From contig NZ_MRWE01000040.1 of assembly GCF_002093665.1 (NCBI RefSeq), positions 1 through 44,336 of the forward strand: 44,336 bases of DNA, read 5' to 3'. The position numbers were made by a program, and so were the translations under genes. This DNA comes from Rouxiella badensis. Lineage in GTDB: Bacteria > Pseudomonadota > Gammaproteobacteria > Enterobacterales > Enterobacteriaceae. Under the pieces are notes generated by a model that made no database searches, was not told the origin of the DNA, and saw only the letters and a list, made by a program, of their open reading frames with translations. Each line of letters starts with the position of its first letter. Positions within the stretch are counted from its first letter, which is position 1. Below, piece after piece: positions 1 through 44,336 of this stretch.

Positions 1-145
1 ATCTTAGTGACATTTAAACTACAAGCCTGCCTCTCCCAATCCAGACTTAGAGGTTGCGAAAAAACCGCTATCTTTGTGTGCCGGAGGGGTAAAAAAGCCA
101 TCACACTTCGATTTTATCTCTGTAATAAATAATTCTTTTTAGGAA

Positions 146-176
146 CATAATGGTCTCGCAAGGCATTGTCATTATG
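146..176. repeat. Inverted repeat CATAATG-N17-CATTATG
   Basis: Perfect 7-base arms at 146-152 and 170-176 with a 17-base spacer. The left arm contains the ATG of the small ORF at 150. The size and AT content fit an operator for a dimeric regulator, but a 7-base match in AT-rich DNA can occur by chance. Confidence 0.3.
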
Positions 177-245
177 CTTCGTAGGGTAAAGTCATTGCTA
201 AAACTTATGACGCAAGCGCGTCGGGCAATCCTTAGTACAATGTGA
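150..245 (+). CDS. Possible small ORF, 31-residue basic peptide
   Basis: ATG at 150 follows AGGA (141-144) with a 5-base spacer, a good Shine-Dalgarno arrangement. The 31-codon frame ends with TGA at 243-245. The predicted peptide has several Arg/Lys spaced among Leu/Ile/Met, so it could form a cationic amphipathic helix. No family is recognised. It could be a leader peptide, a small regulatory peptide, or chance. Confidence 0.15.
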   Translation: MVSQGIVIMLRRVKSLLKLMTQARRAILSTM

Positions 246-331
246 ATAAAAATCAAATGTATATCTATTATTTGTCTGTACGCAAGCTGTCATAAATAAC
301 GGGAATGGCGCCAGGGGGAGTGAGTTTTTCT

Positions 332-472
332 ATGCAAAAAATGCAGTTTTGGTCAAAAGGAAATTCAATAAAAATACTGATAATCCCAGCCGTGGCGCGG
401 CCCGTGGCGCATTTTCTCTTATTCGTTAAAGGCATTTCCCCGTATTGTCTAACCCTGCTCGCGAGTGTCTAA
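332..472 (+). CDS. Possible small ORF, 46-residue hydrophobic peptide
   Basis: ATG at 332 follows a strong purine run, AGGGGGAGTGAG (313-324); the core GGGGGAG (314-320) is 11 bases from the ATG, slightly long. The frame ends with TAA at 470-472. After a Lys-rich start the peptide is mostly hydrophobic and could hold one membrane segment. No family is recognised. Translation is unproven. Confidence 0.15.
   Translation: MQKMQFWSKGNSIKILIIPAVARPVAHFLLFVKGISPYCLTLLASV
390..410. repeat. Short direct repeat CCGTGGCGC
   Basis: CCGTGGCGC occurs at 390-398 and again at 402-410, 12 bases apart. This is a small GC-rich island in AT-rich DNA and lies inside the small ORF at 332-472. Function unknown. 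Confidence 0.4.
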
Positions 473-536
473 ATGCAACTCATTTTCATCATGGCTCCCC
501 TCAAAAAAATAAATTAATTTGTCAGCATAATTATGG

Positions 537-566
537 TTGTGATAGAAACTCTAATATGTTTAATAT
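537..566 (+). promoter_or_regulatory. Candidate sigma-70 promoter for the PKS operon
   Basis: TTGTGA at 537-542 as -35 and TAATAT at 561-566 as -10, separated by 18 bases, in AT-rich DNA. Transcription would begin near 573, giving a leader of about 95 bases before the PKS ATG at 667. Other AT-rich hexamers nearby could serve instead. Confidence 0.25.
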
Positions 567-666
567 TAATGAATTGTTGATTTCTATTTAACCTACCGAT
601 GTGCCAAGCGTTGAAGAAGCGATTTGGGAGTGATAGTTACATCAATTTTCGAGAAATTAAAAACAT

Positions 667-3600
667 ATGGATATTGCAATTATCGGCGTTTCCTGTCAGT
701 TCCCTGATGCCAAAAATTACATCGAATTTTGGGGCAATATCGTTAATCACCGTAATTCGGTCACTAAAGTTGCCGCCGTTGATAAAGAAACGGCATCGCT
801 GAGTCGAGAGTCATTACAGTGGCCTGATGCCAGTGAAAATCGATGGGCGGCCTTGGTTAATACCGTGGACGGTTTTGATAACCAATTTTTTGGCATTATT
901 CCCAAAGTCGCTGAAACAATGGATCCGCAGCAGAGGATTATGCTGGAACTTACGTGGTCCTGTTTGGAAGATGCCGGGATAATGCCGTCGACCCTGCGCG
1001 GCAATAAAGTCGGCGTTATTATTGGTGTGTTCAATAACGATTATAAAGAACTCCAGGAAAATGCTAATAATCCAGTCGAGGCGCATCATTCGACAGGAAC
1101 TGCGACCTCCATAATTGCCAACCGTATTTCACATTTCTTTGATTTTCATGGTCCTAGCATTGCTATTGATACCGCCTGTTCAAGTTCGCTAAATGCGATG
1201 CACGCGGCTATTCAGGCAATAAACCAAGGCGACTGTGAAATGGCCATTAGCGGTGGGGTTAATCTCATTTTGACCTCAACCCGGCATCAGTCTTTTGCCA
1301 AAATGGGCATGTTATCGCCTACCGGTGCCTGCCACTCGTTTGATAGCAACGCCGATGGTTATGTCCGTGGGGAAGGGGCCGGCGTTTTATTATTGAAGCC
1401 ACTGGAAAAGGCCTTGGCCGACGGCGATGTCATTCACGGCGTGGTGAAAGGCAGTGCAATCAACCACTGCGGAACGTCGTATACGTTAACGTATCCCAGC
1501 GCCGACGCGCAGGCCGAAGTTATTGTGGCCGCCAATACGCAAGCCGGCGTACCGGTCAACTCCATTGGTTTGGTTGAAGCGCATGGGACAGGCACACCTA
1601 AGGGCGATCCGATTGAATTTGAAGGTCTTACCCAGGCATTTAACGCACTGGCGCAGCAGCAGGGCGTGACGTTGGATGACGCTTTTTGCGGCTTAACCTC
1701 GGTCAAAAGCAACATTGGTCACCTCGAAGCGGCGGCCGGTGTCGCGGGCGTTATTAAGATTTTGCAGGCCTTTAAGCACCGCAAGCTGCCCCCGCTGAGA
1801 AATTTTACCACCCTAAATCCGCGTATCGATGCCGCTTCAACGCCGTTCTATTTCGTTGAACAAGAAAAAGACTGGCAACGCATCGACGCCGCTACGCCGC
1901 GCCGCGCAGGCGTAAGCTCATTTGGCTTTGGCGGAACCAACGCTCACGTTGTGTTGGAGGAAGCGCCAGAACCTGTGCGCCGCAGGCCAGCAAAGGGCAA
2001 ATCTGCCTCGCGCAACGGGTATTTTATTGCGCTTTCTGCCAAAAGCCCGGCGGCGCTGTTACAGCGTCAAAAAGATTTGATCCAATGGCTGCGCGAAAAT
2101 CCTAAAGCCTCGCTCGGTGATGTGAGCGCGACACTGTTAACCCGTCGCGAACATTTTGCTTATCGTTATGGCTGCGTGGGTCAAGATATTCATAATATTA
2201 TCAATGAGTTGGAAAAATCCGTCGCCGAGGGGCCGCTAAGTCTGGAACACCCTGCGGCGGCGGATCAGGCACAAAAAGCCGCAGCCGAAGCTGCCGTTCT
2301 GTTTGAGGCTATCAGTACCACGGACGCCTCTGCGGTAACCCCGCTGTTGCTCAAGATGAGTGAATGCTATGCCCGTGGCGCGACGTTGGATTGGTCGCCG
2401 CTATTCAAGGGTGCTGACCCGCAGTGTGTTGCGCTGCCGACCTATCCGTTTGTTCACGCACCTTTCTGGATAACCCCGAGGGATAATGCAGCCAGTCCGC
2501 AACCTGCACTGCGTGCCCAGCCGCAGCGGGTCGTAAACGTCGGCAGTTCGCGTTATAAGACCGTGCTGCAAAGCGATGAATTTTTTATTGCCGATCACCA
2601 GATTGACGGTCAGGCGATACTGCCGGGCGTGATGTCTCTGGAATGGGTTCGCGCGGCCTTCGCCGATGCGCTGACTCTCGCCGATGCCAGCGCATTAACC
2701 TTCTCTCAGGTGACCTGGTTGCGACCCTTTACCTGTCAGGGTAAGGCGGCGGATATCATTATCCAGCTCGACCCACACCCGTCGGAGGAGCAGCGGTTAT
2801 TCCAGCTCCTCGGCAGCGATGACAAAATTTACTGCCACGGCACGGTGGGTCTTTCCTCAGAGGCGAGGCCCGCAGTGCCGGTGGCGACGATGGCTGACGA
2901 CGCCCGCACGCTTGATGAAACGGCTTGCTATCAGCGGCTCGAAAGTTTGCAGATGTGCTATGGCGCAGGCATGAGGTCGATAAGCCATCTGACGTTTGAT
3001 GAGCATGCCGGCGTCGCCAATTTGACGCTGCCTGCCGCACAGCCTGCCGACTTTATCATTCATCCTTCGATGGCAGACGGTGCCGTGCAGGCCGCCGTGG
3101 TTTGGGTGAGTGAAAAGCTGCGCAGCGGGCAACAGGCGACTGAGCAGGGGCCTTTAGTCATTCCTTTCTCACTGGAAGCACTGGCGTTGTTGCAGCCTTG
3201 CAGCGCAGCGATGACGGCGACCGTTACGCTGGCAGGCGAGACGACGCTGCGTGACGAGGTGATCAAAGTGGATATTCACCTGACAGAAGCCCACAACCCT
3301 GAAAATACCGCTTTGATATTCAAAGGTTTATGCCTGCGCGTGCTCAATGACGGTCTGGCCGCTAAAGAACCGACGAAAACCGTGCAGCGGTCAAACGTTC
3401 CCCCGCAGGGAGCCCACCTTTATCAGCCTCACTGGGTTGAAAAAGCGCTGCCAGAGGCCGATGCATCCGTCGAGCAAATTGTGCTGGTAGGCAGCGAGCA
3501 GGACGTTGAGCGGTTTGCCAGGCTTATCGCGCAGTCGCAGGCGGCGACGCGCATCCAGCGGATCCTGTTTGCCGCCGCGCCCCAGATCAACGCTGACCCA

Positions 3601-6600
3601 CAAACTGCGCGCGTTCGTCCGGGCAACAGCGACGATTTCGTTGCCGCCGTGGACGCACTGCTGGCACAGGGTGCCACCTTCAGGCAGGTGCTTTGGGTGA
3701 GTGCGGAGCTGGCCAATGACGATTTCGCGCTTCGCCTCAGTACCGGTCCTTACAGCCTCTTTGCCCTGACCCAGGCGCTGATGCGCAAGGTCAAGAAAGT
3801 GAATTTTGTGCATTTCCACCAGGCCGACGCGAGCCTGCCAGACGTCGCTGCCATCAGCGGTTTTTACCGTACCCTGCGCGTCGAAAAGCCCGATTATATC
3901 GGCCGCGTGGTTCACTGCGATAATGACTTCAATCTTCACCCGCTGCCGGCGCTTATCTACCGTGAATTCGCCGATGTCTCGAAAGATGCCGACGTGCGCT
4001 ATGTCAAGGGAACGCGTCAGGTGCGCCGATTTGTGGCGGCTGCGAACGCCGCCGGGCTCAACCTTTCAGGCTCAGCGCCTGCGGCTTTGCGTCCGCAGGG
4101 TATTTACCTCATCACCGGCGGAATGGGGGCGTTGGGGCTAATTTTTGCCCGCTTCCTCTGTTCAGCCTACGGCGCAACGGTTTACCTGAGCGGTCGTTCT
4201 GCACTGGATGAATCTCGTCAGCAGCAGCTTGATGCGCTAAGTGAACTGGGCGGTAAGGCGCTGTATGTCGCGTGTGACATTGGCGATGCCGCCAGCGTGC
4301 AGGCGTTGTTAGAAACTATTCGTGCAGCTGGCCATCGCCTGAACGGGATTATCCATTCCGCTGGCGTCATCGAAGATAACTTTATTCTGCGCAAGAGCCG
4401 CGAGGCCTTTGAGCGGGTCGTCACCCCGAAGACCCTCGGGACTTGGTTGCTGGATCAGGCGACGCGCGACCTGCCGCTTGACTTCTTCGTGCTGTTCTCC
4501 TCGGTTACCGGCGTACTGGGTAATATGGGGCAGTGCGATTATGCCTTTGGCAATGCGTTCGAAGATGATTTCTCCCGCGAGCGTAACGCGCGACAGCAGC
4601 GCGGCGAGCGTAGCGGCAAGGCGCTTTCGCTAAACTGGCCGTACTGGAAAGACGGCGGCATGCGTCTTACCGACAAAGAAGAAGGCTTCCTCAAGAACCA
4701 ATTCGGGATTGTCCCCCTGCTGACCGACGACGGTATTGCCGTCTTTAACTATGCGTTGCAAAGCGGGGCGTCACAGATGGTGGTGATGCCGGGAGAGGCC
4801 GCCCGCATCAACGAGGTTCTGGGCGTTGTCGATATTACCCCGTCAGAAGAGGCTGTGCGCGCAGACAGCGGCCAGTCGCAGCAGGACATCGTGATTCGCT
4901 ATTTGTCCGAGCTGTTCGCCAGAAAGTTACAAATCCCGGCGCATTTTGAACGCCATGGTTTCTTCCGTGATTACGGCTTCGATTCGGTGGTGGTGATTGA
5001 GCTGGTCAACGAGCTGAAGAAGACGTTCGGCAGCAGCTTGCCGATGACGTTGTTCTTCGAACATCAGACCATGGAGGAACTGAGCCGCTTCCTGCTGGAA
5101 AACTATGATGAGGTTTGTCGCGGGCTGGTGGGCGCACCTTTAGCGTCTTCTCGGGTTATACCGGCTCAGCGTGCCGCAACGCCTGCCGTTGATTTCGTGC
5201 GCGAAGTTTCTCCCGGCCAGTCGGGTGTGCAGAATAACGATGACGATATCGCGATTGTCGGTATCGCCGGACGTTATCCTGAAGCCGATAGCCTTGAACA
5301 GTTCTGGAATAATTTGGCGCAAGGGCGTGACTGCGTCATCGAGGTGCCTGCCGAGCGCTGGAACGCGCGTTGGTATAAAGAAGGGGCCGCAACGCCTGGG
5401 AAAAGCTACAGCCGTTGGGGAGGATTCCTTTCCGGCGTTGAACGTTTCGATCCGCGTTATTTCAATATTTCGCCGAAAGAGACGGAAATCATGGATCCCA
5501 ACGAGTGGCTGTTCCTCGAGACGGTCACTCACGCGATTGAAGACGCTGGCTACACGGCAGACAAATTGACCCCCTCAACGGCCGGACGTGAAAATCGCGT
5601 CGGCGTGTATGTTGGCATGATGTGGGGAGACTATCAGCTCCACGCCCACGCCAGCCCTGAGGACCAATGGACAACCTCCCATTCATCCTATTGGTCGGTC
5701 GCCAACCGCGTTTCGCATTTCTTTAACTTCTCAGGCCCGAGCATGGCACTGGACACCGCCTGTTCATCCTCCCTGACGGCGATTCACGTTGCCTGTAACG
5801 CCATTCGTAGCGGCGATGTGCCGGTCGCTATCGCCGGTGGCGTCAATCTGTCGCTGCATCCTTACAAATACCACCTGTTATCGAATATGCACTTCCTCTC
5901 CTCGGACGGTCGCTGCCGCAGCTTTGGCGAGGGCGGAACCGGCTACGTACCGGGAGAGGGCGTGGGTGCCGTGGTGCTGAAGCCGCTTTCACAGGCGCGA
6001 AGGGACGGTGACCATATCTATGGCATTATTCGCGGCACCTCGGTCAACCACGGTGGAAAAACGTCAGGCTTTACCGTGCCCAACGCCAAGCGTCAGGCTG
6101 ACCTCATTGTGGATGCGCTGACCACCGCCAAGGTTAATCCGCGTCACATTAGCTACGTTGAGGCGCACGGGACCGGCACCAAACTCGGCGACCCGATCGA
6201 AATCAGCGGCTTGAACAAGGCTTTCTCGATTGCCGGTGACAGCACCAAATACTGTGCCATCGGCTCGGTGAAAGCCAATATCGGTCATCTGGAGGCAGCG
6301 GCGGGCATGTCGGCCCTGACCAAAGTGCTGCTGCAAATGAAACACCAAACGCTGGTGCCGTCCATCCAGTCGAAGGCCGTGAACCCGTTTATTGACTTCC
6401 AGAGCGGACCGTTCCGCATTCAGCAATCGCTGGAGCCGTGGCCGCGTCCGGTTCTTGCCGTGACCGAGTCCAGCGGCTCGACGGTGACCAAAGAAATTCC
6501 TCGCATCGCGGGCATCAGTTCGTTCGGCGCGGGCGGGAGCAACGCGCACCTGATAGTCGAGGAGTACATTGAGCCGAAGGCCGACCCTGCCGACGAGGGA

Positions 6601-9600
6601 AAACCTGCGTTAATCGTGCTTTCTGCCCGTCGTGAAACGGCGCTGCGTACCATGGCCGAACAGCTGGCAGACTTTATGGCACAGCACGCCGACCTCTCGT
6701 TGCAGGACATTGCTTACACCCTACAGGTCGGGCGCGTGGCGCACGAATACCGCGTGGCCTTGGTCGCGGAAGTTGCCGCCGATGCCGTTAACCTGCTGCG
6801 GGCTTATGCCAGACAGCAGCTTTCCGGAATCATGACCGGCCATCGCGACAATGCCCGTCAGGCGACGGACACGCCTCCGCTGGCCGAATGGATCACGCTC
6901 GGCCGCCTCGGCGCGCTGGGCGAAGCCTGGGCCAATGGACACGGGGTTGACTGGGCTCAGCTGCATGCGGCACAGCTGCGCCGCCGCGTTTCATTGCCGG
7001 GCTATGCGTTTCAGCGTCAGGACTGCTGGGCACCGACCTTGCCCGCCGAACGTACTGATTCGTTTTTGCCGGGTGCCGCCGCGCTGCACCCGCTGATCGA
7101 CAGCAATGTCTCCACGCTGGCCTCGCAGGCGTTTCGCAAATCATTACGCGCCAGCGAGTTTTTATTGAACGATCACCGTCTTGGCGATAATCGAATTCTG
7201 CCCGCTGCGGCCTTTATCGAGATGGCATTGAGCGCCAGCGAGCTTGCCCTGCTGGGGAATGTGCTGCCGCAGGCCGGTGCTAAACCTGTGCTGTCGCGAG
7301 TCCATGACCTGACATGGCGTCAGCCTATTCTGGTGAGCGGCGACGCGCTGGAGATTGAGATTGCGCTGACTCCGTCGCAGGGCGGTCTCGATTTTGACAT
7401 CTACCGCCACGAGGGTGAGAAGCGTCATGTCTTCGGCAGCGGTCGCCTGTGTGAAGAGACCGCGCCATCACCAAAACCGGTCGAACTGCAACGCCTGCTC
7501 ACGCGCGGTCAGCTTTACGAGCGTGACGATATTGAGGCGGCTTTTAAACAGCGTGGCTTTAGCTTCGGTCCGGCGTTTCAGGTGATTGAACGCTTGTATA
7601 CGCAGGCCGATGAGGCACTCTCGGAGTTGAAATTCCCTGACTATCTGCAAATCACTCCGCTGGTTCAGCCCTTTATTCTGCCTCCGTCACTTCTCGACGG
7701 CGCATTCCGCACCGCGCTCGGCATCGGTGGTCTTGACGCTGGCGTGAAAACGCTCGAAGTCCCGGTCGCGTTGGCGGGCTTGCAGGTTTGCAAACCGGTG
7801 GCGGGTATCCGCTACGCCTATGCCCGTCGTAACGTCGAGCCTGGCGCGGCGGCGATGACCGCGAGCTACGATATCTGTCTGCTGGACAGCGTCGGTGACG
7901 TGGTGGTCAGCATCACCCGGCTACAAACTCAGGCGGTGCCTCAGTTAGGCATGAAAGTGAGCGCCGTGGCGCAGAGTGCCAAACCTGCGGCTCAGTTTAC
8001 CGCCAGCCCGGTCTCTGCCCAGCCTCTCGCAATATCTTCACGCGAGGCGTTGATTAACACGCTGATTAGCCACGTTATTGATGTCACCAGGCTGGACGCG
8101 GGCGACGTCAGCGCTACCGCGCCGCTCGCGGAATATGGTCTTGATTCGATGATGATCCTGGCCCTAAACGAGCGGTTGTCGAGCGCCTTTGAAAACCTCT
8201 CTCAGACGCTGTTCTACGAGTATCAAGACCTCGCATCGCTGGCCGATTATTTGCTTGAACAACACCCGCAATATGACGCGCCTTTAACGGAGACAGCCTC
8301 GCTGCCGAGCAACGTTAATGCCCCAGTCAGCCGTTCGGTGCGTGACGGCGTGCTGGATTACTTGATTGCTGGCGTGATTGCGGTGACCCGACTCGACGAG
8401 GACGAGGTACAACCGGCCACCGAACTGGCGAATTACGGCCTCGACTCAATGATGATTTTAGCCCTCAACGAGAAGCTGGCAGCCACTTTTGGCGAGGTGT
8501 CGCAAACCCTGTTCTACGAATATCAGGATATCGACTCGTTGGCAGATTTCCTCTGCGAGAGCTATCCGCGGCAGGCCGCAGCCTTGCAGCCAGCGACGGT
8601 TGAGGTGATTGCAACGCCACCGTTGCTGCCAGATAGCGGCCAAGCTGCTACCAATATGGCGGATGCGCAAGAGGTGTCGGCAATCAGCGATAGGCTGTTC
8701 GACAGTCTGGTAACCGCCATCGGTGCGGCAGCGGCAAACTGCTCTGCGCTGATGCCGCTGCATCAATGGCCGCTGGATACCGTCAGCCAGATGCGTTTGC
8801 AGCACGAGCTGGACGCCCGTTTCAATGGCGTCAATGCCCGTTCGGTCTTCCTTTATAACACCCTGGTCGAGTGGGCCATGGCCCTTCAGGCAACGCAGGC
8901 ACCTGCGGTGATGGCGCAGCACCCACAGCCGCCGGTGCAGCCAACGTTGGCGAGCCTGCTTAACGGGTCACGTCTCGATGCCGGTCAGCGCCGTCCCCAG
9001 GGGGCGTCGAATGCGGAAAATACGCAGCACGATATCGCCGTTATCGGGCTAAGCGGCCGTTATCCTGGTGCCAAAAACGTTGAAGAGTTTTGGGCCAATC
9101 TGACCGCGGGCGTAGACAGCGTCACCGAAATCCCGCTGTCCCGCTGGGACTACCGCAAACATTATTCCCCGCAGCGTGGGCCTAAAGACAAGGTTTACAG
9201 CAAGTGGGGCGGTTTTATCGATGATATCGAGCAGTTCGACAGCCAGTATTTTAATATTTCCCCGCGCGAAGCGGAGCTGCTCGACCCTCAGGAACGCCTG
9301 TTTTTACAGACCGCCTGGGAGTGCGTGTCTGACGCGAGCTATTCGCGCCACTCGCTGAGCCAGTCGCGGGTCGGGGTGTATGTCGGTGTGATGTGGGGTC
9401 AGTATCAGTTTATTGAAACCACCGCCGAGCAGTATCAAACCGGCTTCCCGATGTCGTTGCACTCCTCGGTGGCGAACCGGGTGTCATTCTATTTCAATCT
9501 GAATGGCCCGAGCGTTGCGCTCGACACCATGTGTTCGTCGTCACTCACCTCACTGCACATGGCCTGTCAGGCTATTCAGAGCGGCGACTGCAAGATGGCT

Positions 9601-12600
9601 ATCGCCGGTGGCGTCAATCTTATTGTGCACCCGATGAAATACTATCAACTCGGGCAGAGCCAGTTCCTGTCGAGCGACGGTCGCTGCCGCGCCTTTGGTG
9701 AAGGCGGCGACGGCTATGTGCCGGGCGAGGGAATGGGCGCGGTGCTGCTTAAACCCCTGCAACAAGCCCTCGCTGACGGTGACCAAATCTATGGCGTTAT
9801 CAAGGCGACCGCGATTAATCACGGCGGCAAAACCAGCGGCTTTACGGTGCCGAATCAAGCGGCGCAGAGCAACGTTATCAGCAACGCCTTCGAGCGCGCG
9901 GGCTGGGAGCCTGCCTCGGTCGATTACATCGAGGCGCACGGCACCGGCACCATGCTTGGCGATCCTATCGAGATTTCCGGCCTGTCCAAAGCCTTCGCAC
10001 GCATCAACACCGAAAAGGGTATTCAGGGCTTTCCGACGCCGGGTCACTGCCGCATCGGGTCGGTGAAAAGCAACATCGGCCATCTTGAGTCTGCGGCAGG
10101 CATTGCCGGACTGACCAAGATTCTGCTGCAAATGCGCCATCGCCAGTTTGTGCCGTCACTGCATTCACAGACGCTAAACAGCCGAATCAACTTTGAGACC
10201 TCAACCTTCCGCGTGGTGCAATCGCTTGAAGACTGGGCCTCTGCACCGGGTACTCCCCGTCGTGCGGGCCTGAGTGCCTTTGGCGCGGGAGGTTCGAACG
10301 CCTCGGTCTTAATAGAAGAAGCGCCGACGTTATCCGCAAACGCGTTACCTACCGGCGAATCCTACCTGTGGGTTCTCTCGGCGGACAGCGAAACGCGTTT
10401 GTCGCGCTACGTGGAACATATGATTGTCTTCCTCGACAAGGCGGTGAATACCCCTGAGACGGCACCGAGTCTGGCCTCTCTGGCGTTCTCCTCGTTAATC
10501 GGCCGTGAGGCGATGACCGAACGTCTTGCGGTGGTGGCAAGCAGTCTGGGCGATCTGCTCGGCAAGCTTGAGCAATACCGCGACGAGGGAAGCGCGCAAC
10601 AGCTTTTCCGTGGGCGCATCGCGGGCAGTCAAGACCGTCTGGATACTATTCTCGATGGCACGCAGCTCAATGAACTGGTGTCCGGGCTGGTGCAGCAACG
10701 CCAGCTGGTGCGTTTGGGGCGTTTGTGGACCACCACGCTGGATGTCAATTGGCAGCAGTTCGCCAGACCGCTCTGTGATAACCCGGAAACTGCGGGAAGC
10801 GTGCGTCGGGTTTCTTTCCCCCCTCTGCCGCTGATGACGCGGCGTCATTGGCTGGCGCAGCCTTCCGAACAGGCTTTGCAGGGCCGCGTTAACTCGCTGC
10901 ATCCGTTGATTGACGAGAATATCTCAACGCTGTCTCAGCAGAAATTCAGCAAGCAGTTGACCGGTCAGGAAACCTATCTGCGCGACCACCTGATTGGCAG
11001 CGATAAAGCGCGCATGATTCTGCCAGGCTCTGCCTATGTTGAAATGATCCATGCGGCAGGGCAGTTAGCCATTGAAAACGATTGGAAAGTCGCCGCTATT
11101 CGCCACCTGATGTGGATGAACTCCGTCGAGGTGGACGCCGAACCGGTTGAGATAGCTATCGACTTGGTTCATCTGGACGGTGAAAGCGTCAAAGTCGCGG
11201 TAAACAACCTCAACACCGCCGTGCTGTCGGTCGAGGCAGAGTTGGTGTATCGCTCGCAACAGGTCGAGATTGCCGATGAATGGATCGATCTTGACGCGCT
11301 GCGCAGCCGGGGGCTGTTGGAAAACGATCGCGCCGCCCTGTATGCCGAGTTTGCGAAAATGGGCTTCGCCTATGGTCCAAGCTATCAGGTGACCCACGAA
11401 CGCTATCGTTTTGCAGACGCCGCGCTGAGTTATCTGCGCCTGCCTGACTCCGTGTCATCGGCCGATGCGTTTTATCTGCATCCTTCACTGCTGGACGGCG
11501 CACTGCGCACCTGCCTGGCCGTGGGACTGACGCCGGTTGAATACGCGACCCCGATTGTGCCGTTTTATCTTGGCGAACTGGAATTCCGCCATCCGCTTGG
11601 CAGAGAGTGCTACGCCTACGTGACCCGAACGCAGTCGACGGTTACAGACAGCCATGTTCAAAAGCATGACATCACGCTGGTTGATACCGACGGACGGGTG
11701 CTGGCACGCCTGAAAGAGTTTGCGGCACGCCGTCTTGAAAAGGAAACGACTGCAACCCCACGCCCGGCGCAGCAGGACGTACAGTATTATGGCTATGACT
11801 GGCAGCCGTCACCGTTAGCGGCTTCGACGCCGCTCGTTGAGGCGGCGCGGGTTCTGGTACTGGCCGATGATAGCGAACTGGCCGACGCCCTGCGCGAGCT
11901 TTACGGCGAGCGGGGCAGTGTGATTACCGTGACCCACGGCGCTGCCTTTGAGCAGCATGACGTCAGTCGTTTTAGCGTCGATACTCAGTCTCCGTCGAGC
12001 CTTGAGGCACTGTGCGCACAGCTGAAGTCCCAGCAAACGTGGCCGACGCATATCGTGCATGCGGTGGGCGCTGACCTGCATTTTGACCATTTGGTGGAGT
12101 CTGGGATCCCTTCCATACTGCACGCTGGTTTACAGTCGTTACGCCATCTGTTTGTGGCGTTGGAAAAAGCGCAGCCGAGGCAGGTGATGCGCTGTGTGAA
12201 CGTCTATCGCGCACAGTCCTCTCAGGTTGAGCCACAGCATGACGCTATCAGTGGCTATGCGCGTTCGCTGTTGACCATCAATCACCGGTTTGAACTCTTC
12301 ACGCTGCGCAGCGATGCCGATACTGCGGCGGCGCTCGCGACGCAAGTCTATCAGGAATTTGTACAGCGTCTGGCCTCGCTCCCTGGACTTGAGCTGGCTT
12401 ACCGGCAGGGTCAACGCCACCAGCGCCAGCTCACCGAAATCGTGCCGCCGAAAGCCGAGGGCTTGGGGTCTGTCGAACCACTGCCTCTGGTACGCGGCGG
12501 GCATTATTTAATTACCGGCGGTGCGGGCAAGTTGGGGCTGCTGATGGCGCACTATCTGGCGTCTCGTTATCAGGCCCGGGTGGTATTGAGTGGTCGTTCA

Positions 12601-15600
12601 GCCCAGATAAACCATGAGGTTCAACAGCAGATTGCCACGATGCGTGAGCAAGGCGCTGAGGTGTTGTATGTCGCGGCGGACGTCGCGCTGTACGGGCAGG
12701 CAGAGTCCCTGCTGGCTGAGGCGAAAGCGGCATTTGGTGCGTTGAACGGCGTGCTGCACTGCGCCGGTGTTGCCAGCGATACGCCGATGACCGAGCTGCA
12801 AGAGGCTGAATTCAATGCACTGATTGGCCCTAAAATCGACGGACTGGTGGCGCTTGACCGCGCCACGGCGCAGGAGCCACTGGCGGTATTTATCAACTTC
12901 TCCTCCGTTTCTGCGGTGCTCGGAGATTTGGGTTCAGGGGCTTACGCGGCGGGCAATCGCTTTATGGATAGCCATGCGCTGTGGCGTAATCAACAAGTCA
13001 GCAAAGGGCGGCGGTCCGGTCAGAGCCTCTCCGTTAACTGGCCGCTGTGGGCCAGCGGCCAAATGAATATTGCCGCAGAGGACGCTTCGCTGTTTGAGTT
13101 CTCGGGCATGGCGGCCTTGCAGCAAGAGGCGGGGATTATTGCCCTGGAGCGCGCTCTGCTCGAACAGCGCCCCGAATTGCTGGTGGCGGTGGGAGACCGT
13201 AATAAGGTGGCCCGCGCGCTGCGCATCCCGTTCAACGACGTGGTCGACGTTGCGCCATCGTTGCCCGTGAACAGCGCGCCCGCTCGCGTTGAGCCAACAA
13301 AAAACAATGACAGTGCCTATCTGCACAGCGAGAACGCGCTGAGGCAACACATCTCTACCGTCACCAAAATCCCGGCGTCTGATATCGCCGTGGATGCCAC
13401 CTTTGAGCAACTCGGTATGGACTCCATCATGCTGATGGAGCTGCGTGCGTTGCTTGAGAAGGAGTACCCGGGACTGTCGAAAACGGCACCGTTCGAGTAC
13501 AACACGACCGCCAAGCTTGCCGGATACCTGTGCGAGCGTTACGGTGTCACGCAGTCGACGCCTTCGGTGGCCACGGTCAATCACCGTCCGGCTAGCGCAA
13601 CAGCGGCACCGGCATTCAAACGCGCACTCACCGCTGCGACAGTTAACGTCTCGGGTTCGCCTTTTGCTCGTGCGGCCTCGCTTTCTTCAACGCCCGCCGA
13701 TGCAGACAGCGACGCCGTGGCGATTATCGGTCTGGCGGGCGAGTTCCCCGGCGTCGACAATTTGACCGACTTCTGGGCAACGCTTCAGGCTGGCAAAGAG
13801 AATCTGACCGCTATTCCGCCCGCGCGCTGGGCCGCTGTCGAGGACGACAACGGCAATCCACGCTACGTCAATCGCGGTGGGTTCCTCAACAAGGCAAACG
13901 TCTTCGATCCTGACATGTTCCGCATGAGCAGCGAGGAGGCAAGCCGCCTCGATCCCCAGGTGCGCGTGCTGCTGCGTTCCGCCTGGCACGCGCTGGAAGA
14001 TGCAGGATATACGCCGTCGGCGCTCAAATCCCAGCAGGTTGGCGTCTACGTCGGCGCGATGAATGAAGACTTCACCTGGGTGATGTCCGAATACTATGCC
14101 CGCACTGGGAATTATCCGGGCGCAGGCTCGGTGGTCAGCGAGCTCGCCAACCGTATTTCTTTCCTGATGGACCTGCATGGCCCGAGTTTTAGCGTAGCGA
14201 CCACCTGTGCTTCATCGCTGACCAGCGTACATATCGCGCGCAAAGCCATTCTCGGCGGCGAGTGCGATATGGCGTTGGCCGGTGGCATCAACCTGAGCCT
14301 GCACCCCAGCAAATACATGCTGCTGCAGGACATGAAAGTGCTGTCTTCCGATGGCAAAGAACACACCTTTGACGAGCGCGCCAGCGGCCTGATCCCGAGT
14401 GAAGGCAGCGGAATTGTGGTGCTAAAACGCCTGAGCGCGGCGCTGGCCGACGGTGACACCGTCTATGGCGTGCTGCGCGGTTCAAGCATCGGTCATGCGG
14501 GAACCGGCGCGGGGCAATATCTGCCCAATCTGGCGGTGATGGAAGAAACCGCCGCGCGGGCGCTGAAAGAATCGCGCATTGATGTCAATGAGCTGACCTA
14601 TATCGAGAGCCATGGTGCGGCGACCGAGTTGGGGGACCCTATTGAGCTGAAGGCGTTGTCCAACGCGCTGCGCCGCCAAACCGAGGCGCAACAATTCTGC
14701 GCACTGGGGACCAAGGCTAACCTCGGGCATATGGAAGCAGCATCGGGTATCTGTTCATTAATCAAGGTGTTGTTGAGCATGCAGCATGGCCGCCTGTCGC
14801 CGTGCGTCAACCTTAAAAACGTCAATGCTTCGTTCGAGCACCAGACCTCACCGTTCCTGTTCCCGCACGAGGCGCGGGCTTGGGACACCAACGGTCGCGG
14901 CACGCGTATCGCCGGGATCAACTCCTACGGTATGGGAGGCTCAACGGCGTTTGTGGTGGTCGAGTCTGCGGAGCAGGTGTTGATGCAAAGCCCTCGTCCG
15001 ACGCCCGCCGAGAATGCGCCGCAAATAGTGGTGTTGTCTGCCCAGCGCGCCGAGCGTCTGCTGGCCTACGCCGCCGAGATGCACGACTTTGTCGAGCGAC
15101 AGGGCAGTACGCTGCGTCTCGCCGACCTTGCCTATACCAGTCAGGTTGGACGCATCATGCTTGAAAATCGCCTGGCGATTGTGGCCGTCGACGCCGCCGA
15201 CCTGCTGGCGAAGCTTGAGCGTTTTATTGCGCATCCTGAGGCCACGCACGGTGATGCAGACATTCACAGCGGCAACGTTCACGACGCTAAAGAAGTCTCG
15301 CAGCTTGTTGCCGGTGAGGCCGGTAAGCATTTCATCACGGCGCTGCTGCAAAGCCAGCAGCTTGGCCGAGTGGCCACTCTGTGGTGCCGTGGCTGCGAGG
15401 TTGACTGGAGCCTGCTGCACCTCAACGCCTCACGCCGCCGCGTGGCCTTCCCAGGCTATCCGTTCGCCAATCAACCTTGTGACCTCAACGCCGCGCTGGC
15501 GCTCGATATCTCGCGCCGTAAAGCCCGCAACAGTGAGTTGGAGGCCATGAAACGTGCCGCAGAGAACGTACTCCCAGCGGTACCGCAGGCGTGGTTTGCC

Positions 15601-16422
15601 AGCACGATTGCCGAGTGCCAGGCCTCCGCGCTTGACGACGAGGCGCTGCACGCTTTCTGGGCTGAACAACTCCACGCCGAAGATGATGTGGGTTCGCTGA
15701 TTGCCCCGGCACTGTTGGGTGGCGCAGAGGCGTTGGACGCCGAGGACGCAGAGCAGCCTCTCATTAACGTCGAGAGACAAATCAGCCAGGACACGGTTGA
15801 TGCGCTGCAAATCTGTACCCAACGCCTACAGGTAACTCTCGAAACGCTGGTGGTTGCGGGCTGGGCGCTGCTCGCTAACCGACACGTGCGCGTCAAGCTC
15901 TCTCAGTTTGGCGTGATCCGCGGTTTCAACAATGAGGCGCTGCGGGTCATCCCTGCACGCGTTCAGGTAGTAGGACGCCACAAGGTCGGGCCATGGCTCG
16001 GCAGCGTTGAGCAGCAGCTGGAGAAATATCTTGAGCATGCGGCCGCCACCCTTGGGCAGATAGAGCACTGGGTTGATGACGCGCCGCTGTTTGACAGCGC
16101 GGTGGCCATCCTCGACGACAGCGCGACTGTCAACGTGAACGATGCCGTCGCCGTGCTCTTTGCCGTGCAGCCGGATTTGCATTTGGCGCTGTTGGTCAGC
16201 GTCGAGGCGCACAGCCTGAGTCTGCGTATTGACTGTCGTGGGTTAGACACCACGGAAGATAATCTGAATCAACTGCTCGAACAGTGGGTCACTCTGCTTG
16301 AGGGCTTAGCCACTCACCTGGACAAAAATCCTGCCGCACTCCCGATGCGCAGCAAAGGCGAAGGACGCAAGGCCTTCTGGAAAACGCTTGAACAACTTAA
16401 CCAGCAAGAGCAACTGTCATGA
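667..16422 (+). CDS. Trans-AT polyketide synthase, four ketosynthases, 5251 residues
   Basis: Builds a polyketide chain from malonyl units supplied by the separate AT at 19035; no AT domain is present. Domains by residue: KS1 1-430 (C171, H306, H352); DH1 about 620-900 (HQIDGQAILP at H644, D804); KR1 (TGGMGALG; IED at the LDD position suggests B-type); ACP1 S1440; KS2 about 1527-1967 (C1699, H1834, H1874); DH2 with altered motifs (HRLGDNRILP, DGAFR); ACPs S2494 and S2594; a degenerate ACP with T2705; KS3 about 2788-3220 (C2956, H3091, H3139); DH3; KR3 (TGGAGKLG, no LDD); ACP3 S4253; KS4 about 4349-4765 (C4514, H4649, H4688, divergent motifs); then a condensation-domain C-lobe about 4985-5235. 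Each KS is followed by the flanking linker typical of trans-AT lines. ATG 667 is the only possible start because TAA at 658-660 is in frame just upstream; its ribosome site is weak. No loading domain precedes KS1 and no ER is seen. Confidence 0.95.
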   Translation: MDIAIIGVSCQFPDAKNYIEFWGNIVNHRNSVTKVAAVDKETASLSRESLQWPDASENRWAALVNTVDGFDNQFFGIIPKVAETMDPQQRIMLELTWSCLEDAGIMPSTLRGNKVGVIIGVFNNDYKELQENANNPVEAHHSTGTATSIIANRISHFFDFHGPSIAIDTACSSSLNAMHAAIQAINQGDCEMAISGGVNLILTSTRHQSFAKMGMLSPTGACHSFDSNADGYVRGEGAGVLLLKPLEKALADGDVIHGVVKGSAINHCGTSYTLTYPSADAQAEVIVAANTQAGVPVNSIGLVEAHGTGTPKGDPIEFEGLTQAFNALAQQQGVTLDDAFCGLTSVKSNIGHLEAAAGVAGVIKILQAFKHRKLPPLRNFTTLNPRIDAASTPFYFVEQEKDWQRIDAATPRRAGVSSFGFGGTNAHVVLEEAPEPVRRRPAKGKSASRNGYFIALSAKSPAALLQRQKDLIQWLRENPKASLGDVSATLLTRREHFAYRYGCVGQDIHNIINELEKSVAEGPLSLEHPAAADQAQKAAAEAAVLFEAISTTDASAVTPLLLKMSECYARGATLDWSPLFKGADPQCVALPTYPFVHAPFWITPRDNAASPQPALRAQPQRVVNVGSSRYKTVLQSDEFFIADHQIDGQAILPGVMSLEWVRAAFADALTLADASALTFSQVTWLRPFTCQGKAADIIIQLDPHPSEEQRLFQLLGSDDKIYCHGTVGLSSEARPAVPVATMADDARTLDETACYQRLESLQMCYGAGMRSISHLTFDEHAGVANLTLPAAQPADFIIHPSMADGAVQAAVVWVSEKLRSGQQATEQGPLVIPFSLEALALLQPCSAAMTATVTLAGETTLRDEVIKVDIHLTEAHNPENTALIFKGLCLRVLNDGLAAKEPTKTVQRSNVPPQGAHLYQPHWVEKALPEADASVEQIVLVGSEQDVERFARLIAQSQAATRIQRILFAAAPQINADPQTARVRPGNSDDFVAAVDALLAQGATFRQVLWVSAELANDDFALRLSTGPYSLFALTQALMRKVKKVNFVHFHQADASLPDVAAISGFYRTLRVEKPDYIGRVVHCDNDFNLHPLPALIYREFADVSKDADVRYVKGTRQVRRFVAAANAAGLNLSGSAPAALRPQGIYLITGGMGALGLIFARFLCSAYGATVYLSGRSALDESRQQQLDALSELGGKALYVACDIGDAASVQALLETIRAAGHRLNGIIHSAGVIEDNFILRKSREAFERVVTPKTLGTWLLDQATRDLPLDFFVLFSSVTGVLGNMGQCDYAFGNAFEDDFSRERNARQQRGERSGKALSLNWPYWKDGGMRLTDKEEGFLKNQFGIVPLLTDDGIAVFNYALQSGASQMVVMPGEAARINEVLGVVDITPSEEAVRADSGQSQQDIVIRYLSELFARKLQIPAHFERHGFFRDYGFDSVVVIELVNELKKTFGSSLPMTLFFEHQTMEELSRFLLENYDEVCRGLVGAPLASSRVIPAQRAATPAVDFVREVSPGQSGVQNNDDDIAIVGIAGRYPEADSLEQFWNNLAQGRDCVIEVPAERWNARWYKEGAATPGKSYSRWGGFLSGVERFDPRYFNISPKETEIMDPNEWLFLETVTHAIEDAGYTADKLTPSTAGRENRVGVYVGMMWGDYQLHAHASPEDQWTTSHSSYWSVANRVSHFFNFSGPSMALDTACSSSLTAIHVACNAIRSGDVPVAIAGGVNLSLHPYKYHLLSNMHFLSSDGRCRSFGEGGTGYVPGEGVGAVVLKPLSQARRDGDHIYGIIRGTSVNHGGKTSGFTVPNAKRQADLIVDALTTAKVNPRHISYVEAHGTGTKLGDPIEISGLNKAFSIAGDSTKYCAIGSVKANIGHLEAAAGMSALTKVLLQMKHQTLVPSIQSKAVNPFIDFQSGPFRIQQSLEPWPRPVLAVTESSGSTVTKEIPRIAGISSFGAGGSNAHLIVEEYIEPKADPADEGKPALIVLSARRETALRTMAEQLADFMAQHADLSLQDIAYTLQVGRVAHEYRVALVAEVAADAVNLLRAYARQQLSGIMTGHRDNARQATDTPPLAEWITLGRLGALGEAWANGHGVDWAQLHAAQLRRRVSLPGYAFQRQDCWAPTLPAERTDSFLPGAAALHPLIDSNVSTLASQAFRKSLRASEFLLNDHRLGDNRILPAAAFIEMALSASELALLGNVLPQAGAKPVLSRVHDLTWRQPILVSGDALEIEIALTPSQGGLDFDIYRHEGEKRHVFGSGRLCEETAPSPKPVELQRLLTRGQLYERDDIEAAFKQRGFSFGPAFQVIERLYTQADEALSELKFPDYLQITPLVQPFILPPSLLDGAFRTALGIGGLDAGVKTLEVPVALAGLQVCKPVAGIRYAYARRNVEPGAAAMTASYDICLLDSVGDVVVSITRLQTQAVPQLGMKVSAVAQSAKPAAQFTASPVSAQPLAISSREALINTLISHVIDVTRLDAGDVSATAPLAEYGLDSMMILALNERLSSAFENLSQTLFYEYQDLASLADYLLEQHPQYDAPLTETASLPSNVNAPVSRSVRDGVLDYLIAGVIAVTRLDEDEVQPATELANYGLDSMMILALNEKLAATFGEVSQTLFYEYQDIDSLADFLCESYPRQAAALQPATVEVIATPPLLPDSGQAATNMADAQEVSAISDRLFDSLVTAIGAAAANCSALMPLHQWPLDTVSQMRLQHELDARFNGVNARSVFLYNTLVEWAMALQATQAPAVMAQHPQPPVQPTLASLLNGSRLDAGQRRPQGASNAENTQHDIAVIGLSGRYPGAKNVEEFWANLTAGVDSVTEIPLSRWDYRKHYSPQRGPKDKVYSKWGGFIDDIEQFDSQYFNISPREAELLDPQERLFLQTAWECVSDASYSRHSLSQSRVGVYVGVMWGQYQFIETTAEQYQTGFPMSLHSSVANRVSFYFNLNGPSVALDTMCSSSLTSLHMACQAIQSGDCKMAIAGGVNLIVHPMKYYQLGQSQFLSSDGRCRAFGEGGDGYVPGEGMGAVLLKPLQQALADGDQIYGVIKATAINHGGKTSGFTVPNQAAQSNVISNAFERAGWEPASVDYIEAHGTGTMLGDPIEISGLSKAFARINTEKGIQGFPTPGHCRIGSVKSNIGHLESAAGIAGLTKILLQMRHRQFVPSLHSQTLNSRINFETSTFRVVQSLEDWASAPGTPRRAGLSAFGAGGSNASVLIEEAPTLSANALPTGESYLWVLSADSETRLSRYVEHMIVFLDKAVNTPETAPSLASLAFSSLIGREAMTERLAVVASSLGDLLGKLEQYRDEGSAQQLFRGRIAGSQDRLDTILDGTQLNELVSGLVQQRQLVRLGRLWTTTLDVNWQQFARPLCDNPETAGSVRRVSFPPLPLMTRRHWLAQPSEQALQGRVNSLHPLIDENISTLSQQKFSKQLTGQETYLRDHLIGSDKARMILPGSAYVEMIHAAGQLAIENDWKVAAIRHLMWMNSVEVDAEPVEIAIDLVHLDGESVKVAVNNLNTAVLSVEAELVYRSQQVEIADEWIDLDALRSRGLLENDRAALYAEFAKMGFAYGPSYQVTHERYRFADAALSYLRLPDSVSSADAFYLHPSLLDGALRTCLAVGLTPVEYATPIVPFYLGELEFRHPLGRECYAYVTRTQSTVTDSHVQKHDITLVDTDGRVLARLKEFAARRLEKETTATPRPAQQDVQYYGYDWQPSPLAASTPLVEAARVLVLADDSELADALRELYGERGSVITVTHGAAFEQHDVSRFSVDTQSPSSLEALCAQLKSQQTWPTHIVHAVGADLHFDHLVESGIPSILHAGLQSLRHLFVALEKAQPRQVMRCVNVYRAQSSQVEPQHDAISGYARSLLTINHRFELFTLRSDADTAAALATQVYQEFVQRLASLPGLELAYRQGQRHQRQLTEIVPPKAEGLGSVEPLPLVRGGHYLITGGAGKLGLLMAHYLASRYQARVVLSGRSAQINHEVQQQIATMREQGAEVLYVAADVALYGQAESLLAEAKAAFGALNGVLHCAGVASDTPMTELQEAEFNALIGPKIDGLVALDRATAQEPLAVFINFSSVSAVLGDLGSGAYAAGNRFMDSHALWRNQQVSKGRRSGQSLSVNWPLWASGQMNIAAEDASLFEFSGMAALQQEAGIIALERALLEQRPELLVAVGDRNKVARALRIPFNDVVDVAPSLPVNSAPARVEPTKNNDSAYLHSENALRQHISTVTKIPASDIAVDATFEQLGMDSIMLMELRALLEKEYPGLSKTAPFEYNTTAKLAGYLCERYGVTQSTPSVATVNHRPASATAAPAFKRALTAATVNVSGSPFARAASLSSTPADADSDAVAIIGLAGEFPGVDNLTDFWATLQAGKENLTAIPPARWAAVEDDNGNPRYVNRGGFLNKANVFDPDMFRMSSEEASRLDPQVRVLLRSAWHALEDAGYTPSALKSQQVGVYVGAMNEDFTWVMSEYYARTGNYPGAGSVVSELANRISFLMDLHGPSFSVATTCASSLTSVHIARKAILGGECDMALAGGINLSLHPSKYMLLQDMKVLSSDGKEHTFDERASGLIPSEGSGIVVLKRLSAALADGDTVYGVLRGSSIGHAGTGAGQYLPNLAVMEETAARALKESRIDVNELTYIESHGAATELGDPIELKALSNALRRQTEAQQFCALGTKANLGHMEAASGICSLIKVLLSMQHGRLSPCVNLKNVNASFEHQTSPFLFPHEARAWDTNGRGTRIAGINSYGMGGSTAFVVVESAEQVLMQSPRPTPAENAPQIVVLSAQRAERLLAYAAEMHDFVERQGSTLRLADLAYTSQVGRIMLENRLAIVAVDAADLLAKLERFIAHPEATHGDADIHSGNVHDAKEVSQLVAGEAGKHFITALLQSQQLGRVATLWCRGCEVDWSLLHLNASRRRVAFPGYPFANQPCDLNAALALDISRRKARNSELEAMKRAAENVLPAVPQAWFASTIAECQASALDDEALHAFWAEQLHAEDDVGSLIAPALLGGAEALDAEDAEQPLINVERQISQDTVDALQICTQRLQVTLETLVVAGWALLANRHVRVKLSQFGVIRGFNNEALRVIPARVQVVGRHKVGPWLGSVEQQLEKYLEHAAATLGQIEHWVDDAPLFDSAVAILDDSATVNVNDAVAVLFAVQPDLHLALLVSVEAHSLSLRIDCRGLDTTEDNLNQLLEQWVTLLEGLATHLDKNPAALPMRSKGEGRKAFWKTLEQLNQQEQLS
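8040..8572 (+). repeat. Tandem ACP duplication in PKS module 2
   Basis: Two ACP domains lie head to tail with carrier serines at 8146 and 8446, exactly 300 bases apart. Both contain YGLDSMMILALNE and SQTLFYEYQD and differ only modestly elsewhere, so they arose by a recent duplication or are kept alike. Tandem ACPs in trans-AT lines often raise throughput or mark beta-branching modules, but no HMG-CoA-synthase-type beta-branching genes are in this window. Confidence 0.85.
8680..8900 (+). other. Degenerate third ACP-like domain, carrier Ser replaced by Thr
   Basis: Residues about 2672-2745 of the PKS line up with the two preceding ACPs: PLHQWPLDTVSQMRL matches PLAEYGLDSMMILAL, and SVFLYNTLVEWAMAL matches TLFYEYQDLASLADYL. 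The residue at the phosphopantetheine position is T2705 (codon 8779-8781). It should not carry a prosthetic group and may be structural or a relic. Confidence 0.65.
15631..16410 (+). other. Condensation-domain C-lobe at the PKS C-terminus
   Basis: About 250 residues with the pattern of the second half of an NRPS condensation domain (FWAEQL, then TLETLVVAGWALLANR, GPWLGSVEQQL, LFDSAVAIL). The first half with the HHxxxDG motif is absent, so it cannot catalyse amide formation alone. It follows KS4 directly with no ACP between. It may be a docking or scaffold element or the remnant of a deleted C domain. Confidence 0.65.
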
Positions 16423-17438
16423 AAGTATTGATCACCGGCGCAAACGGATTCGTTGGCCTTAACGTGGTAAAAGCATTAGTCGCCGCACAGCATCAGGTGA
16501 CCGCCTATGTTCGAGCGTCCTCCAACGTGAGTTTTCTGGTGCCTTTCGGCGTCACTCTGGTACGCGGCGAGCTGCACGACAGTGCGGCGTTACGCGCGGC
16601 AATGGCTGGGCAGGACGCCGTCATTCATACGGCGGGCAATACCAGCAGCAATCCCCGCGACTGGCCGCTTCTCGAGGCGGTAAATATCGAAGGGACTCGC
16701 CGGGTGACTGACGCAGCGCTGGAAACCGGGATAGCTCGCCTGGTGTTCACCAGCACCACCTCGACGATAGGGGCGCGCAACAATCCTCAGGTCGAGTCGA
16801 CCGAGGAAACCCCGTTGCGCGGTTTTCGCGTCAATAATCCCTATGCCAAAAGCAAATTACAGGCCGAGGAGTGCGTCTATCGCGCCTGCGATCGCGGTCT
16901 GTCCGCCGTCATTCTCAATCCTGCCGAAGTGCTGGGCGCCTACGACTACTCTATGCAGTGGGGCCGTATGGTGCTGGCGGTGACCTACAATCAGTTGCCG
17001 TTTATGCCTCCGGGCGGGGCCAGCTTCTGTGGCGCAGCAGCCGTCGCCGAAGCACACGTCAGCGCATTGACCCAAGGGACCGCAGGCGAGCGTTACATCA
17101 TCGCCGGTGTGAATGTGCGTTATACCGAGCTCATCAAGACGATTGAGGCGGTCACCCAGTGTCAGGTCTCTCTCCCCCAGACCCCGTATTCGTATTTCTA
17201 TCTCAAAACGTGGCTGCAGGAAAAATTCCCGCGACTGATCCCCGGCGAACCGGTGTTAGACGCCTATCGCCTGCGGGTGTTCAAAGGAAGCTATTACTTC
17301 AGCAGCGCCAAAGCAGAACGTGAACTGGGCTATCAGCCTGCTTCCCTGAGTCAGATGGTGGAGGAGTGCGCCACCTGGTACAGGGCTAACGGTTTTATTG
17401 CTTCCGCGCCGTCGGAATCTCTCGCAGTGACAGAATAG
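16419..17438 (+). CDS. NAD(P)-dependent extended SDR reductase (3-beta-HSD / dihydroflavonol reductase-like)
   Basis: Predicted cytoplasmic oxidoreductase of 339 residues. The N-terminus holds the Rossmann motif GANGFVG (residues 7-13); the catalytic motif is YAKSK (Y142, K146), preceded by a Ser/Thr-rich strand ending FTSTTSTIG. Its ATG overlaps the PKS stop as ATGA, so the two genes are translationally coupled. With the oxoamine synthase and ACP that follow, it matches the gene set of bacterial sphingoid-base pathways, where an epimerase-like reductase (CerR) reduces the ketone made by serine palmitoyltransferase. I infer it reduces a beta-keto or alpha-amino ketone intermediate. Substrate and cofactor preference cannot be read from sequence. 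Confidence 0.85.
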   Translation: MKVLITGANGFVGLNVVKALVAAQHQVTAYVRASSNVSFLVPFGVTLVRGELHDSAALRAAMAGQDAVIHTAGNTSSNPRDWPLLEAVNIEGTRRVTDAALETGIARLVFTSTTSTIGARNNPQVESTEETPLRGFRVNNPYAKSKLQAEECVYRACDRGLSAVILNPAEVLGAYDYSMQWGRMVLAVTYNQLPFMPPGGASFCGAAAVAEAHVSALTQGTAGERYIIAGVNVRYTELIKTIEAVTQCQVSLPQTPYSYFYLKTWLQEKFPRLIPGEPVLDAYRLRVFKGSYYFSSAKAERELGYQPASLSQMVEECATWYRANGFIASAPSESLAVTE

Positions 17439-17459
17439 ACAACCAAGGGGGTTTTTATA

Positions 17460-18704
17460 ATGGATTTCCATGAGCTGATAGAACTGGAACGTAAGCCTTT
17501 CAAAGAGCGCGTGAAATTGCGCTACAGCGCCTATCTGAAAGAGCTAGAGAAAGGCTTTATGTTTGGACGTCAGGGCGACGGACCCGTCGATGCGCAGATG
17601 TACTACAAGGATTTGCACAGCGACACCTTCAACAACGTGCTGGTGTTTGGCTCAAACAGCTATCTGGGACTGGCCAACCATCCTTACGTGAAAAACAAGG
17701 TGGTCGAGGCGGTAGAGAAATTCGGTATTGGCACCGGCGGTTCACCGGCTTTTTCGGGCTATACCCGACAGCACAAAGAGTTGGAAAAGCGTCTGGCGGC
17801 GTTAGCTGGCCATGAAGATGCCGTGCTGTTGCCGAGCGGATACATGGCCAACCTGTGCTGGGTCAATGGCCTGATGAATCGCAACGATATCATCGTCTAC
17901 GACCAGAACAGTCATGCCAGCGTAATCAACGCCATCAAAATGACCAGCGTGCCGTTCTACACCTTTGACCCGGAACGTCTGGAGGATTTCGACCAGATGC
18001 TGCACAAGATTCGTGAGCGCACCAAGCCGGGCACGCAGATTTTCTCGACGGTGGAAGGCGTGCGCTCGACCGACGGATCGATCATCGACCTCCGGCGTTA
18101 CATCGAAATCTGCCGCGCGCACGACATTATCACTATCCTCGATGACGCGCACGGTCTGGGCACCGTGGGGCCAACCGGCAAGGGAACGCTTGAGCATCTG
18201 GATCTGCTGGGTCAGGTTGACCTGCGTATGTCCACCTGTAGCAAATCGCTCGGCGCACAGGGTGCCTTCGTTTCCGGCAAAAGCGAGTACATCTTTATGC
18301 TGCGCCACTTTGCTTATCCTTACCTGTTTACCTCCGGCCTGGCCCAGCCGACGATCGCGGCGATTTCCGCTGCGCTGGACGTGATGGAAAAAGAGCCGGA
18401 GCGCATTGAGCGTCTGCATGACAACGTGCGCTACATGCAGGACCAGCTCGAAGCGAAAGGCTTCAACATCCTTCGCGGGCAGTCCGGGATCATTCCTGTT
18501 TTCTTCGAAAAAATCTCCGTGGTGGGCAACATCAATCGCCGTCTTTTTGAACGCGGTGTCTTTGCCAACATCATGGAATACCCGATGGTGCCGCCCGACA
18601 AAGAACGCCTGCGTATTTCCGTCATGTCTTCTCATACCCGTGACGAGATAGACAGGGCTGTCGAGATTATTGCCGAAGTTGCGCGCGAATTTGACGCGCT
18701 GTAA
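17460..18704 (+). CDS. Alpha-oxoamine synthase (PLP; serine palmitoyltransferase / AONS family)
   Basis: A 414-residue fold-type I PLP enzyme. Family members condense an acyl thioester with an amino acid, losing CO2, to give an alpha-amino ketone. Visible motifs: FGSNSYLGL and GTGGSPAFSGY in the N-terminal part, NSHAS, DDAHGLG (D228-H231, Asp where Glu is usual) and SKSLGAQG with the PLP lysine K262. A strong ribosome site (AAGGGGG, 17445-17451) lies 8 bases before ATG 17460. The ACP gene follows within 26 bases and probably presents the acyl group. In a PKS setting such enzymes release the chain (compare the oxoamine synthase parts of prodigiosin and saxitoxin pathways). Amino acid choice (Ser, Ala or Gly) is unknown. 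Confidence 0.9.
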   Translation: MDFHELIELERKPFKERVKLRYSAYLKELEKGFMFGRQGDGPVDAQMYYKDLHSDTFNNVLVFGSNSYLGLANHPYVKNKVVEAVEKFGIGTGGSPAFSGYTRQHKELEKRLAALAGHEDAVLLPSGYMANLCWVNGLMNRNDIIVYDQNSHASVINAIKMTSVPFYTFDPERLEDFDQMLHKIRERTKPGTQIFSTVEGVRSTDGSIIDLRRYIEICRAHDIITILDDAHGLGTVGPTGKGTLEHLDLLGQVDLRMSTCSKSLGAQGAFVSGKSEYIFMLRHFAYPYLFTSGLAQPTIAAISAALDVMEKEPERIERLHDNVRYMQDQLEAKGFNILRGQSGIIPVFFEKISVVGNINRRLFERGVFANIMEYPMVPPDKERLRISVMSSHTRDEIDRAVEIIAEVAREFDAL

Positions 18705-18713
18705 TCGAGTGGA

Positions 18714-18720
18714 TTGGGAG
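18714..18720 (+). promoter_or_regulatory. Ribosome binding site that sets the GTG start of the ACP
   Basis: TTGGGAG lies 9 bases before GTG at 18730. The same frame stays open upstream to 18670 inside the oxoamine synthase gene, but that extension lacks a ribosome site and would add 20 residues not expected in an ACP. Confidence 0.6.
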
Positions 18721-18729
18721 ACAAAAACA

Positions 18730-18996
18730 GTGGATCAAAAAGACATTCTGAGCGTGGTTCTCGACACAATTAACGATATCAAGAACACCGGTTTTACCCC
18801 TGACGTCGTGGATTTAGAGGCATTTCTTGGGGGGGAATTGGGCGTGGATTCCGTCGAGATGCTCGAGTCCTGGTACGAGATTGAGAAGAAGCTGAACATC
18901 AAGGTTAACGACAGCGAAAAGCGGGCGATTTACACGCTCGGTGACCTGATTGGCAAGATTGAAGCGCATCTTCCTGCCGAAGCCGTCAAATCCTGA
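18730..18996 (+). CDS. Free-standing acyl carrier protein
   Basis: An 88-residue type II carrier protein. The phosphopantetheine site is S41 in GVDSVEML; the flanking acidic helices and total length are normal for the family. GTG 18730 was chosen because of the ribosome site at 18714-18720. It sits between the oxoamine synthase and the trans-AT gene, as dedicated ACPs do beside bacterial serine palmitoyltransferases. Likely roles are to take the chain from KS4, which has no ACP of its own, and hand it to the oxoamine synthase, or to carry the starter for KS1. A phosphopantetheinyl transferase gene is not in the window and must be supplied elsewhere. Confidence 0.88.
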   Translation: MDQKDILSVVLDTINDIKNTGFTPDVVDLEAFLGGELGVDSVEMLESWYEIEKKLNIKVNDSEKRAIYTLGDLIGKIEAHLPAEAVKS

Positions 18997-19034
18997 ACGA
19001 AATGACAATCCTGGGAAACAGTAATAGGCGACTT

Positions 19035-20906
19035 ATGTCTTCTTCAATTTGGGTATTTCCTGGTCAAGGATCGCAGCACAAAGGGATGGGAGAGGCGCTG
19101 TTTGCGCGCTTCCCAGACCTGGTCAACGAGGCTGATGAGGTTCTCGGTTATTCGATTCGCGAGCTGTGCCTCGAGGATCTCAACGGGGTGTTGGGCGAAA
19201 CGGAATTCACCCAGCCCGCGCTGTTCGTGGTTTCAGCGCTCTGCCTGCTGGCCCAACGTGAGGACGGGTTGGCGGCTCCGCAGTGCTATGCGGGCCATAG
19301 CCTGGGAGAGTTTGCCGCGCTGTTTGCCGCCGGGGCGTTTGACTTCGCCACCGGTGTCGCGCTGGTGAAAGAGCGCGGCAGGTTGATGTCGACGGCACCG
19401 AGGGGGGCGATGGCGGCCGTGGTCGGTCTCACGCAGGCGCGGGTGGCCGAACTGATCGCCGGATCGGCATTTAACGGTATCGACATCGCCAACGTCAACT
19501 GTGCGCAGCAAATCGTGATTTCCGGGCTTTATGACGACATCGTTGCCTGCGAAACGCTTTTTACGCAGGCGGGAGCGCGCTACGTGAAGCTGAACGTGAG
19601 TGCAGCATTCCACTCTCGCTACATGCGCGATATCGAACAACAGTTTAAGCAGTTTGCACAAAGCTTCACTTTCAACCCGCTTAATGCGCGGGTTATTTCA
19701 AACTACACGGCGCTCGACTATCCACAGACCGATTATCTCTCTCTGTTAACCCGGCAGATAAGTCATCCGGTTCGCTGGTACGAGAGTATTTCTCGCCTGC
19801 TGGCGCAGGGCGAGGTCAGTCAGCAGGAGATTGGGCCGGGGCAGGTATTGACCAGCCTGTTCGCCAAAATAAAGGCCCAGCCGATGACGCTGTCGGCAGA
19901 GCCAAAGGGGCTAAACGCGGCCAGCGCCGCCAAACCGCGCGTGGTGTTTATGTACGGCGGGCAGGGCGCGCAGTATTACGGCATGGGCGCTGAACTTTAC
20001 CGACGCAACGCTGCTTTCCGCAGCCAGATGGACCAGTGCGATGCACTTTATCGCCAGCACACGGGGCACAGCCTGCTGGAGCCGCTGTATGACGAGACGC
20101 GCCGCCACCTGCCGCTCACCGATGTCGTCTTGTCGAATGCGGCGCTGCTGAGCGTGGGCGTCAGCCTGACCCGCGTGCTTGGCGCGGAAGGGGTTGAACC
20201 CGGCGCAGTGGTGGGCTACAGCCTCGGTGAGTGCATCTCGGCGGTGGTTGCGGGCGTTTTGACGCTGGACGACGCCATGAAACTGCTGGTGAATCAGGCG
20301 CGCCTGCTGAGCGAAAAAACCGCCGGCGGCGGCATGATGAGTGTGCTCGCGCCGGTGGATCACTTCCACGCCCATTCTGCGCTGTACCAGCACACCGAAT
20401 TAGCCAGCATCAACTTCCAGAAAAATTTTGTGGTCAGCGGGGAGCTCCAGCGTCTTGCTGCACTGAAGGAACAGCTGACCCAACAACAGATTATCTCGAT
20501 GCTGCTGCCGGTCGAGCAGCCTTTCCACTCCGCCGGGATAGCCGCCATCGAACAAGATTTCCGCGCGCTGGTGGGGACGTTAGCCATACAGACATCGTCC
20601 CTGCCGGTGTACTCCGCCATGTCAGGAACGTCGGTGGCGCGGTGGGACGACGAGTATTTCTGGCGAGTCCTGCGGGACAGGGTCGATTTCTTCAGTTTGA
20701 TGAAGGTTTTGAGCGAGAACAGCGACGCATTTTTTGTCGATCTCAGCCCGAGCGGCACCTTGTCAACCTTCCTCAAATACGGTTTTCCAACGCTTATTCA
20801 GCACGGTACGGCTATCAATCAATTCGGCAGGAACGTCGAAAGCGTATCTAACTTACTGAATGAGCTTAAAAAACATTCCGAGCAAGCTGTCACGGAGGGA
20901 GCGTAA
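19035..20906 (+). CDS. Trans-acting malonyl acyltransferase fused to acyl hydrolase (AT-AH)
   Basis: Supplies malonyl units to the AT-less PKS and probably clears stalled acyl groups. It has two FabD-type domains. AT1: FPGQGSQ, nucleophile in GHSLGEF (codon 19299), the carboxylate-binding Arg in ERGRLM (codon 19374) and AFHS, all consistent with a malonyl transferase. Domain 2: GGQGAQY, nucleophile in GYSLGEC (codon 20220), Gln in NQARLL (codon 20295) where malonyl ATs have Arg, and PFHS. Arg to Gln is the hallmark of PedC-type acyl hydrolases. The frame also has ATG at 19002, which would add 11 residues with almost no ribosome site; ATG 19035 follows AGGCG closely and begins just before the fold, so I prefer it. 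Confidence 0.92.
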   Translation: MSSSIWVFPGQGSQHKGMGEALFARFPDLVNEADEVLGYSIRELCLEDLNGVLGETEFTQPALFVVSALCLLAQREDGLAAPQCYAGHSLGEFAALFAAGAFDFATGVALVKERGRLMSTAPRGAMAAVVGLTQARVAELIAGSAFNGIDIANVNCAQQIVISGLYDDIVACETLFTQAGARYVKLNVSAAFHSRYMRDIEQQFKQFAQSFTFNPLNARVISNYTALDYPQTDYLSLLTRQISHPVRWYESISRLLAQGEVSQQEIGPGQVLTSLFAKIKAQPMTLSAEPKGLNAASAAKPRVVFMYGGQGAQYYGMGAELYRRNAAFRSQMDQCDALYRQHTGHSLLEPLYDETRRHLPLTDVVLSNAALLSVGVSLTRVLGAEGVEPGAVVGYSLGECISAVVAGVLTLDDAMKLLVNQARLLSEKTAGGGMMSVLAPVDHFHAHSALYQHTELASINFQKNFVVSGELQRLAALKEQLTQQQIISMLLPVEQPFHSAGIAAIEQDFRALVGTLAIQTSSLPVYSAMSGTSVARWDDEYFWRVLRDRVDFFSLMKVLSENSDAFFVDLSPSGTLSTFLKYGFPTLIQHGTAINQFGRNVESVSNLLNELKKHSEQAVTEGA

Positions 20907-20909
20907 TCA

Positions 20910-21645
20910 ATGACTATGGTGCAGGATAATATGCTCTTGCCGCGCGAAGAGACGGCGTTGGCGTACTGGGAACAGTACCTGAGCGGCGCGCAAAGAACAG
21001 CGAACGCCAATCTGGCAAATGCCGCCGACACTGAGGCGGCAAACGCGGCCTCTTCGTCGCCGCAGGCGCGCGTCAGTGTGCTTGTTGCGCCGGTTCCGGC
21101 GGCGCTGAGCACCGCGCTTCTGTCGCAGGTTCAGCGTGAGTCACTGTCGCTGGAGGTTCTGCTGTCGGCCGCATGGGGTCTGCTGCTGAGCAAGTACAGC
21201 GGCGAAGAGGACGTGCTGTTTGGCATACAGCTTTCAGATGCTGAAGCGCAGGCGAGCCAGGCGTTTCCCGTGCGGATGCACCTCGATGCCGACCTCGCCC
21301 TGAGCGACTGGTTTAATGATATTGCCGACATGTTCGAGCAGCATCAGCGTCATGCCGACGCCTTGCCTGCCGGTGTGCAGGCCAACGAAGCGCTTTTCGA
21401 ATCGCTGATCAGTGTGCATCGCGCCGCGTCTACAGAATACGTCTCCGCGCCGTTGCAGCTGATTTTGCATGCCGGTAGCGAACTGTCGCTGGAGCTGCGT
21501 TATGGGGCGAGCGACTTCGGCGATGCCGATGCACAGAATCTTCTCTATCGCGTACAGCAGCTATTGACCTGCTTTACGCAGGGCGAAAAGCGCACCCTTG
21601 GCGAACAGTCTCTGCTCGGCCGCGATGAAATCGACCGCGTTATTG
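20910..21645 (+). other. Condensation-domain C-lobe at the NRPS N-terminus
   Basis: The first about 245 residues resemble the second half of a C domain (LAYWEQYLSG, then LEVLLSAAWGLLLSKYSGE, DWFNDIADMF, ending LLGRDEIDRVIEQWNATE before A1). The N-lobe with HHxxxDG is missing. A C domain that should join the polyketide to the first amino acid is therefore incomplete, unless a partner protein supplies the other half. Confidence 0.7.
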
Positions 21646-24600
21646 AACAGTGGAATGCCACCGAGCTGGACGTGGCGCTGGACCGCTCACTCTACACGCT
21701 GTTTGCCGAGCAAGTCGCGGCCAGAAACGAGGCAACGGCGCTGGTGGCGGACGATGTGCGTCTCAGCTATCGGCAGCTGGCCGACCGAGCCAGACAGATT
21801 GCCGCCGGGCTGCGCCACGTGGGTGTCGCTCAGGGCGATCGCCTGGTGCTGAGCATGGACAAGTCGCCGGAGCTGATCGCTGCCATGCTGGGGATTATCA
21901 AACTCGGAGCGGCCTATGTCCCGATTGCTCTGGACGCCCCGAGCGAGCGCCGTGCGTTTATCATCAACGACGCGCAGGTACGCTGGACGCTGACGACGCG
22001 GGCGGATGCTCCCCGCTTCGCCGAGCAAGAGAGCAGCACTTTGCTGTTCGTCGATGATTATCTCGTTCAGGTCGAGGACCAGGATGAACCTGTTGACGCC
22101 ATCGATTCACGCACCATTGCCTACATCATCTATACCTCGGGCACCACCGGTACGCCGAAAGGCGTCGAGATTGCGCAGCGCAGCCTGATCAACTTCTGCG
22201 CCTGGTGCGAACACCTGGGCATTTTCAGCGCCGGGCAGCCCATTACTCAGTTTGCGCCTTATACCTTCGATGCGTCAGCAGGGGAGATTTTTGGCACGCT
22301 AACGCGTGGCTGCGAACTGCACCTCCTGTCGAATGCGCTTATCCAAAATCCTCCCGCGTTGACGGCGTATATGGTTGAAAACGACATTGGTTTTTCGGCC
22401 TTCCCGCCTCCTTATCTGGCGCATCTCGACCCGGCGCAGGTACCAGAGGGCATGACGCTGCTCACTGCCGGTTCAGCCCCCACTCTGGCGCTGATTGAGC
22501 GCTGGAGCGAGCGTTGTCGCTATATCAACGGCTACGGTCCGACCGAAACCACTATTATGTCCTCGGCATGGATGCGGGGCTTTGAGCAGACTCAGGAGAG
22601 TCGTCTGAGCATCGGGCGACCGATTGCCAATACCCGGATGTACGTCGTCGATAACTTCGGGCAGCTTTGTGCACCGGGGATGGCGGGCGAAATCTGGATA
22701 GGCGGCGAGGGTGTCGCGGTGGGCTACGTTAATCGCCCTGAGCTGACGGCCCAGCAGTTTATTGCCGACCCCTGGGTGGCGGGCGCTAGGGTCTATCGCA
22801 CCGGGGATATTGGGCGCTGGTTTGAAGACGGCCGCATCGAGTTCCTCGGGCGTCGTGACCACCAGATCAAGCTGAGCGGTTACCGTATCGAGCTCGGTGA
22901 AATCGAGTCGCGCATTGCGGCGCTGGCGCAAATCAAGGAAGCCACCGTGATAGGTCTGTTGCCAGAGTCGGGCGAGGCGCGTCTGGTGGCCTATGTCGTC
23001 GCGGAAAAACCTTGCGGGAATGAGGTGATTGCGCAGTGGCGTGAGGTGCTCGCCACCCAGCTGCCTGGTTATATGATCCCGGCGGCGTTCGTGGTGATGG
23101 ACTCGTTACCGCTGACCGCCAACGGCAAGATTGACCGTAAAGCGCTGCCGTTGCCGGATAACAGCGCTTACCTTCAGCGTGACTTCGACGCGCCACGCGC
23201 CGGAACGGAAACCGTACTGGCAAAGCTGTGGCAGACCTTGCTCGGCGTTAATCAGGTGGGTCGTCAGGACAACTTCTTCGAGCTAGGTGGCCATTCGCTG
23301 CTGGCGATGCAGCTGAAGGCGAAACTGCTTGAGCAGAACCTGTATACCGATGTACCGACGGTCTTCGCGTATCCGGTGCTGGCCGAGCTTGCGGTACACA
23401 TCAGGCGGGAAGAGGATGCCGCATCGACGTTTGCCGTCCCGGCAAATCTGATTGCGCCGTCGACTACCGCGCTGCATCCCGAGCATTTTCCGTTGGTCTC
23501 GCTTACGCAATCGCAGATAGACCACATCGTGGCGCGGGTCGCGGGAGGCGTCGCCAATATTCAGGATATCTATGCGCTGGCACCGCTACAGGAAGGCATT
23601 CTCTTCCACCACCTGCTCGAGGAGCAGGGCGATCCTTATCTACAGCGTGGACATTTGTCGTTTACCCATCGTGAGACGCTGGATAATTATCTTGCGGCGC
23701 TTCAACGGGTGATTGAACGCCATGACATCCTGCGCACCGCCTTCATCTGGGAAGGGCTGGAGAAGCCGGTGCAGGTCGTCCTGCGTCAGGCGCGTTTGCA
23801 TGTGCAGGAGCTTCAGCTGGATGCCGATGCCGTCGTAGAGCAGATGAAGGCGCGTCTTGACCCTGACGTCCACCGCATTGACCTGACCCAACCGCCGTTA
23901 CTGCATATATTAGTGGCTTATGATGAAACGCAGGCGCGTTGGCAAGCCTTGATGTATATCCACCATCTGGTGGAAGACCTCGCCTCGTTGCAGATTATCC
24001 TCGGTGATATTCAGGCGTTTCTCAGCGGTAGCGGCGTAAGCCTGCCTCCGGCGACCGCATTCCGTCAACACGTGGCGCAGCTGCGCCTGCACGCCGACGG
24101 CCAACAGCAGCGGGCCTTTTTTGCCGAGATGCTGGCGGACATTGAAGAACCGACGATGCCGTTTAATCTCAAAACCGGTCACCTTCACGGGCAGCGCATC
24201 ACCGAAACCCGTAAACCGCTTGCGGCACCGTTGGCAGAGCGTTTACGTCATCAGGCTCGCCGTCTCGGGGTCAGCCTGAGCAGCCTGTGTCATCTAAGCT
24301 GGGCGCGCGTGCTGGGCGCAGCCAGTGGACGCGACACGGTGGTGCTGGGCACGGTGCTTTCAGGGCGGATGCAGGGCAAGGACAGCGATAAGATTCTGGG
24401 TCCTTGCATCAATACGCTGCCGCTGCGTCTTGAGGTGGGTGGCATCGGGGCCGTCGATGCCGTTCGCCAGACGCATAAGCGCCTCACCGCGCTTATCAAA
24501 CACGAGCACGCGACGTTGTCGCTGGCGCAGCAAGGCAGTGGGATAGCGCCTCCGACGCCGATGTTCAGCTCGGTATTCAACTACCGTCACAACCGTCCTA

Positions 24601-27600
24601 CCGAGGTGGATGTGCTGGGGGATATCGAATTCGACGGCGTGGTTTGGCACGGCTTTGAGGAGCGGACAAACTATCCGATCACCGCCTCGGTAGATGATTT
24701 TGGCGAGGCGATGGACATCAGCGTGCAGACTCTGCCGTCACTCTCCAGCGAACGCCTGTTTGGCTACTTCCAGCAAAGCCTGCTGAGTCTGGTGGCGGCG
24801 CTTGAGGCCGATATTCCGCCTTCCCCGGCGCAAATACCGCTGTATGAGCTCGAGATTCTGCCGTCGCAAGAACGTCAGCATCTGCTCAAAACCGGCAACG
24901 ATACGGCGGTCTCTTTCCCGACCACGGCGTCCATACATCAGCTGTTCGAGCAGCAGGTCACGCTGCAACCGCAGGCGCTGGCGCTCCAGGCGGGCGAGGT
25001 GAGTCTCAGCTATACCGAGCTGAACCAGCGCGCCAATCGCCTGGCCCATTATCTCGTCGCATTAGGGATTACGCCGGATACGCGGGTGGGCGTGTGCACC
25101 GAACGTGGCGCAACAATGCTTATCGCGCTGTTGGCCACGCTTAAGGCTGGCGGCGCTTACGTGCCGCTCGACCCGGAATATCCGACGGCACGATTAGCCT
25201 ACATTCTCGACGATGCCAGTCCGAAAGTGCTGTTGGTGGACGGGCGCGGGCGTGAGCTGTTTGGCGAGCAGCCGGGCAACACTCTCACGGTGGTCAATCT
25301 GGACGTCGACGGGCCGCACTGGGAGGCGTTGCCGGTCAGCAATCCTGCGGTCGTCACCCTGAATCCACGCCATCTGGCTTACGTGATTTACACCTCGGGG
25401 TCAACCGGCAAGCCGAAGGGTGTGATGGTTGAGCATCGTCAGGTGGTTAATTTCCTGAGCGGAATGCAGGCGTTGTTCAATCTGACCGCGAAGGACCGCC
25501 TGCTGTCGGTCACCAGTATCTCCTTTGATATCGCCGGACTTGAGCTCTATTTGCCGCTGATGACCGGCGCGTCGATTGTGCTGGCGAGCCGCAGTCAGGC
25601 CATGGATCCTCATGCGCTGCTCAAGCTGTTGCACACTCACCCGATCACCCTGATGCAGGCGACACCGACTACCTGGCGATCGCTGGTGGATGCCGATACA
25701 ACGCCTCATCCGCAGTTGAAAATTCTCTGCGGCGGCGAAGCGTTGCCAAGGGATTTGGCTCAGCGTCTGCACGTTTTTGGTGAGTCGCTGTGGAACCTGT
25801 ACGGACCAACCGAAACCACTATTTGGTCAACCTGTCATCGCGTCGAGGCAGAGGACGTCACGCACTACAACCAGGCGATTGGCCGCCCGATTGCCAACAC
25901 GCAGGTGTATCTGCTGGACGCACACGGCAACCCGGTGCCGATGGGGGCGATGGGTGAGCTGTACATTGGCGGTGAGGGGGTTGCACGGGGCTATCACGCG
26001 CGTCCCGAACTGACCGCCGAGCGTTTTATTGCCGACCCGTTTTCAAGTGACTCTGCCGCGCGCCTCTATCGCACCGGCGATTTCGCACAGTTTTTGGCCG
26101 ACGGACGCCTGGTTTACCTTGGCCGTACCGACAGCCAGCTCAAACTGCGCGGGCATCGGATTGAGTTGCAGGAAATCGAGGCGCATTTAGTGAGCCATTC
26201 GCTGGTGCGTGAGGCCGTGGTCGTTGCACGCGAGGACATGGCCGGTGAGGCGCGTCTGGTGGCCTATGTGGTGCCACGTTCCCGTGAAGAAAGAGCAGAA
26301 GACGTTCCGGTTGAAAGCACCAGCCTTGATTTTAGCCTGTTCTTCTTTGGTGCCCATACCGATGCCCAGCGCGGATATCGCGATTACGCCGAGGCGGCAG
26401 AGTTTGGTGATAAACACGGCTTCACCGCCGTGTGGACGCCGGAGCGACACTTCCACAGCGTCGGCGGACTGTATGCCAATCCGGCGTTATTACAGGCCTC
26501 GCTGGCGGCCAGAACCCGCAACATCAAGCTGCGTGCCGGCAGCGTGGTGTTGCCGCTGCACGACCCCGTTTCCATCGCAGAAAACTGGTCGATAGTCGAC
26601 AACCTGTCGAACGGTCGCGTCGGGATTGGCATTGCTTCAGGCTGGAACCAGAAGGACTTCGTGCTGGCTCCGCAAAACTACGGCCCCCGTCGGGACGTGA
26701 TGCGTCAGGGCATTGAAGAGCTGAAAACACTGTGGCAGGGCGGCAGCGTGACGCGGCAGGACAGCCAAGGCCACGACGTCTCGGTGGCGATTTATCCCGT
26801 GCCGGTCCAGAAGGAGCTGCCGATTTGGTTAACCGCCGCCGGTACGCCGGAAACCTTCGAGTATGCGGGCAGCAGCGGGGCGAACGTGCTCACTCATCTG
26901 CTCACTCAAAGTATCGATGGGCTCGCTGACCATATCGCGCTTTACCGTGCCGCACGAGAAAAAGCCGGATTTGACCCTCGCAGCGGCAAGGTGACGGTGA
27001 TGGTCCACACCTATCTTGGGGCACATCTCGACGCCGTGCTAAGCCAGGCTAAGCAGCCGTTCTTCGACTACCTGGAGGGGCATCTGAGCCTGCTTTCTGG
27101 CTGGCTGAGGGAGCAGAACATCAATCTCGAATCGCTGCCGGGCGAAGACAAACGCAGCATGCTGGAATTCGCGTTCAAGCGTTATACCCGCGAGCTGTCG
27201 TTTATCGGTACGCCGGAGTCTGCGCTGTCAGTGGCAGAGCAGTTGCAGGAGATTGGGGTGAACGAGGTGGCCTGCCTGATTGACTGGATTGAGCCACAAG
27301 ATCCGCTGTCGGCGCTGGAGCATCTGGCGAAGCTGAAAGGCATGGTTCAGACGCTGTTTGGCCGCAAGGCGTTACGTAAGCATCTACAGGACGCGTTGCC
27401 GGACTACATGGTTCCCGCGGCCTTCGTGATGCTTGAGGCTTTACCGCTGACGCCGAACGGCAAGATTGACCGCAATGCGCTGGTGCCACCGGATGAGATG
27501 TCCTTCACCCGTCGCGCCTATGCGGCACCGCAGGGCACGCTGGAAATCACCATGGCGGCCATTTGGGAAGAGTTGCTGGGCATTGAGCACATTGGCCGTC

Positions 27601-27764
27601 AGGACAACTTTTTCGAACTCGGCGGCTATTCGCTGTTGGCGGTACGCCTGATTGAACAGCTGCGCCGCAGAGGGCTCAGCATCGAAATACGCACACTATT
27701 TGATACGCCTGTTTTGGCCGACCTCGCGGCCAAAACCATCGAGCTCGCGGAGACCCGACTGTGA
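20910..27764 (+). CDS. NRPS: half-C - A - PCP - C - A(Gly, luciferase-like monooxygenase inserted) - PCP
   Basis: A 2284-residue peptide synthetase with two modules. Residues 1-245 are only the C-lobe of a condensation domain. A1 is about 250-745 (core motif near 408); pocket residues read D-A-G-A-L-A-G-I-M-K, resembling phenylalanine-type pockets but not assigned. PCP1 carries S796. C2 has HHLVEDL at H1018. A2 (core motif near 1494) has the pocket DILQLGLIWK, the exact glycine code. Between A2 motifs A8 and A9 is a luciferase-like monooxygenase, about 1806-2140. PCP2 is GGYSLL (S2241), with Tyr for the usual His. There is no N-terminal docking domain; the C-terminus (TIELAETRL) looks like a docking tail for the next protein. 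A strong ribosome site (GGAGGGA, 20894-20900) precedes ATG 20910, 3 bases after the previous stop. Confidence 0.94.
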   Translation: MTMVQDNMLLPREETALAYWEQYLSGAQRTANANLANAADTEAANAASSSPQARVSVLVAPVPAALSTALLSQVQRESLSLEVLLSAAWGLLLSKYSGEEDVLFGIQLSDAEAQASQAFPVRMHLDADLALSDWFNDIADMFEQHQRHADALPAGVQANEALFESLISVHRAASTEYVSAPLQLILHAGSELSLELRYGASDFGDADAQNLLYRVQQLLTCFTQGEKRTLGEQSLLGRDEIDRVIEQWNATELDVALDRSLYTLFAEQVAARNEATALVADDVRLSYRQLADRARQIAAGLRHVGVAQGDRLVLSMDKSPELIAAMLGIIKLGAAYVPIALDAPSERRAFIINDAQVRWTLTTRADAPRFAEQESSTLLFVDDYLVQVEDQDEPVDAIDSRTIAYIIYTSGTTGTPKGVEIAQRSLINFCAWCEHLGIFSAGQPITQFAPYTFDASAGEIFGTLTRGCELHLLSNALIQNPPALTAYMVENDIGFSAFPPPYLAHLDPAQVPEGMTLLTAGSAPTLALIERWSERCRYINGYGPTETTIMSSAWMRGFEQTQESRLSIGRPIANTRMYVVDNFGQLCAPGMAGEIWIGGEGVAVGYVNRPELTAQQFIADPWVAGARVYRTGDIGRWFEDGRIEFLGRRDHQIKLSGYRIELGEIESRIAALAQIKEATVIGLLPESGEARLVAYVVAEKPCGNEVIAQWREVLATQLPGYMIPAAFVVMDSLPLTANGKIDRKALPLPDNSAYLQRDFDAPRAGTETVLAKLWQTLLGVNQVGRQDNFFELGGHSLLAMQLKAKLLEQNLYTDVPTVFAYPVLAELAVHIRREEDAASTFAVPANLIAPSTTALHPEHFPLVSLTQSQIDHIVARVAGGVANIQDIYALAPLQEGILFHHLLEEQGDPYLQRGHLSFTHRETLDNYLAALQRVIERHDILRTAFIWEGLEKPVQVVLRQARLHVQELQLDADAVVEQMKARLDPDVHRIDLTQPPLLHILVAYDETQARWQALMYIHHLVEDLASLQIILGDIQAFLSGSGVSLPPATAFRQHVAQLRLHADGQQQRAFFAEMLADIEEPTMPFNLKTGHLHGQRITETRKPLAAPLAERLRHQARRLGVSLSSLCHLSWARVLGAASGRDTVVLGTVLSGRMQGKDSDKILGPCINTLPLRLEVGGIGAVDAVRQTHKRLTALIKHEHATLSLAQQGSGIAPPTPMFSSVFNYRHNRPTEVDVLGDIEFDGVVWHGFEERTNYPITASVDDFGEAMDISVQTLPSLSSERLFGYFQQSLLSLVAALEADIPPSPAQIPLYELEILPSQERQHLLKTGNDTAVSFPTTASIHQLFEQQVTLQPQALALQAGEVSLSYTELNQRANRLAHYLVALGITPDTRVGVCTERGATMLIALLATLKAGGAYVPLDPEYPTARLAYILDDASPKVLLVDGRGRELFGEQPGNTLTVVNLDVDGPHWEALPVSNPAVVTLNPRHLAYVIYTSGSTGKPKGVMVEHRQVVNFLSGMQALFNLTAKDRLLSVTSISFDIAGLELYLPLMTGASIVLASRSQAMDPHALLKLLHTHPITLMQATPTTWRSLVDADTTPHPQLKILCGGEALPRDLAQRLHVFGESLWNLYGPTETTIWSTCHRVEAEDVTHYNQAIGRPIANTQVYLLDAHGNPVPMGAMGELYIGGEGVARGYHARPELTAERFIADPFSSDSAARLYRTGDFAQFLADGRLVYLGRTDSQLKLRGHRIELQEIEAHLVSHSLVREAVVVAREDMAGEARLVAYVVPRSREERAEDVPVESTSLDFSLFFFGAHTDAQRGYRDYAEAAEFGDKHGFTAVWTPERHFHSVGGLYANPALLQASLAARTRNIKLRAGSVVLPLHDPVSIAENWSIVDNLSNGRVGIGIASGWNQKDFVLAPQNYGPRRDVMRQGIEELKTLWQGGSVTRQDSQGHDVSVAIYPVPVQKELPIWLTAAGTPETFEYAGSSGANVLTHLLTQSIDGLADHIALYRAAREKAGFDPRSGKVTVMVHTYLGAHLDAVLSQAKQPFFDYLEGHLSLLSGWLREQNINLESLPGEDKRSMLEFAFKRYTRELSFIGTPESALSVAEQLQEIGVNEVACLIDWIEPQDPLSALEHLAKLKGMVQTLFGRKALRKHLQDALPDYMVPAAFVMLEALPLTPNGKIDRNALVPPDEMSFTRRAYAAPQGTLEITMAAIWEELLGIEHIGRQDNFFELGGYSLLAVRLIEQLRRRGLSIEIRTLFDTPVLADLAAKTIELAETRL
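26322..27345 (+). other. Luciferase-like monooxygenase domain inserted in the glycine A domain
   Basis: About 340 residues of flavin-dependent bacterial-luciferase-type fold (LDFSLFFFGAH, WTPERHFHSVGG, NLSNGRVGIGIASGWN, DFVLAPQNYGPR) lie between A8 (GHRIELQEIEAHL) and A9/A10 (LPDYMVPAAFV, NGKIDRNAL). Domains of this kind are known inside or beside NRPS/PKS modules. The known parallel with glycine is the oxygenase-interrupted glycine A domain of myxothiazol MtaG, which oxidises the glycine alpha carbon. Here the module is internal, not terminal. Confidence 0.88.
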
Positions 27765-27867
27765 AGACGTTATTCCCGATATTTTTGCAAAACGACAGTG
27801 CCTGTTGCATCACCTTGCATTACGCAAAACACCCTCGCATAGAAGCTATTATCATGGAGAACAAATA

Positions 27868-30800
27868 ATGAGCGATTTCGACCAGTTACTGCTGACTCTG
27901 GAAGAGGCAAAAATCTCGATCTCGCTGGATAACGAGGATTTGGTTATCACGGCAGCCAAGGGTGCGCTTACCAGTGAGATTAAAAGTGCGCTTCGTGAGC
28001 ACAAGACAACGATGGTGACCGCGCTGCGCAACGGCAAACGCCTGTCCAACGCCTTTGAGGTGGTGGTTCCGGCGAACAAGATTACCCCCGAGACGACCAC
28101 TATCACGCCTGAGCTGCTGCCATTGATTGATTTTACGCAGAAGGACATCGATCAGGTGGTCGATCAGGTGCCGGGCGGCGTCAGCAATATTCAGGACATC
28201 TATTCGCTGGCCCCGTTGCAGGAAGGGATCTTGTTCCACCACATGCTGGCGAGCAAGGGTGACCCGTATCTGCAAACCGGTCAGATGACCTTCGATAGCC
28301 GCGAAAAAGTTGATAACTATCTGGCGGCGGTGCAGCAGGTTATCGACCGTCACGACATCATGCGTACCGGTTTTTACTGGGAAGGCGTCTCCACGCCGTG
28401 TCAGGTGGTGCAACGCCGCGCAAAACTGCACGTGCTGGACGTTGAGCTGGACCCGGCGAACGGCCCGATTGCCGAGCAGTTGGCCGCGCGTTTCGACCCC
28501 TCACACTACAGCATCGATTTGGCTAAACCGCCGCTGCTGCACGCCTTCGTGGCTTACGACAGGCGCAATGAGCGCTGGGAAATGTTCCGCGTTCTGCATC
28601 ACCTGATTGATGACATCACTTCGGTACTGATCCTGTCTGCCGAAATCCACACCTTCCTGGCAGGGCGCGGCCATACGCTGCCAGAGGCGCAGCCGTTCCG
28701 TCGTCTGATTGCCCAGGTCCGTTTGGGCAAAAGCCCGGAAGAGCACGAGCGTTATTTCCGCTCGACCTTAGGTGATATCGATGAGCCGACCGCACTCTAT
28801 GGTCTAGTCAATCTGCTCGATGACTCCGAAATTATTGAGGTCACGCGCAAGGTGCCACAGCGTCTCAACGACGTGCTGCGCGGCTATGCGCGTCGTCTGG
28901 GCGTTAGCCTCGGCAGTATCTGCCATCTGGCGTGGGGGCAGGTGCTGGCCTGCATCAGCGGTCAGGACTCGGTGGTATTCGGGACCATTTTGTTTGGCCG
29001 TATGCACGCCGGTGAAGGCGCAGACCAGATCATGGGGCCTTTCATCAACACCCTGCCACTGCGTCTGGATATGTACGGCGCGAGCGTTGAGGAAAGTGTG
29101 CGTGCAACGCATAAACGTTTGGCCGAACTGCTCAGCCACGAGCATGCGTCATTGGCGCTGGCACTGCGTTGCAGCGGCATCACCGGCTCAACGCCGCTGT
29201 TCAATACGCTGTTCAACTATCGCCATAACCGCGAATCAGAGAGTAAATCGCTGGATTTCGTGGTCCCTGAGGCAGACCAGTGGGACGGCTTTGAAGAGCG
29301 TACCACCTATCCGATAACGCTCTCCGTTGACGACTATGGCACAGCGCTCGGCCTGAATATTCAGGTGGTCGATTCACTGGATCCCGAGTTGCTGTTTGCC
29401 TATATGCAGCACGCGCTTGAAAATATCGCCAAAGCGCTGGACGAAGCCCCCAACACGCCGATGCAGCAGATCAATATTCTGCCTGCCGCAGAACGCCATC
29501 TGTTGCTGAATGAATGGAACGACACTGCCAAGGTTTATCCTGAGGTTGCCTATACCCACCAGATGTTCGAGGAGCAGGTAAAACGCACGCCTTCCGCGGT
29601 TGCGTTGCGCTTTGGGAATCGCAAACTGAGCTACGCCGAGCTGGATGCCTTGTCCAACCAACTGGCGCACTTCTTACACCAAAAAGGGGTAAAACCGGAC
29701 GATCGCGTGGCTATCTGTCTGGACCGCAGCATCGAGATGGTGGTTGGCCTGATGGGGATTATCAAGGCCGGGGGCGCCTATGTGCCGCTTGACCCTGATT
29801 ACCCGGTAGACCGCCTATCCTATATCCTGCAAGACTCCGCGCCGAAGCTGCTGTTGCTCGACAAACGCGGGCGCGAAATCACCGCCGGGCTAGATACGAC
29901 CGGTGTTGTGACCTTTGACCTTGACGCCGAGTCTCTGGCAACCTCTTCGCTGCCCATCGAGCCGTTATCGCCTGCCGAACTGGGCCTGACGTCGCACAAT
30001 CTTGCCTACGTTATTTACACCTCTGGCTCGACCGGTAAGCCAAAGGGTGTGGAAAACGAACACCGTGGTCTGATCAACCGCCTGCAGTGGATGCAGGATG
30101 CCTATCAGCTCGACAGCAGCGATGCGGTATTGCAGAAAACCACCTTCAGCTTTGACGTTTCGGTGTGGGAGTTCTTCTGGCCGCTTTCCGTCGGGGCAAC
30201 GCTGGTGGTAGCCCCTCCGGGCGCGCACAAAGATACGCAGGCGCTCGCACAGGTTATTCAGGCGAACAACATCACCACCATCCACTTTGTTCCGTCGATG
30301 CTGAATCTGTTCCTGGCCAGCGACGGCGCGACGGCCTGCCGCTATCTGCGCCGCATCGTGTGCAGCGGTGAGGCCCTGAGTTCGGCAAGCGTTGCCACCT
30401 GCCACCGCGTGCTGCCTGATACGGCGGTGCACAACCTTTATGGGCCGACCGAAGCGGCTATCGACGTGACGGCCTGGACCTGCCCCAAAGATTTACCGGC
30501 GACGGCGATTGTGCCGATTGGGCGTCCTATCGCCAACCTGCGTATTTACTTGCTCGACCAGCACCAGCGCCCGGTTCCACTCGGCGTGGCGGGTGAGCTG
30601 TATATCGGCGGCGTAGGCGTAGCGCGTGGCTATCTCAACCGTCCGGACCTGACGGCTGAGCGCTTTATCAGAGACCCGTTTGCCTCGGATGCCAACGCTC
30701 GTATGTACCGCACCGGTGACCTGGCGCGCTACCTGCATAACGGTGACATCGAGTATCTCGGACGTAACGACAATCAGGTCAAGATCCGCGGTTTCCGCAT

Positions 30801-31359
30801 CGAACTGGGCGAGATTGACGCCGCGTTGCAGAAACAGCCGGCCATTCGTGAAGCCGTGGTGGTAGCCCGTGATGATGCGCAAGGCGACCTGCGTCTGGTG
30901 GCTTATGTGGTGCTCGACGCCCGCGCAGACGCAGAAGGCCTGAGTACGTCTGAGCGCATCGCACAGTGGCGAAACAGCCTGGCCGCCCAGTTGCCGGATT
31001 ACATGGTGCCCGCCGCCTTCGTCAAACTTGATCAACTTCCGCTCACCGCTAACGGCAAGCTGGACCGCAAAGCGTTGCCATTGCCCGATGACTCCTCTTT
31101 CTTCCGCCGCACCTACGCCGCGCCGCAGGGCGATGTCGAGATTGCTATGGCAGAGCTGTGGCAGGCGCTGCTGGGCGTGGAGCGTATCGGTCGTCACGAC
31201 AATTTCTTCGAACTGGGGGGACATTCTCTGTTGGCCGTGCAGCTGATGGAGCATCTGCGCCAGCGCGATTTAAGTATCGAGATCCGCGCGTTGTTCGAAA
31301 GCCCGACCCTGGCAGAGCTGTCTGAGCGTACCGTTGAACTCGATGAGATGAGAATATGA
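27868..31359 (+). CDS. NRPS: docking - C - A(Ser) - PCP, 1163 residues
   Basis: Single-module peptide synthetase. Residues 1-55 form a TubC-type beta-hairpin docking domain that should receive the C-terminal tail of the preceding NRPS. The C domain is about 80-525, with HHLIDDI (H244, H245, D249). The A domain is about 545-1060 (YTSGSTGKPKG near 717), with pocket residues DVWHVSLIDK, one change from the standard serine code DVWHLSLIDK. The PCP is GGHSLLAV with S1120. The C-terminus (TVELDEMRI) closely resembles the tail of the previous protein and should dock to the next. ATG 27868 follows GGAGA (27855-27859) at 8 bases; the frame is open upstream to 27652 inside the previous gene, but that part is not coding. 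No epimerase domain. Confidence 0.94.
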   Translation: MSDFDQLLLTLEEAKISISLDNEDLVITAAKGALTSEIKSALREHKTTMVTALRNGKRLSNAFEVVVPANKITPETTTITPELLPLIDFTQKDIDQVVDQVPGGVSNIQDIYSLAPLQEGILFHHMLASKGDPYLQTGQMTFDSREKVDNYLAAVQQVIDRHDIMRTGFYWEGVSTPCQVVQRRAKLHVLDVELDPANGPIAEQLAARFDPSHYSIDLAKPPLLHAFVAYDRRNERWEMFRVLHHLIDDITSVLILSAEIHTFLAGRGHTLPEAQPFRRLIAQVRLGKSPEEHERYFRSTLGDIDEPTALYGLVNLLDDSEIIEVTRKVPQRLNDVLRGYARRLGVSLGSICHLAWGQVLACISGQDSVVFGTILFGRMHAGEGADQIMGPFINTLPLRLDMYGASVEESVRATHKRLAELLSHEHASLALALRCSGITGSTPLFNTLFNYRHNRESESKSLDFVVPEADQWDGFEERTTYPITLSVDDYGTALGLNIQVVDSLDPELLFAYMQHALENIAKALDEAPNTPMQQINILPAAERHLLLNEWNDTAKVYPEVAYTHQMFEEQVKRTPSAVALRFGNRKLSYAELDALSNQLAHFLHQKGVKPDDRVAICLDRSIEMVVGLMGIIKAGGAYVPLDPDYPVDRLSYILQDSAPKLLLLDKRGREITAGLDTTGVVTFDLDAESLATSSLPIEPLSPAELGLTSHNLAYVIYTSGSTGKPKGVENEHRGLINRLQWMQDAYQLDSSDAVLQKTTFSFDVSVWEFFWPLSVGATLVVAPPGAHKDTQALAQVIQANNITTIHFVPSMLNLFLASDGATACRYLRRIVCSGEALSSASVATCHRVLPDTAVHNLYGPTEAAIDVTAWTCPKDLPATAIVPIGRPIANLRIYLLDQHQRPVPLGVAGELYIGGVGVARGYLNRPDLTAERFIRDPFASDANARMYRTGDLARYLHNGDIEYLGRNDNQVKIRGFRIELGEIDAALQKQPAIREAVVVARDDAQGDLRLVAYVVLDARADAEGLSTSERIAQWRNSLAAQLPDYMVPAAFVKLDQLPLTANGKLDRKALPLPDDSSFFRRTYAAPQGDVEIAMAELWQALLGVERIGRHDNFFELGGHSLLAVQLMEHLRQRDLSIEIRALFESPTLAELSERTVELDEMRI

Positions 31360-34300
31360 TGGATTTTGATGACCTTTTGCAGGCACTTGACGAGGCCAAC
31401 ATTGCCTTGTCGCTTGATGGCGAATCTCTGGTCATCAAGGCAGCCAAGGGGTCTCTGACCCCTGATATCAAGACGGCACTGCGAGAGCACAAACCGGCTC
31501 TTGTCGATGCCCTGCAACAGGGGAGAGATTTCTCCTCTCAGGGGGGAGGTGGCGGTTCACACGTGCCGGTGAATGTGATAACTCCACAGACGACCCACCT
31601 GACGCCGGATATGCTGCCGCTGATTGACCTGACGCCGGACGATATCGCGCACATTGTCGCCCAGATTCCAGGCGGCGTAGCGAACGTGCAGGATATTTAC
31701 GCCCTGACGCCGTTGCAGGAGGGCATTCTCTTCCTGCATCGGCTGAGCGGTAAAGGGGATCCCTATCTCCAGTTCGCCAAGGTCTCGCTGGCAAACCGTG
31801 AGGTGCTGGTGCAGTACGTCGAGGCCGTTCAGCAGACCATTAATCGACACGATATTCTGCGTACCGCGTTTCTCTGGCAGGGACTGTCGACCTCGGCGCA
31901 GGTGGTGTTGCGTCATGCGCCCGTGCAGTTAACCGAGGTTGAGCTCGACCCGGCCAATGGCCCAGTGATGGACCAGTTGGTCAAGCGCTATGACCCGGCG
32001 CACTACCGTGTTGATTTGACTCAGGCACCGCTGCTGAGCCTATTTACCGCCCAGGACCCGCACAGCGGGCGCTGGGAAATGATCATGTTGCAACACCACC
32101 TGATCGACGATATCGCCTCGTTGCAGATAATGATCCAGGATATCCGCGCCTTTATGCTCGGGCGTGGGCAGTTGTTACCTGCGCCACCGCCGTTCCGCCG
32201 CCTGATTGCCAAAATACGGTCATCGGCCTCCGAGGCCCAGCACGAGCAGTTCTTTCGCGCGATGCTGAGCGATATTGACGCGCCTACGCTGCCGTTTGGC
32301 GTCGCGAACGTGGCGGTAGACAACGCGACGGTGGTCGAACTTCGCCGCAATGTCGACGCGACCCTGGTTGACCGCCTGCGTGCCCACGCGCGCCGTCTTG
32401 GCGTCAGCATGGGCAGCCTCTGTCATCTGGTTTGGGGACAGGTCATGGCGCGCGCCAGCGACAGCGATACGGTGGTAATGGGTACCATCCTGCTGGGCCG
32501 TTTGCAGGCGGGCGAGGGGGCCAATCAGATTATGGGGCCGTTCATCAATACGCTGCCCCTCCGTCTTGACCTCGGCAACGTGGGCGTCGAAGAAAGCGTG
32601 CGCGAAACGCATAAACGTTTGGCTGCCTTGCTGGAGTGTGAGCATGCGTCGCTCGGTTTGGCCCAGCGCTGTAGCGGGATTGCGCCGCCAACGCCTTTGT
32701 TCAACGTGCTGTTTAACTATCGCCACAACCAGCAGGCGGAGGATGAGTACGTCGATACGACCGGCGAACGCGATGCGGTGGAGTGGCACGGCTTCGAGGA
32801 GCGGACCGATTATCCGCTGACGGTCTCGGTGGATGACTTTGGCGATACGCTGCGACTCAACGTGCTCGCGGTGCCAGAGTTCTCCGCCGAACGCATCATG
32901 GGCTATCTCCAGCAGACTATGAAAAGTCTGGCGCAGGCGTTGGACAGCAGCCCGGCGCTGCCGATGTCGGCGCTGGAAATCCTGCCTGCCGGTGAGCGCC
33001 GTAAACTGCTGGTCGACTGGAATAATACCGCGGCGTCTTATCCGTCGAATGAGACCGTGCATCGCCTGTTCGAGCAGCAGGCTGCCCGTACCCCTGCGGC
33101 CGTTGCGGTGATTGACGGTGACACGCAGCTAAGCTACTTCGAACTGAACCAGCAGGCTAACCGCCTGGCCTCAACGTTAATTGCCCGAGGCGTCAAACCG
33201 GGGGAGAGTGTGGCCCTGCTGCTGCCGCGCGGCAGCGCCTTGCTGGCTGCGACGCTGGCCATTCTCAAGGCGGGCGCGACCTACGTACCGCTGGACCCGC
33301 TTGCCCCGCAGGAGCGTCTGAACTGGATGATTGATGACTGCGCGGCGCGACTGGTGATAAGCGATGCCCGTCAGCCGCTGGCTGCGGGCCTGCGCCTGCC
33401 GGTGATTGACGTTGAAAGCGATGAAGTTGCGCGTGCCAGTAGCACGCCTGTCGTGGTCCCGAGTTCTGCCAGCCAGGCGGCTTATATCATCTACACCTCC
33501 GGCTCGACCGGGTTACCCAAGGGCGTCATGGTGCCGCACCGTGCGGTGAATCGTTTGGTGATTAATAGCGGCGTGGGCGTTTTCGAGCCGGGCAACCGTA
33601 TGGCGCTGGCGGCCAACACCGCCTTTGACGCCAGTACGCTGGAGATTTGGGCACCGCTCCTGACCGGCGGGGCCTGCGTGGTTATCCCGCAGGATACCTT
33701 GCTGTCTCCGGCCGCGCTGGTGCGCGTGCTCAGGCAGCATGACGTGAACCAGATGTGGTTGACGGTGGGCTTGTTCAACCAGCTTTATAGCGAGCTGGCA
33801 CCGGTTATCCCGCAGTTCACCTCGCTGTTTGTCGGCGGAGACGCACTCGACCCGACGATTATCGCTCAGGTACTGCGTGCGTCTCCTGCAGCGAAGCTGG
33901 TTAACGGCTATGGCCCGACCGAAACCACCACCTTCGCGACGACCTACCCGATTGATGCGGCCTCCGCCAATTCTACCGGTATTCCCATTGGGCGTCCTAT
34001 TGGCAACACCCGCACCTATGTGCTGGATAAACACCAGCAGCCGGTGCCATTAGGTGCGGTCGGCGAGTTGTACATTGGCGGCGACGGCGTCGCACTGGGG
34101 TATCTCAATCGTGAGGAGCTGACCGCTGAACGCTTCGTGGCTGACCCGTTTGTTGCCGACGATGGGGCGCGCCTGTATCGCACCGGCGACCTGGTGCGTT
34201 ATCGGGAAGACGGCAATTTGCTGTTCGTGGGGCGCAACGATCAGCAGGTCAAGCTGCGTGGTTTTCGCATCGAACTGGGAGAGATCGAGGCGCGTCTGGC

Positions 34301-37040
34301 CGAGCATCCTCAGGTTGAGAAAGCGCGGGTGCTGGCGCTCGATAGTGGCAGCGGCAAGCGCCTGGTCGCTTACGCGGTCAGCGCTGTGCCTGAGGCGGAG
34401 TTACAGGATTATTTGGGCGAGCGTCTGCCGGATTATATGCTGCCTGCCCGTATCGTCACGCTTGAGCAGTTCCCGTTGACGCCGAACGGCAAGGTGGATC
34501 GCAAGGCGCTGCCTGCGGTGGAGTTTAGCGAAACCACGGCCTATCGTGCACCGCGTAACCCGCAGGAAGAGACACTCTGCACACTGTTCGCCGAGCTACT
34601 CCAGCAGCCGCGTATTGGCATTGATGATGATTTCTTTGCGATGGGCGGCCATTCGATTCTCGCTACCGGTTTGATTGCGCGCATCCGTACCCGTCTGGGC
34701 GTCGAGCTGCCGGTAAGGGTTCTGTTTGAGAATCCAACGGTGGCGAGTCTGTCCAGGCATCTCGATACGCCAGGCAGAATTCGTCAACCGTTAACCCAGA
34801 TTAAGCCCCGTCCTGCGCCGCTGCCGGTATCCTACAGCCAGCAGCTGATGTGGGTCGGTCAGAACACTCGCGGGGATAACTCCTCGCTCAACACGCCGAT
34901 CGTCGTCTCGCTGGAAGGTGACCTGAATCTGGCGGCGTTAAGGGCCGCGCTGTACGATCTGGTGGAACGCCATGAAACGCTGCGCACCCGTTTTGCGGTA
35001 GTGAATGGTCAGCCGGTGCAGGTGGTCTCACCCCTTGCTGACGTTCAACTCGACGTCCCTTGCATCGATGTCGGCGTTGAGCAGGTGAATCACACCGTTT
35101 TTGAGGCGATTAGGCGAGTTTTCGACCTCGCCGTTGATTTCCCCTTCCGTCCCTCGATTTTACGCGTCGGTCTACGGCAGCATATTTTGGTGATGCTGTT
35201 CCACCATATTGCCTGTGACGCATTTTCACTTGCGCCGTTGACACGCGATCTGACGCAGGCCTATAAGGCACGCATCGCCGGTCAAGCACCGTCATTCATT
35301 CCGTTGCCGGTTCAGTATGCCGACTACGCGGTGTGGCATCGTGAGCTGCTCGGCGATCCTAACCAGCCGGACAGCCTGTATGCCGAACAGTTGGCCTACT
35401 GGAAGAAAACGCTCAACGGCGTGCCTGCTACGCTGGCCCTGCCGCAAGACTTTCCGCGTCCGGAAAAGCCGAGCTATCGTGGGGAAGTCTTGCCGCTGCA
35501 AATCAACGCCGGTCTGCACCAGCGTTTAAGCGGACTGGCGCGCGAGCGCAACATGACGCTATCGATGGTGCTTCAGGCGGCTCTGGGTATCTTCTATACC
35601 CGTCTGGGTGCGGGCGAGGATATTCCGCTGGGGGCCATTTTGGCGGGACGCAGTGACGAGGCACTGAACGAGCTGGTGGGATGTTTCCTGACACAGTGGG
35701 TGATGCGCGTCGATACCTCGGGTAATCCGCGCGTCAACGAGGTGCTTGAGCGGGTGCGTACGCAGGCGTTAACCTCCTACGATCATCAGGATATTCCCTA
35801 TCTCAAGCTGGTCAGCGAGCTTATGCCGGTGCGTTCACCGTCGCACTATCCGCTGTTCCAGACGATGATGATTCTGCAAAACACGCCTGCGGAAATGTTC
35901 GATGTGCCTGGCCTCGACGCCCGCGTGTTTCCGGCCCACAGCGGCAACACCAAGTGGGACCTCTACTACATGCTGTACGAGAATTACGGCGATGAGGGCA
36001 CGCCACTGGGCATGGACGGCATACTGGAATACGCCGTCGACTTGTTTAGCCGTGAAACCGCCGAACGTCTGGTGACAGGCTATCTCGCCACGCTTGAGGC
36101 GATGGTGGCGGCTCCGGATGCTCGGGTCAGCGAGCTGAAAGTCGGCAATGCGCAGACGGAAATTCGCCAGTCGTCAGCGTCTTCAGCCGCGGTTGCGCTA
36201 GCCGATTTTAATCCGCTGTTAGTGCTGCAAAAAGGGGCGGCCAGCGCGGCGTCTCTCTTCTGTGTTCCTGGCGCTGGCGCAACGGTTACCGACTTCTTGC
36301 CTTTCATTCAGGCATTACCCGCTCACTGGCCGGTCTACGGCCTGCTGCACAAGGGTATCGATGGCATGCATGAACCAGAGCGTTCGGTTGAAGCCGCTGC
36401 GGCCCGCAACTTGCTCGCGCTTCATGAGGCCGGATTTGGCGCCGAGACACCGATTCATCTATTGGGTCACTCTTTCGGCGGGCAGGTGGCATTCGAGATG
36501 GCAAGGCAATGGCAGGCGCAAGGTTATCGCGTGGCGTCGTTGACTCTGCTCGATAGCGAAGCGCCCCGGAGCGCGGAAGACCCCGTTATAACGCGCACGT
36601 TGACGGCGTGTATGCGCGAATACGTCGAAAGCATCGGCTTTAATCTCGACGCCGAGCTGGATATCGACAGCGCGCTTTACGCCAACGGCGACGTTGAACA
36701 GATGCTGCACGTTGTGCACCAGCATCTTCAGCGTCTGGGGAAAATCCCGGCCAACGCCTCTGCCCGGCTGTTGAAAGGTCCGTGGCAAACCTTCTATGCC
36801 GCGCGGCAAACGCATTATATCCCGACATCGCACTACCCGAATCCGCTTTATCTGATTCAGGTGCGTGACCCGTGGATGACCCTCGAGGAGTGTCTCAAGC
36901 GTCGTGACGAAGATGCCGCGGGCTGGGCGCGTTGGGCAGAAAAACTTGAGACCCTGACGGGACCGGCTCAGCACTTTACCCTGTTGAAAACGCCTCACGT
37001 CAGCGAGCTTGTGCAAAGGTGGCTTCAGTTCGTGCTGTAG
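31356..37040 (+). CDS. NRPS: docking - C - A(probably Val) - PCP - C - thioesterase, 1894 residues
   Basis: Last synthetase of the line. A TubC-type docking domain (1-56) is followed by C1 (HHLIDDI at H247), A (YTSGSTGLPKG near 713; pocket DALWFGGTFK, close to valine codes such as DAFWIGGTFK) and PCP (S1100). A second C domain (about 1145-1590; HHIACDA at H1283/H1284/D1288, Ala in place of the final Gly) comes next. The chain ends with a type I thioesterase whose nucleophile is S1706 in GHSFGG and whose likely His lies in KTPHVSEL. The second C domain has no A-PCP after it, an unusual ending that suggests condensation with a free or separately carried amine or alcohol before or instead of thioesterase release. 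The start codon overlaps the previous stop (ATGA), so the genes are coupled. Confidence 0.94.
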   Translation: MMDFDDLLQALDEANIALSLDGESLVIKAAKGSLTPDIKTALREHKPALVDALQQGRDFSSQGGGGGSHVPVNVITPQTTHLTPDMLPLIDLTPDDIAHIVAQIPGGVANVQDIYALTPLQEGILFLHRLSGKGDPYLQFAKVSLANREVLVQYVEAVQQTINRHDILRTAFLWQGLSTSAQVVLRHAPVQLTEVELDPANGPVMDQLVKRYDPAHYRVDLTQAPLLSLFTAQDPHSGRWEMIMLQHHLIDDIASLQIMIQDIRAFMLGRGQLLPAPPPFRRLIAKIRSSASEAQHEQFFRAMLSDIDAPTLPFGVANVAVDNATVVELRRNVDATLVDRLRAHARRLGVSMGSLCHLVWGQVMARASDSDTVVMGTILLGRLQAGEGANQIMGPFINTLPLRLDLGNVGVEESVRETHKRLAALLECEHASLGLAQRCSGIAPPTPLFNVLFNYRHNQQAEDEYVDTTGERDAVEWHGFEERTDYPLTVSVDDFGDTLRLNVLAVPEFSAERIMGYLQQTMKSLAQALDSSPALPMSALEILPAGERRKLLVDWNNTAASYPSNETVHRLFEQQAARTPAAVAVIDGDTQLSYFELNQQANRLASTLIARGVKPGESVALLLPRGSALLAATLAILKAGATYVPLDPLAPQERLNWMIDDCAARLVISDARQPLAAGLRLPVIDVESDEVARASSTPVVVPSSASQAAYIIYTSGSTGLPKGVMVPHRAVNRLVINSGVGVFEPGNRMALAANTAFDASTLEIWAPLLTGGACVVIPQDTLLSPAALVRVLRQHDVNQMWLTVGLFNQLYSELAPVIPQFTSLFVGGDALDPTIIAQVLRASPAAKLVNGYGPTETTTFATTYPIDAASANSTGIPIGRPIGNTRTYVLDKHQQPVPLGAVGELYIGGDGVALGYLNREELTAERFVADPFVADDGARLYRTGDLVRYREDGNLLFVGRNDQQVKLRGFRIELGEIEARLAEHPQVEKARVLALDSGSGKRLVAYAVSAVPEAELQDYLGERLPDYMLPARIVTLEQFPLTPNGKVDRKALPAVEFSETTAYRAPRNPQEETLCTLFAELLQQPRIGIDDDFFAMGGHSILATGLIARIRTRLGVELPVRVLFENPTVASLSRHLDTPGRIRQPLTQIKPRPAPLPVSYSQQLMWVGQNTRGDNSSLNTPIVVSLEGDLNLAALRAALYDLVERHETLRTRFAVVNGQPVQVVSPLADVQLDVPCIDVGVEQVNHTVFEAIRRVFDLAVDFPFRPSILRVGLRQHILVMLFHHIACDAFSLAPLTRDLTQAYKARIAGQAPSFIPLPVQYADYAVWHRELLGDPNQPDSLYAEQLAYWKKTLNGVPATLALPQDFPRPEKPSYRGEVLPLQINAGLHQRLSGLARERNMTLSMVLQAALGIFYTRLGAGEDIPLGAILAGRSDEALNELVGCFLTQWVMRVDTSGNPRVNEVLERVRTQALTSYDHQDIPYLKLVSELMPVRSPSHYPLFQTMMILQNTPAEMFDVPGLDARVFPAHSGNTKWDLYYMLYENYGDEGTPLGMDGILEYAVDLFSRETAERLVTGYLATLEAMVAAPDARVSELKVGNAQTEIRQSSASSAAVALADFNPLLVLQKGAASAASLFCVPGAGATVTDFLPFIQALPAHWPVYGLLHKGIDGMHEPERSVEAAAARNLLALHEAGFGAETPIHLLGHSFGGQVAFEMARQWQAQGYRVASLTLLDSEAPRSAEDPVITRTLTACMREYVESIGFNLDAELDIDSALYANGDVEQMLHVVHQHLQRLGKIPANASARLLKGPWQTFYAARQTHYIPTSHYPNPLYLIQVRDPWMTLEECLKRRDEDAAGWARWAEKLETLTGPAQHFTLLKTPHVSELVQRWLQFVL

Positions 37041-37071
37041 CACTATCGAAAAATATAATGAGTGAGTGGAA

Positions 37072-38352
37072 ATGACTGAGCTGTCACACGTTGTTTTTGA
37101 AGATATTAATGCGGTCCCGTTAGAACAGCTTAACCCTGCGCGCAGGGATCGTTTCGCGAATGCGACCGAGCTGCCGGTATTTGAACGTCTGAGACGTGAG
37201 GATCCGGTGCATTACACCCCGGAAAGTGAATTTGGGCCTTACTGGTCACTGACGTTGTGGGACGATATTCGCGCCGTGGGCAGTAACCATCGCGATTTTA
37301 CCTCGACGGAGAACATCGACCTCAAATCGATTGAAGAAAAGATAAATCTTGAAGCCGCGTTGCAGGCGCTCGGCCATAAACGCCGTAAAAACGTCGGCTT
37401 CATTACCATGGACCCGCCGGAGCATACCAAACATCGCAAGGCGGTCACGCCGGGCATGGGGCCGGCCAGCCTGGCGCGAATGGAGCCTGTCTTGCGCGAG
37501 CGTGCGGGCATTATTCTCGACGGCCTGCCGATTGGCGCACCTTTTGACTGGGTGGATAAAGTCTCCAAGGAGCTGACCGCGACCGTGCTGGCGACGCTGT
37601 TCGATTTTCCGTTTGAAGAGCGCCGCAAGCTGACGTTTTGGTCAGACATGCTGATGTGCGAGCCGGGACGCGGGCCGGTGAAGAGCTGGGAACACAAGGC
37701 CGAGGAGACCATAAAGTGTTATCAGGCTTTTGAAGCGCTGTGGGAGAAACGCCGCAACGAGCCGCCAACCCATGACCTTATCTCGATGCTCGCGCACCAT
37801 CCTGAGACCTGTGACATGACGCTCGACGAGTTTCGCGGCACCATAGTGCTGCTGATCATCGGCGGTAATGACACCACGCGTAACACTATCTCGGGCAGCC
37901 TCTACTGGCTGGACAAATACCCGCAGGAGTTTGCCAAGCTCAAGGCCAATCCGAAACTGGTGATGTCGATGGTTTCCGAAACGCTTCGTTTCCAGACGCC
38001 TATCAGCTTTATGAGCCGCGTGGCCAATCGCGACGTGGAGATCCGCGGCAAGAATATCCGTCAGGGGGATCGCGTCCTGATGTGGTACCTGTCCGGCAAC
38101 CGCGACGCCTCGGCGATTGAAGACCCTGATACCTTCTGCATTGACCGCGACCGCGCGCGTCGGCATCTCTCCTTCGGGGTGGGCGTCCACGCCTGTATCG
38201 GCAGCCGGGTGGCAGAAATGCAGCTCTCGGTTATCTGGGAAGAGATCCTCAAACGCTTTTCCAGAATCAACGTGCTGGGCGAACCGGAGCGAAACTACTC
38301 CAACTTTTTGCACGGCTTTGAAAATCTTAACGTCATTATTCCAAAAGGATGA
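37072..38352 (+). CDS. Cytochrome P450, CYP153-like (terminal hydroxylase type)
   Basis: A 426-residue soluble haem monooxygenase. I-helix GGNDTT (G264-T269), ExxR (E303-R306) and haem loop FGVGVHACIG with ligand C375 are intact. Stretches such as FGPYWSLTLWDDI, LFDFPFEERRKLT, LLIIGGNDTTRN, MWYLSGNRD and AEMQLSVIWEEIL resemble the CYP153 family, which hydroxylates the terminal carbon of alkanes and fatty acids. I infer omega-hydroxylation of the polyketide or acyl chain, and note that a glycosyltransferase follows. No ferredoxin or ferredoxin reductase gene is nearby. ATG 37072 follows GAGTGGA; a GTG two codons upstream is possible. It begins 31 bases after the NRPS stop and is probably in the same operon. 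Confidence 0.92.
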   Translation: MTELSHVVFEDINAVPLEQLNPARRDRFANATELPVFERLRREDPVHYTPESEFGPYWSLTLWDDIRAVGSNHRDFTSTENIDLKSIEEKINLEAALQALGHKRRKNVGFITMDPPEHTKHRKAVTPGMGPASLARMEPVLRERAGIILDGLPIGAPFDWVDKVSKELTATVLATLFDFPFEERRKLTFWSDMLMCEPGRGPVKSWEHKAEETIKCYQAFEALWEKRRNEPPTHDLISMLAHHPETCDMTLDEFRGTIVLLIIGGNDTTRNTISGSLYWLDKYPQEFAKLKANPKLVMSMVSETLRFQTPISFMSRVANRDVEIRGKNIRQGDRVLMWYLSGNRDASAIEDPDTFCIDRDRARRHLSFGVGVHACIGSRVAEMQLSVIWEEILKRFSRINVLGEPERNYSNFLHGFENLNVIIPKG

Positions 38353-38421
38353 GCCCATGCGAGTCAGGAGGCTGAAGTTAAGGACATCAAGGGATTGCCG
38401 CGCCAGTGAGGGAGTGAGTTG

Positions 38422-39687
38422 ATGAAAATATCCATTTTCACCGCCGGCTCGATGGGCGACATTCGCCCGTTTATCGTGCTCGGCAAACGACTTCAACAGA
38501 TGGGGCATCAGTGCTCCATCATGTCGGGCGAGAGGAATGAAAAAATCGTCACCGAGGAGGGGCTGGGTTACGACCGATGGGATCTCGATCTTCCAGAAGC
38601 TCGCCAGGTGGAGCAGGGGCTGATGGACGGTGACTCGGCTCGCAAGGCGGCGAAAAAGATGTCGGGCGTGGTCGAGAAACTGATGTCGCTGTGGGTAGAA
38701 CAAGCCGTGACGGCGGCTAAGGACAGCCGCTTGATCATCGCCGCCAATCAGGCGGTTCCGCTGGCTATGTCCGTCGGCGAGAAGTTCGATATTCCGGTGG
38801 TGACCACCTATTTCGCGCCCCTGACGCCGTCGAGCTCGATACCGCCGTTTTTCCTGAAAAAAATCGTCAGGCTGCCGGGGTTTATCAATCTCGCGGTCTG
38901 GAAACTGCTGCGCCTGGTGATGTGGCGTTTTGTGGCGAAATCCTTTACCGCCTGTCGTGCCAGCCTTGAGCTCCCCGACTGGCGTTGGAGCGGTCCGTGG
39001 TCCGATAAAAGCAACGGTTCGAGAAAGATACTCTATGCCTTTAGCCGGCATCTGGTGCCAAGGCCGAAGGAATGGCCCGAAGAGACTATCAAGATAACCG
39101 GCAACTGGTTCGGGGAGGTCAGCAGTACGCAGACAGTTTCACCCGAACTGGAGCGCTTTATCGCCGAAGGGGAGTCGCCTATCTACGTGGGTTTCGGCAG
39201 CATGGCCAGCTCTGATCCTGAGGGGCTGACGCAAAAAATTATCAACGTCATCAAACGTTCAGGTGTGCGTGCTGTCATCATGAGCGGCGGTGGGGCCATC
39301 AGCGCGGAAATGATCGCGTCGGCTCGTCTGCCGGGCGTGCTTTGCGTAGACAGCGTGTCCCATGAATGGTTATTTCCTCGGGTAAAAACCGTGTTCCACC
39401 ACGGCGGCGGCGGCACTGTTGCCGCCGCGGCGCGAGCGGGAACGCCCCAGGTGATCATGCCGTTTATCTATGACCAGTTTTATTGGGCATGGCAGCTTGA
39501 AGAGCTTGGCGTGAGCGGCGGCAGCCTCGACATGAAGCGCGTCGGAGAGGATGACATTGAAAACGCGTTGAACAAGAGTTTCTCGACCGAGGTGGTAAAC
39601 CGGGCTAAAAAGCTCTGGCAGCAGGTCAATCAGGAAAATGGGGTAGATAACACGATTTCTGAATTACAGCACTGGGGTTTTCTTTGA
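38422..39687 (+). CDS. UDP-glycosyltransferase, GT1 family (sterol glucosyltransferase-like)
   Basis: A 421-residue GT-B enzyme. The N-terminal acceptor domain begins MKISIFTAGSMGDIRP; the C-terminal nucleotide-sugar motif is FHHGGGGT (H326/H327), followed by GTPQVIMPFIYDQ. Such enzymes move a sugar from a nucleotide-sugar to a hydroxyl of a small lipophilic product. Its place directly after a CYP153-like P450 suggests the new hydroxyl may be the sugar's attachment site, as in glycolipid pathways; alternatively glycosylation may protect the producer. ATG 38422 has GGAG (38411-38414) 7 bases upstream. Sugar identity is unknown and no sugar biosynthesis genes are present. Confidence 0.9.
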   Translation: MKISIFTAGSMGDIRPFIVLGKRLQQMGHQCSIMSGERNEKIVTEEGLGYDRWDLDLPEARQVEQGLMDGDSARKAAKKMSGVVEKLMSLWVEQAVTAAKDSRLIIAANQAVPLAMSVGEKFDIPVVTTYFAPLTPSSSIPPFFLKKIVRLPGFINLAVWKLLRLVMWRFVAKSFTACRASLELPDWRWSGPWSDKSNGSRKILYAFSRHLVPRPKEWPEETIKITGNWFGEVSSTQTVSPELERFIAEGESPIYVGFGSMASSDPEGLTQKIINVIKRSGVRAVIMSGGGAISAEMIASARLPGVLCVDSVSHEWLFPRVKTVFHHGGGGTVAAAARAGTPQVIMPFIYDQFYWAWQLEELGVSGGSLDMKRVGEDDIENALNKSFSTEVVNRAKKLWQQVNQENGVDNTISELQHWGFL

Positions 39688-40382
39688 ATCAGCACCTTGC
39701 GGCTTTAACAGACAACGTCGCGGTAACGGCGCTGAAAGTCAGCGGCGGCCGCTTTATCAATAACAACTATCTGGTGCTTAATCGGCGGACCGGGCAGGCG
39801 CTGCTTGTCGACCCAGCGTGGGAAAGGGAGACAGTCGACTCCGCGCTAAAGGCGGCTAACGCCCAGTTGGCGGGGATTCTGTTAACCCATGCTCATGCCG
39901 ACCACATCGACCTTGCCGACACGTTGGCAAATGAGCATGGCTGCCCGGTGTGGATATCTCGTCGGGAGGCCGCGTCATCCGGCTTCAGCATTGCCGCTCT
40001 GCGTACCTTCGATGAGCAGCCGTGGGAAGCCGCAGGCATGCTTGTCCGCCCGATAATCACTCCAGGCCATACGCCGGGCAGTGCCTGCTACTGGATAGGT
40101 AACCATCTGTTCACGGGCGATACGTTGTTCATCGAAGGGTGCGGCCTTTGCCCTGACAGTGACGCGGCAAGCCGTATGTATTCTAGTATTCAACGTCTTA
40201 AGGCGATGTTGCCCGGTAAGGTACAGATTTATCCCGGCCACAGTTATGTTCAGCCGCCTGGATTAACGTTTGAGAGGCTATTTCGCTATAACGTCTATTT
40301 ATCGTTCGACAACGTGGAAGCATTTATCAAGTTTCGACTGCGGCCTGGTCAGGCCAAGAGCCGATGGATGGCCTTTTCCTAG
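39684..40382 (+). CDS. Metallo-beta-lactamase-fold hydrolase, PksB/BaeB-like
   Basis: A 232-residue zinc hydrolase of the glyoxalase II type. The metal motif THAHADH (H69, H71, D73, H74), GHTPGS, FTGDTLF and PGHS are present. Small glyoxalase-like proteins (PksB, BaeB) are regular members of trans-AT PKS clusters and are thought to hydrolyse stalled acyl thioesters; the NNYLVLN and LVDPAWE stretches near the N-terminus fit that group from memory. The start is TTG 39684, overlapping the glycosyltransferase stop as TTGA, with GGGG (39674-39677) upstream. No ATG lies near the start of the fold, so the rare start codon and coupling are the best reading. Confidence 0.85.
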   Translation: MNQHLAALTDNVAVTALKVSGGRFINNNYLVLNRRTGQALLVDPAWERETVDSALKAANAQLAGILLTHAHADHIDLADTLANEHGCPVWISRREAASSGFSIAALRTFDEQPWEAAGMLVRPIITPGHTPGSACYWIGNHLFTGDTLFIEGCGLCPDSDAASRMYSSIQRLKAMLPGKVQIYPGHSYVQPPGLTFERLFRYNVYLSFDNVEAFIKFRLRPGQAKSRWMAFS

Positions 40383-40409
40383 CAGGTTTTGTCTCTAATT
40401 TTTAATTGA

Positions 40410-40442
40410 CGGCGGGCAGGGAAACGAAGCTGTTACCCGCCG
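40410..40442 (+). promoter_or_regulatory. Inverted repeat before the MaoC gene
   Basis: CGGCGGG (40410-40416) and CCCGCCG (40436-40442) can pair, with a 19-base loop, in the 79-base gap before the MaoC gene. No T-run follows, so it is not a standard terminator. It ends 10 bases before the ribosome site and could affect translation or transcript stability. Confidence 0.3.
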
Positions 40443-40461
40443 GAGAATAAAAGGGGTACTT

Positions 40462-41010
40462 GTGAATATGTATAATGAAAGTTCTTCAAACAATCATTTT
40501 GATAGCGCCGACAAATACTCTACAGGAACGGAGGTCGCGGACATTGCCGCGCCTAAATTACATTTAGACGGCCTTAAGGTCGGGCAGGTTTTTCACAGCG
40601 CGGAATATTATGTCAGTGCGGATGAAATCACCGAGTTCTCGGCCAAATATGACCCGCAACCCTTCCATATGGACGACGAACTGGCGAAAGACTCCATCTT
40701 TAAGGGCCTGGCCGCGAGCGGTTGGCATACGGTCAGTATCACCATGAATCTGTTGGTGAAAAGCCTGCCTCTGGCGCATGGGATTATTGGCACCGGCGTG
40801 GAGAAAATTAACTGGCTCAGACCGACGCGACCGGGAGATATATTGCGAATCAATGCCAAAATTACCGAAATCACAATATCCCCCGCAAGGCCGGACAGAG
40901 CCAGGGTGAATATTCATATATCTACGGTCGGTCAGGATAATAAAGTACGTCAAGAGCTCGTCGGTAAGCTGCTTATCTTTCGGGTAAGTCAATCCTCTGG
41001 GGCTTTTTGA
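40462..41010 (+). CDS. MaoC-like (hotdog-fold) dehydratase
   Basis: A 182-residue protein with a non-conserved, Asn/Ser-rich N-terminus of about 35 residues, then a single hotdog domain. The hydratase motif YDPQPFHMDD supplies the expected Asp and His (D64, H69), followed by GLAASGWHT. Family members add or remove water at beta-hydroxyacyl thioesters. It could act in trans on PKS intermediates; module 2 has a DH with altered motifs and no KR. GTG 40462 sits 5 bases after AAGGGG (40451-40456); ATG 40468 is also possible. Confidence 0.85.
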   Translation: MNMYNESSSNNHFDSADKYSTGTEVADIAAPKLHLDGLKVGQVFHSAEYYVSADEITEFSAKYDPQPFHMDDELAKDSIFKGLAASGWHTVSITMNLLVKSLPLAHGIIGTGVEKINWLRPTRPGDILRINAKITEITISPARPDRARVNIHISTVGQDNKVRQELVGKLLIFRVSQSSGAF

Positions 41011-41041
41011 ACATAACAATAAGCGTTGCGTCACTATTTGA

Positions 41042-41049
41042 AGAAGGGA
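41042..41049 (+). promoter_or_regulatory. Strong ribosome binding site for a TTG start
   Basis: AGAAGGGA lies 7 bases before TTG 41057, the start of the MATE exporter. No ATG is available before the first membrane segment, so this site supports the rare start. Confidence 0.6.
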
Positions 41050-41056
41050 TCAATTC

Positions 41057-42445
41057 TTGGCCACTGATATTTCCGACAACACAGCAAATATTCTGCTGCA
41101 AGGTTCGATATTACGTTCACTGACTAAAATTGGCGTGCCCGTTATTTTGGCTAACCTCTTGCAGTCAGGTTACATCATGGTGGACGCCTTTTGGGTAGGG
41201 CGTTTAGGCGACAAGGCCGTGGCGGCGATATCGGTAAGTCAGCCCATCGTTTTTCTCGTTTTTGCGTTGGGCATCGGGCTTAGCGTCGCGGGGACAACGC
41301 TGGTTGCGCAGTGTATCGGGGCTCGCCTGCATCGCGAGGCGAGTAACATTGCGTCACAGGTGTTTATGCTGGCGCTGCTGTTCGGCCTACCGATTTCAGT
41401 AGGCGCCTATTGGCTGTCGCCCTGGATGCTGCGAACGCTCGGCACTCAGGAAGAGGTATTTCCTCTGGCGCTCAGCTTCCTGCGGGTCATCGTCAGCGGC
41501 ATGATATTTACCTTCGGTTTTTCCATGCTACAGTCCCTGATGAGGGGCTCTGGCGAAGTCCGCATCCCGCTGATGATAACGCTGGGCACACTGATTCTTA
41601 ACGCTGTCATGGATCCGCTGCTAATTTATGGCTGGGGAATTATCCCGGCATTTGGCGTGACCGGTGCGGCCATCGCAACGCTTATCAATCAGGGTATTGC
41701 CGTGGTAGCGGGGCTGCTGGTCTTGCATTCGCGTCACGTGGTGCTGAAGGTAAGTTTTCGGGCGATGAAACCTCGCCTGGATATTTTTAAGTCGGTGGTT
41801 CAACTCGGGGTGCCCTCGTCAATCGAACTGTGCGCCCATGCGTTGAGTGCAAGCGGCATGATGTCGCTGGTGGCGGTGCTTGGAACGGCGGTCACGGCGG
41901 CTTATGGGGTGGTCAACAACATCAATGCGCTGGTGATTGTTCCGGCCATTGGTGTGTCGATAGCCACCGCGACGCTGGTTGGGCAGAATATTGGCGCGGG
42001 AAATTTTGAACGTGCGAGGGCGATTGGGCGTTTAAGCGCGCTGATATCATTTTTCGCGTTGACGTTGGTGGGCGTCTTCGCCTTCACTTTTGCCCCTGAT
42101 ATTGTGGCCTTCTTTGCCCCTAATCAGACGCCGGTCATTGGTCATGGGGAAAGGTTCCTGCATATTATCGCGCCTAGCTACGGCTTGATTGGCTTACAGA
42201 TGGCACTCAGCGGGGCTTTTCGCGCGACGGGGCGCACCATGACCACGATGACGCTGGCGCTGGTTTCGCAATGGCTGGTGCAGATCCCGCTGGCATGGGG
42301 GCTGTCCCACTATACTTCCCTCGCCGTTTCCGGCCTGTGGTATGCGTTTCCTGTCACCAGCCTGTTAATGGCGGTGGTGACGGTCATTTTGTTTGAGCGT
42401 ATCGATTGGCAAAGCTCGAGGCTGGTAGAAAAAAGTCAGGGATAG
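41057..42445 (+). CDS. MATE-family efflux transporter
   Basis: A 462-residue inner-membrane protein with about twelve hydrophobic segments in two homologous halves, in the usual MATE length range. Typical stretches include SLTKIGVPVILANLLQ, VDAFWVGRLG, GMIFTFGFSMLQSLMRGSG and LVGQNIGAGN. These antiporters use Na+ or H+ gradients to export drugs. As the last gene before a strong terminator at the end of the biosynthetic operon, it probably exports the product and protects the host. TTG 41057 is the best start. Confidence 0.92.
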   Translation: MATDISDNTANILLQGSILRSLTKIGVPVILANLLQSGYIMVDAFWVGRLGDKAVAAISVSQPIVFLVFALGIGLSVAGTTLVAQCIGARLHREASNIASQVFMLALLFGLPISVGAYWLSPWMLRTLGTQEEVFPLALSFLRVIVSGMIFTFGFSMLQSLMRGSGEVRIPLMITLGTLILNAVMDPLLIYGWGIIPAFGVTGAAIATLINQGIAVVAGLLVLHSRHVVLKVSFRAMKPRLDIFKSVVQLGVPSSIELCAHALSASGMMSLVAVLGTAVTAAYGVVNNINALVIVPAIGVSIATATLVGQNIGAGNFERARAIGRLSALISFFALTLVGVFAFTFAPDIVAFFAPNQTPVIGHGERFLHIIAPSYGLIGLQMALSGAFRATGRTMTTMTLALVSQWLVQIPLAWGLSHYTSLAVSGLWYAFPVTSLLMAVVTVILFERIDWQSSRLVEKSQG

Positions 42446-42483
42446 CGGCGCAATCACACCCACGGGGTTGTAAAGTCAGGGAT
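42432..42483. repeat. 12-base direct repeat around the MATE stop codon
   Basis: AAAGTCAGGGAT occurs at 42432-42443, over the last codons of the MATE gene, and at 42472-42483, running into the terminator stem, 40 bases apart. It may mark a small duplication at the cluster border. Confidence 0.45.
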
Positions 42484-42511
42484 GAACCGGTTGCCGGTTC
42501 ATCCCTTTTTT
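42479..42511 (+). terminator. Rho-independent terminator of the biosynthetic operon
   Basis: Perfect 12-base stem GGGATGAACCGG / CCGGTTCATCCC (42479-42490 and 42494-42505) with a TTG loop and six T at 42506-42511. It serves + strand transcripts from the MATE gene. The minus-strand reading lacks a clear U-run, so it is probably one-directional, though it abuts the stop codon of the convergent gene at 42513. Confidence 0.92.
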
Positions 42512-42512
42512 C

Positions 42513-44288
42513 TTAAACCAGTGAACCTGGTGATTTAATATAGCGTTCAATAATGGCGCGTGCAGTGCGGATAGTCAGCGCACCAATGGTGACGGTAGGG
42601 TTATAGCCGCCATTGTTGGGGAAGGAAGATGCGCCGGTAACGAAGAGGTTGTGTGCGTCCCAGTGCTGCTGAAAACGGTTAAGGACCGACGTTTTCGGGT
42701 CCAGCCCCATTACCGCACCGCCCATAGTATGCGAGCTGTCAAACGGGCGATAAGGTGAGTAATGATCGTCGGCGAAAGAAACGGCGCGAATGTTTTTGCC
42801 CCCCACGGCTTCGGCAATCTCACGACAGCGGTCACGAATATAGGCACCCGAACGACGGTCATTGAGGTTGTAATCGTAGGTCAGACGCAGCAAAGGTTGC
42901 CCGTGGCGGTCTTTATAGGTCGGGTCGAGATCGAGGAACTGTTCGCGATGTGAATAGCTGGTTCCTTGACCCTGCACCATCGCCCAGTTTTGATACCCTG
43001 ACTGAAAATCTTTTTTCCAACTTGAGCCCCACTGGCGATGCCCGGCCGGTATCTGGTCAGAGAGGCTGATAGGCAAGCCGGTGTTTGACAGCGCCTGTAT
43101 CCCCGCACCTCCGATAAAGCCGAGCCCGGTGTGGTCAAAGTTATCGCCGTTAAAATCGTCAATCTGGGTGGCTAATGCGCCGGTATTCATAAATGGATTC
43201 AGGAATTCATTTTCAAGATTCAGAAACGCATAGGAAAGCGTCTGGAAATTAAAAGCGCGCCCCAGCGTGCCCTCGCCAGTTTTAGGATTATACATCTGAC
43301 CAAATTTGGAGAGCATCAGCAGGCGCACGTTATCGAGCTGATAGGCCGAGATAACGACGATATCGGCGGGCTGGAAGCCGTAATTTCCGTCAGAATCGAT
43401 GAAGGTTGCACCGGCAGCCGTTTTACCATCCGCGCTCTTCTCAACGCGCAGGACTTCGCATTCGGTGAGCATAGTAAAGTTTTTACGCTGCATCAGTGCC
43501 GGCATAACACAGGCGTTTGGCGAAGACTTGGACCAGTTACCGCAACCGTAAAGCTGGCAGTAGCCGCAGTAGGTACAGGGTGCCAGCTCGATATCTAGCG
43601 CATTTTTATAGGCTGCGCCTATTGTTCCTGCGGGCACGGGAAACGGGTGATAGCCCATTTTGGTGGTAGTTTGGTCGAAAATGTCGTTCCAGCGGGAGCG
43701 CACCAGTGAAGGGGTCGGATAGGGATGGCTGCGGCTCCCTTCGAAAGGGTTACCGCCCGGCTGTTTAACGCCATTAATAACCCCGGCAGTGCCTGACGTG
43801 CCGGCTATTTTCTCAAACCGATCGTAGAAGGGTTCCAGCTCGTTATAAGTCACCCCAAAATCCTGCACGATAAGCCCATCGACCAGCTGCTTGAGCCCGT
43901 AGCGTTCTTTGACGGTGCTAGCAACCTGCAAATCGTACGGCAGGAAGCGCCACGAGGCGGCTGCCCAGTGCGTGCCAGCCCCTCCTACGTTCATCCCTAA
44001 CGTCCAGTTATTCCACTCACGTCCGGGTAAGGCGGTTTGATTAACATTATTTCGGATGGTGTATGTTTCAACCGATGCAGGTTGAAGGATCTCCTTGCGT
44101 ACGGAATAGCGTAATTCATCAGGATCGCTGGTCGTCGGGAAGTCTGCACTGGTTTCGCGATAGGCTCCGCGTTCAATGGCAACCACGTTAAGCCCGGCTC
44201 GGGTCAGCTCCTCGGCCATCACTGAACCTGACCAGCCAAGTCCGACAATAACCACATCTGCTTTAGGTCTTTTATATTCCATGCTCAT
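42513..44288 (-). CDS. GMC-type flavin dehydrogenase, gluconate 2-dehydrogenase large-subunit-like
   Basis: A 591-residue FAD oxidoreductase. Rossmann motif VGLGWSG (G16-G21), a cysteine cluster CTYCGYCQLYGC (C238, C241, C244, C249) of the type that binds an Fe-S centre in membrane-bound sugar dehydrogenases, and the GMC C-terminal region with HTMGGAVMG and the Asn-containing NNGGYNPTVTIGAL. It has no signal peptide; relatives are exported with a Tat-signal small subunit and pass electrons to a cytochrome c subunit. No cytochrome gene follows here; partners, if any, lie beyond the right edge. GGA lies a few bases before ATG 44288 (second ATG at 44282). It converges on the PKS/NRPS operon and is probably a flanking housekeeping gene. 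Confidence 0.88.
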   Translation of the reverse strand: MSMEYKRPKADVVIVGLGWSGSVMAEELTRAGLNVVAIERGAYRETSADFPTTSDPDELRYSVRKEILQPASVETYTIRNNVNQTALPGREWNNWTLGMNVGGAGTHWAAASWRFLPYDLQVASTVKERYGLKQLVDGLIVQDFGVTYNELEPFYDRFEKIAGTSGTAGVINGVKQPGGNPFEGSRSHPYPTPSLVRSRWNDIFDQTTTKMGYHPFPVPAGTIGAAYKNALDIELAPCTYCGYCQLYGCGNWSKSSPNACVMPALMQRKNFTMLTECEVLRVEKSADGKTAAGATFIDSDGNYGFQPADIVVISAYQLDNVRLLMLSKFGQMYNPKTGEGTLGRAFNFQTLSYAFLNLENEFLNPFMNTGALATQIDDFNGDNFDHTGLGFIGGAGIQALSNTGLPISLSDQIPAGHRQWGSSWKKDFQSGYQNWAMVQGQGTSYSHREQFLDLDPTYKDRHGQPLLRLTYDYNLNDRRSGAYIRDRCREIAEAVGGKNIRAVSFADDHYSPYRPFDSSHTMGGAVMGLDPKTSVLNRFQQHWDAHNLFVTGASSFPNNGGYNPTVTIGALTIRTARAIIERYIKSPGSLV

Positions 44289-44336
44289 ATTTCCAAAAAA
44301 TAAAAATTCAAAAAAAATATCAAATCATAATCAGGC
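44289..44336. other. AT-rich sequence upstream of the GMC dehydrogenase
   Basis: 48 bases to the window edge, very A/T-rich, containing the ribosome site for the - strand gene. No gene or firm promoter can be called. Confidence 0.5.

Follow-up and report, generated by a model that had tools for sequence, protein, structure and literature searches.

Results

Gene content of the locus

The window, by which we mean the whole 44,336-nucleotide stretch of Rouxiella badensis DNA that was analysed, is a solanimycin (sol) cluster, of a kind published in 2022-23, and production of solanimycin by this organism is predicted from its genes. SolI, SolJ and SolL of the window score above their NCBIfam cut-offs (932.9 against 850, 450 against 350 and 917.9 against 780 bits respectively), and are encoded in the same cluster as the PKS and NRPS genes. 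Gene set and order match those of the solA-solL cluster of Dickeya solani, from which the window differs in having a glycosyltransferase gene after solI, a configuration described for other strains in PMC9765074.

A preliminary description of this DNA had reported three consecutive genes, for an extended SDR, an alpha-oxoamine synthase (AOS) and an ACP, placed between an NRPS and a trans-AT PKS whose last KS lacks an ACP. The open reading frames and their position are confirmed (Table 1), as is the lysine that it named, K262, which sits in the motif TCSKSLG. The idea that KS4 of SolA is a dead KS0 is unsupported, the Cys-His-His residues of the window's KS4 being intact. Megablast comparison of the DNA from 16419 to 20906 with plasmids gave no match, and a protein search of the same interval against plasmids returned 655 records, each below 60% identity.

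Table 1. Positions of the sol genes and domains considered here.
Feature	Description	Coordinates	Strand	Detail
SolA	trans-AT PKS, 5251 aa	667..16422	+	four KS domains
SolA KS4	last KS domain	about 13717..14961		terminal; not followed by an ACP match
SolB	extended SDR; would reduce the 3-keto group	16419..17438	+	Pfam Epimerase
SolC	PLP enzyme of the alpha-oxoamine synthase family, with K262 as its Schiff-base lysine	17460..18704	+	K262 codon 18243-18245
SolD	stand-alone ACP of 88 aa, read from a GTG; would donate the acyl group to SolC	18730..18996	+	NCBIfam ACP models
SolE	trans-acting tandem acyltransferase protein	19002..20906	+	Pfam Acyl_transf_1, two stretches
SolF	NRPS: C remnant - A* - PCP - C - A (Gly-type, interrupted by a monooxygenase) - PCP	20910..27764	+
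A* of SolF	code DAGALAGIMK; proposed adenylation of a free polyene amino acid	21702..23132	+
SolI	cytochrome P450, published as the oxidase that acts before SolC	37066..38352	+	NCBIfam SolI

SolC branches apart from BioF, Kbl and SPT in a tree of oxoamine synthases

The nine best of 19 NCBIfam matches to SolC are AOS families, all scoring under their cut-offs: SPT (292.5 bits), BioF (289.9), the BioF/Kbl family (289.9), glycine C-acetyltransferase (288.8) and five more. Two SPT models reach 292.5 bits (cut-off 640) and 259.3 bits (cut-off 500), BioF 289.9 (426) and Kbl 252.7 (493). No specific transaminase family was found for SolC in Pfam or NCBIfam: the matches of this kind were the superfamily model PF00155 and, at 20.5 bits, PhnW (2-aminoethylphosphonate aminotransferase), the sole transaminase model among the NCBIfam matches. 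Relatives in the PDB are SPT (225 bits), a Thermus AOS and KBL.

In a tree restricted to AOS rows, with seven of 16 SPT rows omitted and no aminotransferase outgroup, SolC and 15 relatives form a branch of their own, outside BioF, Kbl and SPT; SPT is the side nearest to it, with weak support (85/81). The 12 Kbl and four BioF rows were named by branch except for two of each, which were scanned by NCBIfam. The tree thus rejects SolC as a BioF or Kbl housekeeping enzyme, a grouping that would have spoken against the preliminary description, and its view of SolC as an AOS-family enzyme with an ACP and reductase of its own is supported. All eight AOS catalytic residues (Lys, the stacking His, Asp-x-x-His, Asn, Thr, Ser and Arg) are kept in each of the 16 SolC-type proteins. 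S95 and S261 are common to SolC and SPT and absent in Kbl, and the active-site letters do not decide between glycine and serine as the amino-acid partner. Although published as an aminotransferase, SolC looks, by family and residues, like a carbon-carbon bond-forming synthase; we found no paper in the open-licence literature that proposes it as an oxoamine synthase.

SolB and SolD

SolB matches Pfam Epimerase (7.5e-34), and the motifs GxNGF[VI]G and YxxxK are present in all 13 SolBs. These form one clade, apart from OleD and from the SDRs beside SPT genes, in a tree where one row marked HpnA-like scored below the HpnA cut-off. An extended SDR lies near half of the SPT loci (8/16), and the eight SDR rows labelled CerR were so labelled by this position, not by a named sequence. 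The split from them (100/97) contradicts the preliminary reading of SolB as CerR-like and, with SolC outside the SPT branch, leads us to reject a sphingolipid assignment of the cassette.

Read from the GTG at 18730, SolD has 88 aa and includes the serine of a DSVEM motif. The longer open reading frame of 108 aa has a best NCBIfam ACP model match of 5.8e-8 and no Pfam match. SolD is conserved in 12 of 12 loci carrying the cassette.

The cassette and the A* domain in other genomes

SolB, SolC, SolD and SolE follow SolA in this order in 12 of the 15 loci encoding a SolC relative (56-92% identity), and the arrangement is therefore more than chance. A P450 neighbour is missing in nine of 11 relatives tested. 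None was found near the cassette in any of the nine non-enteric genomes tested, two of which have no P450 by Pfam in the whole assembly, and this counts against the published role of SolC. Among ten downstream open reading frames scanned in three clusters, no obvious oxidase was seen.

The first adenylation domain of SolF (A*) has an amino-acid-type code, apparently with a large pocket, and of the 12 clusters whose NRPS could be read, 11 have this code downstream of the cassette. Seven clusters have it twice, the second copy lying in a C-A module; in Xanthomonas it occurs solely in a C-A module, and Gynuella has the cassette without A*. Of the 29 A domains taken as controls, two come from the window itself, SolG (L106) and SolH (L117), and 27 are outsiders; 12 of these controls entered the A-domain tree, including the window's SolG copy, which carries the control label there. 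Conservation of an amino-acid-type A domain downstream of the cassette makes a free alpha-amino acid the probable product of the cassette; we propose, from this co-occurrence, that A* takes the product of SolB and SolC. The published, largely mass-based structure also has an acyl group at this point, and for both reasons an amino acid is more probable than the sphingoid amino alcohol of the preliminary description.

Discussion

A proposed carboxyl-retaining route to a polyene amino acid

The sequences show that SolC is of the AOS family and has lost none of the catalytic residues, that the cassette is conserved and can stand with no P450 close by, and that the A* code is conserved too. From this we think it somewhat more likely than not that SolB, SolC and SolD convert a C14 hexaenoyl chain to a free alpha-amino-beta-hydroxy acid, which A* loads as the first residue of the peptide. 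The finished chain would move from SolA to the ACP SolD. SolC would condense hexaenoyl-SolD with glycine without loss of CO2, as KBL, which retains the carboxyl (PMC11906848), or alternatively with aminomalonate, one of whose two carboxyls would be lost, as reported for the fungal SphA (PMC10936153); either would give a 2-amino-3-keto acid. SolB would then reduce the ketone, a threonine dehydrogenase in reverse, and A* would adenylate the free amino acid. We infer each of these reactions, the amino-acid partner and the retention of the carboxyl.

Published mutants bear on this sequence of steps. The solC deletion suggested in the preliminary description is already in print: ΔsolB, ΔsolC and ΔsolD each lose antifungal activity (PMC9765074). 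ΔsolB yields ketone 6 at m/z 230.154 (PMC10204066); the 2-amino-3-keto acid of the hexaenoyl series minus CO2 computes to 230.1539, and the mass therefore fits the roles proposed for SolC and SolB. ΔsolF gives a C14 aldehyde (PMC10204066), which may be the retro-aldol cleavage product of the unused beta-hydroxy amino acid. An NRPS-tethered glycine as partner of SolC would account for this aldehyde but not for A*, and was set aside.

The main counter-evidence to the proposal comes from SolI and from labelling with 2H- and 13C-glycine. From the labelling the authors conclude that the unit is not glycine-derived (PMC10204066); 2H could be lost at an acidic carbon whereas 13C would stay, and any serine or aminomalonate formed out of labelled glycine should itself carry the label. 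Also against the proposal stand the Gynuella cassette with no A* and the free acid, unreported in the published ΔsolF. Solanimycin moreover requires SolI, and ΔsolI is orange, like ΔsolB (PMC9765074); carboxyl retention assigns SolI no role.

The published model, in which SolC has another reaction, accounts for the orange ΔsolI. There SolA module 2 gives a beta-keto thioester whose C-2 is oxidised by SolI; the 2-keto group so formed undergoes transamination by SolC, and after reduction at C-3 by SolB the chain passes as a thioester to SolF. It agrees with the need for each of solB, solC and solI (PMC9765074), with the authors' own analogy to cyclosporin and with their report that glycine does not label the unit (PMC10204066); we nevertheless hold it to be unlikely, because SolC is AOS-like and unlike any named transaminase family, the cassette is found without a nearby P450 and A* is left without a role.

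SolI would also gain a role if SolC acted like SPT or AONS, joining serine (or alanine) to the acyl chain with loss of CO2, and if C-1 were later oxidised to a carboxylic acid, in enterics by SolI. The weakly supported SPT side of the tree and the shared S95 and S261 point this way, and the 2H of [3,3-2H2]serine would vanish on oxidation to the acid. Against it, 13C-glycine would still bring label into the unit by way of serine, most relatives tested lack a P450 nearby and the downstream frames scanned offered no obvious oxidase, which makes it quite unlikely. The simplest form of the preliminary description, with decarboxylative glycine condensation to ketone 6, reduction by SolB to an amino alcohol and a carbonyl link to the peptide (as a urea that would be an isomer of the acyl group in print), agrees with the mass of 6, which equals that expected when hexaenoyl and glycine join with loss of CO2, and has a bacterial PKS-AOS precedent in the sphinganine-forming SgaA/SgaB (PMC12134224), but is very improbable, since an amino alcohol offers no carboxyl to the conserved A*, a urea-forming step is not known in this system and glycine C-2 would still carry label.

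Comparison with known systems

The carboxyl-retaining route would resemble that of KBL and threonine dehydrogenase in joining an acyl thioester to an amino acid, keeping the carboxyl and interconverting keto and hydroxy acids; SolC differs in lying outside the Kbl branch and would take a long acyl-ACP. SphA of sphingofungin, an AOS also called an aminotransferase in print, turns a polyketide into an alpha-amino acid with aminomalonate (PMC10936153), but it is fungal, its PDB match to SolC is 91 bits against 225 for SPT, and its free product is not passed to an NRPS. In Pseudomonas fluorescens MYb115, SgaA/SgaB likewise pair a bacterial PKS with an AOS, but this AOS takes serine and sphinganines result, and the account in PMC12134224, as far as available to us, describes no A* of an NRPS. 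The rhodobacterial sphingolipid genes (SPT, AcpR, CerR) share an AOS with a specialised ACP (PMC9386255) and the extended SDR seen near SPT loci; they differ in that SolB and SolC fall, in the trees, apart from those SDRs and outside the SPT branch, and the acyl chain here is PKS-derived.

Implications

Cassettes with the A* code occur in Lysobacter, Collimonas, Cellvibrio and Xanthomonas clusters, for which we found no product in print. We give close to even weight to the wider view that SolA-E with A* are a portable bacterial cassette, making free polyene alpha-amino-beta-hydroxy acids by drawing an ACP-bound polyketide off to an oxoamine synthase that keeps the carboxyl and then to a reductase, and that NRPS lines take up this lipid-like amino acid like any other building block, even twice per peptide. 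If the proposal is true, the published role of SolC would be corrected and the first A domain of SolF, so far unexplained, would gain a function; SolB-SolC-SolD with the A* code would then serve as a sequence rule predicting long-chain amino acids in the clusters of these four genera.

Cluster identity and gene content

The preliminary description had read three consecutive genes as an SDR reductase, an alpha-oxoamine synthase (AOS) and an acyl carrier protein (ACP), and all three open reading frames were recovered at the positions given. SolB is an extended SDR by Pfam, SolC is a PLP protein, SolD is an ACP of 88 amino acids with a GTG start at 18730, and the last ketosynthase of SolA, described as lacking an ACP, is indeed terminal with no ACP match downstream. 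Because SolI, SolJ and SolL exceed their NCBIfam cut-offs, the window represents a solanimycin cluster, a cluster that is itself already in print. A glycosyltransferase gene lies between solI and solJ, and its position 3' of solI matches a configuration described in PMC9765074; its product weakly resembles Rgt, which inactivates rifamycin (105.7 bits against a cut-off of 800), and product variation or self-protection are suggested as alternative roles. A GMC-type oxidoreductase (Pfam), directly 3' of solL, is a putative cluster member.

Features of the solanimycin cluster in the window
Feature	Coordinates	Strand	Description
SolA	667..16422	+	trans-AT PKS
SolB	16419..17438	+	extended SDR
SolC	17460..18704	+	PLP enzyme, K262
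SolD	18730..18996	+	stand-alone ACP
SolE	19002..20906	+	tandem acyltransferase protein
SolF	20910..27764	+	NRPS
A*	21702..23132	+	first SolF A domain
SolI	37066..38352	+	P450
Glycosyltransferase	38419..39687		between solI and solJ
GMC-type oxidoreductase	42513..44288	-	3' of solL

SolC and SolB

The AOS assignment of SolC held up: its nine best NCBIfam models are all AOS types (all under cut-off, the top four within 4 bits), its closest PDB relatives are serine palmitoyltransferases (SPTs), a Thermus AOS and KBL, and eight catalytic AOS residues are conserved in all 16 SolC-type proteins. In a 47-row tree of AOS rows only, without an aminotransferase outgroup, these 16 form a single branch (100/100, length 2.39), weakly supported on the SPT side (85/81) and, on the question of phylogeny raised at the outset, separate from Kbl and BioF. 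P96-A97-F98 and R202 occur in 16/16, and in none of 33 SPT, Kbl, BioF and ALAS rows. The window's own genome also holds, on a different contig (G000:C28:273-1295), an AOS of the 5-aminolevulinate-synthase type (TIGR01821, 469 bits; cut-off 338.55).

The 13 SolBs all carry GxNGF[VI]G and YxxxK. They form one clade (100/99) on the HpnA side of a 36-row SDR tree, split (100/97) from OleD and from eight SDRs adjoining SPT genes, which argues against the CerR-like reductase proposed earlier.

Conservation of the cassette

A single scan of the genome collection for SolC relatives returned 17 loci, 15 at 56–92% identity and two at 36%. SolA-B-C-D-E lie side by side in 12 of the 15, among them Lysobacter SJ66, where the sequence stops in SolE and no NRPS is visible. 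The other three (two Chitiniphilus, one Lautropia) hold a SolC relative alone, adjoining NRPS genes; these constitute a second SolC-like group (56–63% identity) with ABC/FtsX genes also adjoining and SolA, B, D and E absent. Two of them (L020, L023) have A-domain codes of the form DVATIGVV[LM]K, which are present in the Gynuella stretch (L088) as well.

The A* adenylation domain

A-domain codes were read at ten code positions; that of A* in the window is DAGALAGIMK. The pattern D-A-[GA]-A-[LMV]-A-[GA]-[IV]-[LM], composed after the codes were known, fits 18 of 46 A domains from sol-type loci and 0/29 controls from loci of a 143-genome search (two being the window's own SolG and SolH). Of the 12 cassette clusters whose NRPS could be read, 11 contain it (those of the window, Pantoea, Erwinia, three Lysobacter-type MAGs, Lysobacter yr284, Collimonas, Xanthomonas and two Cellvibrio), Gynuella being the only one without. 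Seven clusters have two such domains, the second within a C-A module, where the single one seen in Xanthomonas also lies. A quick tree places the A* of the window in one group with those that other clusters carry internally (12 rows, SH-aLRT 93), and first A* domains from six clusters form a separate group with little support (23).

In A domains the alpha-amino group of the substrate is normally bound by the first Asp of the code, and a code of small residues points to a large pocket. The conserved code is the strongest sign that the common substrate would be a free alpha-amino acid, and the amino-alcohol product first envisaged is not borne out. From co-occurrence we infer that this substrate would be the product of SolC and SolB. 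The NRPSs of Cellvibrio and Lysobacter-type clusters (L082, L084, L085, L087) share the code DIWE[LM]TADD, probably for diaminobutyrate, and L082 also has a partial class III aminotransferase gene; their products may be cationic peptides bearing two lipid-like residues.

Distribution of the P450

In PMC10204066, SolC is assigned as a transaminase acting after P450 oxidation. SolI matches (E 1e-10) were found in five of 14 genomes, within 20 kb of SolC in Pantoea and Erwinia only. The Pfam P450 model detected some P450 in seven of 12 genomes and none near the cassette, the sole same-contig P450 being ~444 kb away; five assemblies, including the cassette carriers Lysobacter Bin_5_1 and Cellvibrio mixtus, had none whatever, absence being weaker evidence in draft assemblies and on short contigs (G253, 35.8 kb; G256, 45.8 kb). 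SJ66 was outside this set. Among ten downstream ORFs scanned in Collimonas, Xanthomonas and Cellvibrio, six encode transport proteins, two encode phosphopantetheinyl transferases and one a class III aminotransferase; the tenth had no match. Retention of SolC without SolI counts against a P450 product as the general SolC substrate, but says nothing of the job of SolI in solanimycin, where it is required.

Proposed route and published mutants

Deletion of solB, solC, solD or solI abolished antifungal activity, and orange pigment accompanied deletion of solB, solI or solK, according to PMC9765074; the deletion of the synthase gene proposed as a check has therefore been published. PMC10204066 gives no predicted substrate for the first SolF A domain, and reports an aminomethyl ketone from delta-solB and tetradecahexaenal from delta-solF (called solG in one discussion sentence).

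We lean slightly towards a route in which SolC and SolB would convert hexaenoyl-SolD to a free 2-amino-3-hydroxy acid loaded by A*, a reading built on sequence comparison; the orange delta-solI strain, which it leaves unexplained, lowers its odds a little. Without an oxidase, the simplest way to such an acid would be a KBL/threonine-dehydrogenase pair, or aminomalonate use of the SphA type; carboxyl-keeping KBL chemistry and aminomalonate use by SphA are described in PMC11906848 and PMC10936153, respectively. SPTs preferring a dedicated acyl-ACP exist (PMC9386255), in support of SolD as the acyl donor to SolC. The delta-solB ketone would be the counterpart of aminoacetone, and the delta-solF aldehyde a retro-aldol cleavage product of the unused amino acid, which would answer the objection in PMC10204066 that free acid ought to build up in delta-solF.

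The main problem for this route is the reported lack of glycine label: the authors of PMC10204066 state that glycine feeding shows the unit is not glycine-derived. The 13C increments in their text (2–3 for each dehydroalanine, 2 in glycine, with an M+14 ion) leave the value of the N-terminal group unfixed; the authors' conclusion is nonetheless clear. Loss of 2H is expected at the acidic alpha carbon. The published function of SolC is probably wrong, and the AOS alternative is specific and testable.
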